NCBI GenBank assembly: GCA_016190055.1
Contig: JACPRH010000028.1
Location: 1-64,000 of the forward strand
DNA from: Nitrososphaerota archaeon
Lineage (GTDB): Archaea > Thermoproteota > Nitrososphaeria > Nitrososphaerales > JACPRH01
Direction of reading: 5' to 3'
DNA: 64,000 nucleotides
Positions 1 to 64,000 of this stretch are shown here, piece by piece. The translations under genes and the position numbers were made by a program. The first letter of the stretch is position 1; each line of letters begins with the position of its first letter. Below the pieces are notes generated by a model. That model had not been told where the DNA came from, searched no databases, and saw nothing but the letters and a program-made list of their open reading frames with translations.

Positions 1-332
1 CTCGGTTCAGCCCAGATTATTCCGCCCCATGTTATGTAGGCTACGAAGAAGCCTAGGATTGTTGAGGCGATCCAGAAGCCGGTAGCGGTCTCCTTGAAGG
101 CGAGAAGATACACGTCTCTGGAGTCGCTTGCTCTCACTATCTGTGTTACACCGAGGGCTCCAGTTAATCCGAAGAGCATCAGACTGACCCATATCATTGC
201 GCCGTGGACATAGACAGCTTTGACTGCGGCGCCTAGTATTCGCTCAGATGGAGACAACAGGGTAACAACAGCTGCTGCAGCAAGCAGTACAGTTATGCTG
301 GCGATGCTCGGTTTAGAGTCGCTGATCCTCAA
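1..332 (-). CDS. Partial membrane protein, possibly cytochrome c biogenesis (haem-handling) like
   Basis: An open frame runs off the left edge, reading leftwards from a TTG at 330-332; an in-frame stop lies about 40 bases upstream. It encodes at least 110 residues with three hydrophobic segments. A short tryptophan motif, TWGGIIWAEP, sits at the truncated end and resembles the WGxxWxW(D/E) signature of CcmC/CcsA haem-handling proteins. Divergent from a triheme cytochrome gene, which would suit a role in cytochrome c maturation. The family call rests on this one motif and the neighbour, so it is tentative; the C-terminal part lies outside the window. Confidence 0.45.
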   Translation of the reverse strand, partial: MRISDSKPSIASITVLLAAAAVVTLLSPSERILGAAVKAVYVHGAMIWVSLMLFGLTGALGVTQIVRASDSRDVYLLAFKETATGFWIASTILGFFVAYITWGGIIWAEP

Positions 333-523
333 CTTATAGTGGTTGCTGGGAGTAAGTTCCTTAAATCTTTAGGCTCTAGTAGTGTTTGGTAGCCTAAAAC
401 GTTAGCCTCATTATCATAATTTTATTCACAATTATCGTATTCTCTTCATATTAATATTGTTAGAATTCTCTATACAGAGAATTTTTAGCAAATCACCTAT
501 TTAATCTGGCTAAGGCGGAGCGC

Positions 524-976
524 ATGGGGACAAAGATACTCATAGCTTCAATACTCATCATTGGTATAATCACGCTCAGCCTCGCCGGTTTACCTGCCGT
601 GCTCTCGAAACCGAGTGTATTCCAAGGACTGCTAAGCGCATCAGATAGGAACGTCAAACCCAATGGATGCGTCGACTGCCATCAACCTCGCCCCGACATC
701 GGACGAGACCTCAGACTAAGCGTTCTAACCTCAGGCATCAAAAATCACACCAGCGACACCATCAATTCCGTCTCCAACTCTGAACTACCAACAATCTGCA
801 AAACCTGCCACGTGAACCGACTCGGCAACACACTACACCTAATCCACTTAGGCTATGAAATCAACCCAGAGAACAATTCTACTATTAGCCACACTGGAGA
901 ATGTCTCTACTGCCACGCTCCGGATCAATCAACCGGCAAGATGAGCTTCAAAACAGGTTACGAAGATAAGCCTTAA
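524..976 (+). CDS. Small membrane-anchored triheme cytochrome c
   Basis: A 150-residue protein with an N-terminal hydrophobic segment (about residues 4-27) that should act as signal or anchor, followed by three CXXCH haem c motifs: CVDCH at 49-53, CKTCH at 92-96 and CLYCH at 127-131. Extra histidines (74, 105, 108, 123) could be distal ligands. The protein should face the outside of the membrane and carry electrons. It is preceded by an AT-rich stretch (about 395-505) that probably holds its promoter, and it is divergent from the partial membrane gene at the edge. It matches no named family that I recognise; a second triheme protein of similar plan lies at 17.6-18.3 kb. Confidence 0.85.
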   Translation: MGTKILIASILIIGIITLSLAGLPAVLSKPSVFQGLLSASDRNVKPNGCVDCHQPRPDIGRDLRLSVLTSGIKNHTSDTINSVSNSELPTICKTCHVNRLGNTLHLIHLGYEINPENNSTISHTGECLYCHAPDQSTGKMSFKTGYEDKP

Positions 977-1057
977 CGCTCTTCTGTTATGTTATTGTCA
1001 TTGGGGTTCAGTTAATAAGTAGAGCGTAGTGACTGTTCGTATTGGGGAGATGTCTGT

Positions 1058-2152
1058 TTGCGGTCTAGGAAGGCGCTTGAAGGTTTTGAGCCTTATGAGT
1101 GGGAGACACCTAGCGCAGATATTGCTGCAAGACTCGGACTCGCTGTGGAGCAGATAATCCGGTTTGACACAAACACTTCACCTGACGTCCCGATTAGATG
1201 GCTTCGAGACCTATCTTCAAAACTGGATGAGATAGGGATTAATGATTATCCTGATACTTCTTACCTGAGCCTCAGGAAGGCTCTTTCAAAATACGTCAAT
1301 ATTCCCGTAGACTGGATTACTGTAACGGACGGAGCAGATGAAGGGCTTGATCTCTTAGTCAAGACGTTTATGGATGTGAGCAGCAAAGCGGTTGTCTCAG
1401 CCCCCACCTATAGCTACTACAGGACTATTGCGCAAACCGCCGGAGGTGACATCGTCTCGGTGCCTCGCCTCAAAGATTTCTCTGACGATATTGAAGGCCT
1501 GTTGAAGGCCGCTAAACGAGAAGATACTCGGATAGTGTTTCTCTGCAGCCCTAACAACCCGACGGGAAACTCGTCTAAACGTGAAGATGTTATTCAGCTG
1601 CTTGAAGAAACAGATGTAGCAATCGTGGTGGATGAAGCGTACAGCGAGTTCAGCGGCAAAACTCTCGTAGACCTAACTAATCGATATGACAACCTGATTA
1701 TTCTCAGAACCTTCTCAAAGGCCTTTGCTCTCGCAGGAGCCCGAGTCGGATACACAGTCGCCTCCAAACCCACTATCGATCTCATAAACAAGGTGCGTCC
1801 ACCTAACAGCCTAAGCGTCGTATCACTAGCATTAGCTGAACTGGCCGCAAACGATCTTGAAACCGTAAAGAGAAATATCAAAGCTGCTGTGCAGGAGAGA
1901 GACCGCTGCCGAAAATTCATAGAGCAGCTGAAAGGCATTCATGTCTATCCTTCTGAAACAAACTTTCTACTCCTCAGCTTCGAGAAGCTTGACCCCGACA
2001 AGGTGCACAAGGAGCTGATGAAAAAAGGATTAATCGTCAGAAACGTCAGCAAGACAAAGGGGCTTGAGAAGTGCCTGCGCTTCAGCGTCCGACTGCCTGA
2101 GCAGGACGATCTGCTTCTAACCGCCTTATCTGAAATCACGAAGAATAGCTAA
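1058..2152 (+). CDS. hisC: Histidinol-phosphate aminotransferase-like PLP enzyme (HisC/CobD type)
   Basis: A 364-residue fold-type I aminotransferase. Visible motifs are the PNNPTGN loop, DEAYSEF with the pyridine-binding Asp at 192, and SKAFALAGARVGY with the PLP-binding lysine at 221. The start is a TTG with a GGGGAG ribosome site about 8 bases upstream; the ATG at 1050 is out of frame. HisC makes histidinol phosphate from imidazole-acetol phosphate, but HisC-like paralogues such as CobD (threonine-phosphate decarboxylase) look the same at this level, and no other histidine genes are nearby. The class is secure, the substrate is not. Confidence 0.8.
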   Translation: MRSRKALEGFEPYEWETPSADIAARLGLAVEQIIRFDTNTSPDVPIRWLRDLSSKLDEIGINDYPDTSYLSLRKALSKYVNIPVDWITVTDGADEGLDLLVKTFMDVSSKAVVSAPTYSYYRTIAQTAGGDIVSVPRLKDFSDDIEGLLKAAKREDTRIVFLCSPNNPTGNSSKREDVIQLLEETDVAIVVDEAYSEFSGKTLVDLTNRYDNLIILRTFSKAFALAGARVGYTVASKPTIDLINKVRPPNSLSVVSLALAELAANDLETVKRNIKAAVQERDRCRKFIEQLKGIHVYPSETNFLLLSFEKLDPDKVHKELMKKGLIVRNVSKTKGLEKCLRFSVRLPEQDDLLLTALSEITKNS

Positions 2153-2177
2153 CCAGTTAGTTAGTTAGTTAGTTACT
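2153..2177. repeat. TTAG tandem microsatellite between convergent genes
   Basis: About five copies of the tetranucleotide TTAG lie between the stop of the aminotransferase gene (2152) and the stop of the convergent sugar kinase gene (2173), running into the latter. It is a slippage-prone tract with no visible function. Confidence 0.6.
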
Positions 2178-3174
2178 GCTGTAACATCTTCAAGTAACTT
2201 TCAAGCTCTTCAGCGGTGAGGCTTCCCCGCGTTTCTTGCCGAGTCGCTTTTACTGCTCCCGCGAGGTTTCCACGTCTAGCTGATTCCTCATCGGAGTAGC
2301 CTTGAATCTTTGATGCGCAAAACACTCCTAGAAAGGCGTCTCCACATCCTGTTGTGTTAACCACCTTTAGACCGAACCGGCTGGGATCAACGCCCTGTAT
2401 CTTGTTTTGCCCATGCTTATGCATCATTACTGCTCCTTTCTTCCCGAGGGTAGCTATGATTTTGACGTCCGGGTTGATTTCGAGCAAAGCGTTCTTTGCG
2501 TCAACGATTTTTTCTTTGCCGGTGAGGCATTTGAGCTCAAACCGGTTCACCACTATGTAATCAGAGTTACGTATCGCTTCACCCAGCTCCTTCAATCCCT
2601 CACTGCATCTTGTGGCCGGTGAGAAGATCACGGTCTTCCCCAGACTCTTAGACATCTCAGACGCCCTGATTATCGTCTCCTTCTTCGGATCGATTATGAC
2701 TATTATCTGGGCCTGCTTGATCAAGCGACTGATATGAGGATCTTCAATGTCATCGGGATTTAGTCTCAGATTAGCCTTGAATAATGTGTGTATCATTTTT
2801 CCTCCGTTGCGGTCGATGACAATGTAGGCTCGGCCGGAGATCACTTCACTCATCCGCTTCAACCCAGATGTCTCTACGCCTTCCTGCTTCAAGATCTTGA
2901 TCTGCACCTGCGCTAACTCGTCTCGTCCTAAGCCTCCGATGACTGCTGCTTGCTTCGATCCGAGGATTCTGGCAGCAGCCACTGCAACGTTACCTCCTTT
3001 TCCACCCGGCACCTCCAAGATCTGTTTGACCGAGACCTCCGCCCCGACTTCAGCGAACCTGTCGATGAAGAGGTTGATGTCCCAGTTGACTGAGCCGAGT
3101 ACCGCCAGAGAAACCAGTTTGCTTGAACACCTTACCCTAAGGTTTGTATCAGACGCGGTACAACTTAAACGCAC
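2173..3174 (-). CDS. PfkB-family carbohydrate/nucleoside kinase (ribokinase-like)
   Basis: A PfkB/ribokinase fold kinase of about 333 residues. Seen: the N-terminal LGSVNWDI strand, the GGKGGNVAVAAARLG-like substrate loop, and the C-terminal NTTGCGDAF motif carrying the anion hole and catalytic aspartate. These enzymes phosphorylate sugars, nucleosides or related alcohols with ATP. The gene is head-to-head with a nucleoside hydrolase, which would release ribose from nucleosides, so ribokinase or nucleoside kinase activity for salvage is plausible. The start is unclear. GTG at 3174 is the nearest normal start but leaves 4 bases between the two genes; homology to the family begins only near 3117, at a CTG; an ATG at 3210 would overlap the neighbour. 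Confidence 0.85.
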   Translation of the reverse strand: MRLSCTASDTNLRVRCSSKLVSLAVLGSVNWDINLFIDRFAEVGAEVSVKQILEVPGGKGGNVAVAAARILGSKQAAVIGGLGRDELAQVQIKILKQEGVETSGLKRMSEVISGRAYIVIDRNGGKMIHTLFKANLRLNPDDIEDPHISRLIKQAQIIVIIDPKKETIIRASEMSKSLGKTVIFSPATRCSEGLKELGEAIRNSDYIVVNRFELKCLTGKEKIVDAKNALLEINPDVKIIATLGKKGAVMMHKHGQNKIQGVDPSRFGLKVVNTTGCGDAFLGVFCASKIQGYSDEESARRGNLAGAVKATRQETRGSLTAEELESYLKMLQQ

Positions 3175-3178
3175 AGGG

Positions 3179-4120
3179 ATGCCGCGCAAAATCATTATCG
3201 ACACAGACATGGGAGTTGACGATGCGCTGGCACTGATTTTCGCCGCTAAGCTGCCCGAGGTTCAGATAGATGCTGTCACGACTGTAAGCGGCAATGTGCA
3301 TGTGGATCAAGCTACTGAGAACGCTTTGAAGATACTTGATGTGCTGGGTAAGAAGAACGTCTTGGTAGGTAGAGGAGCGGCTAAGCCACTCGCTAGAAGC
3401 CATGTGCATTCTCAGGAGATACATGGGCGGAACGGTCTCGGTGATTCGGGTCTGCCAGAGCCTCAGCTGCGAACAGTCTACGACGATGGAGTAGGCCTGC
3501 TGATACAGAGAGTATTGGCTGCCAGAAAAGGCGAGGTTACACTGGTCACTATCGGTCCTTTGACTAATGTGGCTCAAGCCTTCACTAGGGAGCCGCGTTT
3601 AGCAGACAGGCTTGACAGGGTAGTGATAATGGGCGGCGCTTACGGGTTAACAAGGTATGGTCGTGGTGGCAATGTGACTTCGGAGGCTGAGTACAACATC
3701 TATGAAGATCCTGAGGCTGCTGAGATAGTCTTTCATTCAAACGCAAGAATCACTGCAGTAGGCTTGGATGTGACGATGAATCCAAGTGCCGCTCTTACAC
3801 GGCAGCATATTGATCATCTAGCCTCGAAAGGAACCGTTGTGAGCGATGTGATCAGAAAAGTCACTGCTAACATGGTGAGCCGCTGGGGTCTAGTCTATCT
3901 ACACGATCCGATAGCGATTGCAGCTGCCGTCGATAAGACTCTTCTGAGAACTGAGAAGCACATGGTGGATATTGATGTTACCGAGAAAGGCATTGGAAGA
4001 ACAACCATCATTAGAAGAGATGAGTCATCATCAGCAACAGGTCACGAGATTGACATCGCTGTCAATATCGATGCGAAGCGTTTCATCGACATGTTTCTTG
4101 AAGCAGTAGCCTCAAGCTGA
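3179..4120 (+). CDS. Inosine-uridine preferring nucleoside hydrolase family
   Basis: A 313-residue protein starting MPRKIIIDTDMGVDDALAL, which contains the calcium-binding DTDxGxDD signature of nucleoside N-ribohydrolases (D8, D10, D14, D15). The later motif TIGPLTNVAQAF and the terminal histidine-aspartate segment (LVYLHDPIAIA) are typical. It hydrolyses nucleosides to base and ribose. The ATG at 3179 is chosen because the family begins exactly there; the frame stays open about 280 bases upstream only because it runs opposite the PfkB gene. Divergent pairing with the kinase suggests joint nucleoside salvage. Confidence 0.9.
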   Translation: MPRKIIIDTDMGVDDALALIFAAKLPEVQIDAVTTVSGNVHVDQATENALKILDVLGKKNVLVGRGAAKPLARSHVHSQEIHGRNGLGDSGLPEPQLRTVYDDGVGLLIQRVLAARKGEVTLVTIGPLTNVAQAFTREPRLADRLDRVVIMGGAYGLTRYGRGGNVTSEAEYNIYEDPEAAEIVFHSNARITAVGLDVTMNPSAALTRQHIDHLASKGTVVSDVIRKVTANMVSRWGLVYLHDPIAIAAAVDKTLLRTEKHMVDIDVTEKGIGRTTIIRRDESSSATGHEIDIAVNIDAKRFIDMFLEAVASS

Positions 4121-4182
4121 CCTGATGATTAAGTCGGTCTGCTGAGAAAGAATATAGGGGATCCTGCGCGCTTTAGTATCTT

Positions 4183-4656
4183 ATGGCCTTGAGTCGAATT
4201 CAAATTAATCCTATTGGTGCGGTCAGATCCATTTTTGGTTCAGACTCGGGTGATAAGTGGAGCATAGTTGCTGAACTGGTTCTCGACAAGTCGTATGTTG
4301 AAGGTTTAGAGGGTATTGAAGACTATTCTCACATCATTGTGCTCTTCTGGATGGACAAGATTGTCGCTGAAGACCGGACAGTGATGAGGATTCACCCGCG
4401 GGGGATGAATGATTTGCCGGAGGTGGGTGTTTTTGCTACACGTGGCAGAGCTAGACCAAACCCGATCGGCTTAGCCGTCGTGGAGCTGCTCGGTAGAGAT
4501 GGGAACACATTGAAGGTTCGGGGACTAGATGCTTTTGACGGCAGTCCAATTCTGGATATCAAGCCGTACGATAGTTATGATGTGAAGCAGAATATTCGTG
4601 TTCCCGGCTGGTGGCTGAAGATGACCAGTCAAAAACATGCTAAACACGAAGAATAG
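4183..4656 (+). CDS. trmO: TrmO-type tRNA (N6-threonylcarbamoyladenosine37) methyltransferase, TsaA fold
   Basis: A 157-residue protein of the TsaA/UPF0066 family. The signature RGRARPNPIGLAVVELL and the later LDAFDGSPILDIKPY segment are both present. Known members use S-adenosylmethionine to N6-methylate t6A at position 37 of some tRNAs; archaeal members are short single-domain versions like this one. The ATG at 4183 agrees with the family N-terminus (IQINPIGAVRS). It stands alone, 60 bases downstream of the nucleoside hydrolase gene. Confidence 0.85.
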   Translation: MALSRIQINPIGAVRSIFGSDSGDKWSIVAELVLDKSYVEGLEGIEDYSHIIVLFWMDKIVAEDRTVMRIHPRGMNDLPEVGVFATRGRARPNPIGLAVVELLGRDGNTLKVRGLDAFDGSPILDIKPYDSYDVKQNIRVPGWWLKMTSQKHAKHEE

Positions 4657-4718
4657 TCCGGTTAGCAGATAAGAAAGGTTAGCAAGCTCAGCGTCACTGG
4701 GTTAGTCGTGATGCGAGG

Positions 4719-5381
4719 ATGTCTGTGAAAATTGATGGTGATGTGCGGAGCCGTTTCCCGGGCTTAACTATTCTTTTGACTTCTTTAACAGGTGTCACTA
4801 TAGCTAAGAGCAGTCTGCAGCTTGAGGAGTTCAAGAAGCAGGTGCTTCAGGAGGTTTCCGGCGAGTATAAGCTTGAGGCGTTGAAGGACGTCTATTTGTT
4901 CCGCGTCTACCGGGACTTTTTCTGGGGCATCGGGATTGATCCTACGAAGACTCGTCCAGCGTCTGAAGCTTTGATTCGACGGGTTTTAGCGGGTAAACCG
5001 ATACCCCAGATCAACACCTTGGTGGACGCCTACAATCTTGCCTCGATAAAGACCGGTGTCCCATTAGCGGCCTTCGACGCTGACACCATCACCGGCGAGC
5101 TGCAGGCTAGGTTCGCGAAGCCGAATGAAGAGTTCTCAGGGATCGGGATGGATAAGCCTGCTAAGCTCAAAGGAGGAGAAATCGTGATAACCGATGATGA
5201 GAAACTAGTAGCAATCTACCCTCACAGGGACTCTGATAAGACCAAGGTTCAAGAGTCAACACGCAACCTTCTCCTTGTGACCTGCGGTGCCCCAGGAGTA
5301 ACCGCGGAAACTTTGTCAAAAGCAGAGCGAACTGCAGTAGATTATATCATCAGGTTCTGCGACGGACAACAGAAGAAGTAA
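4719..5381 (+). CDS. B3/B4 tRNA-binding-domain protein (PheT B3/B4-like)
   Basis: A 220-residue protein with the B3/B4 fold found in the phenylalanyl-tRNA synthetase beta chain. The segments YRDFFWGIGIDPTKTRPASEA and INTLVDAYNLASIKTGVPL are characteristic of free-standing B3/B4 proteins, which are thought to bind or edit aminoacyl-tRNA or free amino acids. No synthetase catalytic domain is present. It follows the tRNA modification gene on the same strand, about 60 bases downstream, so the two may be cotranscribed. Confidence 0.8.
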   Translation: MSVKIDGDVRSRFPGLTILLTSLTGVTIAKSSLQLEEFKKQVLQEVSGEYKLEALKDVYLFRVYRDFFWGIGIDPTKTRPASEALIRRVLAGKPIPQINTLVDAYNLASIKTGVPLAAFDADTITGELQARFAKPNEEFSGIGMDKPAKLKGGEIVITDDEKLVAIYPHRDSDKTKVQESTRNLLLVTCGAPGVTAETLSKAERTAVDYIIRFCDGQQKK

Positions 5382-5400
5382 GTAACACGTAGTATTCTTG

Positions 5401-6495
5401 TTAGTGATCACGGAAGGCTATTTCGGCTCCGCAGTCTGGGCATTTCTTGTTTTTGGTGATGCGCCATTCTTCTATGTGGAAGCCCCATCTTCCGACGAGA
5501 AGTGCGTTGCATTCTGGGCAGTAGGTGTTTTCGAGCTGGTGGCCAGCTACGTTTCCGAGGTAGACGTATCTTAATCCCTCTTCTTTTGCTGCGGCGTGAG
5601 CCTTTTCGAGTGTCTTGATCAGTGTCGGAGGGACATCGGTGAGCTGCCAGTCAGGATGGAACCGCGTGAAGTGGAGCGGTGTATCTGGACCCAAATTGTC
5701 GTGTATCCATCTTGCTAGTTTTCTCGCATCGTCTAGGTTGTCGCCGTATTTTGTGACGAGCAGGTCGGTGATTTCGATGTGGATGCCTTGGCGTTTCATC
5801 TCTAGGAGGGCCTCTTGGATTGCTGCGGGGTTGGGTACCATCATCTGCTTAGCTGCGAATTCGCGGTTCAGTGAGCCCTTGATCCCGACCGTCATTGCCT
5901 GAATGTATGGAGCAGCATATTCGACGGCTTCAGGTGTCATGTATCCGTTGGTGACGAAGGTGTTGAGGACGGTTCTTTTCAAGGCCTCTTTTGCTGTGTC
6001 TATTGCGTATTCGAAGAAGACGGTCGGCTCGTTGTAGGTGTAGCTTATGCTGCGGCATCCCATTCTCTGAGCTTCTTCCGCGATTTTCTTCGGCTCAATC
6101 TGCCGCATGTTGAATGGTCTTTGGGAGATGTCGTAGTTTTGGCAGAATTTGCAGCGGAAGGTGCAGCCTACGGTTGAGATTGAGAGGCTTGTGCTTCCGG
6201 GGTAGAAGTGGAAGAACGGTTTCTTTTCAATCGGGTCGATGCCTGACATCGAGATTTCGCCGTACATCGGCGCGTAGAGTATTCCTCCGATGTTCTCTCG
6301 AGTTTGACAGAAGCCCTTCAAGCCTTGCGGGATAAGGCAGCGTCGCGCGCAGAGATTGCACCGGATCTTCTCTCCTTCGGTAGTCCACAACAGTGCTTCC
6401 TGCATCTTTACTTTTACTTGATCAGTGAGATTTTGATCTCCGATAAGAACCTTTTCAACTGGGTTAACGTTAAGTCGGCTACTGTTTCGAGCCAT
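5401..6495 (-). CDS. amrS: AmmeMemoRadiSam-system radical SAM enzyme (AmrS type)
   Basis: A radical SAM protein of about 364 residues. The cluster motif CTFRCKFC (CX3CX2C) follows an upstream cysteine motif CNLCARRC. The C-terminus carries CPECN and CPDC pairs that look like a zinc-ribbon or rubredoxin-like end. This order (CXXCXXXC, GISMSGIDPIEKKPFFHF-like segment, CX3CX2C, terminal cysteine pairs) is that of the AmmeMemoRadiSam family, whose substrate is not established. I use the ATG at 6495 (MARNSSRLNV); a further in-frame ATG at 6522 overlaps the upstream small frame more deeply. Confidence 0.85.
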   Translation of the reverse strand: MARNSSRLNVNPVEKVLIGDQNLTDQVKVKMQEALLWTTEGEKIRCNLCARRCLIPQGLKGFCQTRENIGGILYAPMYGEISMSGIDPIEKKPFFHFYPGSTSLSISTVGCTFRCKFCQNYDISQRPFNMRQIEPKKIAEEAQRMGCRSISYTYNEPTVFFEYAIDTAKEALKRTVLNTFVTNGYMTPEAVEYAAPYIQAMTVGIKGSLNREFAAKQMMVPNPAAIQEALLEMKRQGIHIEITDLLVTKYGDNLDDARKLARWIHDNLGPDTPLHFTRFHPDWQLTDVPPTLIKTLEKAHAAAKEEGLRYVYLGNVAGHQLENTYCPECNALLVGRWGFHIEEWRITKNKKCPDCGAEIAFRDH

Positions 6496-6664
6496 TTTCT
6501 TCGGGAAAGGTCTCGATCTCAAATTCGAAGGCTGTAGTTTTTTTAGCTACGAGACCGAGAAGTTCAGTTAACATGTTCCCTAGATACGTTTTGTCCGCCC
6601 AGTTGCAAGTAGGTTTGAACGAAACCTTGAAGCTGACAGAAGGTTGCTGCTGCTTCTCTTCCAA
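6479..6664 (-). CDS. Small protein upstream of and overlapping the radical SAM gene
   Basis: A 61-residue frame, rather polar with a hydrophobic middle, ending in an acidic tail. Its stop overlaps the start of the radical SAM gene by about 17 bases, the arrangement of translationally coupled genes. The segment between the divergent nucleotidase gene (6746) and the radical SAM gene has no other candidate. I do not recognise the family. It could equally be a chance frame over the leader of the radical SAM gene. Confidence 0.4.
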   Translation of the reverse strand: MEEKQQQPSVSFKVSFKPTCNWADKTYLGNMLTELLGLVAKKTTAFEFEIETFPEENGSKQ

Positions 6665-6745
6665 CGGGAACCGCGTATGACTGGGTGTTGGCTTGATATA
6701 ACTTTTAAGCCTAGTAACGCTTGAATCTTAGTATCGTAAAGAAAG

Positions 6746-7306
6746 ATGAAGATCGCTTTAGATGTAGATAGTGTACTGGCAGACGTCATCGTTACTTGGC
6801 TAGACGTCTACAGGGAGTCCTCAGGTCGTTCTCTGAAGAAGGCTGATGTGAACACCTGGAACTTCTGGAAAACCTTAGGTTTGACGCGGAAGCAGTTTGA
6901 AGATATCTTCACAGAGGCGTGGGTTCGATGGGAAAGGATCCCGCCGACAGAGAACAACCTAGCTGGAACAGTGAAGCGTCTCAGGCGGCTCCACACAGTT
7001 GACATTGTGACCGGCAGAACGCTCAACACCGTTCCCGACGTCAAGAAGTGGTTGAGCTGGCAGAACATAGACTACGAGCAGTTCGTCCGCGTACCCACAT
7101 ACACACTCAAAAGCAGTCTTGAGTACGACATCTTCATCGACGACTCGCCTCTAAACATTGTAGGCGCAGCAGACAAAAACCGCCACTCCATCCTTTATGA
7201 TCAACCTTGGAACCAAGACATGGAGCCGCACCCAGTTATCTACCGAGTCAAGAGTCTAGTAGAAGCTGCAGACATAGTCGAAAAACTGACTCCCCAAAAA
7301 CCGTAG
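6746..7306 (+). CDS. HAD-superfamily 5'(3')-deoxyribonucleotidase-like phosphatase
   Basis: A 186-residue HAD protein. It begins MKIALDVDSVLAD, the DxDxxxxD nucleophile motif with D6 and D8, has the TGR motif of the second HAD box in the middle, and ends with FIDDSPLNI, the acidic Mg-binding box. The short helical cap after motif I is that of the NT5C/5'-nucleotidase group (cytosolic deoxyribonucleotidases). It probably dephosphorylates small nucleotides. Divergent from the small frame and radical SAM gene. Confidence 0.8.
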   Translation: MKIALDVDSVLADVIVTWLDVYRESSGRSLKKADVNTWNFWKTLGLTRKQFEDIFTEAWVRWERIPPTENNLAGTVKRLRRLHTVDIVTGRTLNTVPDVKKWLSWQNIDYEQFVRVPTYTLKSSLEYDIFIDDSPLNIVGAADKNRHSILYDQPWNQDMEPHPVIYRVKSLVEAADIVEKLTPQKP

Positions 7307-7377
7307 AGTAGAAGCGGCATAATCTCTTTAAGCCCTCGGGTGTGAAGAAGAGGAAGCCGAAGCATGATGATTGATCC

Positions 7378-8697
7378 TTGGCTTCCATAACTCTCTATGA
7401 CGGCGTCGACCAGATAGGCGGCAACAAGTTCCTAATCCAGGATCACGGTACGAAGATTTTTCTCGACTTCGGAATGTCATTCGGCTCAAGAAGCAAATTC
7501 TACGATCCTCCCTTTCTTTCTCCGCGAAGCTGCAACGGGTTGCTGGAGCTCGGTGTGCTGCCGAAGGTGAACGGAACCTATCGTTTTGACGACTCTGAGA
7601 CGGAGATAGATGGCGTAATACTTTCTCACGCGCATCTGGATCACTCTGGCTACATCTCCTTCCTGAAGCGGGATATCCCGGTTTACTGCGGCGAGACGAC
7701 AGCTACGATACTGAAAGGTTTGAGTGAGATGCGAGCCCCTAGCTTTGAGCAGGACTTTAGCGACATTGAATTCAGGACATTCAGGACTGGTGATAAGGTG
7801 AGGATAGGTTCAATCGAGCTGGAACCTATACATGTGGATCACTCGGTTGCTGGTGCCTACGGCTTCAATATTCACACCTCCAGCGGCACCTTAGCTTACA
7901 CCGGGGATCTCAGGGTTCACGGTACCAAGAACAGTATGACGGAGGATTTCCGGAATCGTCTAGCCGAGGATCCGCCTGATTTGATGCTCTGCGAAGGCAC
8001 TAACACCACCGGCGCGACCGTTTCAACCGAGGCTGAGGTGGCTTCGAAGCTGGACGCTATCACACGTAGTGCACGGGGGCTTGTAATGGCTGACTTTTCG
8101 CGAACTGATATTGACCGGCTCAGATCCTTTATTCAAGCAGCTTCGAATAACGGGCGGAAACTAGCTATTTCGATGCGGCAGGCGTATTTGCTGAGCCTGT
8201 TGAAGAATGATCCGCACCTCGATGTTCCCGACATCGGCGGCGAGGATATCCTGATTTTCCGGAAGAACAAGAAGCGGTACATGAAGTGGGAGCAGACCCT
8301 ACTCGACCTTCCAAACATAACTGATTCATCGCTGGTCGCAGCTATGCAGAACAAGGTGGTTTTGGCCGCCTCCTTCTACGACTTTGAGGAGCTTATCGAG
8401 ATAGATCCGGTGGCTGGAAGCGTCTTTGTACTCTCCACCTCAGAGCCGTTCAACGAGGAGATGCAGATCGATTTCGACCGGTTAACCGCTTGGCTGGATC
8501 ATTATGGTGTTCCCCAGTATCATGTGCACGTTTCAGGGCACATCATGCCGCTGCAGCTTCGAGAAATGCTTGAGCAGATATCGCCGAAGAAGATTTACCC
8601 AATCCATACGGAGAACCCTGATCTCTGCAGACGTTTCCTCAGCGGGTTGAAGAGCAAGGTCGTCCGACCTGAGAAGGCAAAGGAATACAACATCTAA
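7378..8697 (+). CDS. Metallo-beta-lactamase-fold hydrolase, RNase J/beta-CASP related
   Basis: A 439-residue MBL-fold enzyme. It has the metal motif HAHLDHSGY, then VDHSVAGAYGF (third His), TGDLRVHG (bridging Asp) and a C-terminal HVSGH ... KKIYPIHTENP segment, as in RNA-metabolising MBL (RMMBL) proteins. The region between resembles a beta-CASP domain. Likely a ribonuclease or related phosphodiesterase in the cytoplasm. The start is the TTG at 7378, which opens directly into the first beta strand (ASITLYDGVDQIGG); the ATG at 7363 is in another frame. Confidence 0.8.
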   Translation: MASITLYDGVDQIGGNKFLIQDHGTKIFLDFGMSFGSRSKFYDPPFLSPRSCNGLLELGVLPKVNGTYRFDDSETEIDGVILSHAHLDHSGYISFLKRDIPVYCGETTATILKGLSEMRAPSFEQDFSDIEFRTFRTGDKVRIGSIELEPIHVDHSVAGAYGFNIHTSSGTLAYTGDLRVHGTKNSMTEDFRNRLAEDPPDLMLCEGTNTTGATVSTEAEVASKLDAITRSARGLVMADFSRTDIDRLRSFIQAASNNGRKLAISMRQAYLLSLLKNDPHLDVPDIGGEDILIFRKNKKRYMKWEQTLLDLPNITDSSLVAAMQNKVVLAASFYDFEELIEIDPVAGSVFVLSTSEPFNEEMQIDFDRLTAWLDHYGVPQYHVHVSGHIMPLQLREMLEQISPKKIYPIHTENPDLCRRFLSGLKSKVVRPEKAKEYNI

Positions 8698-8975
8698 CAT
8701 TCACGATTTTGAAGCATAAATTACATAAATGTCTACTAGATCGCGTCTTCGCCTTCTCGTTGTTGGGTAGGGAATCACTTTGTTTGCTATCCAGTAAGGG
8801 TTTTGTTAAGTCTTCGGCAGCCGAGGTGTATCTTTTCCTCAGCAGATGCCAGAGAGTTAAGAGAATTCGCCAGAATTACTGTGGTCACGGATAGATCCGA
8901 CGCTGCCCGAAGAACCAGGCATTTCCGCTTTGATCGATGGAAGCGAGCAGTAATAAGTGTAACTATCAATATAGA
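8698..8975. other. Intergenic stretch with a dispersed structured repeat
   Basis: No convincing gene here. The stretch holds one copy of a repeat of about 75 bases (8797-8870) that recurs at 61857-61930, described separately. Short frames across it are not protein-like. Confidence 0.5.
8797..8870 (+). repeat. Dispersed repeat B, copy 1 (possible structured RNA or decayed coding fragment)
   Basis: About 75 bases that match 61857-61930 at roughly 80 percent by eye. Shared blocks include GTTTTGTTAAGT, CTTTTCCTCAGCAGATGCC and GAGTTAAGAGAA. A hairpin can form from GGCAGC..GAGG with CCTCAGCAGATGCC. Each copy lies 95-150 bases upstream of a gene start (here the AsnC-type gene at 9017). Confidence 0.6.
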
Positions 8976-9016
8976 AAGCTATATATACTGTTATAGGTAT
9001 TACAGATTGAAATATA
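8976..9016 (+). promoter_or_regulatory. Promoter of the AsnC-type ligand-binding gene
   Basis: A clear TATA-like element GCTATATATACTG lies about 30 bases upstream of the ATG at 9017, the usual archaeal spacing for a short or absent leader. Confidence 0.6.
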
Positions 9017-9523
9017 ATGAGTACCACAAACTATCCAACAATCATCATTGCATCAGTTCAGCCAAAGATGTGGAACGAAGTTGCAGAGCAACTAACCCAA
9101 ATTCAGGGAATCACCTACTTCTCACCATTGACAGGCAGATTCGACCTAGCCATCGAGCTCAAGGCAGCAAATCCAAGCCAAATCTATGAACTCGTCAACA
9201 AGGTAAGGTCCATTAACGGGATCACCTCAACAAGAACCGCCACCCCATTCGAAGGCTTCACTGACGGAAAGAACTTCCAGGCTTTTGACTCACTGGCACT
9301 GTGCCTAGTGAATGTCAACCAGTCTGCACAAAACGTTCTTCAATCGATGAAACAACTCTCGCATATCCGCAATGCATTCGTCACACCAGGCGAATTCGAC
9401 ATCGTCGCAACAGTCTACGGCAAGAACAACGAAGAGGTTCTTACCGAGGTTTCGAAGATTTCCGAAATACAGGGCGTTCAGAGCAGCGAGACACTATTCG
9501 CCTACAAGCCTACGTGGCAGTAG
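9017..9523 (+). CDS. Tandem Lrp/AsnC ligand-binding (RAM) domain protein without HTH
   Basis: A 168-residue protein made of two successive Lrp/AsnC C-terminal (RAM, alpha-beta) domains, roughly residues 5-80 and 85-165, each with the pattern hydrophobic strand - IQGI/LSHI helix - G.FDI/FDLA - V..I..I.G. There is no helix-turn-helix. Such free-standing RAM proteins bind small molecules such as amino acids and may join with full-length Lrp proteins to adjust transcription. Here two domains are fused, which is less common than the single version. Confidence 0.8.
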   Translation: MSTTNYPTIIIASVQPKMWNEVAEQLTQIQGITYFSPLTGRFDLAIELKAANPSQIYELVNKVRSINGITSTRTATPFEGFTDGKNFQAFDSLALCLVNVNQSAQNVLQSMKQLSHIRNAFVTPGEFDIVATVYGKNNEEVLTEVSKISEIQGVQSSETLFAYKPTWQ

Positions 9524-9657
9524 GCTCCGACTTTTTTCTAAAATCTACTCACCCAGTACAATAAAATTCCGGCAAAACGATACAATTCAGCTGCCGAAGA
9601 CTTAACAAAACACACTTTAGTCATCTTAATATCTGCGGTTGCCAGCAGTGCATCGAT

Positions 9658-10503
9658 ATGCTGCTGGGCTTCCATGTCTCAATAGCCGGTACGATTGATT
9701 TGGCTGTTGATCGTGCTGTCAAGATGGGTTGCGCAACCTTTCAGATCTTTACGAAGAGTCCTAGAGGCTGGGAGTATGAGAATTTGGCTGTGAAAGAGAT
9801 TGATGGATTTGTCGAGAAGTGCCGCGAGCATGGTTTTAAGCAGCCTGCGGATCATATGCCGTATCTCCCGAACCTAGCATCACCCACCGATGACACCTAC
9901 AATAGATCTGTTTCATCGTTAGTGACGGAGCTGCGGCGTTGTGAAGCATTGAAGATTCCGTATCTCGTAACGCATACTGGGAGTCATCTCGGTAAAGGTG
10001 AGAAGTTTGGGTTAGATCGGGCTGTTGCTGCCTGCAATAAGGCTCTTTCAGAGGTTGATGGTGAAGTTATGATTCTTCTTGAAAACACTGCGGGTACGAA
10101 GAACAGCATCGGCTCTAAGTTTGAAAACTTGAGTTACATACTCGAAAACGTTGAGTTGAAGCAGCGGATCGGAGTATGCTTCGATACCTGTCACGCCTTC
10201 GCCGCCGGATATGATCTCCGCAGCGGTGAAGATGTTGATAGAACGCTTGGTCTGCTCAAAGACATTATTGGTCTGGATAAGGTTAAGCTGGTTCATCTGA
10301 ATGATTCGAAGGGTGAGTTCAACTCGCATTCAGATCGGCATGATCATATTGGGCTTGGGCATATCGGGGAGAAGGGTTTCAGAGCCTTTCTGCAGAGTGA
10401 GTTTGCGCAGACTCGGCCGCTGGTTATGGAGACTCCGGTGGACAATAGACGCGATGATCAAGGCAACTTGAAGAAGGCTAAGGAGCTCGCAGGTGAAACG
10501 TAG
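9658..10503 (+). CDS. nfo: Endonuclease IV (apurinic/apyrimidinic endonuclease)
   Basis: A 281-residue TIM-barrel AP endonuclease. Nearly all zinc-site motifs can be read: GFHVSIAG, the HTGSHLG loop, LLENTAG, CFDTCHAFAAGYD, VHLNDSKGEFNSHSDRH and HIGLGHIG. It cleaves DNA 5' to abasic sites in base excision repair. Length and start (ATG 9658) match the family. The next gene (HIT protein) begins 3 bases after its stop, so the two form an operon. Confidence 0.95.
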   Translation: MLLGFHVSIAGTIDLAVDRAVKMGCATFQIFTKSPRGWEYENLAVKEIDGFVEKCREHGFKQPADHMPYLPNLASPTDDTYNRSVSSLVTELRRCEALKIPYLVTHTGSHLGKGEKFGLDRAVAACNKALSEVDGEVMILLENTAGTKNSIGSKFENLSYILENVELKQRIGVCFDTCHAFAAGYDLRSGEDVDRTLGLLKDIIGLDKVKLVHLNDSKGEFNSHSDRHDHIGLGHIGEKGFRAFLQSEFAQTRPLVMETPVDNRRDDQGNLKKAKELAGET

Positions 10504-10506
10504 CAC

Positions 10507-10962
10507 ATGCCGGCTGCTGATGCAGGTCAATGCGTCTTCTGCAGGATTGTGAAGCGTGAGGCTTCTGCGGCTCGGGTCTATGAGGATGATGAGGTTCTGG
10601 TCTTTATGGATAAGGCGCCGTTTAACGTGGGGCATACGTTGGTTATTCCTAAGAAGCATTACGCATTTCTTACCGAGATGAGCGATGAGGAGGTTGCGAG
10701 ACTCTTCGCCGTCACCAACCGTGTTGTGAAGGCTGTTTTCCGCGCTGTCAAGGCGGATGGCATGAATGTTGCTCAATCAAACGGGAGAGCCGCTTCTCAA
10801 GACATCTTCCATGTTCACGTGCATATTGTTCCCCGGTTTGAAGGGGATGCGAAGGAGGGCTTCGGCTTCTTTCCTCCGAGGAAAAATATGAGCAGTCAAG
10901 AGTTAGAGGAGACTGCACAAGAAATTAGCCGAGCGTTAAATGAGCTAACTAGCGTAGGTTAA
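10507..10962 (+). CDS. HIT-family nucleotide hydrolase/transferase
   Basis: A 151-residue histidine-triad protein with the active site HVHVHIVPRF, the N-terminal CVFCRIVK pair typical of HIT proteins with a zinc site, and NVGHTLVIPKKHY. Members hydrolyse phosphoramidate or dinucleoside polyphosphate bonds (AMP-lysine, Ap4A). It starts 3 bases after endonuclease IV and is presumably cotranscribed with it. Confidence 0.9.
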   Translation: MPAADAGQCVFCRIVKREASAARVYEDDEVLVFMDKAPFNVGHTLVIPKKHYAFLTEMSDEEVARLFAVTNRVVKAVFRAVKADGMNVAQSNGRAASQDIFHVHVHIVPRFEGDAKEGFGFFPPRKNMSSQELEETAQEISRALNELTSVG

Positions 10963-10978
10963 GCCATCGGTTAATCCG

Positions 10979-11374
10979 TTAGAGGCTGGGTTGTGGAGGT
11001 TTGTCGCAGGCATGGCATTTGTCGATGGTGTAACATGGCTCCATTTTCTTGTGGAAACTGCAGAGTAGTCTTTTCCTTCTCATGTATTCGCAGATTTCCG
11101 TGAATGTTTCTGTGACTTGAGGGCTGTTGACGTCTCCGTCTAGGAGCAGATCAGTTAGCTTATCGACAGACTCTTTGATGTGTTTGTTGCTGTCGATTTT
11201 TACGGCGACGGCTCGTGTCCGTCGGACATAGTTGCTGATTGCGGCTTGAGTTACTCCCAGCTTAGCGGCTGCCTGTTTCTGTGTGAGACCGTGTTTTTCG
11301 ATTAGGCTGATTGCGGTCATGTAGCGGATTGCTGGTACTACTGATCTGTGGATGATTTCATAGGGCAGTATCAT
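10979..11374 (-). CDS. Archaeal HTH transcription regulator with C-terminal cysteine motif
   Basis: A 131-residue protein. Residues 29-52 form a helix-turn-helix (TQKQAAAKLGVTQAAISNYV), and the C-terminus has four cysteines (105, 114, 120, 123) that could bind metal or a cluster. This plan is that of a widespread archaeal small predicted-regulator family (COG2522-like). The ATG at 11374 is chosen because the family begins at MILPYEII; the longer open frame to 11677 would overlap the start of the divergent dehydrogenase and is not protein-like there. It may control that dehydrogenase. Confidence 0.8.
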   Translation of the reverse strand: MILPYEIIHRSVVPAIRYMTAISLIEKHGLTQKQAAAKLGVTQAAISNYVRRTRAVAVKIDSNKHIKESVDKLTDLLLDGDVNSPQVTETFTEICEYMRRKRLLCSFHKKMEPCYTIDKCHACDKPPQPSL

Positions 11375-11550
11375 TAATTCGGCCTCGATCAAGGCTAGAA
11401 TTACATAACCGCCATATTTAAGCGGACAACGTATGTTATGTGTTATGTGAAGAGATAATCTAGCAAAGATGGACATAACCCATTTAACGAACCTAAAAGT
11501 GAACCAGTTACAGTAGTCGTCAAGAAAAAAACTCGGAGATTCTAATCTAA

Positions 11551-14508
11551 ATGTCACAACAACACCAAAACAACATAGCTTCTGATCTGAGGGGGCTAGT
11601 GAGCGGCGAGGTTCTTGACGAAGATTGGCAGCGCACCCTATACGCGGCTGATGCAAGCATCTACGAAACACTCCCACTCTGCGTTGTGATACCTAAAAGC
11701 GAAGATGACGTTGTAAAGACGGTAAGATACGCCTATGACAACCGGATTCCAGTCACTGCTAGAGGCGGCGGAACCGCGCTCGCCGGTCAAACCATAGGCA
11801 ACGGCATCACCATAGACTTCTCAAAATACTTGAACCAGGTGCTCGAAGTTAACGCTGAGAAAAGCTACGTAGTGGTCGAGCCCGGCATAAACAAGAGCGA
11901 GCTGGATCTTTGGCTCAAAGCCTCAGGCAAATTCTTCCCACCTGATCCCTCTAGCTCAGATTTCTGCACCATCGGCGGAATGATCGCGAACAACTCCAGC
12001 GGACCACATACCGTGAAGTACGGCAGCGTCATCGACTACATCGTTTCGCTCAGAGTAGCACTCTCCAACGGCGAAGTAATTGAGACCAAGCCCGTGAAGA
12101 TTGGCGGCGATGAGTGGCGTCAAGTCACAGATGCTGATACGTTGGAAGCGAAGATTTACCGCGGCCTCTCTAAGGCTGTTCAAGAGAATGGTTCTCTTAT
12201 TGAGGAGAGGGCTCCGAAGGTTCGTAAGAACTGCTCCGGCTACAGGTTGGATCGGCTGCTTCTTCCCAAAGGTGTGTTTGATTTAGGCTCGGTTTTCGCG
12301 GCGTCTGAAGGGACGCTTGGAGTTGTGCTGCAGGCTAAGCTCAGGGTTGTAGATCTTCCTAGGTTCAAGGGTACTGCGATGCTTCAGTTCGACAGCCTTG
12401 AGAAGATGGGGAAGGCGGTCGCTAAGGTTCTGAAGACGAAGCCTTCAGCCGTTGAGCTTCTCGACGATCATGTGGTGGATTTAGCTTCAAGCACACATCC
12501 TGAGCTCAGGAAAGATATCGCTGAAGACGCTAAGGCCTTCCTGCTGGTTGAGTACGACGGATCTGAGAGTAAAGATGTGGAGGAGGGTCTGAAGCGACTC
12601 GACAATGTTGTTGTGAAGAAGAGTGGGCTTGTGCTGAAGGCTGGGTTCGCCTACGACCCGTCTACTGCTGAAAAGTTCTGGGCTCTCCGCAAAAAATCCC
12701 TTCCCTACGTAATGAAACTTCGACGTGAAGGCAGGCGCCCCACACCCTTCATTGAGGATGTGGTGGTACAGCCTGAGCAGCTCGCATCCTTCATTGAGAA
12801 GCTCTACGAAATCTATCGGAAATACGATGTTGAAGGCGTCGTATACGGCCACGCTGGAGACGGTCAGCTACACACGAGGCCGCTTCTGAACCTGAAGAAA
12901 GAGGGAGACCTAGATTTGATGGGTAAGATTGCTGACGAGGTCTTCCAAATAGTAATTGAGTCTGGCGGCTCAATCACCGGCGAGCATGGAGACGGGCTGG
13001 TCAGAGGCCGATATGTGCGGAAGATGTTCGGCGACGATCTCTACCAGATTTTCAAAGAGACTAAACACACGTTTGATCCAGAGGGTATTCTGAACCCAGG
13101 GCGCAAAATCGTTGAAGATTCTGGGGCTTGGCTTCAGAACCTGCGCTACGTTTCTTCTTCTAGCGGTGGGAAGCAGGTTAACACGGCTCTGAACTGGGGC
13201 ATTAAAAATAGCCTGCTGAGAAAGAGCGTTACCGGTTTCTCGGATGAGTTGAGCTATGAGGATGAGGTTGAGCTCTGCCACGGGTGCGGAACCTGCCGTG
13301 AGCTGACACCGGGAAGGATGTGCCCTGTCTTCAAGGCTTATCGAGGTGAGACTGATAGCTGTAGAGGTAGGCTCAGTGTTCTTCGCTGGCTGCTTAAGGC
13401 GGATGGTCTTCCAGAGGGGTTCGAGGATACTGAGCAGTATCGTGACGTTGTTTTCGATCACTGTGTTCAGTGCAAGATGTGTCTGGTTGAGTGTCCTTCT
13501 AACGTGAATGTTGGGAAGCTTATGGCTGAGGCTCGAGCAAGATACTCTGCTAAACACGGTTCTCCACCGGGATACAGCTTCTTCGCAGACATTGACCGGT
13601 ACGCTAAGCTGGGGAGCAGCTTCGCCCCAGTCTCAAACCGCTTAATGGGAAACACTGTTTTCCGCAAAATCTTGGAGCGCAGCTCAGGAATAGATCAGCA
13701 ACGCCCATTCCCCAAGTTCAGCCGAAAGACCTTTGCTCAACAGTTCAGGGAACCACATCAAACAACAGCGACCGCGCAGCCTGAGACGTCTAGAAGCGTG
13801 GTTTTCTTCTATGATACGTTCGTTAGCTATCTTAGGCCGGATCTCGGCTTGTTGTTGGTTAAGATTCTTGAGCGGAACGGCTACACTGTGCTGACTCCTC
13901 CGCAGCGGTCGTCGGGTTTGAGCGCGTTGATTGAGGGTAGCCCGGTTGTTGGGAAGGAGACTGCTGAATATAATGTTTCGATGCTAGCGCCTTATGCTGA
14001 GAAAGGTGTTCCGATTGTGACGTTTTCGCCGAGCGCAGGAGTTGCTTTGAAGCTTGAGTATCTGAATGTGCTTGATACACCGGCCGCGAGAAGTGTAGCA
14101 GACTCCACTTCAGATATTCATGAGTTTCTCTACTCCCTGCACAGGAAGAGTGAGTTGGATGAGGGTTTCAAGCCCGTTGAGAAGAATATCTATCTTCATC
14201 TGCACTGTCACGATCGTGTGCAGAGGATTGAGGGTGATGTCACTGGGCTTCTGGGTTTGCTGCCGGGTTTGAAGTTTGAGGTTTTGGAGAAGGGTTGCTG
14301 CGGTATAGGTGGAGCCTTCGGTTTCGTGAAGGGTCATTACAAGAGATCGCTGGAGATCGGTGAGCCGCTGATACAGGCTGTTCGCTTAGCTGATCGTGAT
14401 GTGTATTCGACGGGTGAGTCATGCGCCATGCAGATTGAGGCTGGGTCAGGCCGAAAAATCGGCTTGACAGTTGAGCTACTAGGCGAAGCTTACAGTTTCT
14501 TAGGCTAA
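11551..14508 (+). CDS. FAD-linked 2-hydroxyacid dehydrogenase with fused Fe-S/CCG module (YdiJ/GlcD-GlpC type)
   Basis: A 985-residue fusion. Residues 1-520 are a GlcD-type flavoprotein: FAD-binding ARGGGTALAGQT, and C-terminal-domain motifs HAGDGQLHTRP and GEHGDGLVRGRYV. Next comes a dicluster ferredoxin region, first motif CHGCGTC followed by a spaced CP, second CVQCKMCLVECP. The end has one CCG domain with EKGCCGIGGAFG. The order matches E. coli YdiJ (1018 residues) and related D-lactate or D-2-hydroxyglutarate dehydrogenases, which pass electrons to a quinone or cytochrome. The substrate cannot be read from the sequence. Its 3' end overlaps that of malate dehydrogenase by 4 bases. Confidence 0.85.
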   Translation: MSQQHQNNIASDLRGLVSGEVLDEDWQRTLYAADASIYETLPLCVVIPKSEDDVVKTVRYAYDNRIPVTARGGGTALAGQTIGNGITIDFSKYLNQVLEVNAEKSYVVVEPGINKSELDLWLKASGKFFPPDPSSSDFCTIGGMIANNSSGPHTVKYGSVIDYIVSLRVALSNGEVIETKPVKIGGDEWRQVTDADTLEAKIYRGLSKAVQENGSLIEERAPKVRKNCSGYRLDRLLLPKGVFDLGSVFAASEGTLGVVLQAKLRVVDLPRFKGTAMLQFDSLEKMGKAVAKVLKTKPSAVELLDDHVVDLASSTHPELRKDIAEDAKAFLLVEYDGSESKDVEEGLKRLDNVVVKKSGLVLKAGFAYDPSTAEKFWALRKKSLPYVMKLRREGRRPTPFIEDVVVQPEQLASFIEKLYEIYRKYDVEGVVYGHAGDGQLHTRPLLNLKKEGDLDLMGKIADEVFQIVIESGGSITGEHGDGLVRGRYVRKMFGDDLYQIFKETKHTFDPEGILNPGRKIVEDSGAWLQNLRYVSSSSGGKQVNTALNWGIKNSLLRKSVTGFSDELSYEDEVELCHGCGTCRELTPGRMCPVFKAYRGETDSCRGRLSVLRWLLKADGLPEGFEDTEQYRDVVFDHCVQCKMCLVECPSNVNVGKLMAEARARYSAKHGSPPGYSFFADIDRYAKLGSSFAPVSNRLMGNTVFRKILERSSGIDQQRPFPKFSRKTFAQQFREPHQTTATAQPETSRSVVFFYDTFVSYLRPDLGLLLVKILERNGYTVLTPPQRSSGLSALIEGSPVVGKETAEYNVSMLAPYAEKGVPIVTFSPSAGVALKLEYLNVLDTPAARSVADSTSDIHEFLYSLHRKSELDEGFKPVEKNIYLHLHCHDRVQRIEGDVTGLLGLLPGLKFEVLEKGCCGIGGAFGFVKGHYKRSLEIGEPLIQAVRLADRDVYSTGESCAMQIEAGSGRKIGLTVELLGEAYSFLG

Positions 14509-15419
14509 GCTAGACCGATCTCTGAGATTGCGTTCTTTATCGAGTCGGCGCCTTTCTGGAAGACTGCTTTCTGCTCCTCGTCTAGGTCGAGCTTGACGAT
14601 TTTCTCTACGCCGTTTCGGCCGAGCACCGCTGGGACACCGATGTAGAATCCGTTTACGTCGTATTCGCCGTTCTGATAGGCTGAGAGCGGCATCTGCTCG
14701 TGTTTGTTCTTGATGATGGCTTCGACCATTGAGCCGACTGCGTTGCCTGGGGCGTAGACTGTTCCTCCTTTCAACGCGATGACGTCGGCGGCGGTTTTGC
14801 GTGTGCCCTCTATTAGCTTCGTGATTTCTTCTTTTGACATTAGCTTGGTCAGCGGCTTGCCGTTTACGGTTGAGTACTGGGGCAGCGGAAGCATTGATTC
14901 GCCGTGTTCACCGATTACGATGGCGTGGACTGCGGATACGGGTACCTTCATTGTTTGGGCTATGAAGTATCTGAATCTGCAGGAGTCTAGTTGGCCGCTC
15001 ATTCCGAAGACTCGGTTTTTGTCAAACCCGGTTTTCTTCAACGCCACGTAAGTCATGACGTCAAGTGGGTTCGTCACCATCAATACGAGCGATTTCGGTG
15101 CGTGCTCCTTTATCTTCAAAGCGATGTCTCCTATGATCTGGCTGTTCTTCTGGAGAAGATCGAGCCTGGTCATACCGGGTTTTCGTGGAAGCCCGCCTGT
15201 AACGATAACTAGGTCTGAGCCCTCCATATCTTTGTAGTCGTTGGTTCCTCTAAGCGATACGTCGACGCCGAAAGATGCGGCCATGTGGCCTAGGTCAAGA
15301 GCTTCGCCCTGCGGTAACCCTTGAATAATGTCGATGAGAAGTATGTCATCGAGTTCTTTCGGTATTATGTTAGCTGCGACGGTGCTTCCGATTCTTCCAG
15401 CGCCAACAATAGTAATCAT
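14505..15419 (-). CDS. mdh: Malate dehydrogenase (NAD(P)-dependent, LDH/MDH superfamily)
   Basis: A 304-residue enzyme. Seen: the Rossmann motif GAGRIGSTVA, the substrate loop GGLPRKPGMTRLDLL whose arginines favour malate/oxaloacetate, VTNPLDVMTY, and the catalytic GEHGESMLPL histidine. It interconverts malate and oxaloacetate for the citric acid cycle. The ATG at 15419 gives a normal N-terminus. Convergent with the 2-hydroxyacid dehydrogenase. Confidence 0.92.
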   Translation of the reverse strand: MITIVGAGRIGSTVAANIIPKELDDILLIDIIQGLPQGEALDLGHMAASFGVDVSLRGTNDYKDMEGSDLVIVTGGLPRKPGMTRLDLLQKNSQIIGDIALKIKEHAPKSLVLMVTNPLDVMTYVALKKTGFDKNRVFGMSGQLDSCRFRYFIAQTMKVPVSAVHAIVIGEHGESMLPLPQYSTVNGKPLTKLMSKEEITKLIEGTRKTAADVIALKGGTVYAPGNAVGSMVEAIIKNKHEQMPLSAYQNGEYDVNGFYIGVPAVLGRNGVEKIVKLDLDEEQKAVFQKGADSIKNAISEIGLA

Positions 15420-15655
15420 GCTAGACGTCCAGCACTCTACTCGGCCTAGTTATTTTAGCATTAATGAAGTGGTTTACGATGATATCATCTTAGAATAACA
15501 TTCTGATCGGCTTAACCTACGCTTGTGCACAAGCATTGGTGCTGCGGTAGGCTGGGAATTTGTTGAAGCATTGAAAACAATGTCAAAAAGTGATTGGACG
15601 ATTATGGCTTCTCAAGTGAGAAAAACTGATCTTTTCCGTTGCAATGCATGTTCAG

Positions 15656-16012
15656 TTAGTTCAGGATGTCTCTTCCAATGAGCACGGTTCTACGGGGAGC
15701 GGCGGCTACTTCAACAAATTCGAATCTGAAGCTGTCTAGGGTTATGTGGCTGAAATAGGTTTTGAGCGTTCCTGTATGTTGTAAAAAGTCGCTGTATCTA
15801 ATTTCGGAGGCGGGTATAAGTCCTAACTTTCCTGCAGCGTCTAGTGGTATCACTGTGCCATCCGCACCCGTGTCGATTTTTCCTTTCATGAATATCTTTT
15901 TCCTATTCGTAGGATGAATGATAGTTACGTCCACGATTAGAGCAGGTGGTTCGTAGGAGTTATCGTAAGGATGGGTTGGAGTCATGGTTTTTCCGGTGAG
16001 GGCAGCTCCCAA
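15656..16012 (-). CDS. Retropepsin-like clan AA aspartic protease
   Basis: A small protein of about 118 residues (or 109 from the ATG at 15985). The catalytic motif is DTGADGTVIP near the middle, followed by VLIGRDILN at the end, the two hallmarks of single-domain retropepsin-like proteases that work as dimers. It overlaps the end of the upstream DUF5678-like gene by about 30 bases, so the two are translated together. Targets are unknown; such pairs are frequent in archaea and cyanobacteria and may be regulatory or toxin-antitoxin-like, which is inference. Confidence 0.8.
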   Translation of the reverse strand: MGAALTGKTMTPTHPYDNSYEPPALIVDVTIIHPTNRKKIFMKGKIDTGADGTVIPLDAAGKLGLIPASEIRYSDFLQHTGTLKTYFSHITLDSFRFEFVEVAAAPRRTVLIGRDILN

Positions 16013-16245
16013 TGCCTTTCTTCTTTGGATACCTTTCCAATGTACATAGGGATGTATCCTCTACGGCTGTAAATTCTTTTGGCTAGCGTCACTTTGTCTT
16101 TATCGCTATCGGCAACTTCTCCGTCTACAACTGCCACGTATTTGTCGACATATTTCGGCGTTCTCAACAATGCAGGTCGCATCTCTAGGAATTTCTTCTT
16201 ATCAATTTCAAACAGCTCTTCCGGAGATGATACTGTTGAGCTCAT
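15982..16245 (-). CDS. DUF5678-like small protein paired with the aspartic protease
   Basis: An 87-residue protein with the core KYVAVVDGEVADSDKDK, which matches the short strand-rich DUF5678 pattern (KYVAV.DGEVV..G.D). It is probably the partner or antitoxin-like element of the downstream protease, whose gene overlaps its end. It starts at an ATG 10-20 bases downstream of a T-rich stretch. No enzymatic residues are seen. Confidence 0.7.
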   Translation of the reverse strand: MSSTVSSPEELFEIDKKKFLEMRPALLRTPKYVDKYVAVVDGEVADSDKDKVTLAKRIYSRRGYIPMYIGKVSKEERHWELPSPEKP

Positions 16246-16326
16246 CTTCTATCCAACACTTCACATGGTATATTTAAGATTACCACTGCGTGTTTAACAG
16301 GCCGCGAAGATGTGTGGAGAAGCCTC

Positions 16327-17475
16327 TTAGACGAGCGATTTTGCGAGTTTGACGGCTAGAGCTGGGTGTGCTAGTAGTTTCTTCGCGACTTTTCTGATTT
16401 CGAAGCCGTTCGCCAAGTCTAGGATATCGTCAGCCGCAAGAACCTGTTGAAGCAGGTTTAGCTCGTTGTCGCTTAGCTGCTCTATTGCTCGCATAGCTTT
16501 TAGGCTCTTCTTGATGCGTTGGCCCCACTGCTCGTCGTATTTTCGGTTGAACTCTTCTAGCCTCTTCTTTGAGCAGTTGCCTTCGGAGACTGCGGCTGCG
16601 GCTACTTCGCCCGCCATTAGTCCGGCTGCTACTGAAGAGTGGATGCCTGCACCCGTGAGTGGTATTACCATTCCTGCTGCGTCGCCTATCAGCATAGCTC
16701 CGTCCTGAATGTTGTTCTCGATAATGCCGCCTACTGGAACGGGTGCACCTCGGTAATCGATAATCTGACCTTTCGCTAATTCTTTCGGGAACATTCCCAC
16801 GAACTTGTCCAGGTACTGCTTAGCGGAACCTCCTCTAACCCCGATGCCTACTTCAGTGAGCTTCTCGCCTTTCGGAAAGATCCAGGCGTAGCCCATCGGA
16901 GCAATCTCGTTTCCTAGGTAGAAGCGTACGGTGTTCGGGTATTCTAGGTGGCAGTTCACCATTATGTATTGAACTGTAGGGATGGGCTCCGACTTCTCGG
17001 ATACTCCTAGGTTGCGCGCCATAGTGGAGTTATAGCCATCCGCTCCGATCACGACTTTTGCTCGGTATTCGTTCTGCGAGGTTTTGATGTTCATTGTGCC
17101 GTCTGAGGCGCGACTGATTCCTTGAACCTCTTCTCTCACCCTGATCTGTGCACCGGCTTCGGCTGCTGCGGCCGCGATTTCCTGTATGAACATGGTTTTG
17201 TTGAGTGAGAAACCGATTTCTTTGATGTGAATAGATTTCAGGTTGGGTGAGAAGACCATTGCATCGGTGCGATGCATCACAATACTCGGCTTGTCAGCGA
17301 CTCCGGCGGTCTTCAAAGTCTGCTGGCTTGTCGCTTCTCCACAGGGCTTTGAGGCCATGATGGTCGGTTGCTTCTCAAGAATAATGGTTTTAGCTCCGTT
17401 AAGAGCCGCTGTCTTAGCCGCGCAGACTCCTGCGGGCCCGGCTCCAACGATCAAAACATCGTAGTTGTTCTCCAT
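16327..17475 (-). CDS. Geranylgeranyl reductase family FAD-dependent oxidoreductase
   Basis: A 382-residue flavoprotein. It opens with the dinucleotide-binding motif DVLIVGAGPAGVCAAKTAA, has the KPCGEATS active-site cysteine motif and the second FAD motif GAMLIGDAAGMVIPLTGAGI. The family saturates the geranylgeranyl chains of archaeal membrane lipids and of quinones. The KPCGE cysteine and GDAAG context fit digeranylgeranylglycerophospholipid reductase, although several paralogues usually coexist. Located between the protease pair and a cytochrome gene, with no operon partner. Confidence 0.88.
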   Translation of the reverse strand: MENNYDVLIVGAGPAGVCAAKTAALNGAKTIILEKQPTIMASKPCGEATSQQTLKTAGVADKPSIVMHRTDAMVFSPNLKSIHIKEIGFSLNKTMFIQEIAAAAAEAGAQIRVREEVQGISRASDGTMNIKTSQNEYRAKVVIGADGYNSTMARNLGVSEKSEPIPTVQYIMVNCHLEYPNTVRFYLGNEIAPMGYAWIFPKGEKLTEVGIGVRGGSAKQYLDKFVGMFPKELAKGQIIDYRGAPVPVGGIIENNIQDGAMLIGDAAGMVIPLTGAGIHSSVAAGLMAGEVAAAAVSEGNCSKKRLEEFNRKYDEQWGQRIKKSLKAMRAIEQLSDNELNLLQQVLAADDILDLANGFEIRKVAKKLLAHPALAVKLAKSLV

Positions 17476-17617
17476 ACCGCTTCGACACCGATGGTCGCTG
17501 CTTCTCCGACATAAATCTGTACCCCTTTCTTAAAGAAAGAAAGAAAAACTAGCTTGGAACCGCTTCGCTAACTTCTGGTCCCAAGCCAGTTGAAGATTAT
17601 TCCTTGCTTCTAGTTAC

Positions 17618-18253
17618 TTAGGGTGCTGGTATTGCTCCAGGTATTGGTAGTTTGTCTGGGTTAGGCACTCCCTTGTCGTTGGTGTCTACTTTCTGGCTGA
17701 GTATGAGCCAGTTGCCTTCACCATCCACGTTGTGACAGGAGAAACAGCTTCCGCCTAACTCGTACTTGAATATCTGGCTGCCCAGGTGTGCTGGGTGCAC
17801 GATGTCTCTCAACGCTAGAGGAGCTACAGTACCTTTGCCTGCACGAGCACCCGTGCCAGGTGCATGACAGGCGAAGCATTCGGTAACATTAGGATTGTCT
17901 GTAGGCTGGAAAGCTGGATGTGTGCGGTTCCTAGCTTTCGTAGCGGCATGAGCCTCGTAAGCTAATGTGAACTGTCCAGATGTAGCATTAACTAGGTCAT
18001 GGCAGGCTGGGCAGCCTCGTCTAGGCTCAACTTCAGCTTCGATAGGGAATGCTAGTTGCTTAGCAAGAACATTTGTAACTGTTTCATTTGCGATTCTAGC
18101 CACATCCGCAGCGGTTAGGTTGCCTCCGGATTGGGCTTGTGCTCCGACTCTTACTGTGGAGAGTCCAACTGCTGCCACAGTGATTAGTAGTATGGTGGTG
18201 GCGATTAGAATTGAGGTGGTTAGTTGTCTGTTCATCTTGGTATTGCGATTCAC
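17618..18253 (-). CDS. Secreted/membrane-anchored triheme cytochrome c
   Basis: A 211-residue protein. Residues 10-35 form a hydrophobic signal or anchor. Three CXXCH motifs follow: CPACH at 81-85, CFACH at 126-130 and CFSCH at 170-174, with further histidines (102, 112, 153, 156) suited to be second ligands. It should sit on the outer side of the membrane as an electron carrier, perhaps for one of the molybdenum enzymes; that link is inference. An ATG at 18235 is an alternative start. Its promoter would lie in the AT-rich stretch 18265-18330, which also separates it from the phosphate genes' 3' end. Confidence 0.88.
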   Translation of the reverse strand: MNRNTKMNRQLTTSILIATTILLITVAAVGLSTVRVGAQAQSGGNLTAADVARIANETVTNVLAKQLAFPIEAEVEPRRGCPACHDLVNATSGQFTLAYEAHAATKARNRTHPAFQPTDNPNVTECFACHAPGTGARAGKGTVAPLALRDIVHPAHLGSQIFKYELGGSCFSCHNVDGEGNWLILSQKVDTNDKGVPNPDKLPIPGAIPAP

Positions 18254-18372
18254 TGCGTGTCTAATTAAGTTTAGTAGAATTTTCTTCTAGTCTTAACATA
18301 TGTTAAATATTACGTAAATAAAAACGGTTTTCCCCTGATTTTAGGCAGGATAAATGCATTATTTTGACGCGG

Positions 18373-18996
18373 TTACTTTCTTTCAGCCTGTTGCCCTGAC
18401 ACTATGTATACGACTGAGTCGGCCACGTAGGTGGCGTGATCGGCTATTCTTTCTAGGTAGCGGAGGATGAGTGTTCCTGCGAGCACGCATTTGAGATCTG
18501 CTTCCTCTGCCTTGGCGGCTTTCTGGACGAAGTCTAGGTAGGTTTTGTCGACGACGTCATCCATTTGCTTGATCTTTTTTGCGAGGGTGATGTCTCTTTC
18601 AGCGAAGGCCTTTATGCTTAGTTTTATCATCTCTTTCGCTTCGTTGCCCGCTTTCTCTACTGGTGCTTTATCGCAGCTTGAGAGGTCTCCGAAGAGCGTT
18701 AGTACTTGGGAGATGTCGTAGGCGTATCTTCCGAAGCGAGAGAAGTCGTACGCGATCTCCATGCAGGATTTTATGAATCGTAGGTCGGAGGCGACCGGCT
18801 GGTATCTTGCTATTAGTTCGACAGCTAGGTTGCTTGCTTCTTCCTGATGTATGCGGAGCTCTTCTGACGATTTGTATATCTGCTTCGTCAAGTCCTTCCC
18901 GTTTATGTAGGCGTCAATAGCTGTGGAGACAGTTTGCTGAGAACGCTCAGCCATGTCCAGAATCATGTTCTTCAGCCTCTCCAAGCCTACGTCCAT
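18373..18996 (-). CDS. phoU: PhoU phosphate regulator
   Basis: A PhoU protein of about 207 residues made of two three-helix repeats, each with the E.....AD and R..RYAYDIS / RYLERIADHA metal-binding patterns. PhoU restrains the Pst transporter when phosphate is ample. I choose the ATG at 18996; a TTG at 19095 would add 33 lysine/serine-rich residues and overlap pstB by 56 bases. Last gene of the pstSCAB-phoU operon. Confidence 0.88.
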   Translation of the reverse strand: MDVGLERLKNMILDMAERSQQTVSTAIDAYINGKDLTKQIYKSSEELRIHQEEASNLAVELIARYQPVASDLRFIKSCMEIAYDFSRFGRYAYDISQVLTLFGDLSSCDKAPVEKAGNEAKEMIKLSIKAFAERDITLAKKIKQMDDVVDKTYLDFVQKAAKAEEADLKCVLAGTLILRYLERIADHATYVADSVVYIVSGQQAERK

Positions 18997-19039
18997 TAAT
19001 CTAGCCAAACTCTTTCTACTACTCCTATGTGCTTGCTTC

Positions 19040-19897
19040 TTAGCCGAACCTGCCTGTGATGTATCTTTCTGTGAGTTCTTCTTTAGGGTTTTCAAAGATC
19101 TGTGAAGTGGGACCGTATTCGATAAGTTTGCCTAGGTAGAGAAAGGCTGTGTAGTCTGAGACTCTGGCTGCCTGCTGCATGTTGTGAGTTACCAACACCA
19201 CTGTGTAGTTCTCCTTCAAGGCTATTACTAACTGCTCTATCTTGGAGGTCGCTATCGGATCTAGGGCTGAAGTCGGCTCATCCATCAGGATTACTTCAGG
19301 CTCTACTGCGAGGGCTCTTGCGATGCAGAGTCTCTGCTGCTGTCCTCCTGAGAGGTTTGCTCCAGATTTGTAGAGATCATCCTTCACCTCATCCCAGAGT
19401 CCAGCTAACTCAAGGCTCCTTTTAGCTGCTTGCTCCAGCCTCTTTTTATCTCGTACTCCGCTGAGCTTCAATCCCGCTACTACGTTATCGTAGATCGACA
19501 TGGTTGGAAACGGGTTAGGTTTCTGGAAGACCATTCCAACCCTTCTTCTAACTGCCACTGGATCGGTTCCTTCTGAGTAGATGTCTACGTTGTCGAGAAG
19601 AACCTTCCCGGAGACCTTGGCGTTAGGAACTAGCTCATGCATCCGGTTGAAGCAGCGTATCAAAGTGGATTTTCCGCAGCCGGAGGGGCCGATTATCGCG
19701 GTTAACGCGTTGCTCTTTATTTTGATTGAGATGTCTTTGACGGCTTGGTTTTCGCCGAACCAAGCGTTGAGATCCTGCGCCTCAATCTTGTACTTGCTGA
19801 TCGTGCTGCTCGGCTGAGCCTCTACTTCACTCATAGACTTTTGCCCCAAGTTCATCCTGACACTCTCTAGATTTATCTTCGGAATCAATCTGATCAT
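19040..19897 (-). CDS. pstB: Phosphate ABC transporter ATPase
   Basis: A 285-residue ABC ATPase with Walker [11 protein letters not shown]-loop in [16 protein letters not shown] (the PstB-specific form), signature [15 protein letters not shown] and Walker [14 protein letters not shown]. It drives phosphate import through PstCA. The first 30 residues before [12 protein letters not shown] are extra, so an ATG at 19855 or 19837 may be the true start. It overlaps pstA by 4 bases. Confidence 0.95.
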
Positions 19898-20739
19898 CTC
19901 CTTGTCTTATACCTACCTCTAGTTGCTACACGTACCCCGATATTCAGTAGCAGGATTAGGAGGATGAGGATTAATGCTGCACCCCATCCCTGCTGGTGAG
20001 CGTAGTCGTAGGGTAGCAGAGCCAGCCTCCACACTCTAAGAGGAAGCGCATCCATAGGTTGGTTAAACCCGGCGAAGAACCATTGGCTGCCCAGTATCGT
20101 CATGATGAGCGGCGCTGTTTCACCCGCGATCCTGGCGACTGAGAGCATTACGCCGGTGATTATTCCTCCTCTACCGGTGCTTAAAACGACGCTGACGATA
20201 GTTCTCCATCTTCTGATGCCGAGGGCCATTGCTGCTTCACGGATCGAGTTGGGGACAAGCTTCAGCGACTCCTCAGTGGTTCGTGAAACCACTGGAAGCA
20301 TAATGATGGCGAGAGCGATGGCGCCCGCGATTACTGAGAAGCTGCCTAGCGCCAAGACCACCAGCACATACACGAAGATACCTACCACGATAGATGGGAA
20401 CTCTGATAACACATCGTTGAAGAACCGCACTGTTCTTCCGAACTTGTTGTCACCGTACTCTGACAGGTATATGCCGGATATTACGCCTAGAGGGACGCCG
20501 ATCAGGCAGGTTAAGCCTATCAGGATGAGTGTGCCTTCGATGGCGTTCGCGATGCCTCCTCCCGGCTGCCCGATTGGGCCGGGGGTCTGGGTGAGGAACT
20601 CTATGCTGAGCGCTGGAGCACCGTTTCTAATCACCTCAAACAGGATGCTTCCAAGCGGAATCACCGCTATCAGGACGCAGAAGGCGGCTAAGCCGAAGGC
20701 CAATCTGTCTTTGAGCTTCCTAACTGTGTAGCTTGCCAA
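19894..20739 (-). CDS. pstA: Phosphate ABC transporter permease PstA
   Basis: A 281-residue membrane protein with six predicted helices. The [14 protein letters not shown] coupling loop typical of Pst permeases is present, as is the [17 protein letters not shown] segment. It forms the channel with PstC. It follows pstC by 3 bases and overlaps pstB by 4, showing a tight operon. Confidence 0.93.
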
Positions 20740-20742
20740 TTG

Positions 20743-21738
20743 TTACTCCACCGCTCCTCCTTTAACCTTCAATACTCGCCACACCAGGAACTGCGCAAAG
20801 ATGTTGATGGCTAAAGCGAACAGGAACAGCACCAGCCCTACGCCTATCAGTGCAGAGGGGTGCAGAGACGTTGGATCGGCCTCGTTAAACTCGTTAGCGA
20901 TGAGTGAGGCCATTGTTTGGCCGCCTTTCAGAAGCGATGTTGGTAGAGCCGCTGGTCCAACTGTGTTTCCGATGACCATTGTCACAGCCATCGTTTCTCC
21001 CACTGCTCTTCCTAGGCCTAGGATGGCGGCTCCGAAGATGCCTGAGCGGGCGTAGCTTAGAACACCTATTCTGATGGTTTCCCAGCGAGTCGCGCCGATG
21101 CTGTAGGCTGCTTCTCTCTGGCTGTCTGGAACCGCATTCATAATCTCTCTTGAGACTGCTGAGACTGTTGGAATGATCATTATGGCTAGGATGATGCCGG
21201 CTGTGAGTATGTCGAGGCCGAAGGGTGTGCCTTGGAAGACCGGTATGAATCCTAAGTAGGTTGAGAGCGGTGTCTCGATGTAGTCTTTGACCCAGAACCT
21301 TAGGATGAAGATGCCCCAAAGCCCGTAGACTACGCTCGGAACGGCTGCTAACAGTTCTATGAGGAAGGATAATGGGGTTCTGATGGCGTTAGGCGCCATT
21401 TCGGAGAGGAAGATCGCGATGCCTAGGCTGATTGGGACACCTATCAGCAAGGCTAATGCTGATGTTGCCAGTGTTCCCAGAATGTAGGGGAGGATTCCGA
21501 AGGCTTCTCTTCCAGCCACGGGGTTCCAGTTCAAACCGGTAACGAAGCCTAGGCCGAACCGCTCCAGCGCTGGGAGAGATCCTGTGACTAACTCTATGAC
21601 CATTAGTATGATGGTGATGATGACGCCTGACGCCAGCACTAGCGTCAGGAGTTTGAAGAAACTGTCTCCTGACCATGTGATTTTGCGTTTGTGATGCGTC
21701 TGCTTGCTGCTCTTCTGGGCGTCATCGTCGCTGTTCAT
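20743..21738 (-). CDS. pstC: Phosphate ABC transporter permease PstC
   Basis: A 331-residue permease. After a polar N-terminus of about 25 residues it has six or more hydrophobic helices and the coupling loop REAAYSIGATRWETI, then GLGRAVGETMAVTMVIGN, both diagnostic of PstC. It pairs with PstA in the inner channel. It starts 24 bases downstream of pstS. Confidence 0.94.
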   Translation of the reverse strand: MNSDDDAQKSSKQTHHKRKITWSGDSFFKLLTLVLASGVIITIILMVIELVTGSLPALERFGLGFVTGLNWNPVAGREAFGILPYILGTLATSALALLIGVPISLGIAIFLSEMAPNAIRTPLSFLIELLAAVPSVVYGLWGIFILRFWVKDYIETPLSTYLGFIPVFQGTPFGLDILTAGIILAIMIIPTVSAVSREIMNAVPDSQREAAYSIGATRWETIRIGVLSYARSGIFGAAILGLGRAVGETMAVTMVIGNTVGPAALPTSLLKGGQTMASLIANEFNEADPTSLHPSALIGVGLVLFLFALAINIFAQFLVWRVLKVKGGAVE

Positions 21739-21762
21739 AGGTTACACTTCGTTCATGTTCGT

Positions 21763-22920
21763 CTATTGGCTTCGTAGTGGTTGTCCGTTGAAGGTGATTG
21801 AGTTGATTGTCTGTTCGTCTATTGTGACGACGGTTTGAGGCAGTGGAACGTATTGGAGCTTTGATGAGTAGTTTTGTCCGTCGTGAACTACCCACCATAG
21901 GAAGTCTACTAGGGCCTTAGCTTTTTCGCTGTTCATTGAAGGTACGGTTGAGAGGTCTTTGTAGACTAGTAGGTAGCTGAAGCTCGCGATTGGGTATGAG
22001 TCTGCTCCCGGTGCGTTCAATACGCTGACGTTTTCCCATCTCTGGTCGCCTCTGGGTAGGTTTGCTGCTACCGAGGATACTGCTGCGCCTGTTGATCCCA
22101 GTGTGGGCTCGATGAACTTGCCTTCCTTGTTCTGGATGAAAGCATAGCTCATCTTGTTCTGCAGCGCGTAGGCGAGCTCAACGTATCCTACTGTGTACTG
22201 TGTTCCTCGGACTAGTCCTGCTACGCCCTCGTTACCCGATGAGCCTAATCCAGCAGGCCATTGAACTGCTGTTCCGCTCCCTACCTTGCTTTGCCAGTCT
22301 GGGCTAACTAGGGATAGGTAGCTTGTCCAGATGAATGTAGTTCCTGAGCCGTCTGATCTATGCACTACCTGTATGTCGTTGTTGGGCAGCTTAATGTCGG
22401 GGTTCAGGTTCTGTATCGCTGGATCGTTCCACTTTGTGATTTTGCCTAGGAAGATGTCAGCTATGATTGGGCCTGTTATCTTCAATCCCTTCTCTACTCC
22501 GGGTAGATTGTAGGCTAATACTACTGAGCCGATTGTTTCAGGGATGTGAAGTGTATTAGATGCAGCCTGTCTCTGCTTCGCGTTGAGTGGTGCGTCGGAT
22601 GCTGCGAAATCAACCGTCTTCTCGGTTAGCTGTCTGATTCCTCCGCCGCTACCGATAGATTGGTAGCCGATTCTGATGTTCGGGTGGATCTTGTTGTATT
22701 CAACCGTCATTGTGGATAGAAGCGGATATGGGAATGTTGCTCCAGCCCCGTTTATCGTAACTGACTGGTTTTGACTTGTGCCTCCCTGCGGCTTGGCTGC
22801 TTGGGGTAAAGCCAAGTATGCTATGATGCCGGCCGCCACTATTATTGCTGCGGCGCCTACGACAAGGGTCGTCTTAGCTACCGCTTTTCTTGCTCTTTTG
22901 CTTCGCAAATTTGTTATCAC
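21763..22920 (-). CDS. pstS: Phosphate-binding protein of the Pst transporter
   Basis: A binding protein of about 385 residues. An N-terminal hydrophobic anchor (AKTTLVVGAAAIIVAAGIIA) is followed by VTINGAGATFPYPL, GSGGGIRQL and VVHRSDGSGTTFIW, the phosphate-binding loops of PstS. The GTG at 22920 is preferred because the TATA-like element near 22950 then sits about 28 bases upstream; a TTG at 22971 would put the start upstream of that element. First gene of the phosphate operon; arsenate may also enter by this route. Confidence 0.92.
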   Translation of the reverse strand: MITNLRSKRARKAVAKTTLVVGAAAIIVAAGIIAYLALPQAAKPQGGTSQNQSVTINGAGATFPYPLLSTMTVEYNKIHPNIRIGYQSIGSGGGIRQLTEKTVDFAASDAPLNAKQRQAASNTLHIPETIGSVVLAYNLPGVEKGLKITGPIIADIFLGKITKWNDPAIQNLNPDIKLPNNDIQVVHRSDGSGTTFIWTSYLSLVSPDWQSKVGSGTAVQWPAGLGSSGNEGVAGLVRGTQYTVGYVELAYALQNKMSYAFIQNKEGKFIEPTLGSTGAAVSSVAANLPRGDQRWENVSVLNAPGADSYPIASFSYLLVYKDLSTVPSMNSEKAKALVDFLWWVVHDGQNYSSKLQYVPLPQTVVTIDEQTINSITFNGQPLRSQ

Positions 22921-23018
22921 TTTACGAAGGAAGGTATCTCGAACGCCGTATATATGGTAATCACAAGCCAAATATATTGGCAGCAGTTAACCATATGGAT
23001 AACAATTATCTATAGTGA
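22921..23018. promoter_or_regulatory. Divergent pstS / phoU-like promoter region with three short palindromes
   Basis: The 98 bases between the two divergent starts carry three near-palindromes of the form CC-AT-rich-GG: CCGTATATATGG (22947-22958), CCAAATATATTGG (22968-22980) and CCATATGG (22991-22998, within TTAACCATATGGATAA). The first doubles as a TATA element for pstS and the third lies 20-28 bases upstream of the TTG of the AbrB-PhoU gene. They are good candidates for operators of the adjacent AbrB-PhoU regulator. Confidence 0.55.
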
Positions 23019-24095
23019 TTGGATTTGGTAGCGATTCAGCGTAGGGATGAAGAGGTTAGGAAGATACAGTTCTCCGGTAAGTCATCGTATACTGTTGCTC
23101 TTCCGAAGAAGTGGATTGAGGAGATGGGGCTTGGACCCGGCGATCAAATCATAGTTGCGAGGCAGAGTGACGCGTCGCTTCTACTTTCACAGAAAGGGGA
23201 TTATGTTCGAGGCGGCAGAGGTGAGGCCGTAGTCGAGGTTTCTCAGAAAGATAGCGCAGGCTCCCTAGTCCGGAAACTGATCTCAGTGTACCTCTTAGGG
23301 TACAACGTGCTTCACATAAAGGCGAAGGAGGGTCGTTTAACATCAACCCAGCGAGATGTGATCAAGGAGGCCGCTCGCAGGCATCTTGTTGGAACGGAGG
23401 TGGTGGCTGACTCTACTGAGGAGACTACGCTGCAGGTTCTTCTCAGCTACCCTGAGCTCAGCGTAGAGAACGCGTTGCGGCGGATGTTTCTTTTGACCGC
23501 TTCGATGCATAAGGACGCTATACTCGCCATGAAACAGTTCGATAAAGACTCAGCTAAAGCTGTAGTGAAGAGTGATGATGAGGTAGACCGGTTCAATATC
23601 TATGTGATACGGCAGCTGCAGATGGCCGTTCAGAACGACCGCGTGTTGAAGGAGATAGGTCTAACGACACCTAGAGAATGCCTAGGATACAGGTTGATAG
23701 TGAAGAGCGTGGAGAGAGTTGCTGACCACGCTGCGAGAATAGCTCAAGGCGTCCTTGATCTTGAGGAGCCCTTAGACGAGTCAATACTCGCCAAAATCAC
23801 AAATCTCAGCGATTTTGCGCTGAACATCTTCGAGGAGTCAGGCCTCTCACTGTTCAAACGAGACTACGACGCGGCCGACGGAATAGTTGGGAGAGTAAAC
23901 ATCTTCGAAGACATGGAGAAGGATCTACTAGTCACGATAGGACGAGAGAAACCAACCGAACCCTACTACACTGCTCGGCTCATAATAGGTGACCTGAGAA
24001 GAACAGCGGAGCATTCAAGCGACATAGCTGAGATAGTGCTCAACATGACGGCTGGACAAGTTATTATTGACACCGGGAAAAGCAACAGCGGCTAG
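23019..24095 (+). CDS. AbrB/SpoVT DNA-binding domain fused to PhoU (phosphate regulator)
   Basis: A 358-residue archaeal-type fusion. Residues 13-50 (VRKIQFSGKSSYTVALPKKW) form a swapped-hairpin AbrB DNA-binding domain; residues 120-350 carry two PhoU helical repeats with RVADHAARIAQG and RRTAEHSSDIAE. It is divergent from pstS and probably represses the phosphate operon when phosphate is plentiful, sensing the state of PstB/PhoU or a metabolite. TTG start at 23019. A paralogue lies at 34.9 kb beside the arsenic-like sensing genes. Confidence 0.88.
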   Translation: MDLVAIQRRDEEVRKIQFSGKSSYTVALPKKWIEEMGLGPGDQIIVARQSDASLLLSQKGDYVRGGRGEAVVEVSQKDSAGSLVRKLISVYLLGYNVLHIKAKEGRLTSTQRDVIKEAARRHLVGTEVVADSTEETTLQVLLSYPELSVENALRRMFLLTASMHKDAILAMKQFDKDSAKAVVKSDDEVDRFNIYVIRQLQMAVQNDRVLKEIGLTTPRECLGYRLIVKSVERVADHAARIAQGVLDLEEPLDESILAKITNLSDFALNIFEESGLSLFKRDYDAADGIVGRVNIFEDMEKDLLVTIGREKPTEPYYTARLIIGDLRRTAEHSSDIAEIVLNMTAGQVIIDTGKSNSG

Positions 24096-24506
24096 CTAAG
24101 CCTTCTCCTTCTCTGATAGCTCAACTACTCTTCGCTCTATCTCGTCCCTGATTCTTCTTATCTCTTCTATCGGCTTTCCTTTCGGATCCTCAAGGCCCCA
24201 GTCTACCAGCTTCTTCTGCATCTTGGCAAGCATCGGTGCAGGACAGACAGCCTCTATAGAGCAGCCCATAGTGACAACCAAACTGGCCTCCTCAATCATC
24301 TCATTCGTAAGCATCTTAGGCTTGTTTGACGAGATGTCGATACCTTTCTCCTGCATCAACTGCACAGTCACTGGGCTCACAGTTTTCGCTGGGGCTGTTC
24401 CCGCACTAGATACCCGCAAACCAAGTTTCTTAGCGAAGGCCTCAGCCATTTGGCTTCTTCCAGAGTTTCCGACACACACGAACAGGACATGCTGTTTTTC
24501 TTTCAT
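24096..24506 (-). CDS. arsC: Arsenate reductase, low-molecular-weight phosphatase type (copy 1)
   Basis: A 136-residue protein with the catalytic P-loop CVGNSGRS (CX5R) close to the N-terminus and further cysteines (VTMGCSIEAVC) in the region used by thioredoxin-coupled ArsC for its disulfide cascade. It reduces arsenate to arsenite for export. I start at the ATG at 24506, which puts the P-loop at the family position. Strongly similar to the copy at 47.4 kb. This copy sits between the phosphate regulator and the molybdenum cofactor genes, not with an exporter. Confidence 0.9.
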   Translation of the reverse strand: MKEKQHVLFVCVGNSGRSQMAEAFAKKLGLRVSSAGTAPAKTVSPVTVQLMQEKGIDISSNKPKMLTNEMIEEASLVVTMGCSIEAVCPAPMLAKMQKKLVDWGLEDPKGKPIEEIRRIRDEIERRVVELSEKEKA

Positions 24507-24667
24507 TCTCAGATCAGCTTGAAGTTGGACCCTGAGTCGAAGCAACAATTAGATGTCCTATCCAATAAGCGTTTGGACTATCTATTTTGCGCTGTTTCAT
24601 TTCCGGGTGGTGCACGCTCATTTGTCCAGCGTCGTCACCCGATAACGGAACAGAACAATCTATTTAG

Positions 24668-25204
24668 CTAGTTCAGTTTGAACTGTTCTGTGACTACGTT
24701 GACTAGCTGTTCACCGTTTTTCTGCATGTTGATGACAGGTATTCCGTGTATAGGTCCTTTCTCTTCATTTGAAACTCGTCCGACGATAGCTATTATGGGT
24801 GGGCTCGTTCCCTTAAGGCGATTTTCAACGTCTTCCACATCTTTAGCAGACACTATTTTGACTACATCTTCTCGTTTAGCTAGCATCCAGTGAAACCCTT
24901 CAAGTATGACTAGGTCAAATCCTCCATCTTTGAAAAGATCCACAAGTCTCTCCAAAGTATAGTCGGGCCCATGCTCCTTCCGAAACACGGTAACCTCATT
25001 CTCAGCTACACAGACAACTCTGGTGGCTCCAGCCTTAGTATGCCTCCAAGTGTCTTTGCCTTCAACATCAATCGTGAAATTAGAGTGATGAACATGCTTA
25101 GCGGATCCAATCTTAAACCCCTTTTCAGTCAGCCTAGCGATAAGATACTCAACAGTAGATGTCTTACCAGACTTGCTGCTACCAATAACTGACAGAATCC
25201 TCAT
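24668..25204 (-). CDS. mobB: Molybdopterin-guanine dinucleotide biosynthesis protein MobB
   Basis: A 178-residue GTPase with Walker A GSSKSGKTSTVEYL at the N-terminus, AKHVHHSNFTIDVEGKDTWRH and FDLVILEGFHW, the typical MobB blocks. It assists MobA in attaching GMP to molybdopterin, giving the bis-MGD cofactor that DMSO-reductase-family enzymes in this window need. The ATG at 25204 is used since it follows moeA by 4 bases; the upstream ATG at 25231 would overlap moeA. Confidence 0.9.
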   Translation of the reverse strand: MRILSVIGSSKSGKTSTVEYLIARLTEKGFKIGSAKHVHHSNFTIDVEGKDTWRHTKAGATRVVCVAENEVTVFRKEHGPDYTLERLVDLFKDGGFDLVILEGFHWMLAKREDVVKIVSAKDVEDVENRLKGTSPPIIAIVGRVSNEEKGPIHGIPVINMQKNGEQLVNVVTEQFKLN

Positions 25205-25208
25205 GTCT

Positions 25209-26498
25209 CTATCTACTCTCTCCAAGCGCATAGAACTCTAGACCGCTGTAAACTTTAACATCCACGCTTGCTCCCGCATCCAATGCGACACCAGCCTGAA
25301 TCATCGCGAAACCGTTCGCATCGGCAAGGTTCTTCAACACTGACAATGGTTTTCTCATCGGGACCGCGCGATGCTCTCCGCCGCGCCTGTATATCTTCAC
25401 CGGTAACACCAGCTCAATCCCGGGTTTACTGGGCCTGATAGGCTCGTCGAGCACACATTTCACTATGGGTAGATGATCTTTGAAGCCTAGGCCTAGCTGA
25501 CGATTCAGTAGCGGAAGAACTAGAAGGTAGAATGTTGCTACTGTAGATCCCACATGCCCTGGAAGCATCACTACTGGTTTGCCCTGAACTAGGCCGAAGC
25601 CGCTGACCTTACCTGCGCTCACCGCCACTCCGTGGAAGACGATTCCATGTCCTTCTCCACCGAGTTTTTCAATAGTGTCTGGCACAAAATCCTTGACGCC
25701 TACTGAGCATCCGGCTATCGTGACGATGATATCTGCCTGCTGGGTAGCTGTGATTATTTTCTGCGTGATATCTTCGATGCTGTCCTTGGCGATCCCAATT
25801 AGTACAGGTTCGGCGTTAAAGACTTTGATTAGGTCTCCTATGATGTATGCGTTGTTATTTACGATCTTGTTCGGAGTACCTCGGAATGGTTCAGTAAGCT
25901 CTTCTCCCACCGAGATTACTGCGACACGCGGTTTCCGAGCGACTTTAATTGTCTCTCGGTTTAACGCGACGAGAAGCCCAATATCCTGCGGCCGGATTAT
26001 GCGGCCCTTCGGAATGACTAAATCCTGCTCCTTTACATCTTCTCCAATCAAACAGATGTTGCGGTTAGGCTTCAACGGCGTCTGAACCACTATAGTTGCC
26101 TCTTCTTGCCGAGCGCTCTCCACCGTCAGCACCGCATCAGCTCCCTTCGGAATCGGTGCGCCACAGGCCACATACATTGTCTCACTGTTCTTGATGACGG
26201 CGTCTGTTGGGTGATCCGGCGGGTAAAGTTCTCCCTTAACGACAAGCCGGATCTGGTTGCTGTCTGAAGCTTTTTGGATATCCTTAGTGTTAATAGCGTA
26301 GCCGTCCATCGCGGCGAAGTTGTGGTCAGGCAGGTTAAACCCAGACACGATGTCTTCAGCTAGGACTCTGCCTAGAGACTTAACTGTATCTACGGTCTCT
26401 TCAAGAATAGGTTGGTTTGAAGAAGCGGCCTGTTCTATTCGGTGTAGCGCCTCCTCCAGCCTGATCAGCTTAAAGCCATGTTTTCGACGATCATTCAA
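25209..26498 (-). CDS. moeA: Molybdopterin molybdenumtransferase MoeA
   Basis: A 429-residue MoeA. The N-terminal LPDHNFAAMDGYAI loop, the MoCF domain with VISVGEEL and the VMLPGHVGSTVATFYLLVLP block, and a C-terminal beta domain are all in order. The usual TGGTS-like motif reads IAGCSVGVKDF. It inserts molybdate into adenylylated molybdopterin. Member of the mobA - permease - moeA - mobB series on one strand. Confidence 0.92.
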   Translation of the reverse strand: MNDRRKHGFKLIRLEEALHRIEQAASSNQPILEETVDTVKSLGRVLAEDIVSGFNLPDHNFAAMDGYAINTKDIQKASDSNQIRLVVKGELYPPDHPTDAVIKNSETMYVACGAPIPKGADAVLTVESARQEEATIVVQTPLKPNRNICLIGEDVKEQDLVIPKGRIIRPQDIGLLVALNRETIKVARKPRVAVISVGEELTEPFRGTPNKIVNNNAYIIGDLIKVFNAEPVLIGIAKDSIEDITQKIITATQQADIIVTIAGCSVGVKDFVPDTIEKLGGEGHGIVFHGVAVSAGKVSGFGLVQGKPVVMLPGHVGSTVATFYLLVLPLLNRQLGLGFKDHLPIVKCVLDEPIRPSKPGIELVLPVKIYRRGGEHRAVPMRKPLSVLKNLADANGFAMIQAGVALDAGASVDVKVYSGLEFYALGESR

Positions 26499-26507
26499 TC
26501 TTCTTCC

Positions 26508-27707
26508 TCACCGCCCTTTTCTCGATTCTCTAAGCCATAAAAGGTAAGTTATCAACAGCCCGATAAGGACTCCTACCAGCAGGTTATATGCAAACCCGAC
26601 CAGAGCGGTCGCCAAGACCACCACCCAGTCCATGGGGCGCCGAATATCTCGGCTCTGCCTTGCAAGCTCGAAAGCAACGAAAAGTAGGAGCGTGCCAAGT
26701 ATGCTGAGCGGGAAGGCCTGCATCACTCCTGTGACAAACCCTCCTGCAAAGATACCTAGACTGAGTAGGGCGGCGCCGAACATGATCATCGAGCCACCTG
26801 TCTTGGCTCCGAAGCGGTGCCACGCAGCGACTCCACCTGCACCGTGACACATTCCTATTCCACCAATGAGCGGTGAAACGAGGCTCATCAACCCTATGCT
26901 TTTCCCAATCGACTTGATCTTCGGTGCTTTATCACCGTAACGAGTATGTAGGAGACCAGATGTCGCGATCAGCGAGTTAGTAACTGTGAGCGGAATCTGA
27001 GCGAGAGCTAAGTTAAGACTAGTGAAGACATCGGCTGTGAGCGGAAACATCAGAGCCGGTATCATGAGGCCGAACCCGTTCTCTTCCCTCATAGCTTCTG
27101 GATGTATTGTGAGTGCAATAGCTGCCCCAGCGATCGCCAACGCTAAAGCTGCTGGAAAACGTCTCCTGAACGAGGCGGAAATGAATAAGGCTGATAGAAC
27201 TGCTAGAGTTATGCTATCGAGACCTAGGAGCGGGGTCTTGCTGATCATTGTTAGACCTTTGACCGCGAGGGAGATTCCGAGTCCCATCTGAATTCCGCGA
27301 ACGACAGATATTGGCACTAGCCGCTGAATACGGGTTAAGAGTCCGGTCAGCGTTAATACGAGGATTATGGCTCCAGCGAATATACCCGCCAGCATTATGG
27401 TTTCTGGCGCGTATCCGTTGGCGATGGCTACGCCCGCGATCTCCTTCATAGGTTCGACTGGAAGAGGGATACCGAAGGCTAATCCGTTGGCAACGAAAAA
27501 GATTCCAAATGTGGTAAGAAGGCGAGACGGATCCATTCCGTTAATCACTATGAGGCTGACAACTATGGGGATGAAGAGACCTAGGTCGCCTAGGGCGCCT
27601 GAAAGCTCGTTCAACGTCCAAGCGAAACGCGGGCTTCTTTCCGATTCTTGTCTCGTAGCTGCAGTAGTCAAGTAGCCCCTCGACATGCTCGGCTGTGCAT
27701 GTCGCAA
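26508..27707 (-). CDS. MOT1-type molybdate (SulP-related) permease
   Basis: A 399-residue integral membrane protein with about ten helices. ELSGALGDLGLFIPIV, FGIPLPVEPMKEIAGVAI and a later MCHGAGGVAAWHRFGAKTG segment match the molybdate transporter MOT1 family of the SulP superfamily. Its place inside the molybdenum cofactor gene cluster supports molybdate as substrate; sulfate would be the alternative. It starts 3 bases after the mobA stop; a second ATG at 27686 is possible. Confidence 0.85.
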   Translation of the reverse strand: MRHAQPSMSRGYLTTAATRQESERSPRFAWTLNELSGALGDLGLFIPIVVSLIVINGMDPSRLLTTFGIFFVANGLAFGIPLPVEPMKEIAGVAIANGYAPETIMLAGIFAGAIILVLTLTGLLTRIQRLVPISVVRGIQMGLGISLAVKGLTMISKTPLLGLDSITLAVLSALFISASFRRRFPAALALAIAGAAIALTIHPEAMREENGFGLMIPALMFPLTADVFTSLNLALAQIPLTVTNSLIATSGLLHTRYGDKAPKIKSIGKSIGLMSLVSPLIGGIGMCHGAGGVAAWHRFGAKTGGSMIMFGAALLSLGIFAGGFVTGVMQAFPLSILGTLLLFVAFELARQSRDIRRPMDWVVVLATALVGFAYNLLVGVLIGLLITYLLWLRESRKGR

Positions 27708-27710
27708 TAT

Positions 27711-28409
27711 TTAGATTTTGTTGGCAAACGTCTCGACCGAGTTTGCTTCTGCCTGCATGATTGCCCTTACTCTCTCCAGATCTGCAGCTGTATTCAGATT
27801 GATGAAGCAGTGAAGCGACTTGTCCACCGACTGAAGCAGCTCCACTGGAACATAATTGATCCTCCCCAACCGATTGATTGCGTCGCGCATCCGAACAGAG
27901 CCCGACTCGACGGTATCGTGGAACGCCTTCTGGGCTGCCGACACCCGGTAGACCGCGTATAGCGGCTCTACATCGCCGCTCGGCCACCTTGGGATAGCTA
28001 GGTCAAATCCCTCTGCTTCCCGGTGCAGTATCCTGAGCACCTCTGGGTTGACGAAGGGGAGATCAGACGCGAGGATAGCAGTATAGATGGTCTCGATAGC
28101 CCTAAGCCCGGTGAGGACTCCGTAAAGCGCAGCCTTATCCTCGGTGATGTCTTTCGCGATCTTCACCCGCTTCGGTAGAATCTCGGCGAACTTTTCTTCT
28201 TGATCCTGCTTACCAATTGTCACTACAACTTTCCCAGCCACTTCCAAGGCAGCCTTTACGATCTCGCTGATTAGCGGTTCGCTGCGAATCTTGAGGAAGA
28301 CCTTGTTGACCCTCAGCCTGCTACTTCTTCCCCCCGCGAGTATGACAACCCCTAGGCTGGCCGGCTTCGCGCTGTCAGACTTTTCGACCTTTCTAGGGTT
28401 CAACTGCAT
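27711..28409 (-). CDS. mobA: Molybdenum cofactor guanylyltransferase MobA
   Basis: A nucleotidyltransferase of about 232 residues with the GTP-binding signature GVVILAGGRSSRLRVNKVFLKI, then LASDLPFVNPEVL, the metal-binding DxPF motif. It transfers GMP from GTP to Mo-molybdopterin. I start at the ATG at 28409; an ATG at 28508 would add 33 polar residues unlike the family. First gene of the Mo cofactor operon. Confidence 0.85.
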   Translation of the reverse strand: MQLNPRKVEKSDSAKPASLGVVILAGGRSSRLRVNKVFLKIRSEPLISEIVKAALEVAGKVVVTIGKQDQEEKFAEILPKRVKIAKDITEDKAALYGVLTGLRAIETIYTAILASDLPFVNPEVLRILHREAEGFDLAIPRWPSGDVEPLYAVYRVSAAQKAFHDTVESGSVRMRDAINRLGRINYVPVELLQSVDKSLHCFINLNTAADLERVRAIMQAEANSVETFANKI

Positions 28410-29053
28410 CCTCTGGCTTGTCAATCCAGTTCTACAAAAGTTTTGATTGTCTGGTATGGTCTTGCCTGATTTATGTTCATTAGAAGTATTTTCGGTTTGT
28501 GGAATCATGCGTTTTCTTTTGTTGTAGGTTTATCGTCTGGTCGGAAAGGTGATTGGCAGGCGTTTTACTGATACTTTGGTTAGGGCGAGAGAGGTTGAGA
28601 AGGTTGAAAAAGATAGGTTGATGAGCCGTCCCACTACCCAGAGTCATAATCAGCTATAGATTCCACCAGGCTGCCTCTCTATCTGTCCTATAAGTAGATG
28701 CATTAGTCCGTCGTTGTTCCTGTCTAAGCATGCTGAGCGATTGAAAATTCCTGATTACATATCAACCGTGGCCAGATGAATAAACAGGCTTAGATATCAT
28801 TCGACGAGTTAGTCATATCGAATGCTCCTCACTCTTAATGCGAAAGGATGTGCTTCAATCTAACTACGAAGATTACCATCTAATGCTAGTTAGAGAACCT
28901 TTGCGAGCCGATATTATTGATTACGCCGCAAAGTCAATCGACGGTCGCCACCCCTCATTCCGGCAAACTATATTATAAGTTGCAGGATAAATTGAAATCA
29001 TTAAATAATTTTATATAATTATGTGTATTGAATTAAATAAATATATAGGAGCA
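28410..29053. other. Long intergenic region upstream of the first molybdoenzyme operon
   Basis: About 640 bases with no well-supported gene. A short frame around 28540-28660 (charged, ending TQSHNQL) lacks a good start. From about 28970 the DNA becomes very AT-rich, with TTTTATATAATTATG and TAAATAAATATATAGG, and presumably contains the promoter of the cytochrome/molybdoenzyme operon. Confidence 0.5.
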
Positions 29054-29194
29054 ATGCATCACGTGAGAAGTCTAACAGTAGAGGAACAGACGAAACAAAA
29101 TGATCGTCAAATTCCAAAGAATCGCAAGTATCTTAATTGTAGCATCCCCACATCTCGAACCTGTTTGTCCGGCAAGCTTCACTCCGCTAGTTAA
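29054..29194 (+). CDS. Possible 46-residue leader peptide ahead of the cytochrome gene
   Basis: An ATG with a good Shine-Dalgarno (ATAGGAG, 5-6 bases upstream) opens a 46-residue frame rich in polar residues, with cysteines at about 30 and 39. It ends 21 bases before the pentaheme cytochrome start. No family is recognised. It could be a leader peptide, an unknown small protein or chance; the ribosome site is the main support. Confidence 0.3.
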   Translation: MHHVRSLTVEEQTKQNDRQIPKNRKYLNCSIPTSRTCLSGKLHSAS

Positions 29195-29215
29195 CGACTT
29201 AGGTGAGTTCTCGTA

Positions 29216-29956
29216 ATGAATAGTAGACAGTATTTACTAGCGGTGTTAATGTTGGCCGCAGGTCTCGCTATCGGCTATGCGGGCATGCAAATGGTAACTC
29301 CGCAGCAGATACCTGTTATTGCAACTTCTACTGCGACGACCACCTCTACCGTCATCACTACTTCTATTACCACAACTACTACTGCAATTACCGCTACTAC
29401 TACGTCTACCGCTACCACTATTGCTTCCACTATTACCACCACCACTGCCAGAGTTACTTCTACTGCGACGACCACCTCTACCGTCATCACTAACGTTACA
29501 GTTACCACTACGACTCAGGAGGTGATGCCTGCTGGAAATGTTATGCAGCTCCACCTTAACACTACAACTGTGTCGAGCGGAACGTGTAGGTGGTGTCATG
29601 ATGTAATCAGTGAAGTATCATTAAGACAGGATGAGGAGACTCCTCATTCTGCGCATTTATCATCAGATCTTCTTAAGATGGAGTGCAACACATGTCACAA
29701 TGTTGTTGACCTGAATGAAAAATCAGCTGCTTCCATTCGTAAGCAGGTAGACACTACTTTCTGCGCCAAATGTCACTCTTCATTCCCAAAGAAGATGGAT
29801 GATGCCTATCAAAAGATTGATTGTACAACCTGCCATTCGAATTGGAAGGATAGGATGGGGGCTGAAGCCGCGTCGTTTGTTAATATGGACTTGATACAGC
29901 CCAAGGATTGCCTTGGATGTCACGGGGGACGCGCATGGTATGTTGGAGGTGTCTAG
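29216..29956 (+). CDS. Pentaheme cytochrome c with threonine-rich stalk
   Basis: A 246-residue exported cytochrome. Residues 7-27 form a hydrophobic signal-anchor; residues 36-105 are a threonine/serine low-complexity stalk; then five CXXCH motifs begin at C124, C157, C183, C203 and C232. The stalk should lift the haem domain off the membrane or through a surface layer and is probably glycosylated. Its stop abuts the ATG of the Mo subunit (TAGATG), so it is the first gene of that operon and the likely electron partner of the exported enzyme, standing in for the missing NrfD-type membrane subunit. The haem domain resembles small NapB/class III-like cytochromes only loosely. Confidence 0.88.
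   Translation: MNSRQYLLAVLMLAAGLAIGYAGMQMVTPQQIPVIATSTATTTSTVITTSITTTTTAITATTTSTATTIASTITTTTARVTSTATTTSTVITNVTVTTTTQEVMPAGNVMQLHLNTTTVSSGTCRWCHDVISEVSLRQDEETPHSAHLSSDLLKMECNTCHNVVDLNEKSAASIRKQVDTTFCAKCHSSFPKKMDDAYQKIDCTTCHSNWKDRMGAEAASFVNMDLIQPKDCLGCHGGRAWYVGGV
29324..29492 (+). repeat. Threonine-codon low-complexity tract with an exact 37-base direct repeat
   Basis: Within the cytochrome stalk, 29324-29360 and 29456-29492 are identical over 37 bases, with degenerate ACN-rich units between. This shows recent growth of the stalk by slippage or unequal recombination. Confidence 0.8.
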
Positions 29957-32371
29957 ATGGACAAAGAAGAATCTAATTTGTCAAATGTGTCGATGAAAGG
30001 GAGAATTACGAGAAGAAAGTTCGTAAAGGGCTCAGCTGCTTTGGCCACTCTGGCTGCAGGAAGCGGCCTATTCGGAGTAAGCGCGTTCGAGGTATTACAA
30101 CCTATGCGGGCTCAGGCAGCGGGTCAAAACAACTGGACGTTGCAGGCTCAGGCATTAGGCCAAGACGAATGGATATACTCAGCATGCAATATGTGTGGTG
30201 GCCAGACAGGAATAGTGGCCCATGTGGTGGATGGTTCAGTTGTGAAGATAGAGCCAAATAGCTTCAACCCAGTGGGTGTTCACAACATCTCCACAGATTT
30301 TGAGGTCGAAAAAGTACGTGGCGGCCGGATGTGCTCTAAGGGAAATAGTGGAATAAAGTCCCTCTACGACCCTGACCGAATCAAGACACCTATGAAGAGA
30401 GTTGGGGCGAGGGGAGAAGGCCAATGGTTACCCATAACATGGGATGAAGCGATTAACGAAATATCTGTGAAGCTGAACGATATCAAAGCCAAGTATGGTG
30501 CAGAGTCCCTTGTATGGTTCGGAGAAGACCACTCGCTAGACACAGATCTTCAATCAGAGTTGTGCGCAGCCTACGGAACTCCCAACTATCATAACCACGC
30601 AAACCTCTGTGACGTGGCTAGAAAAGCATCGTACAAACTAACTATGGGTGATGAGCGACCGATAGGCGATTTTGCGCACGCAAAGTACATTCTGCTCTTC
30701 GGATGGAACCCACTTGACGCAACAAAGTGGGCTCATCTGCCCGCCATTATAATGGACGGGATAGAAAAGAACGGCGCAAAAATGGTTGTTATCGACCCTG
30801 TCTTCAGCAAGACTGCATCAAAGGCTCACGAATGGATCCCGATAAGGCCTGGAACTGATGGAGCTCTAGCTTTAGCAATGGGCAACGTAATCGTTAACGA
30901 GAAGCTGTATGACAGTGAATTCGTTAACACATGGACTGTAGGCTTTAACGAATACGCGGAATTCGTGAAGGATAAAACACCTGAGTGGGCGGAGAAAGTT
31001 ACGAGCGTACCTGCAGACACCATACGCAGGCTGGCAAGAGAGTTAGCAACCACGAAACCTGCCGCCATTGATGTATGGTCAGGGCCCGGGCAGCAGGCTA
31101 ACGGTACTGAAGGTGGAAGAGCTATCGTGATGCTCGCAGGGCTTCTTGGACAGGTTGACAAACCTGGAACAATGATGAACCCTGACCGGAAGGGCGGAAA
31201 GAAACGGGCAAACTTAGCTGACTGGCCAAAGATCACTGCGAAGAGGCTTGACGGTAGAGGTGAGAAATACCCGTTCGCTCACAGCTCCGGGATATATGTA
31301 GAGACACGCGACGCTATGTTAAGCGGACAACCGTATCAGGCGCGCGCCGCTGTCTTTGTAATGCAGAACTTCGTAATGTCTGTACCAAATGCGCAGAAGA
31401 ACATAGATGCCATAAAGAAAATGGAGTTTGTGGTCGCCGTGGACACACATATTAGCGAAACTGCGGATCTGGCAGACATAATAATTCCTGGGACGAACTA
31501 CCTCGAAAGATATGACATCACCAGTAACTGGGTAACCTTCCAGAGCCTTTCTCTGAGACAACCGGTTGTAAAGTCTTGGATTAACGGTCTAACTGAGACC
31601 GAGTTCTTCATGAGGTTAGCCACTAAAATGGGACTTAAAGGATTCGACATGCCTTATGAACAGTATCTCAGCGACAAAATAAAGGCCGGCATAGGTATAA
31701 CCCTTGATGAACTGAAACTCCTTCCAGGAGCTGTTTGGATTGGAAAAGGGACTACATATGAGAAGTTCAAGAGCAAAGTAACAGTACCAGACGGTGCTAC
31801 AACCGACCCCACTACCGGAGTTGTGAAGGACAAGGCTAATGCAGTAATCGGTGTCAACATAGGCGGAACGGTGATGAAAGGGTTCAATACGCCGTCGCGA
31901 AAGTTCGAGTTCTACTCCAATCAGATGAAGACTAAGGGGCTGAATCCGCTGCCGGACTATATGCCCACAGAGGATAGACCAAACGCTGAATACCCATACT
32001 ACTTCGTTTCATGGAAACCGCAGGAACATACGCATACAAGGACACAAAACAACGTCTGGCTGGTTGAGATGCTTGGAAGCAATCCTATCTGGATAAACAC
32101 GAAGACAGCTGAGAAACTCGGTCTTGCAGAAGGCGATGACTCGTATATTGAGTCTTTGACTGGTAAAATAAAATCAAAGGTGCATGTAACGAACGAGGTC
32201 CATCCCGAGGTAGTGGCGTTTCCACGAGGATTTGGCCATTGGAGACTCGGAAACATCGCTAAGGGTAAAGGATCTCACGACGGCTGGATATTACCCGGCA
32301 AAGCCGAGAGGATATCGGGGATGGCTAGGAATAAGGAAGCTGCGGTCAGGATAATCAAGGTGGTATCTTAA
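29957..32371 (+). CDS. Tat-exported molybdopterin oxidoreductase, DMSO reductase family (operon 1 catalytic subunit)
   Basis: An 804-residue bis-MGD enzyme. It has a Tat signal (TRRKFVKG, residues 18-25, then a hydrophobic stretch), an N-terminal Fe-S region, the TWDEAI motif near 161, and the C-terminal MGD-binding end (HPEVVAFPRGFGHWR). The FS0 motif reads CNMCGGQT at 77-84, then C125: the third expected cysteine is a threonine, leaving three cysteines. C218 in NHANLCDVA is in the position of the Mo ligand, as in polysulfide, tetrathionate and arsenate reductase types. The partners are a four-cluster Fe-S subunit and a pentaheme cytochrome; no NrfD subunit is present. Substrate not determinable; the arsenic-rich context makes an As, S or Se oxyanion plausible. 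Confidence 0.88.
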   Translation: MDKEESNLSNVSMKGRITRRKFVKGSAALATLAAGSGLFGVSAFEVLQPMRAQAAGQNNWTLQAQALGQDEWIYSACNMCGGQTGIVAHVVDGSVVKIEPNSFNPVGVHNISTDFEVEKVRGGRMCSKGNSGIKSLYDPDRIKTPMKRVGARGEGQWLPITWDEAINEISVKLNDIKAKYGAESLVWFGEDHSLDTDLQSELCAAYGTPNYHNHANLCDVARKASYKLTMGDERPIGDFAHAKYILLFGWNPLDATKWAHLPAIIMDGIEKNGAKMVVIDPVFSKTASKAHEWIPIRPGTDGALALAMGNVIVNEKLYDSEFVNTWTVGFNEYAEFVKDKTPEWAEKVTSVPADTIRRLARELATTKPAAIDVWSGPGQQANGTEGGRAIVMLAGLLGQVDKPGTMMNPDRKGGKKRANLADWPKITAKRLDGRGEKYPFAHSSGIYVETRDAMLSGQPYQARAAVFVMQNFVMSVPNAQKNIDAIKKMEFVVAVDTHISETADLADIIIPGTNYLERYDITSNWVTFQSLSLRQPVVKSWINGLTETEFFMRLATKMGLKGFDMPYEQYLSDKIKAGIGITLDELKLLPGAVWIGKGTTYEKFKSKVTVPDGATTDPTTGVVKDKANAVIGVNIGGTVMKGFNTPSRKFEFYSNQMKTKGLNPLPDYMPTEDRPNAEYPYYFVSWKPQEHTHTRTQNNVWLVEMLGSNPIWINTKTAEKLGLAEGDDSYIESLTGKIKSKVHVTNEVHPEVVAFPRGFGHWRLGNIAKGKGSHDGWILPGKAERISGMARNKEAAVRIIKVVS

Positions 32372-32947
32372 ATGGTCGTAGATATCCCAACGGTTCCGAA
32401 AGAAAATCAGGTCGGTTGGCTGATAAACCTTGAACGGTGCGTTGGATGCAGAGCATGTGAAGGCGCATGCAAAAATGAGAACAAAGTCGCTGTAGGTGTC
32501 AGATGGAGACGCGTAGTGACGCGTCAAAAGGGAGAGTACCCATCACCAGTAAAATATTACGTCACAAGCGCATGCCACCACTGCGCGCAACCAGCATGTA
32601 TCAAATCCTGCCCAGTTGACGCGATTACAAAGCGCGCTAAGGACGGTATAGTCCTTATCGATCAGGAGAAGTGCATAGGGTGCAGACGTTGCATATGGGC
32701 CTGCCCATACGGGGCACCCCAGTACAATCCAGAGACGAATAAAGTTGAGAAGTGTACATATTGTGTTCACCGTATAGATAAGGGGCTGAAGCCCGCCTGT
32801 GCGTTAACCTGTATGGGTCTTGCCTTGGATAACAGGGCTCTGGCCGACATAGATAAAACACACGCGACAGCTTCCCAAGAGATCACAGGATTCAACCCCA
32901 CCTTTACAGAGCCTTCTACACGCTTCATTAAGGCGAAGAAGATGTAA
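32372..32947 (+). CDS. Four-cluster [4Fe-4S] electron-transfer subunit (DmsB/ArrB/TtrB type, operon 1)
   Basis: A 191-residue ferredoxin subunit with 16 cysteines arranged as four clusters: CVGCRACEGAC, CHHCAQPACIKSCP, CIGCRRCIWACP, and CTYC ... CALTC with 11 residues between. It has no signal of its own and should be carried out through Tat bound to the Mo subunit. The ATG follows the Mo subunit stop directly. It links the Mo centre to the cytochrome. Confidence 0.92.
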   Translation: MVVDIPTVPKENQVGWLINLERCVGCRACEGACKNENKVAVGVRWRRVVTRQKGEYPSPVKYYVTSACHHCAQPACIKSCPVDAITKRAKDGIVLIDQEKCIGCRRCIWACPYGAPQYNPETNKVEKCTYCVHRIDKGLKPACALTCMGLALDNRALADIDKTHATASQEITGFNPTFTEPSTRFIKAKKM

Positions 32948-32970
32948 CCATCCATTTCTGGTCGTTCCTA

Positions 32971-33657
32971 ATGCATGAAATATTGAGAGACCTTGAATTA
33001 AGAGGAGAAATCTACAATTTATTGAAGACTCTTTTTCTCAGGCCTCCTTCGAAAGATCTTCTCAACTATCTGAGAAAAATCGAAGACGTCAGAGACAGTG
33101 TGGCCACACCCGAAATAGCTAAAGGAATCGATCTCCTTAGAAAAGGAGCGAATATCTTGCCAGAGCGACTGGCTCTGGAGCATACACTTCTGTTTATCGG
33201 CCCCTACAGGCTTCCTGCGCCACCATACGAATCTGTATATCGAACGGCTGAGCGGCTCGTAATGCAGCAACCAACTAAAGAGGTGAGGCGAGCATATCGA
33301 GACGCAGGCCTCGAAGTTAAGGGAATCAGCACCAGTCCTGATGATCATGTATGCGCCGAGCTTGAGTTCATGCAACATCTCTGCGTCAAAACTGCCTCAT
33401 CTCTGAAGAAGAGAAAGCCTCATACGGCGATAAAACATCTTGAGTCACAAAGGAAGTTTCTTGATGAGCATTTGATTAATTGGGTGCCCGAGTTCTCCGA
33501 CGATATATTAAGGAACACCAAACAAGATTTTTACAAAGGCGTAGCATTACTACTATCTGGTTTCGTATCTTCTGAAAGAGAACACATCCCAGAAATAATC
33601 GAAGCGGTGAGGTGCGAATACTATGCTTCGCCAAGACGGTCAGTCTTCACTTCGTAA
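32971..33657 (+). CDS. TorD/DmsD-family maturation chaperone (operon 1, first)
   Basis: A 228-residue all-helical protein of the TorD family. The PPYESVYR motif near residue 88 and DDHVCAELEFMQHL in the middle are the conserved blocks. It should hold the Tat signal of the Mo subunit until the cofactor is inserted. It starts 23 bases after the Fe-S subunit gene. Two other TorD proteins occur in the window. Confidence 0.85.
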   Translation: MHEILRDLELRGEIYNLLKTLFLRPPSKDLLNYLRKIEDVRDSVATPEIAKGIDLLRKGANILPERLALEHTLLFIGPYRLPAPPYESVYRTAERLVMQQPTKEVRRAYRDAGLEVKGISTSPDDHVCAELEFMQHLCVKTASSLKKRKPHTAIKHLESQRKFLDEHLINWVPEFSDDILRNTKQDFYKGVALLLSGFVSSEREHIPEIIEAVRCEYYASPRRSVFTS

Positions 33658-33699
33658 CCCAGTAAAGCTTGTGGAGAAAACAGCCTTCGTTCAACCGTA

Positions 33700-33915
33700 G
33701 TGGCTCACCTGAAGCATATGGACGCAGATTCGCTGCTGATCAAAGAGGAGATGCTTCAGAGCAAAATAGCAGGCCACGCCACGCTAAAGCCATCGCCTCT
33801 TCTCCTAGAAATGGTTAAGGCTAACTCGAAGCAAAATATCGGTTTTACGGTAGATTCAGCAAAAGCTGGAGAAGTCTTCGCTATCCTTATTGTACTTACG
33901 CCATACTTATCATAA
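33700..33915 (+). CDS. Small tail-anchored membrane protein, apparently frameshifted
   Basis: A GTG-started 71-residue frame, polar for about 55 residues then turning hydrophobic (GEVFAILIVLTPYLS). The hydrophobic run continues in another frame: one extra base near 33898 would give an uninterrupted membrane helix (VLYAILIIITIVISRGYRI) ending at a TGA at 33948-33950, for a protein of about 84 residues. It lies between two TorD genes in an operon that lacks a known membrane subunit. I do not recognise the family; the shift may be a sequencing error in the reads or a real mutation. Confidence 0.45.
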   Translation: MAHLKHMDADSLLIKEEMLQSKIAGHATLKPSPLLLEMVKANSKQNIGFTVDSAKAGEVFAILIVLTPYLS

Positions 33916-33957
33916 TAACGATAGTAATTTCCAGAGGCTATCGAATCTGAACCAGCG

Positions 33958-34779
33958 GTGATTCACGAGCTGGTCATCGTTTTCAACAAGTCACTTGTTA
34001 CTGCAGCTGGCTTCGTTATCATTGTTGCTTCTATTTATGCTACCATCGAAACTAAAGAGCCAGCACTGTGTCAGTGGGTTTCAAGCGATCGATCAAGCAT
34101 AGCCACGTCTCGCGCAGAGATATATTTGTCCTTAAGTTCACTGTATCTTACACCTGTTGGTAGTGAGCATGTTTTGTTTCTTCAAAACGCCTCTTCTTCA
34201 AAGCTCTTCAACATAAGAAGTGGCGGCAATGATTTGAATCATTTAAAAACAGATTTTCAGCATCTGGCTGCTGATATTCAGGAACATCTATCTTCAGAAG
34301 AACACCGTACGCGTCTATCAGTAGAGTGGACGAAGCTATTCCGTGGAGTGAAACCGGGATATTCGCCTCTTCCACCATACGAGTCGCTCTACCTTGGTGG
34401 ATGGTTGGACGGATCTCTCACGACTGAGATTCGAAATGAATATCTCGAATCCCACTTCGACCTGTCAAATCAATGGCTAGGTGAGCCGCAGGATCATATT
34501 GGTCTTGAGCTCGGATACCTGTCCTTTTTGTCTCGTAGGGAATCTGAAGCTTGGGCAAATGAGGATTTTGAGAAGGCGCACCACCTGTTAAGTCTTGAAA
34601 GCGGCTTTCTGAAAAAACATCTAGCTGTATGGATTAGCCAATTATCAGGGGAGATTAAGCAGTACGATGAGATTGGCATCTACGGACGGGTAGCTGAAAT
34701 CACCGAGACTTGGATAGGGTTTGATTCGGCTCTTCTCGCTAAGCATTCGCAGTGTGTTGAGTCGCAGCTCTCACATTAG
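33958..34779 (+). CDS. TorD-family chaperone with an N-terminal hydrophobic segment (operon 1, second)
   Basis: A 273-residue frame from a GTG. Residues 13-30 (LVTAAGFVIIVASIYA) look like a membrane helix, unexpected for a cytoplasmic chaperone. From about residue 50 it is a TorD protein: SRAEIYLSLSSLYL, LPPYESLYL, EPQDHIGLELGYL. Either the chaperone is membrane-tethered, or the real TorD starts further in and the hydrophobic part belongs to the neighbouring broken small membrane gene. It is closer to the TorD of operon 2 than to its immediate neighbour. Confidence 0.8.
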   Translation: MIHELVIVFNKSLVTAAGFVIIVASIYATIETKEPALCQWVSSDRSSIATSRAEIYLSLSSLYLTPVGSEHVLFLQNASSSKLFNIRSGGNDLNHLKTDFQHLAADIQEHLSSEEHRTRLSVEWTKLFRGVKPGYSPLPPYESLYLGGWLDGSLTTEIRNEYLESHFDLSNQWLGEPQDHIGLELGYLSFLSRRESEAWANEDFEKAHHLLSLESGFLKKHLAVWISQLSGEIKQYDEIGIYGRVAEITETWIGFDSALLAKHSQCVESQLSH

Positions 34780-34812
34780 ATAATAACAGTTAATTTAACT
34801 ATTATTAGTAAT
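34773..34812. promoter_or_regulatory. Large AT-rich inverted repeat after operon 1
   Basis: A near-perfect dyad centred on GTTAATTTAAC at about 34789-34799. The core at 34781-34807 matches its reverse complement with a single mismatch pair, and outer arms ACATTA and TAATGT extend it to about 40 bases. It begins within the last codons of the TorD gene and lies 105 bases before the AbrB-PhoU gene, so it may be a terminator-like hairpin or an operator. Confidence 0.55.
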
Positions 34813-34917
34813 GTTATATTAAATAACGCTTTAATGGTCAAAATAATATCTGAATACTTTTGCAAAATACATAAACATAGAAAACTATTAATTCTATATG
34901 TCCATTTATCTGGGTGA

Positions 34918-36048
34918 ATGAATCTGGTAAGACAGTACAACCGGAAAGTTCAGAAGATTGGGCCCTCTAGTCTTGCGGTTGCACTGCCTCTTGAATGGGC
35001 TCGAGAGATGAGCGTTGACTCATCGTGTCATATCTTGATCGATTGGATGAGTGATGGCGCACTTAGCATATCCGCAAAGGCATCAATACTAGAGAGCAGG
35101 CCTAGCAACTGCGTCATTCCTGTCAACAGATTCTCTAATCCAAAACACATCTACAGGTCAATTGTCTCACTTTATCTCCACTGTGTTGATCAAATCATTC
35201 TCATCTCCCAAGATGATATGAGCGCGGAGTTTCTTTCCATCTTGCGGGCTGAATTGCGGAGGCTCCACGGTGTCGATATCATTTACAAGAGCCCTAGGAA
35301 GGTTATCATTCAATGCTTCCTAGATCAGACCAAATATCTATTCACCAGTCTTCAAAAGCGTCTTTACCAAGCCGCCGATGAATCTCTTGAACAGGCAATC
35401 TACTCACTAGAGCAAAATAAAGAATCTCCGAAAAAGGTTCTTGTGCTTGAAGATGAAGTTGATAGGCTATATTGGCTAGCGCTGAGACAGCTCCTCTTCT
35501 ATGCCGAAAGGCGTGACGTGGCGATTAAGATAGGAATGAGCGCCAGACATGTGGTCGACGCCCGACTCGCAATCAAGGTATTCAAAAAAATTGGTGACTA
35601 TTCCAAAGATATAGCCCTGAATATGACGGCTCTCAGCACGGCTCCCAGAACTTACCTGCCGGAGCGGCTCCTTGAATGGGCTAGGTCGATTAGAATGACC
35701 TTCAATAAGGCCGCAGATGCCTATTTCGCTGGAGATGTTGACCTCGCAAACACGGCGATCGAAGAATCGACGCAACTGGAAGCCGAGTTTCTAAAGATCG
35801 GTTCTCCAAGCGAAGTATTTGGGATTGCTTTGGCTGACGAAATGAGTAACGACGGAGTACGACATCTATTAGCAATCTACCGGATAATAGATGACTTGAT
35901 ACATGTTGCACGATCTAGCAATCCACTTGGTGAAGTAACAATCAACAGATGCTACGATCATTGCAACTGGTGCGACGCATCTGTAACATTATCTCTCCAT
36001 CATGAGCATGAGGTCAAGCAGCAACCCATTAGCGGAGCTCCTTACTGA
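34918..36048 (+). CDS. AbrB-PhoU fusion regulator with a C-terminal cysteine/histidine tail
   Basis: A 376-residue paralogue of the phosphate regulator at 23.0 kb. Residues 8-45 form the AbrB-type DNA-binding hairpin (VQKIGPSSLAVALPLEW), residues 125-340 the PhoU repeats. Unlike the other copy it ends with CYDHCNWCD and HHEHEVK, three cysteines and three histidines that could bind a metal or arsenite. It opens the sensing cluster before the PhnD-like protein, kinase and response regulator. Probably a regulator of the oxyanion operons; ligand unknown. Confidence 0.82.
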   Translation: MNLVRQYNRKVQKIGPSSLAVALPLEWAREMSVDSSCHILIDWMSDGALSISAKASILESRPSNCVIPVNRFSNPKHIYRSIVSLYLHCVDQIILISQDDMSAEFLSILRAELRRLHGVDIIYKSPRKVIIQCFLDQTKYLFTSLQKRLYQAADESLEQAIYSLEQNKESPKKVLVLEDEVDRLYWLALRQLLFYAERRDVAIKIGMSARHVVDARLAIKVFKKIGDYSKDIALNMTALSTAPRTYLPERLLEWARSIRMTFNKAADAYFAGDVDLANTAIEESTQLEAEFLKIGSPSEVFGIALADEMSNDGVRHLLAIYRIIDDLIHVARSSNPLGEVTINRCYDHCNWCDASVTLSLHHEHEVKQQPISGAPY

Positions 36049-36211
36049 ACTTATTATCACTGCCCAAATTTGAGTCTCCCATTGATTCATCTCCAATATC
36101 ATATCTCACTTTAGCATATCTGCTGAAACCATAACGAGGTTTTCGAGGGCGATAGGCAGCAAGCGTTATATACATTTCCAACTTCAGAAAAGCTGCTTCT
36201 CCTAATCAGGG

Positions 36212-37177
36212 ATGAGCTGTATGCGTACCGGGAAAAAGACGGTTATGTTCTTTGCGATACTGCTACTTCTAGTTCTATCCTTCGAGATAGCTAATGTATA
36301 CCTAAGAGCCGAGGAACCTTTGAAGGTCGATTTCAGGGAAAGAAGTAAATACATCGGCACAATCTCTGATTCGGCGACTGTCAGAATAGCTGTCGCGGCG
36401 ATTCTTTCACCAGAGGAAACCTCTCAGTTTTATCAGGATATGTTTGATTATGTTTCGGCGAGAATTGATGCTCCGGTTGAGCTTGTTCAAAGGAGGACCT
36501 ATCAGGAAGTCAACGATCTTGTAAGACGAAATAGTGTAGATGTTGCATTTGTATGCAGTTTGGCTTACGTCGAGGGACATCAGCAATTTGGTATGGAGCT
36601 CCTTGCCGTGCCGGTCGTGAAAGGCGCTCCGGTATACTACTCTTACATAATCGTGCCGAAGGATAGTCCAGCCACAAGTCTTCAAGATTTAAAGGGAAAA
36701 GTATTCGCCTACTCAGATCCGCTCTCAAACTCAGGCAAGCTTTCACCCGATTATCTACTGACCAAGATGGGATATAACCCTCTGAACTTTTTCGGGATGA
36801 CCTTCTTCACCTATAGCCACGATAAATCTATTCAGGCGGTAGCTGAGAAGATGGTTGATGGAGCTGCGGTGGATAGCTTGGTGTGGGACTACAAAAACGC
36901 TACTAATCCACAGTTCACTTCAAAGACTAAAATAATATCAAAGTCGCCACCGTACGGAATACCGCCTGTAGTAGTATCCAAGGATGTTGACCCCGTCTTA
37001 AAGGAAAAGATTCGAAAGGTCTTTCTCGAAATGCATGAGGACGCGGAGGGCCAAGCTATCCTGAAGCGTCTCAGCATAGATGGATTTGTTCAGGCGGATG
37101 ATCAAAAATACGATTCGATCAGGGAGATGAACAGCGTCGTCAAGGATGCTATCGAAGGCAGTAAACCGAATCAATAA
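36212..37177 (+). CDS. PhnD-like periplasmic oxyanion-binding sensor protein (AioX/ArxX or TtrS-sensor type)
   Basis: A 321-residue type-2 binding protein of the phosphonate/phosphite PhnD superfamily, with an N-terminal membrane anchor (residues 10-30). Typical blocks: VRIAVAAILSPEETSQFYQDM, YYSYIIVPKDSPATSLQDLKG and DGAAVDSLVWDY. There are no permease or ATPase genes nearby, and its end overlaps the kinase start by about 32 bases, so it is a sensor rather than a transporter component. Known parallels are AioX/ArxX/ArrX, which bind arsenic oxyanions for a sensor kinase, and the PhnD-like domain of the tetrathionate sensor TtrS. A TATA element (GTTATATAC, about 36163) is upstream. Confidence 0.82.
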   Translation: MSCMRTGKKTVMFFAILLLLVLSFEIANVYLRAEEPLKVDFRERSKYIGTISDSATVRIAVAAILSPEETSQFYQDMFDYVSARIDAPVELVQRRTYQEVNDLVRRNSVDVAFVCSLAYVEGHQQFGMELLAVPVVKGAPVYYSYIIVPKDSPATSLQDLKGKVFAYSDPLSNSGKLSPDYLLTKMGYNPLNFFGMTFFTYSHDKSIQAVAEKMVDGAAVDSLVWDYKNATNPQFTSKTKIISKSPPYGIPPVVVSKDVDPVLKEKIRKVFLEMHEDAEGQAILKRLSIDGFVQADDQKYDSIREMNSVVKDAIEGSKPNQ

Positions 37178-38906
37178 TATCATAGGCGGAGGTCTCACCA
37201 GGCGCTTCGTCTTCTGGATACTCGCGATTATCCTCCTTCTTGGAATATTGACCAATATTGTCGTCCAGACGAATCTGACGCAGACCCTATCCGACGAATT
37301 GAAAGACCGAGGCGAGATAATATCCAAGAATCTTGCTGCGAGTAGCGTGGAACCCGTGCTAGTCGACGACATGGTGACCTTACATCGACTCGTTGACAAA
37401 ATTAAAGCTACTGAAGATAATGTTCGCTACATCTACATTACCGATGGTAAAGGCCGGGTTTTAGCTCATACCTTTGACACCGGTTTTCCAGTGGGGCTGC
37501 TAGATATCTACAGGAACTTTGAAGGCGATTCTCGCCTTATAGACACAGGCGAGGATCGTGTAATCGATTTTCGTGCTCCTATATTGGAAGGTAACGCCGG
37601 GTTCGTCCATATTGGATTGGATGAGAGAATAATAACCGAGAAGGTGAGCGAGACAAGCAACTTGATCATTATCCTAGTGCTTATTGTAGGATCCGTAGGA
37701 GTTTTTCTAGCGTATATGGCTGGAAACTATCTAACAACGCCGCTTCGAGCTGTAGTCAAGGGAACTGAAGAGGTCGGTCGGGGAAACCTCGGATACCGGA
37801 TAGAGGTCGATACAACTGATGAGATATCTCATTTGGCAAATGCGTTTAATCAAATGTCACGCAACCTTGGAAGCAATATTGAGGATCTTCGAACGTCGGA
37901 AGAGCGGTATAAGCGGCTAGTAGACGGTATCAGCGACGCTGTGATACTAATAGATACTAAAAGGACGATCCTCTCATGGAACAGTGCCGCTGCAAAGATG
38001 TTCGGCTATAACTTCGAAGAGATGGTCGGCAAAGATACAAGCATTCTCTTCCACTCTTCAACTGATGGATGCAGATGCCAAGATGACGAGATGCTCGACG
38101 GGGAATCTCTTTTCGTTAAGCGCGGCGGCTCAACCTTCTCAGGTGTTGTACACTGCAAACCTTTGAAGGTTGACGATGAGGATGGGCATGTACTTGTTAT
38201 CAGAGATGTCTCTGAGCAAAAGGAGAAAGAGAAGCTTGAGAAGCAGCTTCTTCAGGCTGATAAATTGGCTACGTTAGGCACGCTCGCCGCTGGCGTCGCC
38301 CATGAAATTAACAATCCACTCGCCAATATCTCCCTATACTCTGAGATGGCGATGAAGCGGACATCTGACGGTAAATTAAGTGAGAAATTAAAGGTAATAA
38401 ACGAGGAAGCGAACAGAGCAGCTTTGATTGCTAAGGGTCTGCTTGATTTTGCTCATCAGCCCGAGATTAAGTCAGTCCCTACTGATGTTAATGAGGAGGT
38501 CAAGAAGGTGCTGAGTATCCTAGGCCCTGAGCTGAAAGGGATCGATGTAATCACAGATCTAGGCGCTATCCCTAGAATCTCAGCAGATAGCGGGCAAATT
38601 CAACAGGTCTTCATGAATCTTTTGACGAATTCAATACAGGCAGTGGGTGAGAACGGGGTAATTAGGGTCAAGACTGTTGTGAAACAGGGCAGTGTGGAGG
38701 TCAGATTTTCAGATAACGGGTGCGGTATTCCTCCAGAGAATCTCGGTAAGGTCTTTGATCCCTTCTTCACGACAAAATCTCCCGGCAAAGGAACAGGTCT
38801 TGGGCTCTCAATCTGCTACGGAATTGTTCAGCGGCACAATGGTTCTATTGATGTGGAGAGCGAAGTCGATGTTGGAACCACATTCACAGTGAGGTTGCCT
38901 ATCTGA
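37146..38906 (+). CDS. Membrane sensor histidine kinase with HAMP and PAS domains
   Basis: A 586-residue two-helix membrane kinase. Order: membrane helix at 21-42, extracytoplasmic sensor of about 130 residues, second helix near 175-198, HAMP, PAS ([18 protein letters not shown]), dimerisation/phosphoacceptor box [12 protein letters not shown] with H386, N-box [10 protein letters not shown] and G-boxes [12 protein letters not shown] and GKGTGLGLS. The catalytic half resembles bacterial AtoS/NtrB kinases, suggesting ancient transfer from bacteria. It overlaps the binding-protein gene and is followed directly by the response regulator, so the three form one signalling unit. Confidence 0.92.
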
Positions 38907-39539
38907 TTGAAGATTCTTGTAATTGAAGACGATCCGAAGATGCGTAGTGGATTGGTGGAGTTACTTTCGGAGGAAGGCTACGAAGTTGCTTCGGCCGAGA
39001 ACGGTCAAAGAGGCCTTGAGGCCGTTAAGAGTAATGATTACGATGTTGTGCTGACCGATTTGATTATGCCGGGGATAGGCGGGATGGATGTGCTGCGAGA
39101 AGCAAAGCGAATCAAGCCTAGATCCCATGTGATTCTGATAACCGCTTTTGCGACAGTGGAAAACGCTGTAGAAGCGATGAAGGCCGGGGCCTCGGACTAC
39201 ATCACAAAGCCGTTCAAAGTAGACGAGGTTCAGACAAAAATCCGAAAGGTCATTGCTGAAGCCGAGTTCGAACAACCTACGTCAATACTTGATTCTCATT
39301 TCTTCAAAGCTATCTCGAACCCTATTAGGAAGGATATTGTGAAGCTTCTTGATCGAGATAGACAGCTTAGGTTCACTGATATTAAGAATCAGCTCCATAT
39401 CGACGATCCCACTAAGCTTAGTTTCCACCTTCGAATCCTGAAATCCTACGGAATTGTTGAGCAAGACGTGGAGAAGGTTTACTCTCTTACGAATAATGGT
39501 AAAAATATTCTTGAAAAATTGAAAACTACAAATAGTTGA
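38907..39539 (+). CDS. Response regulator: receiver domain fused to ArsR-type winged helix
   Basis: A 210-residue protein. Residues 1-118 are a CheY-like receiver with acidic pair D8-D9, phosphoacceptor D51 (VLTDLIMPG) and K101, most like NtrC-type receivers. Residues 130-208 are an archaeal ArsR-like winged helix (FFKAISNPIRKDIVKLL ... LSFHLRILKSYGIV). There is no sigma-54 ATPase module. The TTG start follows the kinase stop with no gap. It probably binds the dyads just downstream, before the operon 2 catalytic gene, which would place bacterial signal input onto an archaeal promoter. Confidence 0.9.
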   Translation: MKILVIEDDPKMRSGLVELLSEEGYEVASAENGQRGLEAVKSNDYDVVLTDLIMPGIGGMDVLREAKRIKPRSHVILITAFATVENAVEAMKAGASDYITKPFKVDEVQTKIRKVIAEAEFEQPTSILDSHFFKAISNPIRKDIVKLLDRDRQLRFTDIKNQLHIDDPTKLSFHLRILKSYGIVEQDVEKVYSLTNNGKNILEKLKTTNS

Positions 39540-39630
39540 AACTTATTTCAACAAGACTTTGATAATTGAACTTTATTTCAAAAAAACCCTTTTTAATTTT
39601 ACTTGGTAGTGGCCATAGTGAGAGTAGGAT
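39536..39630 (+). promoter_or_regulatory. Promoter of operon 2 with two TTGAA-N6-TTCAA operators
   Basis: Two dyads of identical design: TTGAA-ACTTAT-TTCAA at 39536-39551 and TTGAA-CTTTAT-TTCAA at 39566-39581. Their centres are 30 bp apart, three helical turns. The first extends to GTTGAAA-N4-TTTCAAC. Immediately downstream a TATA-like TTTTAATTTT lies at 39591-39600, 31-40 bases before the ATG of the Mo subunit at 39631. This is the layout expected for cooperative activator binding. Confidence 0.7.
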
Positions 39631-42216
39631 ATGGCTCAACTAACTCGTCGTAGTTTCGTAAAGACTGCAGGTGCTGTAACAGTAGTAGGCGCTGCGAGTC
39701 TAAAACTGCTTGGTGCTGATGATCTTTTTATCGAGACATTAAAGCCAGTTCTTCCAAGAGCCAGTGGAAAACCGGAAATAACCGAAGAAATTGTGCATAC
39801 TACTTGCTGGATAGGTAAGCAGGACTGCAGTATTCTCGCCCATGTTGTAAACGGGCGCGTCGTGAAGCTTGAAGGTGATCCTGATAATCCTCGTAACAAA
39901 GGACGATTATGTCCAAAAGGTCAAGCCCAGATAATTTCGTTCTACGATCCATATCGGGTCAAAGCCCCACTCAGGAGAGTCAACGGTAAGGGCGTTCCAG
40001 GTGAATGGGTGGAAACATCGTGGGATGAAGCCTTAACGCTTGTCAGTGACAAGGTTAAGGAGGTTCGAGCTAAAGATAAGCGACTTCTGGTCTGGCAGAA
40101 AGGACGTAGCAAGGCAGAACCATTCTACGATAACGCATTTGTCCCAGCGTCAGGCGCAACTAAACTGCACCATGGTGCCTTCTGCTCAGACGCCGGTTAC
40201 CGTGCAAACGAGTACACAATCGGGTTTAACGGTGTTCTACATCCTGACTTCAATCATTGCAAGTATCTCCTGAACTGGGGTTGGAACATAGTTAACGCGG
40301 GTGGAAATAAGCTGTGTTGGATAACCTTCAACCAACAGTTACTTGACGCACGGGGACGAGGTATGAAGGTTGTCACGCTGGATCCTTGGAAGAGGGGTGC
40401 CGGTCCACATACAGATGAATGGTTACCTAACAAGCCTGGTAGCGATCTCGCATTCTTCTTGACTTTATCGAATGTACTCATTGAACGCGGATACGTTGAT
40501 GTGGATTATCTTAAGAAATACACCAACTCTCCATACCTAATTAAGAGCGACGGCTATCTTCTGAAGGTAGATGGTAAGGAGCAGGTTTGGGACACCGTCT
40601 CTAGCTCTGCCAAACCCTTCGATGCTGCCGGAGTTAACCCAGCACTGGAGGGTGAATATAGTGTGGGGAATGAGAAGGTCAAGCCGGCCTTCCAAGCCTT
40701 TAAGGAGCATATAGCGCAATACACACCTGAATGGGCTGAAGACATCTGCGGGCTACCTGCCGAAAGAATAAGGAAAGTTGGAGAAGAGCTTGGACAGAAT
40801 GCGATGATCGGCAGCAAGATAGTTCTAGACGGGGTTGAGCTGCCCTATCGCCCAGTAGGCATCGCAGCTTACCATGTAACTCAGCAGGAACTCGGTTTCC
40901 AAGCTTGCCGAGCCGCAATAATGGCATTCATGCTACTAGGCGCGATAGAAGCTGTTGGAGGTCTCCGATCAGACTTTGGAAGAAAAACTCACGGAAACTT
41001 CAAGAGTCTAGACGAAGTGCAGATCAAAGATCCTCCGTATAATATCTGGCTTCAGAACAGCAAGTACTTCCCGATAAACAGTAACAACTCATCGCTTGTA
41101 GCAAGAGTTTCCCAAGACCCAGGCAAATACGGCGTGGACTATACTCCTGAAGTATTGATGATACACATGTCAAATCCACTACTATCATTTGCGGATCAAA
41201 AGGCGCTTATGGAGTGGCTGGGCAAATTCAAGTTCACTGTGGTAATTGACCCGTGGATGAGCGAAACAGCAGACTACTATGCAGATGTAGTGCTTCCAGC
41301 AGCCACGATAGAAAAGTACGAGGGCCCCTCAAGTGTTAATGACGGATACAACGATGGTAGCGTAATACGAACGCCACCGATGCGGCCCCAATTCCAGTCT
41401 AGAGCTGACATCGACATCTACATCGATCTGTGCGAGAGGGCTGGGTTCCTCTACGGCAAGGATGGCTATATTGACAAGCTCAACGGTTCGCTAGGCTTGA
41501 AAGATCCGTACAAGATGGACTTGGATAAGAAACCTGATGCCAGAGATATCTTCGACCGCTGGGCCAAGTCCTCAGGCATCGGGGAAGGCGTAAAATACTT
41601 CGAGAATAAAACCGTAGCCAATCCAAAGAAGTTCGCAATCAAGGACCTCTACGCCCCTGCGTGGAACCCCCCCTACGGCGGGCTTAGGCACCGATTATAC
41701 GGTGAATCTCTCAAACGCTATGGAGAAGTGATGAAAGAAAAAGGTACCCCTGAGAACTTCAGGAGAGATTACACGCCGTTCCCAACTTGGAGAAGCCCCA
41801 CTATGGATAGCTCCCCATCAGAATACGATCTGTACCTTATCTCACATAAGAAAATTATGTTCAAGCAGTCTAGAAGCACCTCCAATCCCCTCCTTAAGGA
41901 ACTGGAACCAAATCAGTATCTTGAAATGAACCCCAAAGCTGCGGAGGCAAGAGGCATTAATGACGGCGATGAAATCGTGGTGGAATCTCAAAACGCCATC
42001 ACCAAAGAAACTCGACAGGTCAAGGTCAAAGTACAATATGCTGAAGGAATTAGACCGGATACCGTCTCAATGTCCCATCATTACGGGCACTGGGTAAATC
42101 CGAACGTCAAAGAGGTTGGACCTGCACCTAATACACTCTTCTTCAGCGGCGAAGGGTATGTGCAGATGACTGCGGATCAGTCATTCCAAGTAAAAGTGAG
42201 GGTAACCAAAGCATAG
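39631..42216 (+). CDS. Tat-exported molybdopterin oxidoreductase, arsenate/polysulfide reductase-like (operon 2 catalytic subunit)
   Basis: An 861-residue bis-MGD enzyme, close in length to respiratory arsenate reductase ArrA (about 850) and shorter than TtrA (about 1020). Tat signal TRRSFVKTAG at 5-14. The FS0 region is C59-x2-G62-x3-C66-x27-C94: the spacing is normal, but the second ligand is glycine. RLCPKGQ, WVETSWDEAL and a candidate Mo ligand C185 (HHGAFCSDAGY) follow; the C-terminus has the MGD-binding NPKAAEARGINDGDEI and HHYGHWVNP. Next to ABC-type partners (Fe-S, NrfD) and an AioX-like sensing module, and 7 kb from ars genes. Arsenate reductase or arsenite oxidase is my preferred role, tetrathionate/polysulfide the alternative. 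Confidence 0.88.
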   Translation: MAQLTRRSFVKTAGAVTVVGAASLKLLGADDLFIETLKPVLPRASGKPEITEEIVHTTCWIGKQDCSILAHVVNGRVVKLEGDPDNPRNKGRLCPKGQAQIISFYDPYRVKAPLRRVNGKGVPGEWVETSWDEALTLVSDKVKEVRAKDKRLLVWQKGRSKAEPFYDNAFVPASGATKLHHGAFCSDAGYRANEYTIGFNGVLHPDFNHCKYLLNWGWNIVNAGGNKLCWITFNQQLLDARGRGMKVVTLDPWKRGAGPHTDEWLPNKPGSDLAFFLTLSNVLIERGYVDVDYLKKYTNSPYLIKSDGYLLKVDGKEQVWDTVSSSAKPFDAAGVNPALEGEYSVGNEKVKPAFQAFKEHIAQYTPEWAEDICGLPAERIRKVGEELGQNAMIGSKIVLDGVELPYRPVGIAAYHVTQQELGFQACRAAIMAFMLLGAIEAVGGLRSDFGRKTHGNFKSLDEVQIKDPPYNIWLQNSKYFPINSNNSSLVARVSQDPGKYGVDYTPEVLMIHMSNPLLSFADQKALMEWLGKFKFTVVIDPWMSETADYYADVVLPAATIEKYEGPSSVNDGYNDGSVIRTPPMRPQFQSRADIDIYIDLCERAGFLYGKDGYIDKLNGSLGLKDPYKMDLDKKPDARDIFDRWAKSSGIGEGVKYFENKTVANPKKFAIKDLYAPAWNPPYGGLRHRLYGESLKRYGEVMKEKGTPENFRRDYTPFPTWRSPTMDSSPSEYDLYLISHKKIMFKQSRSTSNPLLKELEPNQYLEMNPKAAEARGINDGDEIVVESQNAITKETRQVKVKVQYAEGIRPDTVSMSHHYGHWVNPNVKEVGPAPNTLFFSGEGYVQMTADQSFQVKVRVTKA

Positions 42217-42226
42217 GTGAATTGAG

Positions 42227-42985
42227 ATGGTCAAGTACGCGATGGCTATAGATCTGGATAGATGCATGGGTTGCCGCGCCTGCATGGAAGCCTGTAAAAT
42301 AGAGAACAACACTGGACGAAACATTTTCTGGATGTTCGTGTTCAAACAGGAGAGCGGCGAATACCCGAACACAACCACAAATTACATGCCTAGACCGTGC
42401 ATGCACTGTGACAACGCTCCGTGTGTAAAGGTGTGCCCAGTTGGAGCAAGATTCAAGAGCGAAACTGGAGCAGTTCTTACAGATTTCGACCGGTGCGTAG
42501 GTTGCAGGTATTGCGAAGTCTCCTGCCCGTACGGTGTAAACTACTTCAACTGGAGAGAACCCGCTGATAACCAGTATTATCATTGGGGGAAAGGCGAAGC
42601 TGAAGGAAAATATGGAACGGCTGACATAAGGACTCTAGCAAATGGATCGATATCGCCTTACAGAAATCCAACTCTTGATGAACCGCATGGCGCAGAGAAA
42701 AGGACAGTTGCCGGCGGCGGACATTACGTGGGGGTTATCGAAAAGTGCACGTTCTGTGTTCAACGAACAGATAAAGGATTAGACCCCGCTTGCGTGGCCA
42801 ATTGCCCAGTCTCAGTATATACCTTCGGAGATCTCGACGACCCTAACAGCAGCATATCAAAGCTCTTGGCAAGCAGGTCTTCGTTCAGACTGCTGGAGGA
42901 GACAAACACTCACCCTAGAGTTTACTACTTAGGTACTCCGATGCCGCTTGAGCATAGGAAGCATCTGGAGAACATCTCAGTTTGA
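42227..42985 (+). CDS. Four-cluster [4Fe-4S] subunit (ArrB/PsrB/TtrB type, operon 2)
   Basis: A 252-residue electron-transfer subunit with all 16 ligands: CMGCRACMEAC, CMHCDNAPCVKVCP, CVGCRYCEVSCP, and CTFC ... CVANCP with 11 residues between. A 60-residue insertion between the third and fourth motifs is usual for Psr/Arr-type B subunits. It begins 10 bases after the Mo subunit gene and connects it to the NrfD subunit downstream. No signal peptide, so export should be by piggy-back on the Tat-exported A subunit. Confidence 0.92.
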   Translation: MVKYAMAIDLDRCMGCRACMEACKIENNTGRNIFWMFVFKQESGEYPNTTTNYMPRPCMHCDNAPCVKVCPVGARFKSETGAVLTDFDRCVGCRYCEVSCPYGVNYFNWREPADNQYYHWGKGEAEGKYGTADIRTLANGSISPYRNPTLDEPHGAEKRTVAGGGHYVGVIEKCTFCVQRTDKGLDPACVANCPVSVYTFGDLDDPNSSISKLLASRSSFRLLEETNTHPRVYYLGTPMPLEHRKHLENISV

Positions 42986-43049
42986 GGTTGATTGAATTGG
43001 TCAAAATTAGGTCAGATTACGAGTTGCGTGTAGGATTAGAGGTGGAAGC

Positions 43050-44339
43050 ATGAGTAAAGAAGAATTAGGAGTTTACCTGAAACCGTTCAATCGTACTGGC
43101 GGAAAATTCTTAGCTTTAATCGCAGTACTTCTAGGCGCGATGGCACTTGGAGGTTATGCGCTGTATATCCAGTTTACCGAGGGGCATTATGTCTCCGGTA
43201 TGCGCGATGTAGGTGCAGGAGGCGCTGCGTGGGGCATCTATATCGGGATGCTAGTCTACTTCATCGGCATAAGTTACGCTGGCATATCGGTATCAGCCGC
43301 CGTTCGTCTTCTTAACCTTGAGAAGTACAAGCCCGTAGCACGTATGGGTGAACTTCTCACGATAATAGCACTGCTACTCGGCTCGCTCTTCATACTATTT
43401 GACTTAGGACAGCCGATAAGAGGTGTCATCAACATGTTCCAGTTCGGAAGACCAATGTCCCCCCTCTTCTTCACATTCAGCGTCATCGCTACCGGCTACC
43501 TCTGGTCAACCCTGATATTCATGTACATATCGGGTAGAAGAGACGCATCCATTATGAAGGCGAATGGCCTCGGGATAAAGCCTCTCTACACAGTGCTGTC
43601 AGGTGGATATGTGGACTCCCATAAGGCAAGGGAAAAGCATAACAAGGTTCTGAAGGCTCTCGCTGTAGCGATACTCCCGCTGCTAGTAATGGCTCACTCA
43701 TTCCTCGGCTTCGTCTTCGGGTTACAGGTAGGTAGACCCGGCTGGTACACGGCAATTCAGGCCCCAGCATTCGTCACACTAGCAGCCGCATCAGGCATCG
43801 GAGCATTAATCATAATCTCCCTAGTGATCCGACGCACCTATGGCCTGCAGCAAATACTGACTCAAGATATATTCAGAGGTCTCGGCAACTTCATGGGTGC
43901 AGCGACAGGCGTCTACATTTACATGATAATCAGCGAAATGTACGTGATGAAATACGCAGGACCTTCGGGAGAAGTATTGATAGCTGACTCGATGCTCTCA
44001 GGCCAGCTGGCACCGTACTTCTGGGCGGAAATCCTCTCTTTCATAGCGGCATTCCTCATAATCTTCGCAATGTTCGCTCGCAAGAGTTACAGCTTACTTG
44101 GTATTACAACATCGGCAGTTCTGGTGAACATCGGTGCACTACTTGCACGCAACATGATAATAATCCCATCACAAACTCTAGGTATGCAGCTGCCCTACGC
44201 TTTAGGATCTTACTTCCCGTCATGGATTGAGATCTCAGTTGTAGTGGGGCTCTTCGCACTCGGGGTCTTCCTCTACAGTATCTTCACAAAGATATTCCCA
44301 ATAATCGAGTTCCCAGAAGAAGTGCGAGGTGAGAGGTAA
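43050..44339 (+). CDS. NrfD/PsrC-type polytopic membrane subunit (operon 2)
   Basis: A 429-residue membrane protein with eight to ten hydrophobic helices. LFDLGQPIRGVINMFQF is the conserved NrfD/PsrC block (acidic residue plus LGxP...). It should anchor the A and B subunits and exchange electrons with the quinone pool. Residues 185-205 form a cytoplasmic or external polar loop (DSHKAREKHNKVLK). Its stop overlaps the ATG of a tiny membrane protein by one base. Confidence 0.92.
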   Translation: MSKEELGVYLKPFNRTGGKFLALIAVLLGAMALGGYALYIQFTEGHYVSGMRDVGAGGAAWGIYIGMLVYFIGISYAGISVSAAVRLLNLEKYKPVARMGELLTIIALLLGSLFILFDLGQPIRGVINMFQFGRPMSPLFFTFSVIATGYLWSTLIFMYISGRRDASIMKANGLGIKPLYTVLSGGYVDSHKAREKHNKVLKALAVAILPLLVMAHSFLGFVFGLQVGRPGWYTAIQAPAFVTLAAASGIGALIIISLVIRRTYGLQQILTQDIFRGLGNFMGAATGVYIYMIISEMYVMKYAGPSGEVLIADSMLSGQLAPYFWAEILSFIAAFLIIFAMFARKSYSLLGITTSAVLVNIGALLARNMIIIPSQTLGMQLPYALGSYFPSWIEISVVVGLFALGVFLYSIFTKIFPIIEFPEEVRGER

Positions 44340-44542
44340 TGGGAAGAACACTAGCCTTGCTGACCCTAGCAATCGGTTTGATACTCATGGCCGTTGGATT
44401 AATGACTGTTGCACCGGTAGGCGAAACAGCAGGTCCGGTCATAAGCAATCCAAAGATACCGTTCGCCGCAGGAATCTGGGTATTAGGAATGATGACCTCG
44501 CTGCTAACACCAGTCGCCTACGTAATGGGCCGCGAAAAATAG
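44339..44542 (+). CDS. Small two-helix membrane protein of operon 2
   Basis: A 67-residue hydrophobic protein with two membrane segments (residues 4-27 and 43-63) joined by a short loop containing proline and glycine. It is translationally coupled to NrfD (TAATG overlap) and followed after 17 bases by torD. Its position implies an accessory subunit of the membrane complex. I recognise no named family. Confidence 0.75.
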   Translation: MGRTLALLTLAIGLILMAVGLMTVAPVGETAGPVISNPKIPFAAGIWVLGMMTSLLTPVAYVMGREK

Positions 44543-44559
44543 ATAGGTAAAACACAAAC

Positions 44560-45276
44560 ATGTCTATAGTTAAGGATTCACTGTCAAAAAAGACTTTAAG
44601 CGACGAGATGGATCTCGCTAATCTAGCTAATACTCGTAGACAGGTCTACAAGCTTCTCAGCACAATGTACCTGCGATCCCCTGACAAAAAAGTTACGCGA
44701 TCGCTTAGCCAATTTTTCTCCGAACCGAAGACCAGTGTCTTCCTAGAAAAAATACCGGAAAATGTGAGAAAAAGCTTTCTTAAAATAAGCTCTAGCATAA
44801 CGTCCAGTGGAGATGGCCAGAAATCGCTGCAAATTGACTTCACTAATCTGCTACGGGGGTTCAGACCAAATATTCCTCCGCTGCCGCCCTACGAATCTGT
44901 CTATAGAGGTGAAGATCGCACCTTCGGCGTCTCAACTTTCAACGTATCCTCTGAATACGCGAATGCAGACGTAAAGATCGCTGATGAATATCGGGGGGAA
45001 CCGCCTGACCATATAGGTATCGAGCTTGATTTCATGGCGCACCTTTGCAGGCTGGAAGCAAAAGCTTGGCATGAATGCGACTATGAGAAGTGCCTAGAGA
45101 TTTTGAAGCAAGAGACGCGGTTCCTTGAGGAGCACCTAATGATCTGGGTGTTCAACTTTTGCGACCAAATAAAGAATCACAGTCGAACTGACTTCTACAT
45201 AGGGTTAGCTGAAGCTACAGAAAACTGGGTCGATTTAGATTATGAGCAGATCAACGACATCAGCAAATCTTGGTAG
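44560..45276 (+). CDS. TorD-family chaperone of operon 2
   Basis: A 238-residue TorD protein with RRQVYKLLSTMYL, LPPYESVYRGE and EPPDHIGIELDFMAHL, the three conserved blocks. It should bind the twin-arginine leader of the 861-residue Mo subunit during cofactor insertion. Overlaps the polyferredoxin gene by 35 bases. Arr, Arx and Ttr-type clusters commonly carry such a chaperone. Confidence 0.87.
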   Translation: MSIVKDSLSKKTLSDEMDLANLANTRRQVYKLLSTMYLRSPDKKVTRSLSQFFSEPKTSVFLEKIPENVRKSFLKISSSITSSGDGQKSLQIDFTNLLRGFRPNIPPLPPYESVYRGEDRTFGVSTFNVSSEYANADVKIADEYRGEPPDHIGIELDFMAHLCRLEAKAWHECDYEKCLEILKQETRFLEEHLMIWVFNFCDQIKNHSRTDFYIGLAEATENWVDLDYEQINDISKSW

Positions 45277-46852
45277 TGACTCGGCTGAATGCATCTCATC
45301 TGATTGCAGGCTGATAATTGATGTCTGCAAACATTCAGAAACATTGAAGGTAGACTGGGACAAACTCAATCTGACTCTGAAGGAACTAGCTCCAGATGTC
45401 ACAGTAACCAGATCAATATGCGAATCGCCAATACGATTAGCTGAGCTAGTCAAAGATGACTACTCGCGGGGTGTTGTTATAGTTGGGTGCGGAGATGCGG
45501 ATCATTTCAGACGGTACAGGCATGCTGGCGCGTCGAAGATCCCGCCTAACTACATAGAGGTCGCTGATCTCCGGTTACTCAATGCATACGGCCACGATTA
45601 TGATGCCTTCAATTTCAATGTGGAACTTCACATTGTGAGGGCAGCTCATGCCTCTGAGCTTCACCTTCAACCTAAACACAAGCCTTTCCAGTTCTCAAAC
45701 ACCGTTTCGAGAAGACAGTTCTTCAGAGCAGCTACTGCAACTCTAGAGGAATACTCTGATACTCCTGCTTACCAAAGTAGGCTCTGTGCACCATACATCA
45801 AATATTGCACCCATTGCGTAAGTGCCTGCCATTATGGGGCTGTGCGGAAAGACGGATTAGTCATAACGTTCGACGATGATAAATGCAACTTATGCGGAGC
45901 CTGTGTAGTAGACTGCCCTAACGGCGCGCTTCAAAATCCAAACTTATCAGATGTACAGCTGGTAAACCTCTTAGAGTCCGCTGCATCTGAATCCACTGAT
46001 TACTCGCGTCGAGGCATTATCTTCACCTGTGACCAAGGTATCTGGGCAATATTGAAGCAGGAGAGCGCACCAAAACTACCTAAAGGTGTAGGCGTTGTCA
46101 AAATGTCATGCGTAGCCGCCGTAGGTTCCTTACACTACATGGTTGCGGCAGCACTAAACATAGATCTGTTAGCTCTTTGTCCAAACAGCCTCTGTAAAAG
46201 AAAAGTTGCTTTGAATCTCGGCCGAAGCGCTTCAGAGATAGTGAACAATATCGTTAAAGAGGCAAAGCGGCCTTCTCCAAACATAAGGCTTATTGAAACA
46301 GAGATAAAAGATGACGTCGTATCGCTTTTAAATCAAGCTCTAACGCCAAAAACGATTGCTGATAGGCTTCCTGTGCTGGATACGGGTTCGAAGAGGCGGT
46401 TGCTCACGACTGCTTTGTCAAGTATCGCTTCGGGCGTAGACTTTGGGTTTAAAGGAGTCGGGTCGCCTTTCTGTAACGTCTCGGTTGATACTGATACTTG
46501 CACCCTGTGCGGTGCCTGTTCAAGAGTCTGTCCCGAAAATGCTCTTGAATCGATAGATGAAATATCATCTCTAGCCCTTGTTTTCACTCCGGAGAAATGC
46601 TCATTCTGTTACGCATGCGAAGCGGCATGTCCCGAGCATTCAATACATGTAGAACGGGCCTTTAATCCAAAAGAACTCATTGAAGATGTAAAGGTGATGA
46701 AGATAAAGGACAGTAAAGCTACCTGTCTAAAGTGCGGAGGCTACCTAGGTCCAGCGCGAAAGTTAGAAAAAGTGGAGAAACTACTCTCAACTAATGGCGT
46801 AGATATGCATAACCATATCTATCTGTGCGTATACTGTAAATCACAACGTTGA
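45242..46852 (+). CDS. HdrA/MvhD-like polyferredoxin (operon 2)
   Basis: A 536-residue soluble Fe-S protein. Residues 20-135 resemble the N-terminal domain of HdrA (CRLIIDVCKH ... VVIVGCGDADHF). Then come ferredoxin motifs YCTHCVSACH (189-198) and CNLCGACVVDCP (215-225), a segment around 260-345 like the MvhD/FlpD hydrogenase delta subunit (FTCDQGIW, VVKMSC, LALCPNSLCKRK), two more ferredoxins (CTLCGACSRVCP, CSFCYACEAACP), and a terminal CxxC...CxxC zinc-ribbon. SRRQFFRAA at 156-164 looks like an internal twin-arginine motif. It may bring electrons from cytoplasmic donors to the membrane complex; that is inference. Confidence 0.8.
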   Translation: MSRSTTSANLGSDSAECISSDCRLIIDVCKHSETLKVDWDKLNLTLKELAPDVTVTRSICESPIRLAELVKDDYSRGVVIVGCGDADHFRRYRHAGASKIPPNYIEVADLRLLNAYGHDYDAFNFNVELHIVRAAHASELHLQPKHKPFQFSNTVSRRQFFRAATATLEEYSDTPAYQSRLCAPYIKYCTHCVSACHYGAVRKDGLVITFDDDKCNLCGACVVDCPNGALQNPNLSDVQLVNLLESAASESTDYSRRGIIFTCDQGIWAILKQESAPKLPKGVGVVKMSCVAAVGSLHYMVAAALNIDLLALCPNSLCKRKVALNLGRSASEIVNNIVKEAKRPSPNIRLIETEIKDDVVSLLNQALTPKTIADRLPVLDTGSKRRLLTTALSSIASGVDFGFKGVGSPFCNVSVDTDTCTLCGACSRVCPENALESIDEISSLALVFTPEKCSFCYACEAACPEHSIHVERAFNPKELIEDVKVMKIKDSKATCLKCGGYLGPARKLEKVEKLLSTNGVDMHNHIYLCVYCKSQR

Positions 46853-46930
46853 AAGCACTACGGCCTCACGATTAATGACCGTATCTCGAACTGTTTCGCT
46901 TTTAGATATTCGACGCGGATATTTCTTTGC

Positions 46931-47088
46931 TCAGGCTCCTTGGAGACCTGCGGCGCCACCGGTAGCATTGTGTTCCCTGAATAAAAATAATTTCTTTCTA
47001 GTCCAAAGCGCAACATTTACGAGGCTTATCATAACCGGAACCTCAATTAAGGGTCCCACCACCGTTGCAAATGCTTTCTGCGAAGCGT
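46931..47088 (-). pseudogene. C-terminal remnant of an ACR3 arsenite efflux gene
   Basis: Read on the minus strand from 47088, this stretch encodes [18 protein letters not shown] followed by [17 protein letters not shown], then a new tail and a stop at 46931-46933. It matches the end of the intact ACR3 at 47.9 kb ([17 protein letters not shown], then [10 protein letters not shown]). Homology stops abruptly at 47088. The opposite-strand frame of 71 codons here is its shadow. An N-terminal ACR3 fragment in the same orientation lies at 52.2-52.4 kb. Confidence 0.8.
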
Positions 47089-47450
47089 AAAGTTCCAAGC
47101 GCTTTTAAGACACCAATGTTGATGATACTTGCTCAATCTAAGCAATTTGAAAAGTAATATTGTTAAGTTATACTTTGGTGGGTAAAGAATTTGCCTGTAC
47201 ACGTATCCAGAAATTGTTTTTGTTAAGATTGCCGATTGACCGTTAGTTGTGAGTCCCATCGGCCAGATACCAAAATGATCACGGGCACCCCATTTCATTC
47301 TCGGCCCGTTCACGCGAGTTCCACCTACCGAATTATAACTGTAGGAAAAGATTAGCTAAAATTCTGGTCTACCTAGTTCAGTGTCAGATAGTTCTGCGAG
47401 TAACCTGCGGAGAAATCGTGACTTCTTTTTTTAATTCTTCAATGAAATGT
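47089..47450. other. Intergenic stretch between acr3 remnant and arsC
   Basis: About 360 bases. A minus-strand frame at 47047-47313 includes WGARDHFGIWPMGL and looks mildly protein-like but overlaps the acr3 remnant in a wrong frame and has no neighbour or family support. Nothing else is seen. Confidence 0.4.
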
Positions 47451-47885
47451 TTAGCTTTTTGCAAGCTCAGCGACTCTTCGCTCGATCTCGTCTCTGATTC
47501 TTCTTATTTCCTCTACTGGTTTTCCTTTCGGGTCTTCAAGATCCCAGTCTACCAGCTTCTTCTGCATCTGGGCAAGCATCGGTCTGGGACATACTGCTTC
47601 TACAGAGCAGCCCATAGTGATAACAAGACTGGCCTCCTCGATCATTTCATTGGTAAGCATCTTAGGCTTGTTTGACGAGATGTCGATGCCTTTCTCCTGC
47701 ATCAACTGGACAACCACCGGGTTTACTACTTCAGCGGGGTTTGTTCCTGCGCTGGACGCTGACAAACCGTATTTTTTGGTGAAGCCCTCAGCCATCTGGC
47801 TTCTCCCAGAGTTCCCAACACATACGAAAAGAATGTGCTGCTGTCGTTGTTGTTTTTGTTTTTGCGGGATTATCGTCAGATACAC
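47451..47885 (-). CDS. arsC: Arsenate reductase, low-molecular-weight phosphatase type (copy 2)
   Basis: A 144-residue ArsC with the CVGNSGRS P-loop, cysteines in VITMGCSVEAVC and a helical C-terminus (EIRRIRDEIERRVAEL). It is very close to the copy at 24.1 kb but has a glutamine-rich N-terminal extension of about 16 residues. It starts 9 bases after the end of acr3, so the pair form an arsenate reduction/arsenite export operon under the ArsR-type operator upstream of acr3. Confidence 0.92.
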   Translation of the reverse strand: MYLTIIPQKQKQQRQQHILFVCVGNSGRSQMAEGFTKKYGLSASSAGTNPAEVVNPVVVQLMQEKGIDISSNKPKMLTNEMIEEASLVITMGCSVEAVCPRPMLAQMQKKLVDWDLEDPKGKPVEEIRRIRDEIERRVAELAKS

Positions 47886-47894
47886 CTGCTGATG

Positions 47895-49058
47895 CTAATG
47901 GTGGCGTCGATTATGATGGCGATGACGACGATCACGATGATGATGGTGATGACTATGTTCTTGTTCTGGTTCGATCTGTTTCTTAGATGGAAATAACTTC
48001 TCTCTGCTCCAGAGGGCGACGTTTACGAGGCTTATCATCACGGGTACTTCGATTAATGGGCCGACTACAGCCGCAAAAGCTTCCTGTGAAGCGAGCCCGA
48101 ACACTGAAACGGCGACGGCGATAGCTAGCTCGAAGTTGTTGCTCGCGGCTGTGAAGGCAAGAGATGTGGTTCTGGCATAACCCACTCTAGCGTAGTAGCC
48201 GGTAATGAATGAGACGCCGAACATAACAACGAAGTATATCAGAAGAGGAGCTGCGACCCGCAGCACATCAAGCGGCAAACTAACGATATACTCACCTTTC
48301 AGAGAGAACATTACTACAATGGTGAAGAGAAGCGCGATAAGCGAAGTGGGGCTCAGCTTAGCCAGAAACTTCTCCTCATACCACTCCCTGCCCTTTGCTC
48401 GCAGAAAGTAGAATCTGGTCAACATCCCCGCGAAGAACGGTATACCCAGATAGACAGCTACCGATGTAGCCACCTCCCCCATGGAAATGTTGACTGCTGC
48501 TGCAGTCATTCCTTCTCCAGATATCCAGCCTCCTGCAATCGTGATGTAGAAGTAGACCAGCACCGAGTAGAACACAATCTGGAACACAGAGTTTAACGCG
48601 ACAAGAATAGTAGCCCACTCGTTATCTCCCTTCGCCAAGCCATTCCAAACAATCACCATCGCGATGCAGCGAGCCAAACCAATCAGAATCACCCCGTTCC
48701 TGAGATCAGGATAGTCAGCAAGAAAGATCCACGCCAACACAAACATCAGAAGAGGCCCGATCACCCAGTTCAACACAAGAGAAGCAGACAGCATTGCTTT
48801 CGAGCCGCTTGCACCCACAATCTTTCTCAGCTCTTCGTAGCGGATCTTCGCTAAAGGTGGGTACATCATCCAGATCAAGCCAACAGCTATCGGGATTGAG
48901 GTGGTGCCGAGGCTCATTGCGCCTATGATCTCGGATGTCTTTGGGAAGATATATCCAAGACCTACGCCGAGCAGCATTGCCAAGAATATCCAGAGCGTTA
49001 AAAACCTGCTTAGCCATGGGAGCCGCCCGTTGGCTCCTTCTCCTTCATCACTGCACAT
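47895..49058 (-). CDS. acr3: ACR3-family arsenite efflux permease with histidine-rich tail
   Basis: A 387-residue ten-helix permease: [21 protein letters not shown] in the first half, the conserved cysteine in [21 protein letters not shown], and [19 protein letters not shown] near the end are the ACR3 hallmarks. It expels arsenite using the proton gradient. The last 25 residues are unusually rich in histidine ([15 protein letters not shown]), absent from the remnant copies, and might bind metal. The ATG at 49058 lies 20-odd bases from the operator/TATA at 49080-49101. Confidence 0.95.
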
Positions 49059-49079
49059 CCATTAGACTAGACGTAGAAA

Positions 49080-49101
49080 CATATTTAACTTTGTCTATAT
49101 G
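49080..49101 (-). promoter_or_regulatory. ArsR-type operator/promoter of acr3-arsC
   Basis: Dyad CATAT-N12-ATATG with core TTAACTTTGTCT. An identical-plan site lies in the arsM/arsR intergenic region. On the minus strand the element contains the TATA-like TTAAATATG 22-30 bases before the acr3 ATG, so a bound repressor would block TBP. Confidence 0.7.
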
Positions 49102-49224
49102 ATGTGGGGAAGGTAGTGAAGGGTCGTGCCTAGCACGCCTCCTACTTTTGCATAAAGAACAATTGAGCCGGTGGCTAAAACCACGACAATGAACGTGCCA
49201 ATGACTTACTTCGGCAAAGAGCCT
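49102..49224. other. Spacer between acr3 promoter and arsM 3' end
   Basis: About 120 bases separating the 3' end of arsM from the acr3 promoter. Nothing coding is seen. Confidence 0.4.
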
Positions 49225-50013
49225 CTAGTCGCCCTTGACAGCCTTGACAGTAATGCTCGCCACGTTTCTTCCGCCTGTTTGCTCGCTGTCCTTCATGTAT
49301 GGCACTTCACTGATGACCTCAATCTTCGAGAAGCCTGCCTTCCTTATGCTTTCAAGATAGTTTTCCCTAGTCAGCGCGCCGTCAATGCATTCGCACCATT
49401 TTTCAGCATCAACAGACTCGCCGTGAACTTCCTTGTCAGTTACAAGGTCGGATATGATCATCCTTCCACCGTCCTTTAGGATGCGGTGGATCTGTCTGAA
49501 CGTTGCTGTTTTGTCTATTGTCAGGTTGATCACGCAGTTGCTGATAACAAGATCAACGCTGTTATCGTCAACGGGAAGTGTTTCTTCAATGTCTCCCTTT
49601 CTAAATTCAACGTTTGTGTAGCCGTTGGTTCTTGCATTGCTCCTAGCTTTTTCTAGCATCTCGTCAGTCATGTCTATGCCGATCGCTTTGCCAGACTGTC
49701 CAACTTTGTTAGCGGCAATGAACACATCAATGCCGGCACCGGATCCTAAGTCAACTACAACTTCTCCTTCCTTGATGTCGGCAAACCTAGTTGGTGCGCC
49801 GCACCCTACTCCAAGAATTGATTCACTCGGTATTGATTCTAATTCACTCTGCCCATACCCTATCGACTTTGCAGCCTGCTGACTTCTTAGTGACGATATT
49901 GGTATGATGTTGGATGATGGAGAGCAACAGTCTCCTGGCATGCAGCAATTTTCCGTATTGCCAGATACAGCGATCTTGCCGTAGCGCTCCTTTACCTTAT
50001 CTTTGATTTGCAT
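49225..50013 (-). CDS. arsM: Arsenite S-adenosylmethionine methyltransferase
   Basis: A 262-residue methyltransferase. The SAM motif VVDLGSGAGIDVFIAA is preceded by LGVGCGAPTRFADI; As-binding cysteines occur in NCCMPGDCC near the N-terminus, in ISNCVINL and in WCECIDGAL. It methylates arsenite, forming volatile or less retained methylarsenicals. The ATG at 50013 is 26 bases from the operator shared with arsR, suggesting a nearly leaderless message. Confidence 0.95.
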   Translation of the reverse strand: MQIKDKVKERYGKIAVSGNTENCCMPGDCCSPSSNIIPISSLRSQQAAKSIGYGQSELESIPSESILGVGCGAPTRFADIKEGEVVVDLGSGAGIDVFIAANKVGQSGKAIGIDMTDEMLEKARSNARTNGYTNVEFRKGDIEETLPVDDNSVDLVISNCVINLTIDKTATFRQIHRILKDGGRMIISDLVTDKEVHGESVDAEKWCECIDGALTRENYLESIRKAGFSKIEVISEVPYMKDSEQTGGRNVASITVKAVKGD

Positions 50014-50038
50014 ATCAACGGTCGATGATGTGAAGAAA

Positions 50039-50070
50039 CATATTTAACTTTGTCGATATGATAGGAGTGT
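50039..50070. promoter_or_regulatory. Divergent arsM/arsR operator-promoter
   Basis: CATAT-N12-ATATG dyad at 50039-50060 with spacer TTAACTTTGTCG, nearly identical to the site before acr3. It contains the arsM TATA (TTAAATATG, minus strand). Toward arsR a GGAG at 50064-50067 precedes the GTG. Confidence 0.72.
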
Positions 50071-50466
50071 GTGAACGAAGACATTACAACAGCGCGGCTA
50101 GGCCGACTGGTCTTATCAGAGCGCTGCAACTGCACCTCTCAGAACGCCGAAGCGTACGCCGCTGAACTGAAGACACTGGCCGCAAGTCTAGGGGAAGACA
50201 CCTCGCTTCGAGCCAAGGAACGATTCTTCAAGGCGTTGGGAGACACGACACGGCTGAAAATAGTGAAGATGTTGGGTATCAGAGAGATGTGTGTCTGTGA
50301 AGTGATGACCGCTTTGGACATCTCGCAGCCAACAGCCTCCCACCATCTAGGCATCCTTGAAAGGGAAGGCATTGTAGAAAAAAGACATGAAGGCAAATGG
50401 GTCATATACAGCCTCTCCACCCGTAAAACAATAGACATAATCGAAGACACACCTACTCAACAGTGA
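50071..50466 (+). CDS. arsR: ArsR-family arsenic-responsive repressor
   Basis: A 131-residue winged-helix repressor. The metal site MCVCEVM corresponds to the classical ELCVCDL As(III) motif in the DNA-recognition region; SQPTASHHLGILEREGIVEKR is the recognition helix and wing. An N-terminal pair, CNC at residues 16-18 region, could add ligands. GTG start at 50071. Divergent from arsM and probably represses arsM, itself and the acr3-arsC operon through the shared CATAT-N12-ATATG sites. Confidence 0.93.
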   Translation: MNEDITTARLGRLVLSERCNCTSQNAEAYAAELKTLAASLGEDTSLRAKERFFKALGDTTRLKIVKMLGIREMCVCEVMTALDISQPTASHHLGILEREGIVEKRHEGKWVIYSLSTRKTIDIIEDTPTQQ

Positions 50467-50770
50467 TTCGATGGTCCCAAACTAGACCCGCTGAACTTCA
50501 TGCGGAAGAATTAGGTAGCAAAGCCATTGCAGCGTAAAGGCCGATAAGTCAGGGGAAGGTATCCACCATCGTAGAGTAGATGTGAGCACATAGTATCCGA
50601 CCGCCTTATCGAATGCAAGTGATGCAAGAATTGAAAGAAGCTATTAGAATAAAGGAGATGACTGTGGAACTACTGGAAAGCAACATCGACTTAGCGAGTC
50701 GACTCTCACACTCGACAACCATACACAGGCATATATATTACTGCGTGCCTATTGGTTTTGTAGATATTTT
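50467..50770. other. Intergenic region with promoter of the ferredoxin pair
   Basis: No firm gene. A 53-codon frame (50613-50774, from ATG) encodes an amphipathic helix-like start, but its end covers the TATA element GCATATATATTAC at about 50728-50740, which sits 30-40 bases before the TTG of the ferredoxin gene, so I read the region as promoter DNA. Confidence 0.45.
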
Positions 50771-51151
50771 TTGAGTCAAGCAAAGTCGTGGCACGGCGTG
50801 GACCGGGATGAGCTGGATTGGTTCCCGTCTCTGGATTACGACAAATGTAGCGGTTGCGGTCTGTGCGCCCTGACCTGCGGCAACAACGTTTTCGGATGGG
50901 TCAGGTCGGAGGGAAAACCGAGAGTTGCCAATCCGAAGAAATGCGTGGTGGGATGTACAACGTGCGCAAGAGTCTGCCCGGAAGACGCAATCACTTTTCC
51001 TTCCGATCCGAAGGACTTTGTCAGAAAGGTTGTGATAAGATACAAGATATTTCCAACTGTAAAGAAGGAACTCGAAGTGAGACTCTCAACGTTCCCAGAC
51101 CATGCCGTTCACCAGCAGACCGCAAGTGTAAGAGAGGCGGAGATGCCCTGA
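50771..51151 (+). CDS. Dicluster [4Fe-4S] ferredoxin-like protein 1
   Basis: A 126-residue protein with two cluster motifs: CSGCGLCALTCG (residues 22-33 region) and CVVGCTTCARVCP, the second with CX3CX2CX3C spacing. A lysine-rich C-terminal extension of 55 residues follows (FVRKVVIRYKIFPTVKKEL). The N-terminal WHGVDRDELDWFPS is shared with the next protein (WHGMDRSEINWHPV), so the genes are a tandem duplication. It is an electron carrier of unknown partner, encoded next to arsR. TTG start. Confidence 0.82.
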   Translation: MSQAKSWHGVDRDELDWFPSLDYDKCSGCGLCALTCGNNVFGWVRSEGKPRVANPKKCVVGCTTCARVCPEDAITFPSDPKDFVRKVVIRYKIFPTVKKELEVRLSTFPDHAVHQQTASVREAEMP

Positions 51152-51152
51152 C

Positions 51153-51491
51153 GTGGAAGGCCAATTTAAGTGGCATGGGATGGACAGGTCAGAAATAAAC
51201 TGGCATCCGGTCATAGATGAGAACAAGTGCACCGGCTGCGGCCTGTGCGTAGTGACGTGCGGTGAGAAGAGAAACGTATTCGGTTACGACAAGCAAAGAA
51301 GAAAGGCGGTCGTCATGTTCCCCGACAATTGCATGGTCGGCTGCATCAACTGTATGGTCGGCTGCCTGTGGAACGCGATCTCCTTCCCAGACGAGCAGAC
51401 GATAAAGAACATGGCGAGATCTTTGCCCAAGGAAGCTCTTGCAAAGGAACTTGCCCAGAAAATTGAGAAAAATCCTGAATTGGTGATGTAG
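51153..51491 (+). CDS. Dicluster [4Fe-4S] ferredoxin-like protein 2
   Basis: A 112-residue paralogue of the preceding protein. Motifs are CTGCGLCVVTCG and CMVGCINCMVGC; the last lacks the usual following proline. The GTG start overlaps the previous stop (TGACGTGG), so the two are cotranslated. The paired proteins might form a heterodimeric electron carrier. A link to arsenic metabolism is positional only. Confidence 0.82.
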   Translation: MEGQFKWHGMDRSEINWHPVIDENKCTGCGLCVVTCGEKRNVFGYDKQRRKAVVMFPDNCMVGCINCMVGCLWNAISFPDEQTIKNMARSLPKEALAKELAQKIEKNPELVM

Positions 51492-51776
51492 ATTGGTGGG
51501 CCGGAAATGCATTCGTTCCTCTGGACAGGTTCTCGCCAACCCCGTGAAAAACACCTGACGGGACGGTTGATCGGACTATTCATAAGCGGATGTCCTCTCA
51601 ATCACGCACGAAATATCGGTTGAAAAACACTAAAGGCCATCTCATAAATTGTACGACGGCCAAGATAAGACAACTAGTAGCGAAAGCCTTGTAACGTAAA
51701 TGTCAGGAAGAATCTAACTGCAACAGCCAGATTCCAATTACCGGTAAGTCGAGAAAGAAGGAGAAGAGCGATTTTT
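51492..51776. other. Intergenic, no feature seen
   Basis: About 285 bases between the second ferredoxin gene and the convergent tatA end. I see no gene, repeat or clear regulatory element. Confidence 0.4.
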
Positions 51777-52091
51777 TCAGGATGTTTTTTCGAGCACCTT
51801 TCGCACGTCTTCACGGAGCTGCTCATCGCTCTTTCCTTCGACCGGTATTCCGAATGAGGTCGCCGCCTTCTCTAGCTTCTCTCGTTCAGCTGGCTGCTTC
51901 TTCGCGTTTTCCCGATCTTTCCGTATCTCCGCCTCACCCTCAACCTTGCCTCTCTCGAATTCGCCTCGTGCCCGACCAACCGAGCGAGCAAGATCCGGAA
52001 TCTTTTTGGCGCCGAAGAGCAAGACAACAACCACAATAATGAGGATAATCCACTCTTCACCCCTAATACCGAGCTGCATAGAATTTAACAT
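51777..52091 (-). CDS. tatA: Twin-arginine translocase subunit TatA
   Basis: A 104-residue TatA/TatE protein. One membrane helix (EEWIILIIVVVVLLFG), then the FGAKKIPDLARSVGRARGEF amphipathic hinge-helix and a long charged C-terminal tail. TatA forms the Tat channel with TatC. The two Tat-exported molybdoenzymes in this window would be clients. No tatC gene is in view. Located between the ferredoxin pair and the acr3 fragment. Confidence 0.9.
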   Translation of the reverse strand: MLNSMQLGIRGEEWIILIIVVVVLLFGAKKIPDLARSVGRARGEFERGKVEGEAEIRKDRENAKKQPAEREKLEKAATSFGIPVEGKSDEQLREDVRKVLEKTS

Positions 52092-52138
52092 TAATTTTGT
52101 CTCCTAAACTTATCTTGACACACTTTTATCCTTTTTTC

Positions 52139-52441
52139 TTACGTTGCCTTGTTGATATAGCCACCTTTTTCCCTCGCAATTCTCGCCTTAACAGCTTCCC
52201 AACTTGACTGTTTCCTCAACTCTTCATATCGGACAGAGGCTAAAGGCGGATACATCATCCATATCAACCCAACCGCAATCGGAATTGAAGTGGTACCGAA
52301 GCTGATTGAACCAATGATTGCAGACATCTCTGGGAACACATACCCAAGGCCTACGCCAATCAGCATTGCCAAGAATATCCAGACTGTTAGGAACCTACTC
52401 AGCCATGAAAGACGGCGATCGGCTCTTTCATCGCTGCACAT
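52139..52441 (-). pseudogene. N-terminal remnant of an ACR3 arsenite efflux gene
   Basis: A 100-residue frame whose first 77 residues (52211-52441) match the start of ACR3 at 47.9 kb almost throughout: MCSDE..., [34 protein letters not shown]. After the lysine the sequence changes to an unrelated 23-residue tail and stops. Only two to three of ten helices remain, so it cannot transport. Together with the C-terminal fragment at 46.9-47.1 kb, same orientation, it frames the ars cluster as two ends of one disrupted gene. Confidence 0.8.
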
Positions 52442-52462
52442 ACACCAAACTACTCATAGAAA

Positions 52463-52482
52463 CATTTGATTTTGTCGATATA
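52463..52482 (-). promoter_or_regulatory. Degenerate ArsR operator upstream of the acr3 remnant
   Basis: The stretch AAACATTTGATTTTGTCGAT followed by ATAAC aligns with the two good operators but has lost two bases in the spacer and one half-site match (CATTT for CATAT). Its decay agrees with the pseudogene status of the downstream fragment. Confidence 0.5.
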
Positions 52483-52816
52483 ACGAGATCGTAAGTCAAG
52501 ACGTTTAATCCCCGTGAAGACAAGTTAACGACTCGGTTTTGAGCAACGTAAAGAGGATTCGTTTTAAATTAGCTAATAATAAGGTACCGATATCTTCCTA
52601 GCACGACTTAACGTCAATTAACGTCAATTAACAAAACCCCCAGCAATTGTTAAATGACGTTAACTCCTTTTTGATGAATTGCTGTAAGGTGAGCCGTTGC
52701 TTCTACTTAGATGTGGCGGGATCATCATAGTAGGTTGAATGCTCTATCCGTATTTTCCTCACTAGTGCAGGAGTCAAGATGTCCTTGGATATTTTATGAA
52801 TGAGACAATTCAGCAC
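52483..52816. other. Intergenic region with TTAACGTCA repeats
   Basis: No gene seen. TTAACGTCAA occurs twice in tandem at 52608-52617 and 52618-52627, followed by TTAAC, and in inverted form TGACGTTAA at 52655-52663, separated by a C-rich loop. This can form a hairpin or a set of operator half-sites. One more TTAACGTCA is at about 61665. Confidence 0.5.
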
Positions 52817-53269
52817 TTAAGTTGGTGTGGGGGAACCTGGGATAAAAGAGGATTTTTCCCATTCTCCAAATCTTCTTCGGGAAAGTTTGTGATAAAGGAT
52901 GTCAAGCTTTGGGATAATTTGTCCATAAGCTTTCTCAATTAGGATGTCATCATTATCAAAACGTATTTCGGTAATTTCTCGACTATAGCGTATAACATGT
53001 TGCTTAATCAGTCTAGATGTGGAAGCAGAGTTAGTCTCATAATAGGCTACAATGCTATCGGATGCTCGTCGGATAACCCTATTTGCATAAGCGAGTTCGT
53101 ATGCGACTCCCGTATTATCGGTGTTACCTAGGAATATGAATAAGAGTATGTCTGCTCGCCGGATCCAATACTCGCTCTTAGCAAGATCGTAAGTCATATC
53201 TTCAGGTTGTTCTGGGGGTGATCGGAAATCCAATACAAGCCTGCAGTTCAAAATACCTTTTGTAATCAA
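52817..53269 (-). CDS. Unknown protein, possibly nucleoside deoxyribosyltransferase/SLOG-like, frameshifted at its start
   Basis: A 150-residue frame from a TTG. The block ADILLFIFLGNTDNTGVAYE, continuing LAYA, resembles the DxxxxxxxxxxDxGxxxExGYA motif of nucleoside 2-deoxyribosyltransferase-like (SLOG) proteins. Its true N-terminus seems to lie upstream in another frame: from a TTG at 53388 one reads VRLLILGPYRGGG, and one extra G in the run at 53298-53301 would join this to GSKLKRIRSSLITKG and the rest, giving about 190 residues. So the gene is either broken or misread at a homopolymer. Divergent from a HTH regulator. Function unknown. Confidence 0.5.
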   Translation of the reverse strand: MITKGILNCRLVLDFRSPPEQPEDMTYDLAKSEYWIRRADILLFIFLGNTDNTGVAYELAYANRVIRRASDSIVAYYETNSASTSRLIKQHVIRYSREITEIRFDNDDILIEKAYGQIIPKLDILYHKLSRRRFGEWEKSSFIPGSPTPT

Positions 53270-53421
53270 AGATGATCTAATTCGCTTTAGCTTAGAGCCC
53301 CTCCTCCCCTATATGGCCCTAAGATTAGTAACCTAACCTTTGGAAGTACATTTAGATAACTAGGTGCTTTCGTCCAGTCTGGAGGCAATCTCTTGTAGTC
53401 CTTCGTGTTTTATTTTCGACA

Positions 53422-53456
53422 ACATATATATAGATAGGACGACAGTGATCGTCCTA
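53422..53456 (+). promoter_or_regulatory. TATA box and perfect inverted repeat over the HTH gene start
   Basis: A TATA element ACATATATATAGA (53422-53434) is followed by TAGGACGA-CAGTGA-TCGTCCTA (53435-53456), a perfect 8-bp dyad whose last base is the A of the ATG start codon. It is well placed for autorepression. Confidence 0.7.
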
Positions 53457-53863
53457 TGGAACAGAATGAAGTGCGACTTCATGCAGAGGCAATTGATTTC
53501 CCAGCCCCAATAGTAAATATCATTGAAGCGCTATCTGATCGACAACGCCGCAATCTATTGATTAACTTACAAAAAGAAGGTGATCTATCTTGGACGAACT
53601 TATTGGAACTTACAACGATTAGAAAGGGCACATTAAACCATCATTTGAGCGTACTCGAAGCTGCCGGCCTGATTCGAAACTTCTCCAAAAAAGACCCCAC
53701 AACTCACGACCGTTCATACTATGAGATAACCCCCGTAGCACAAAGAGTGATAGACGGAATCTTTACAGCATTCACACCCAACAATGAGAAACCAAAACCA
53801 GCCTCGGACGCAGCTTTTCGTCGCCACAGCAAGAAAGACCCCAATCGACTACCGAACTTATAG
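53456..53863 (+). CDS. ArsR-like winged-helix regulator
   Basis: A 135-residue DNA-binding protein. Residues 25-95 form a winged helix of the ArsR/MarR-like archaeal type (LSDRQRRNLLINLQKEG, then TIRKGTLNHHLSVLEAAGLI as recognition helix and a wing with RSYYEITPVAQRV). No cysteine pair, so it is not an As sensor of the usual kind. The C-terminal 35 residues are basic and polar. A perfect dyad covers its start, suggesting autoregulation and perhaps control of the divergent deoxyribosyltransferase-like gene. Confidence 0.8.
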   Translation: MEQNEVRLHAEAIDFPAPIVNIIEALSDRQRRNLLINLQKEGDLSWTNLLELTTIRKGTLNHHLSVLEAAGLIRNFSKKDPTTHDRSYYEITPVAQRVIDGIFTAFTPNNEKPKPASDAAFRRHSKKDPNRLPNL

Positions 53864-54493
53864 GCAAGGCTACCAATCCTAGACAGACATCATTCAAAAC
53901 TAAAGCAAAACCAGACCCTAATAATATCACTCTCAAATAAAAACGACCCTATATCTGCCTACCAATTCTACGCAGTTCGAAATACCCGCCTCTTCGACAG
54001 CTTAGACGATCTGCTCTTGGTCAGACTGGAACTTCTCGACTAACCTTTTGCCTATATCTCCTTGCCCTTCACTGCAACGATGTCGGCAGTCCTGCCCCTG
54101 ATCTTAAATTCCCGCTGTACTTTCCAGCCCATGCTGGCAAGATACTTCTCAACCTTTGATGCGACCACCCTCTCAGTGCTCATAATAATCGTATTTCCAC
54201 TTATCGAACGATTGTTCGTCAAATATGAATAGCGGTTTCACTATAACTAATTAACGGTAGTTAGTTAGTCCTAAAGGACGTTCACGCAGAAAATCACAAT
54301 GAAGAACGGAAGGCCCGCTACTCAAGGAGAGCCTGTCCAGTCTGCAGAATCGAGATTTTCAAGATCGGCGCGTAAAATTCTATAGGCCCAATTATTTTTC
54401 TTATCTTCGTCTACTGGAAACTAGAGAGACTGATGCAGCTGTCCACGACTTGCTTTAGAATCTTTAAATAATCCACGGGTTGCGTTGGGAAAT
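53864..54493. other. Gene-poor stretch with an endonuclease-like remnant and ferritin promoter
   Basis: About 630 bases. The only coding trace is a short minus-strand fragment at 54052-54183, listed separately. TTTAAATA at about 54461-54470 is a probable TATA box for the ferritin-like gene. Confidence 0.45.
54052..54183 (-). pseudogene. Remnant of a PD-(D/E)XK endonuclease-like gene
   Basis: A 43-residue frame from ATG 54183 reading MSTERVVASKVEKYLASMGW, then KVQREFKIRGRTADIVAVKG and a stop after KEI. The E...V...L...G..V.RE...RG..ADIVAVKG pattern is the N-terminal half of small archaeal restriction-fold nucleases (Hjc/Mrr-like), in which the catalytic ExK strand should follow next. The following bases in other frames still look weakly coding. 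I read it as decayed. Confidence 0.45.
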
Positions 54494-54913
54494 ATGGCTT
54501 CCCAAAAACTTCTAGGCTTATTAAACGACGCTATCGCCAGAGAATTATCCGTTTCTATCCAGTATATGTGGCAACATGTCATGGCGATAGGTATGAGGAG
54601 CCCTGAGGTTCGAGACAAGCTTCAAGATATTGCGGTCGACGAGATGAAGCATGCTGAGAAGATTGCTGAGCGCCTCGACTATCTAGGCGGAGTTCCAACC
54701 GTCAAACCCACCCCGATCAATGTAGGTGGAAGCATTGAAGAGATGATCAAGCAGGACGCTGCAAAAGAAGAGGACGCAATTCAGCTGTACCGTAAAATCA
54801 TCAAGACCGCGGCTGCAGAAAACGACACCACAACTCGCCTACTCTTCGAAGAAATACTCTCAGACGAGGAAGACCACCACAACGAGTTCACAACCCTCCT
54901 CGAAGCCGAGTGA
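54494..54913 (+). CDS. Ferritin-like / bacterioferritin-family protein
   Basis: A 139-residue four-helix protein. Iron ligands: E in AIARELSVSIQYMW, DEMKHAE (ExxH) and SDEEDHHNEF (ExxH) at the end. It matches the bacterioferritin/DPS-like group that stores iron or destroys peroxide. The ATG at 54494 puts the TATA box TTTAAATA about 25-30 bases upstream; a TTG at 54485 is the alternative. Single gene. Confidence 0.87.
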   Translation: MASQKLLGLLNDAIARELSVSIQYMWQHVMAIGMRSPEVRDKLQDIAVDEMKHAEKIAERLDYLGGVPTVKPTPINVGGSIEEMIKQDAAKEEDAIQLYRKIIKTAAAENDTTTRLLFEEILSDEEDHHNEFTTLLEAE

Positions 54914-54991
54914 AACAGCTAGCAGCTGTAAACACGTAAGTAGGCCGATAGGTAGGCAAGCAAGCGTCCAGTCTTTTGACCCAGTTTCGCA

Positions 54992-55459
54992 TTACGCTTC
55001 TCTCTTGACATCGGATGCCCAGAATAGCTGTGTGCAGGTGCCGTCGCAAGGCTTGTCGTAAGAATTAGACGTAGTGATATTCTCTTGGAACAGTTCGGAT
55101 AGGAAGCCTGTGAGGAAACCTCGCATAAAAAAGCATTCACCAATACTGCTCTTGAAGGAAACATCAAAACAGTTCCTGAGACTGATCTTCCCTGTCTTTC
55201 TCTCCAAGTCAAGCCCTGAGAACTCGATGTCTCCCCAGTGCTGCTCATGCTTAAGATATTCTAGGCGGTGAAGCGCCTTCTCATTGCTGCCAATACTTTC
55301 ATTCAACCGCTTCTGCGCTGACCTTCGTCCAGACTTCTCCCCGACGAGGAAGAAAATAGTGCCTCCTTCACGGCCGAACAGCTCGCTTACAGACTGCGCA
55401 AAGTCTGCGAGCATCTGCTTCCTGAGCGTCACATAATCATCCGAAGAGTCTGGCAGCAT
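54992..55459 (-). CDS. V4R (4-vinyl reductase) domain protein
   Basis: A 155-residue protein. The block ECFFMRGFLTGFLSELF and the terminal PCDGTCTQLFW cysteine pair are the signature of V4R domains, small-molecule binding folds related to heme NO-binding sensors and found in archaea as single-domain proteins. The N-terminal region is helical. It may bind a hydrocarbon or metal; its role is not known. Convergent to the ferritin-like gene. Confidence 0.75.
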   Translation of the reverse strand: MLPDSSDDYVTLRKQMLADFAQSVSELFGREGGTIFFLVGEKSGRRSAQKRLNESIGSNEKALHRLEYLKHEQHWGDIEFSGLDLERKTGKISLRNCFDVSFKSSIGECFFMRGFLTGFLSELFQENITTSNSYDKPCDGTCTQLFWASDVKREA

Positions 55460-55588
55460 CTTCGTCGGTCATTCTCGCCTTCAGAGTTAACTCCTTTTTA
55501 TCTTTTACTTAAACAGGAAATAACTGTAATGTTTGTCCAAAATCGGACAAACAACTCTATTTAGCATTCTCAATCTAATAGGAAATCC

Positions 55589-55798
55589 ATGTCACTGTAT
55601 AAAACCGGCTTCAGAGATGCCTTGGATCTGCTGCATAGACGCATGCAGCAGAGACAGGTATCAGATGTACGAAGTGTGATGCAGGAAATCGAGTCTATGA
55701 ATGCGCGTGTCAAAGATCTCCGCTACCAGGACTTCCAGCTATTGGAGATGCCTCAACCAGTGCTGCAAGCGCTCTTCGGCGTAATCTCAAAGCGATGA
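55589..55798 (+). CDS. Small helical hypothetical protein
   Basis: A 69-residue frame from an ATG 15-25 bases after AT-rich DNA. Predicted mostly alpha-helical (RDALDLLHRRMQQRQVSDVR). No recognised family. Its amino-acid make-up is protein-like and it fills the space between two divergent genes. Confidence 0.5.
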   Translation: MSLYKTGFRDALDLLHRRMQQRQVSDVRSVMQEIESMNARVKDLRYQDFQLLEMPQPVLQALFGVISKR

Positions 55799-56226
55799 AT
55801 ACAATAGAATTGTCAGCGCAGGCTTCTGAGCAATAGACGCAGGAGTAGTGTCCATCATTCACATTTTGGCTAGCTTCTTGAAGAGTTGCCCATGCTTTTT
55901 GAGGGGCGCCTCTATAGCCTTGCTTTTCTTCTCTTCTTCTATCTTTAATTGTTCTTCTGGGTTAACCTCTACCATACCAACCACCTTTAATCTCCTATTG
56001 AGTTCTTTTAGATCTGTCCTTGATCCGTTGACTGCGTAAACTCAAGCACCGTCACCTCTAGATATACTTACGTTAAGGCGCGCTGGTTGTGTCCCTTCTT
56101 CGGGGTATTTGTTAGCCTGTCCCGTTTCGGGTGATGGGTGGTTTTTCGGGGATGTTACTGCTTCATCATCGGAGAATATAGCTAATCACTAGCCTAGAAG
56201 TATAATATAGCACCGCATTTTCTATC
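55799..56226. other. Intergenic with one possible tiny minus-strand gene
   Basis: About 430 bases. The part 55859-55984 holds a possible 41-residue protein, listed separately. In 56080-56170 several GGGT/ACCC-like short runs occur, without a clear hairpin. Nothing else seen. Confidence 0.4.
55859..55984 (-). CDS. Possible tiny lysine-rich protein
   Basis: A 41-residue frame from a GTG (38 from the ATG at 55975): VEVNPEEQLKIEEEKSKAIE continuing with APLKKHGQLFKKLAKM. The frame stays open, and is similarly protein-like, upstream of the GTG for about 20 codons without a start. Charged and helical. It could be a real small protein or the tail of a decayed one. Confidence 0.3.
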   Translation of the reverse strand: MVGMVEVNPEEQLKIEEEKKSKAIEAPLKKHGQLFKKLAKM

Positions 56227-56449
56227 ATGGTGAGGCGGAAGAATTACAGATCAAGAAAAGTCAACTGAACACATCCTGATAGAGGATCACGTTAAGCCGG
56301 GCCTAGGGCTTCGAGGTGCTATTCACAGGGTAGCTGTACTCAAGGACGGATGGCTAGAATGCGATTGCGCAACCTATGCTAGAGATAACAGATGCAAACA
56401 CACAGCAGAGGCAAGACAAGAGCTAAGAGAGAGGCGATATTACGGCTAA
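56227..56449 (+). pseudogene. SWIM-type zinc-finger small protein, frameshifted
   Basis: From ATG 56227 the frame reads MVRRKNYRSRKV and stops. Removing one A from the AAAA run near 56252-56256 gives a continuous protein of about 73 residues with WLECDCATYARDNRCKH, a CxCx(n)CxH SWIM zinc finger, and a basic helical end. In the unaltered sequence the zinc-finger frame has no start codon. Either a single-base mutation or a homopolymer sequencing error. Its stop overlaps the convergent beta-helix gene. Confidence 0.5.
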
Positions 56450-58284
56450 TCTCGGGTGTATGTGACCGATTCTCTTCCACCTATCCATATGCTGTAGCGT
56501 GTGCTGTTGCTGTAGATGATGCTGCCCAAATGGGTGACTTGGACATCTTTCACAGCTGATGAGTACATGTTTTGCCTGAAGGTGATGGTGTTGCTGTTCC
56601 CGGGCACGATGTATTTCGATATGTCCAGCGTGTAGCTGGCATAGGTCTTGACGTTATGCGGAGAATAACTTGTAGGTAATGTGTATGCCACTTGATCGTT
56701 GACGAGTATAGAGACTTCACCCCTGTTGTTGTAGTCGTAGCCCTGAAATGCCAGCGTAAACGGTGAAGTACTGAAGCTGTAGGTGACTGATTCTCTTCCG
56801 CCTATCCACAGATTGTAGTTGGTGCTGTTGCTGTAGAGTGTAGTAGTGGTAGCAGTGCTTGAGTTCTCGATCACTAAGTTCCTTACGCCTGATGAGTATA
56901 TGTTCTGCTTGAAGGTAAGTGTGTTCATACCCGCCACCACATACTCGGATATATCCAGAGCGTAGTTGGCGAATAGGTTGTTGTTATGTGGTGAGTAGGT
57001 AGTGGGTAGGACTGCAACCTGTTGGTTGTTGACAAGTATGGATACCTCGTCTTGATTATCGTAGTCATAGCCTTGGAAGGTCAAAGTAATAACTCCGGAT
57101 TTCAACCAGCCGTTCATCCTTGTCCAAGGAAGGCTATCGTTTCCTCCGCTGAATACGTAGGGTGCATCGCAGAAGCCGTTATTGTTGGTGTCGATGCAGC
57201 CTTCTGCAGGTGTGTCATAGTTGCTCCAGTAGTTGCCGCCAATGGGTAGTGGCAAGTTGAATAAATCGCCGAGTCCTCTGTCTTCAAAATAAACTTGGGT
57301 TGGGTTGCTGATGAAGTTGTTGTGGTAGATCTTGCTGTAACTGGGAAAGAGGAACCAGACTCCATAGTTGTTATTCGATATGTTATTGTCGGTTAAGGTG
57401 TTGTTGGAACCTTGGATGAGGATTCCGATGTTGTTGTTGGAGACGACATTGCCCTTTAGGCTGTTGTTGCTACTCCAGATTCGGATTCCATCGCGGTTGT
57501 TGTTTGAGACGCTGTTACTGGTTAAGGTGTTATTTTCAGAAGAAAAGATGTAGATTCCGTAGTCATTGTCTGAGACGGCGTTGCCGGTGACGGTGTTGTG
57601 ATTGGATGAAGAAGTAAGGAGGATTCCATCTGTGTTATTCGAGATTGTGTTGCTAGTTATGGTGTTCCCCTTGGAAATTGTAAGCCAGAGTCCTCTCCCG
57701 CCGTTGTTTATGATTGTATTGCCAGTTACGGTGGTGCTGTCACATGCGGTGTCGAGGAAGACTCCGTTGCCGTTATTCGAGATAATGTTACCGGTTACAG
57801 TGTTGCCACTGGTAATGTGAAGATAGATTCCGTATTGGAGGTTATTCCTAATGGTGTTGCTGGCTATAGTGTTGTTACGGGAGCCCACGCCAACCCCGAT
57901 TCCATTCCATTCATTATTTGTGATAGTGTTGCCAATTATGTCGTTGTTATTGGAATACCCACCAACGGAGACCCCGGTTGCAAAATTCTTAATCTTCAAG
58001 TTCTTGACGGTAACGCCTGTTCTTTCGGAGAGAGATACGCCAACCCCGCTGTTATTCCCTGTTACGGTGTATCCGTTGCCGTCGAGGGTGATGTTGTCTG
58101 CGGCTATTATGATGTTGCCGTAATGATCCTCTGTGAGAACTGTGTTAGAGGTTATGGTTAAGGTGCCTGTTGTGGCGGCCTGTGCAGCAGGCAGGTTAAA
58201 CGCCGCTATGCTCAAAATTAGCAGAGTGGCAGCAACAATAATGCTGATTACTGTTACAGAAATAGAGATATGTACCTTGTTCAT
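56446..58284 (-). CDS. Large secreted right-handed beta-helix (NosD-like) surface protein
   Basis: A 612-residue exported protein. Residues 4-38 form a signal peptide. Residues 60-330 are about ten PbH1 beta-helix turns with repeated GNTI.NN / N.I..N..GI asparagine ladders, as in NosD and surface carbohydrate-binding proteins. A short loop DTNNNGFCDAPY looks calcium-binding. The end has two tandem modules of about 95 residues (FQGYDYDNQDEVSILVNNQQ and FQGYDYNNRGEVSILVNDQ). Probably cell-surface adhesion or glycan-related. The ATG at 58284 is preferred over that at 58308. Confidence 0.82.
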   Translation of the reverse strand: MNKVHISISVTVISIIVAATLLILSIAAFNLPAAQAATTGTLTITSNTVLTEDHYGNIIIAADNITLDGNGYTVTGNNSGVGVSLSERTGVTVKNLKIKNFATGVSVGGYSNNNDIIGNTITNNEWNGIGVGVGSRNNTIASNTIRNNLQYGIYLHITSGNTVTGNIISNNGNGVFLDTACDSTTVTGNTIINNGGRGLWLTISKGNTITSNTISNNTDGILLTSSSNHNTVTGNAVSDNDYGIYIFSSENNTLTSNSVSNNNRDGIRIWSSNNSLKGNVVSNNNIGILIQGSNNTLTDNNISNNNYGVWFLFPSYSKIYHNNFISNPTQVYFEDRGLGDLFNLPLPIGGNYWSNYDTPAEGCIDTNNNGFCDAPYVFSGGNDSLPWTRMNGWLKSGVITLTFQGYDYDNQDEVSILVNNQQVAVLPTTYSPHNNNLFANYALDISEYVVAGMNTLTFKQNIYSSGVRNLVIENSSTATTTTLYSNSTNYNLWIGGRESVTYSFSTSPFTLAFQGYDYNNRGEVSILVNDQVAYTLPTSYSPHNVKTYASYTLDISKYIVPGNSNTITFRQNMYSSAVKDVQVTHLGSIIYSNSTRYSIWIGGRESVTYTRD

Positions 58285-58513
58285 TGTAACTTCTTGAGAT
58301 ATTGGCACAATGAGATAAATAAATCAACAAGGTCAATGCCTTTTGACTTATATATTTTTGTTTGAATGGAAATATAGAAGATATTGTCTCTTCGTTGTTC
58401 TGCTTCGTCATCAAATGATGACGACTAGGGTAAGTATGCTCTACTCGGAGATGAACTGGAGCCACCGTATTTTGATTAACTGATAAGTATCAGTTGAAGG
58501 GAAGGGCGTAGAT

Positions 58514-59029
58514 ATGAGCGATGATGCGTTTAGGCTGATGGATTACGCTACCTTTCTCAAGCACAGGTATTTCGATGCCTTGGCGAAGCTGTCTTGGGAT
58601 GAGTTGGTTCGGAACAGGGATGCGAGCTTCAGCTCTATGCGGGATGTGTTCTTGCATATTGTTAATGTGGAGGACTCTTACATCAACTATATTCTTGCGA
58701 AGAAGGGCGGCAAGTATACTCCTTACGATTTCAGCAAGTTCAGCGGCCTAGATGCGATCAGGATGCAGATGAATGAAGTTGAAGCCAAGACGAAGGGATG
58801 TCTATCATCCATTACTGCGGAGGAGCTTGCAGCTCAGTATGAATGGACGAGGTTTGATGGCACCGCTATGCGGGGCCGTGGTGAAGACATAATCACTCAT
58901 CTGGTCTTAGAGCAGATTCATCACATTGGAGAGTTGATTTGTCTGCTTTGGCAGATAAACGTCGAGCCTCCTCACATCGGTTGGCTCCAATATCTCAGCC
59001 AAACAACACCTGCTCACGTTAAAGGATAG
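58514..59029 (+). CDS. DinB-family four-helix metal-binding protein
   Basis: A 171-residue DinB/YfiT-type protein: helix-bundle with the metal-ligand histidines in RDVFLHIVNVEDSYI and in EQIHHIGELI, the usual three-His site. Members act as thiol-dependent transferases or metal hydrolases of unknown substrate. Its gene is followed after 7 bases by VKOR. Confidence 0.82.
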   Translation: MSDDAFRLMDYATFLKHRYFDALAKLSWDELVRNRDASFSSMRDVFLHIVNVEDSYINYILAKKGGKYTPYDFSKFSGLDAIRMQMNEVEAKTKGCLSSITAEELAAQYEWTRFDGTAMRGRGEDIITHLVLEQIHHIGELICLLWQINVEPPHIGWLQYLSQTTPAHVKG

Positions 59030-59036
59030 TTAGTGG

Positions 59037-59477
59037 TTGGTGGGGTGTAGAGGGTCGTTGGATACTTGGACTAAGGTGTTGTTTGTTCTTTGTGTTGTTG
59101 GTATTGTTGTTTCTGCGTATCTTGCTTCTGATTCGATTTATCCTACGGTGGCTAGTATTTGTCCTTCGGGTGGTATTCTTAACTGTGAGAAGGTTACTTC
59201 GAGTCCGTATAGTTACTTTTACGGGGTGCCTGTTGCTTTCATCGCGATTTTCTGGTTTGCCGCGATGTTGTGGCTGGGTGTGAAGAAGCCTTCGTTCTAC
59301 GTGTATGTGGTGTTTCCGCTTTGGCTCGCAGGAGCGATTTTCGCAGGCTACTTGATTTACGTTGAACTCTTCGTGCTCCACGCTATCTGCTTGTACTGCA
59401 CAATCGCCCATGTAGCGGGACTGCTGCTCATAGTGCCCATATTGGCGATGTTAATGGGCGACGATGTTGATGTTTGA
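59037..59477 (+). CDS. Vitamin K epoxide reductase (VKOR) family thiol oxidase
   Basis: A 146-residue four-helix membrane protein. The VKOR signatures are [16 protein letters not shown] (loop cysteines) and [14 protein letters not shown] (active CXXC at the end). It reoxidises a partner disulfide-former using quinone, in the manner of DsbB. TTG start; a second TTG at 59058 is possible. Its 3' end overlaps the convergent DUF929 gene, which encodes the likely partner with CPFC motif. Confidence 0.85.
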
Positions 59478-60301
59478 GATGGGGTGTGGTAGGCGATTGG
59501 GAATGCTGCGCAGATGTTTGACGGTTGTCCGCCGTTGATTTTGCAGATGTAGGCGGTTATTGCGTTAGCTGCCCGTTTTATCGCTACGCCTGCCTGAGAG
59601 TTTGAGTCAAGATCATTCAGCACTTGGGTCCAGTTCTTCGGGTTTCTATCTCCAGGAGGATCTTGGTAGAAGTAGTCGTTAGAGATTGTTGCGCCCGGCA
59701 GAACGTATCTGTTGTCGAAGTTGATGAACGGTATACCTCCTCCGAACTGATTCACTACTGACGAATAGTTTTCGGGTACTGTCTGCATCGGTGTCCCGAC
59801 CCTATCAGCGGTCTCGTAGGGTTTGAAGACCAGGTACGGGCTGGTGTAGCTGCTGCGCACGAACGTGAACGTAGGTATATTCGCATACCTCTCATTGCTG
59901 CTAGACGCCGTATACTCCAAGCCGGAGAAGTTACCGAAACGCATCAACGCGATAATCAACGGCCACCTCTCAACAGCACAGAACGGACAATAATCTGCGC
60001 CGATATAGATCACAACCGGCTTACCGTCCTGAGAGAACGGGGTGCCCTGATACGCCTGAATCCTAGAAAGCGTCGACGAATCACTTGCCCCATACGGTTG
60101 AGCTGCAGCCCGCTCCAACGCCGAATACACCTCAGCCGAAACCGGCTTACCAAGCTGCGCATCCAGCGGATTCTTACTACTCATACTAAAGTAAAGACCA
60201 ATAGCAACAACCAGCACCACCGCCACAACCACTGATAGATACATTACCCGTCTAATCATCTTCTTCCGCTGCCGTTGCTGCTGCCTCTGTTTCTGCTTCA
60301 T
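59357..60301 (-). CDS. DUF929 thioredoxin-fold membrane-anchored oxidoreductase
   Basis: A 314-residue protein. The start is a lysine/glutamine-rich cytoplasmic segment, then one membrane helix ([15 protein letters not shown]), then a thioredoxin-like outer domain with [18 protein letters not shown], a CXXC active site. This is the DUF929 family known from archaea. It probably forms disulfides in exported proteins, being recharged by VKOR. The last 40 codons lie opposite the VKOR 3' end, an overlap of 121 bases. ATG at 60301; a TTG at 60340 is alternative. Confidence 0.85.
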
Positions 60302-60358
60302 CCTCTGGTTCTCACCTTCGTTTGTCGAGCTTCGAAGCAATAATAATGTTACTAATTT

Positions 60359-60586
60359 ATGGGTTCTGCTTTGTTATCCGGTGATAACGGGGTGCGAGTG
60401 AGCGTGCATCACCCGAAGATGAAACAAAACCCCCGTGTTTTAGTGATCTTATATTATGTTCTACTTTCCGTCCGATGGTTGCCTCTAGGTAATGACGCTA
60501 TCATTGACAAAGATGTAACTCTGTACGGATTCAGGATCTATATTGGGGATACCCTACATTTAATTGCAAATTACGATGACTATTAG
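60359..60586 (+). CDS. Possible small single-helix membrane protein
   Basis: A 75-residue frame from ATG with one hydrophobic segment ([18 protein letters not shown]) and an acidic end. It lies between the DUF929 gene and the endonuclease-like gene, ending 8 bases before the latter, on the same strand. No family recognised. Confidence 0.35.
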
Positions 60587-60594
60587 TTTATCAG

Positions 60595-61035
60595 ATGAAA
60601 TTACTCCGTTCATTAATTTCAATTATCTTCTCACCAAGGAATGAATACGGAACCGATTGTGTGACCCTTCAAGGGGAGAGGGTTAAGAGTAAAGCTGAAA
60701 AGATGATAGCGGATTACTTCTATCGAAATAATATCCGATATGAGTATGAGAAAGTAGCGAAGACTAATGCGTGGATTTTCAAGGAAAAGATAAGCAGACC
60801 AGACTTTTACCTGCCAAATTACGATGTCTATGTTGAATACTGGGGCATGATAGATGTAGCGGACAAGCGCAAGAAGTCTGAGTATCAACGGAATATGCGC
60901 TGGAAGATGGCGCAGTACCATCAGAATAATATCAGGTTCGTTTCGCTCTACCCATCCAACCTAGAAAATTTGGACTGGATATTCCGAGCAAAATTCAAAG
61001 CAGCTTCGGGCACCGACCTCCCAATGAGACGCTAA
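60595..61035 (+). CDS. PD-(D/E)XK nuclease-like protein
   Basis: A 146-residue protein. SKAEKMIADYFYRNNIRYEYE (helix with catalytic-type Glu), ISRPDFYLPNYDVYVEYWG (D and ExW, the PD-(D/E)xK strands) and a C-terminal YQRNMRWKMAQYHQNNIRF helix form the arrangement of DUF559/helicase-associated endonuclease folds. Substrate unknown; may act in DNA repair or defence. It follows the small membrane frame closely. No other defence genes are visible next to it. Confidence 0.75.
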   Translation: MKLLRSLISIIFSPRNEYGTDCVTLQGERVKSKAEKMIADYFYRNNIRYEYEKVAKTNAWIFKEKISRPDFYLPNYDVYVEYWGMIDVADKRKKSEYQRNMRWKMAQYHQNNIRFVSLYPSNLENLDWIFRAKFKAASGTDLPMRR

Positions 61036-61171
61036 CGCCCCAAGAACATAAGTGCTCCAAATAATCGGAAACTCCCCTCATCTTGATCCCAGTAGAACTG
61101 TCAAGCCTCCATTTGCTAGCGTCTGCAGATTATTTACGAGCAACCTTCAACTTTACAGAGCCTTGAGGAGT

Positions 61172-61255
61172 AAAGAAGATATTACCTCTACATTTTTGCA
61201 TAGCTAATAATAAATGGGTGCCTGAATAAGACGGGTACCCTTCACATCTTTTTCT
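61172..61255 (+). repeat. Repeat A, copy 1 (hairpin with T tract)
   Basis: About 84 bases matching 63161-63240 (AAAGAAGAT, ACCTCTAC, TTTTTGCATAGCTAATAA, AATGGGTGC, GAATAAG, ACCCTTCAC, CTTTTTCT). The 3' half forms a stem GGGTGCC / GGTACCC followed by a T tract, like a terminator or small RNA end. It starts 137 bases after the stop of the nuclease-like gene. Confidence 0.7.
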
Positions 61256-61856
61256 CACTCCTGTACGTCATTAATTCTGCCAGTTGTGTTGTGTTATAGC
61301 GCTAAGCTTTGAACTTAACTCTTGTTTCTGAGGGTTAAGATGTATGTAGACCGGTGGGTGCCGATCACGGAAGCACCTCACACTCCTTTTTGTTATCTGA
61401 ATCATTTCAAAGCAAGACACAGCCGGAGCAAGATTAGCAGGAGCTATAGCCTTCACTGTGAACCAAACTGTTTTTATTGATCTGAAGCGTCATCTAGAAT
61501 CAAGGGAAGGCTGGGAGCAAGCTAAGGTTGCTTGGCGAAAAAAGAAACCCAAAAACATGTACCTAAAAAGACATGTTTTATGGCCTACTGAGTAGCTAAG
61601 CCAATCAGGCTCAGACCAGCCTTCAGTTCTTTTTTCTTCCTTTTCTCAAATCGTTTTTGTTAAGTTAACGTCATCTTGTGCATAATCATCTACGTGTTAA
61701 GTCTCCTCAGCTAGGTTGAATTATTCTGCACTATTCTCTTTCGGTGTGTTCCATTTAGTGTGGCAAATCTTCGAGCAGACCATAGAAAGAAAATCGCTGG
61801 AGCCAATGTTAACCAGAACAGCCTGTCAAATATGAAGGTAAGGGATACAAGGAAAA

Positions 61857-61930
61857 GAGTTTTGTTAAGTATTTGGCAGCTGAGGTTGGCTTTTCCTCAG
61901 CAGATGCCGAAGAGTTAAGAGAACCCGTTC
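61857..61930 (+). repeat. Dispersed repeat B, copy 2
   Basis: Second copy of the repeat at 8797-8870. In this copy one frame reads FVKYLAAEVGFSSADAEELR without a stop, whereas copy 1 is out of frame by one base in the hairpin loop. The hairpin here is CTGAGG / CCTCAG flanked by GGCA / TGCC. It ends 94 bases before the start of the membrane protein gene at 62025. Confidence 0.6.
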
Positions 61931-62024
61931 TTATCATTTCACGTATGTGGAGGACAGTATCAAGATCGTTTCACCGAACATATTTCTCTTATCAAGTCCA
62001 TACTTTATCCGTGGTTAAAGAGAA

Positions 62025-62438
62025 ATGACACAAAAGACGACATCTGGTTATCCGAAGACTGCTTCGATACTCGCTCTCGTGGGCGGTATCGTGATAATAT
62101 TGGGTGGGGTTTTGCTTACGTTCGTCTCCTCTTATATCCTGCCGTACCTCGACTACACCAACCTCAACACACCACGAGGCCTCACCCCAGCCAGTATCCC
62201 GGCTATCGTGTCAGGCATTGTCGGAGTGATGGGGTTGTTCGGGCTTGCATCGGGAGTCATAGTGCTGGTATCGGCGGTGATGCTCCTAGCGAATTCGGGT
62301 CAGAGGAAGACCTGGGGCGTGCTCATACTGGTCTTCTCAATCATGAGCTTCTTAGGCTTGGGAGGCTTCATCGTGGGGGCGATTCTGGGGATGGCGGGAG
62401 GCATATTGACCCTACGGTGGAAACCGCCGACCCAATAG
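62025..62438 (+). CDS. Four-helix membrane protein (DUF4064-like)
   Basis: A 137-residue membrane protein with four hydrophobic segments (about 12-35, 55-75, 78-92 and 98-127), very rich in glycine (LGGFIVGAILGMAGGILTL). The repeated ILALVGGI..I.GG pattern resembles small DUF4064-type proteins. No catalytic residues. It precedes a membrane-bound HTH protein and may be its partner. Confidence 0.6.
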   Translation: MTQKTTSGYPKTASILALVGGIVIILGGVLLTFVSSYILPYLDYTNLNTPRGLTPASIPAIVSGIVGVMGLFGLASGVIVLVSAVMLLANSGQRKTWGVLILVFSIMSFLGLGGFIVGAILGMAGGILTLRWKPPTQ

Positions 62439-62522
62439 GATCGATTGTGGGAGAACCACATCGATCTTGTAGGCCCGAATGAGTGGGAGGAGTTAACTCT
62501 GGAGTAGGAGGAAGTAGACAAG

Positions 62523-63038
62523 ATGGAGAAGCTCAAGGTTCTACTGATAATGTTCCTAGCAGCAGCCTCCGGGCTTGCGGTCTCCATGTACATCCTTGCC
62601 CTGAGCCTAGCTCCCACGGAGTCACCGCTGAACGTGCTCGCACAAATTCTGACACGCGGCTTCTCGCCGGACCTACCCTTCTTAATACCGCTGTCATCCC
62701 TTCTTTTTCTCAGCACCGTCCTTGCCAGCATGGTGGGGGTCATCTACTTCCTCATGCTCCCCGAGATGAAGAACTACGTATCAGGCAACGGAAGAGAAAC
62801 CACCTCAGTAGTCTTGAGAACTCTCAAGCCCGAGGAAAGGAAGGTAGTTGGCGTGCTCGACTCCCACGGAGGCACCTACCTGCAAAAGTTCATCACGAAA
62901 GAGGCGGGTCTATCAAGACTGAAGACACACAGGGTCATCGCCGCGCTTTCGGAGCGAGGTATCGTCCACGTTGAAAAGCGAGGAAACACGAACGAAGTCT
63001 CACTTGTGAAGTGGTTCCATGAAGGAATGCATCAATAG
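62523..63038 (+). CDS. Membrane-anchored winged-helix regulator
   Basis: A 171-residue protein. Two membrane helices (7-30 and about 55-80) come first, then a cytoplasmic winged-helix domain (KPEERKVVGVLDSHGG, FITKEAGLSRLKTHRVIAAL, ERGIVHVEKRGN). Such two-helix plus HTH proteins are common archaeal membrane-bound regulators (COG2512-like). The ligand and target are unknown. It probably forms an operon with the preceding membrane gene. Confidence 0.75.
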   Translation: MEKLKVLLIMFLAAASGLAVSMYILALSLAPTESPLNVLAQILTRGFSPDLPFLIPLSSLLFLSTVLASMVGVIYFLMLPEMKNYVSGNGRETTSVVLRTLKPEERKVVGVLDSHGGTYLQKFITKEAGLSRLKTHRVIAALSERGIVHVEKRGNTNEVSLVKWFHEGMHQ

Positions 63039-63160
63039 CTCGGAGAGCATTTGGGCCTCTCTGATTCCGACCGCTGGTTTTTTCCTTTGTCACGGATTTG
63101 AACCCGAGGGGCTAATTCTCGGCAACCGATTCTTTCCTACCTACTCTGAATAAAACTGGA

Positions 63161-63240
63161 AAAGAAGATTACCTCTACGTTTTTGCATAGCTAATAACAA
63201 ATGGGTGCTCGAATAAGGGGACCCTTCACCTCCTTTTTCT
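63161..63240 (+). repeat. Repeat A, copy 2 (hairpin with T tract)
   Basis: Matches 61172-61255. The stem here is GGGTGCTC / GGGGACCC, with changes that keep most pairs, again followed by CTTTTTCT. It starts 123 bases after the stop of the HTH gene, almost the same distance as copy 1 from its upstream gene. Confidence 0.7.
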
Positions 63241-63442
63241 TTATTTCAATTCAGATTTTGGAGAAGTGTAGTCAGTCACATCTCTCAATATGAAACCGAG
63301 CCTCGGGAGGGCCATTGGCTTCAGGTAGAAAGACACCTTAGATAGTTAGGTGGGATTCAGTTGATGTCTGGCATATTAGTTGATGCCGAGACGAATATTA
63401 GACATATTTAAAAGAGCAGTTTCGTTATGATGAGGTAATTTC
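63241..63442. other. Upstream region of the OMP decarboxylase-like gene
   Basis: About 200 bases with no gene seen. TGAGGTAA (63431-63438) is the ribosome site of the next gene, and AGACATATTTAAAAGAG at about 63400-63416 is a likely TATA box. Confidence 0.45.
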
Positions 63443-64000
63443 TTGATTCCAGCGTATCCGTTAAATGGTATCCTCCTTGAATTGAGCGAATTGATAGAAA
63501 ACGATATCCTATCAAAGGCTATTGAGAGGGCTCAAGGAGTTTTTGTTTCACGGGCATTCCTGCCGGGGAACCTGTCTCGTTTTAATGGGATAAAGCAGTT
63601 GATAGGAGACGAGAGATTATTAATTCTAGATTTGAGACTTGAGCATCCTTCAATTGAAGATTATCAAGGAATGGGATTCACTTTAAGGAGCACTCGGGCA
63701 GATGCAATAACTGTGATGGGGATATACGGTAAAGAGTCTATTACAACCGAATTCCAACAGATTAAAAAGAATATCGTGGCTGTTGTTGATATCGGGACAC
63801 AATTTTACAGAACAATGGTTCCGGATAAAGCGGTTGTCAGTTCTGCAATCACTGCCAGAGATTATGGATGTAGAAGCGTGCTTATGACAAGTCTCTTCCC
63901 AGATCGGATTAAAAAGGTCAGAGAAAAGGTTGGTAACGGCTTCGAAATAATTGCATCTAAAGGCGAAGGATTACCTATTGGTGAAGGCCTGAAGGCCGGT
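63443..64000 (+). CDS. Orotidine 5'-phosphate decarboxylase-like TIM barrel (partial)
   Basis: A frame from a TTG at 63443 that continues beyond the right edge, 186 residues visible. LLILDLRLEHPSIEDYQGMG corresponds to the DxK...D catalytic strand of the OMP decarboxylase suprafamily, ADAITVMGIYG to the next strand (usually TVH), and the end (ASKGEGLPIGEGLKAG) to the phosphate loop region. The usual catalytic lysine is arginine here (DLR), so it may be a divergent member rather than true PyrF. A Shine-Dalgarno TGAGG and a TATA-like element precede it. Confidence 0.6.
   Translation, partial: MIPAYPLNGILLELSELIENDILSKAIERAQGVFVSRAFLPGNLSRFNGIKQLIGDERLLILDLRLEHPSIEDYQGMGFTLRSTRADAITVMGIYGKESITTEFQQIKKNIVAVVDIGTQFYRTMVPDKAVVSSAITARDYGCRSVLMTSLFPDRIKKVREKVGNGFEIIASKGEGLPIGEGLKAG

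Follow-up and report, generated by a model that had tools for sequence, protein, structure and literature searches.

Do the two dyads lying between a response regulator gene and a molybdopterin oxidoreductase operon serve as operators of that regulator, and, if so, would they switch the operon on? The window (the whole 64-kb stretch of DNA analysed here) carries the following features around them:

36212 to 37177, + strand: periplasmic oxyanion-binding protein (SBP), ArrX/AioX-like (PF12974; PDB ArrX 6x6b, E=2e-64; AioX, E~4e-45)
37146 to 38906, + strand: sensor histidine kinase (single Cache, HAMP, PAS, HisKA, HATPase)
38907 to 39539, + strand: response regulator, proposed dyad binder; receiver plus winged helix (DUF7347/HTH_20/ArsR HTH_5), 210 aa, TTG start
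39535 to 39552, no strand: dyad 1, GTTGAAACTTATTTCAAC, with 7-bp arms and the response regulator stop codon within its left half-site
39565 to 39582, no strand: dyad 2, ATTGAACTTTATTTCAAA, adjoining the BRE/TATA
39581 to 39599, + strand: BRE-like AAAAAACCC (39581 to 39589) and TATA-like TTTTTAATTT (39590 to 39599), assigned from sequence
39631 to 42216, + strand: predicted regulated gene 1, molybdopterin oxidoreductase catalytic subunit (PsrA/PhsA and ArrA relatives)
42227 to 42985, + strand: predicted regulated gene 2, 4Fe-4S subunit
43050 to 44339, + strand: predicted regulated gene 3, NrfD/PsrC-type membrane subunit
44560 to 45276, + strand: TorD/NarJ-type chaperone (PF02613), probably in the same operon

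The paired dyads in their genome

The preliminary description had reported two dyads with the same half-sites and spacer length, and we confirmed that both are perfect TTGAA-N6-TTCAA repeats (TTGAAACTTATTTCAA at 39536 to 39551 and TTGAACTTTATTTCAA at 39566 to 39581), with no further exact match in the 64-kb window. The offset of exactly 30 bp, also claimed, is correct for the window, but in the relatives considered below the spacing ranges from 28 to 32 bp, mostly 29 to 31 bp. Dyad 1 overlaps the regulator stop codon (TGA, 39537 to 39539). Directly 3' of dyad 2 follow the BRE-like AAAAAACCC and, as had been described, a TATA-like element, TTTTTAATTT, and then the ATG of the molybdopterin oxidoreductase gene at 39631; dyad 2 not only abuts the BRE-like element but slightly overlaps it. 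The placement of BRE and TATA with respect to the last dyad is the same in the aligned promoters of the relatives, while the TATA element of the window, TTTTTAAT, is weaker than their TTTTATAT.

In 20,000 dinucleotide shuffles of the region 39500 to 39630, an exact dyad occurred in 0.17% and two dyads in none. The 2.21-Mb genome contains 15 exact single sites, compared to 2 for the reversed control; of the 13 outside the locus, none of which forms a pair, 12 fall inside open reading frames (ORFs) and 1 lies between genes. Single sites are therefore largely background, and what carries the signal is the pair. In a scan of 398 genomes from the phylum, the exact pair (0 mismatches) occurs once, and a pair with at most one mismatch in 3; in the same-genus genome G001, neither the regulator nor the sites were found. 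The genome-wide search that had been proposed earlier thus found the pair to be unique in its own genome and yielded no regulon: a regulon built from single sites was ruled out, since 12 of the 13 exact sites elsewhere sit within ORFs. In this genome, the dyads appear to be the operator of one promoter. It is exceedingly improbable that the pair represents chance repeats in AT-rich intergenic DNA; the 15 single sites, mostly within ORFs, would fit such an origin, but the local and window shuffles, the scan of 398 genomes and the cross-phylum conservation contradict it, and the conservation refutes it for the predicted operator pair.

Elsewhere in the window, no dyad was found upstream of 36212, where autoregulation of the SBP promoter would place one. 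A second respiratory operon lies upstream (29216 to 33657; multi-haem cytochrome c, PhsA-like molybdoenzyme, DmsB-like protein and TorD), and the motif scan of the window found no dyads at this first molybdoenzyme operon, which is therefore probably under different control. Between TorD-like genes and the sensor operon, a PhoU-domain protein (34918 to 36048) is encoded, with an N-terminal stretch that looks AbrB-like by eye. As for the operon downstream of the dyads, its catalytic subunit scores under all curated NCBIfam cut-offs, ArrA included, and its best solved relatives are polysulfide/thiosulfate reductase, followed more weakly by Fdh and ArrA.

The regulator and its sensor genes

The residues of the receiver that correspond to the acidic pocket, the phospho-Asp, the Thr and the Lys (D8, D9, D51, T79 and K101) are invariant across nine orthologues, and the same holds for the recognition-helix sequence D-x-x-K-L-S-F-H-L-R. 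In the AlphaFold model, the receiver (1 to 122) is joined by a linker to a winged helix (about 130 to 209), which in structure comparison matches the folds of CadC, YodB, QsrR, CzrA and other ArsR/DUF24-type dimers; the HTH_5 score of 28.0 bits (cut-off 22) agrees with an ArsR-type winged-helix fold. Furthermore, the receiver is nearest to those of NtrC/AtoC, so that the protein appears to combine a receiver of bacterial type with an archaeal-style winged helix. It shares with the ArsR/SmtB and DUF24 (HxlR) proteins CadC, YodB and QsrR the predicted DNA-binding fold, the dimer type and, putatively, a dyad as DNA target. Different from them, it is fused to a receiver, is likely controlled by phosphorylation and contains no cysteine: the ArsR/SmtB cysteine metal-binding motif was not found among its 210 residues, and an ArsR-type metal site is therefore absent.

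The genes for the SBP, the kinase and the regulator follow each other in this order from 36212 to 39539, overlapping or abutting. The SBP matches ArrX (6x6b) over 275 residues, with AioX next in PDB, and its cysteine (..FVC..) aligns with that of AioX/ArrX (..WIC../..FIC..). ArrX and AioX are sensors of bacterial arsenic-oxyanion systems (PMC5908839). As in AioXSR, ArxXSR and ArrXSR, consecutive genes encode a periplasmic binding protein, a kinase and a regulator beside a molybdenum enzyme operon (PMC5908839), and the separate evolutionary histories of regulators and enzymes reported for bacteria (PMC5908839) recur here. In particular, an AioX/ArrX-type binding protein is present, with histidine kinase and response regulator genes as neighbours. 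However, in bacteria AioR and ArxR belong to the AtoC-type RpoN activators, and ArrR resembles CitB/FixJ (PMC5908839), whereas the regulator of the window combines its AtoC/NtrC-like receiver with an ArsR-fold winged helix and would act through operators at an archaeal BRE/TATA promoter; moreover, the enzyme of the window is not a curated ArrA or AioA. Since the output domain is of neither the AtoC/RpoN nor the CitB/FixJ type, the module is described here as a putative archaeal XSR-like variant and is not classed as an XSR member.

Dyad arrays beside related regulators

Full-length relatives of the regulator occur in Methanoperedens, in another archaeal phylum (60 to 70% identity), and, at 41 to 50% identity, in Hydrothermarchaeota, other Euryarchaeota and one family of the phylum of the window. 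In Methanoperedens, two to seven dyads with the core GAA-N6-TTC lie after or near the regulator gene, mostly 29 to 31 bp apart, and the last of them abuts the BRE/TATA. Two settings could be distinguished. Where SBP, kinase and regulator genes are followed by a molybdoenzyme operon, two to three dyads spaced by 30 to 32 bp follow the regulator stop codon, the last one against TATA boxes of the TTTTATAT type; in two loci (L035 and L036, regulator 70% identical), a 30-bp pair occupies the same place as in the window, and dyad 1 again holds the stop codon. In this setting, SBP, kinase and regulator are 55 to 70% identical to those of the window, while the enzymes share 26 to 30% identity with any molybdoenzyme of the window, the best match usually being the other window enzyme. 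Where kinase and regulator occur without an SBP, the kinase gene is preceded by arrays of as many as seven dyads; several genomes have a divergently oriented multi-haem cytochrome gene on the far side of the array. Extra pairs precede further multi-haem cytochrome genes of a cluster in G430 and G426; in G426, arrays that precede a multi-haem cytochrome gene are located on a different contig from the regulator gene. Sensor, regulator and predicted operator are conserved, while the putatively regulated enzyme differs; the inter-dyad spacers have diverged as well, which argues against mere recent copying.

When a palindromic motif was derived from Methanoperedens promoters alone, with the window excluded and the training loci chosen via the regulator, it ranked dyad 2 first and dyad 1 second among all positions of the 64-kb window. 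Phased pairs, i.e., two dyads that each score 7 bits or more and are placed 29 to 32 bp apart, were found in none of 20 shuffles of the window and in none of 80 shuffles of Methanoperedens loci, and once in 670 kb of bacterial control loci. The same scan detected arrays in L155 and L156, both outside the training set; in such untrained arrays, strong spacings were limited to 28 to 31 bp and about twice that, in stretches preselected for a phased pair. Furthermore, profile R1, which covers the BRE/TATA together with the two dyads nearest to it and was built without the window, had its best match in the window's own genome at 39536 to 39592 (E=6.6e-5; next match, 0.29). Among 34 Methanoperedenaceae genomes, which share ancestry and are not independent, arrays (E<1e-5) occurred in 14 of the 16 with the regulator and in 2 of the 18 without it (Fisher p=1.4e-5). 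An array is also present in G418, as a partial profile match. In the two array-positive, regulator-negative genomes, the array lies near a contig end, and the contig stops at or before the expected position of the regulator. One further profile match (G408:C1:66247, E=1e-5) comprises one good and one weak dyad, about 100 bp before a 697-aa ORF.

Conservation in related genomes, which the preliminary description had named as a check, was therefore found, in that the pair is kept beside orthologous regulators in another phylum. A random distribution does not hold for the pair, which is unique in its own genome and tracks the regulator in the 34 Methanoperedenaceae genomes.

Among more distant relatives, a euryarchaeote (L042, regulator 48% identical) has, 3' of the regulator gene, a pair spaced by 29 bp that adjoins a TATA box. 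In the same locus, upstream of the kinase region (about 2390 to 2470), the dyads GAATTTTTCTTC and GAATTTTTTTTC lie 21 bp (two turns) apart, also against a TATA box. In L041, an exact pair 31 bp apart, which fails the AT-trained motif scan, lies upstream of the gene preceding the kinase gene. The phased-pair scan found no arrays in L006 to L008, L039, L040 and L043 to L047; thus, beside the distant regulators of 43 to 50% identity (Hydrothermarchaeota and others, L039 to L041 and L043 to L047), phased GAA-N6-TTC arrays are mostly absent nearby, with the recognition helix being the same. In L006 to L008 (family f13, same phylum as the window), a kinase-regulator pair (regulator 41 to 45% identical) directly precedes a gene for an FeS subunit, and these regulators may use a different operator. 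In L168 (G403:C18), a paralogous SBP-kinase-regulator set (5317 to 8190; regulator 41 to 42% identical) is located directly before the array-bearing set and after another molybdoenzyme operon; no dyads were found in its downstream region.

Proposed regulation of the molybdoenzyme operon

Very likely, the dyads are tandem operators of the receiver-winged-helix regulator encoded immediately upstream, through which the operon would probably be switched on. The earlier prediction of operators for this receiver-ArsR protein is supported by their conservation beside orthologues, their co-occurrence with the regulator and the ArsR/CadC/YodB fold. According to this model, the ArrX-like periplasmic protein would bind an oxyanion and stimulate the histidine kinase, which would phosphorylate D51 of the regulator. 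Regulator dimers would occupy the dyads, one per GAA-N6-TTC core and, at a spacing of three turns, on the same face of the DNA; the promoter-proximal dimer would touch the BRE and help to recruit TFB/TBP, and the molybdopterin oxidoreductase-FeS-NrfD-TorD operon would be switched on. We infer binding, cooperativity, phosphorylation dependence and the ligand. Activation is likely to prevail over repression, given that the arrays lie on the upstream side of the BRE and end immediately ahead of it.

Repression through the same regulator and sites, with dimers beside the BRE blocking TFB/TBP until a signal relieves them, is unlikely, even if the last dyad touches the BRE with a slight overlap, the solved structural neighbours with the ArsR/YodB/CadC fold are mostly repressors, and the L041 pair is close to a start codon, with an AT-rich candidate TATA upstream of the pair. 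Against it, arrays run outwards from the promoter over as many as seven dyads, and their inner end is immediately upstream of the BRE, a placement like that of archaeal activators; no Methanoperedens array is centred on the TATA or the start site. It is quite improbable that another transcription factor of these genomes binds the dyads and that the linkage to the regulator is coincidental: array presence follows the regulator gene across genomes, G001 of the same genus is without both, and the regulator gene is directly at the array in two phyla, whereas the lack of visible arrays near most of the distant regulators, which have the same recognition helix, would fit such a factor. A further reading would make the dyads RNA hairpins, or a transcription terminator, where the regulator operon ends; in its favour, dyad 1 could fold into a stem of 7 bp and a loop of 4 bases, and dyad 2 is followed by a stretch rich in T. 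However, the predicted folding (-6.8 kcal/mol, z -0.88) is not clearly better than that of shuffles, in other Methanoperedens loci such arrays are found upstream of genes, between divergent promoters, instead of at 3' ends, and neither a 30-bp periodicity nor a fixed distance to the TATA is required of terminators. We rejected a terminator or RNA element on the folding result and the array positions, and consider it very improbable.

Activation by the regulator from the dyads would recall TFB-RF1, an archaeal activator that, in the passages of PMC5937170 considered, recruits TFB from sites directly upstream of BRE/TATA; different from TFB-RF1 as presented there, the regulator of the window belongs to an unrelated family, would be under two-component control and has multi-dyad arrays. 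Archaeal pairs of histidine kinase and response regulator are represented by FilI-FilR (PMC3991700) and LtrK-LtrR (PMC4823666). In the passages considered, FilR1 binds promoters in vitro, and better once phosphorylated (PMC3991700), and LtrR has its HTH at the N terminus (PMC4823666); those passages define no operator for either, while for the present family sequence comparison defines a specific phased dyad array. Response regulators with a DNA-binding domain have been described as rare in archaea (PMC5847659), and in the open-access literature searched we found neither a defined operator for an archaeal DNA-binding response regulator nor any earlier account of the motif. Oxyanion three-component sensing and winged-helix regulators are each of a known kind; what that literature, as far as we searched it, does not describe is their combination, the defined operator and the fact that the operator is kept between phyla although the regulated enzymes differ.

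It is reasonably probable that oxyanion sensor, kinase, regulator and 30-bp-phased array form a portable archaeal module, which moves between phyla as a unit and keeps its operator, while the respiratory enzyme is swapped, and that the same code governs multi-haem cytochrome clusters of Methanoperedens, including targets unlinked to the regulator gene. Such a specific and testable DNA code for one archaeal response regulator family predicts which respiratory enzymes and cytochromes answer to one signal pathway; the predicted targets include likely extracellular-respiration genes of methane-oxidising archaea, which are hard to grow or to modify genetically.

Finally, the 5' leader of the Methanoperedens kinase operon, between the TATA box of the array and the kinase gene, contains a conserved hairpin (GCCTTTGCAG ... 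TGCAAAGGC) that has a T-run and a loop similar to CCTATCC (L037, about 4415 to 4520, L038, L154, L155, L156 and L159). It occurs in seven leaders from six loci, with one pair showing a compensatory change, and is possibly a regulatory RNA element or a small RNA.
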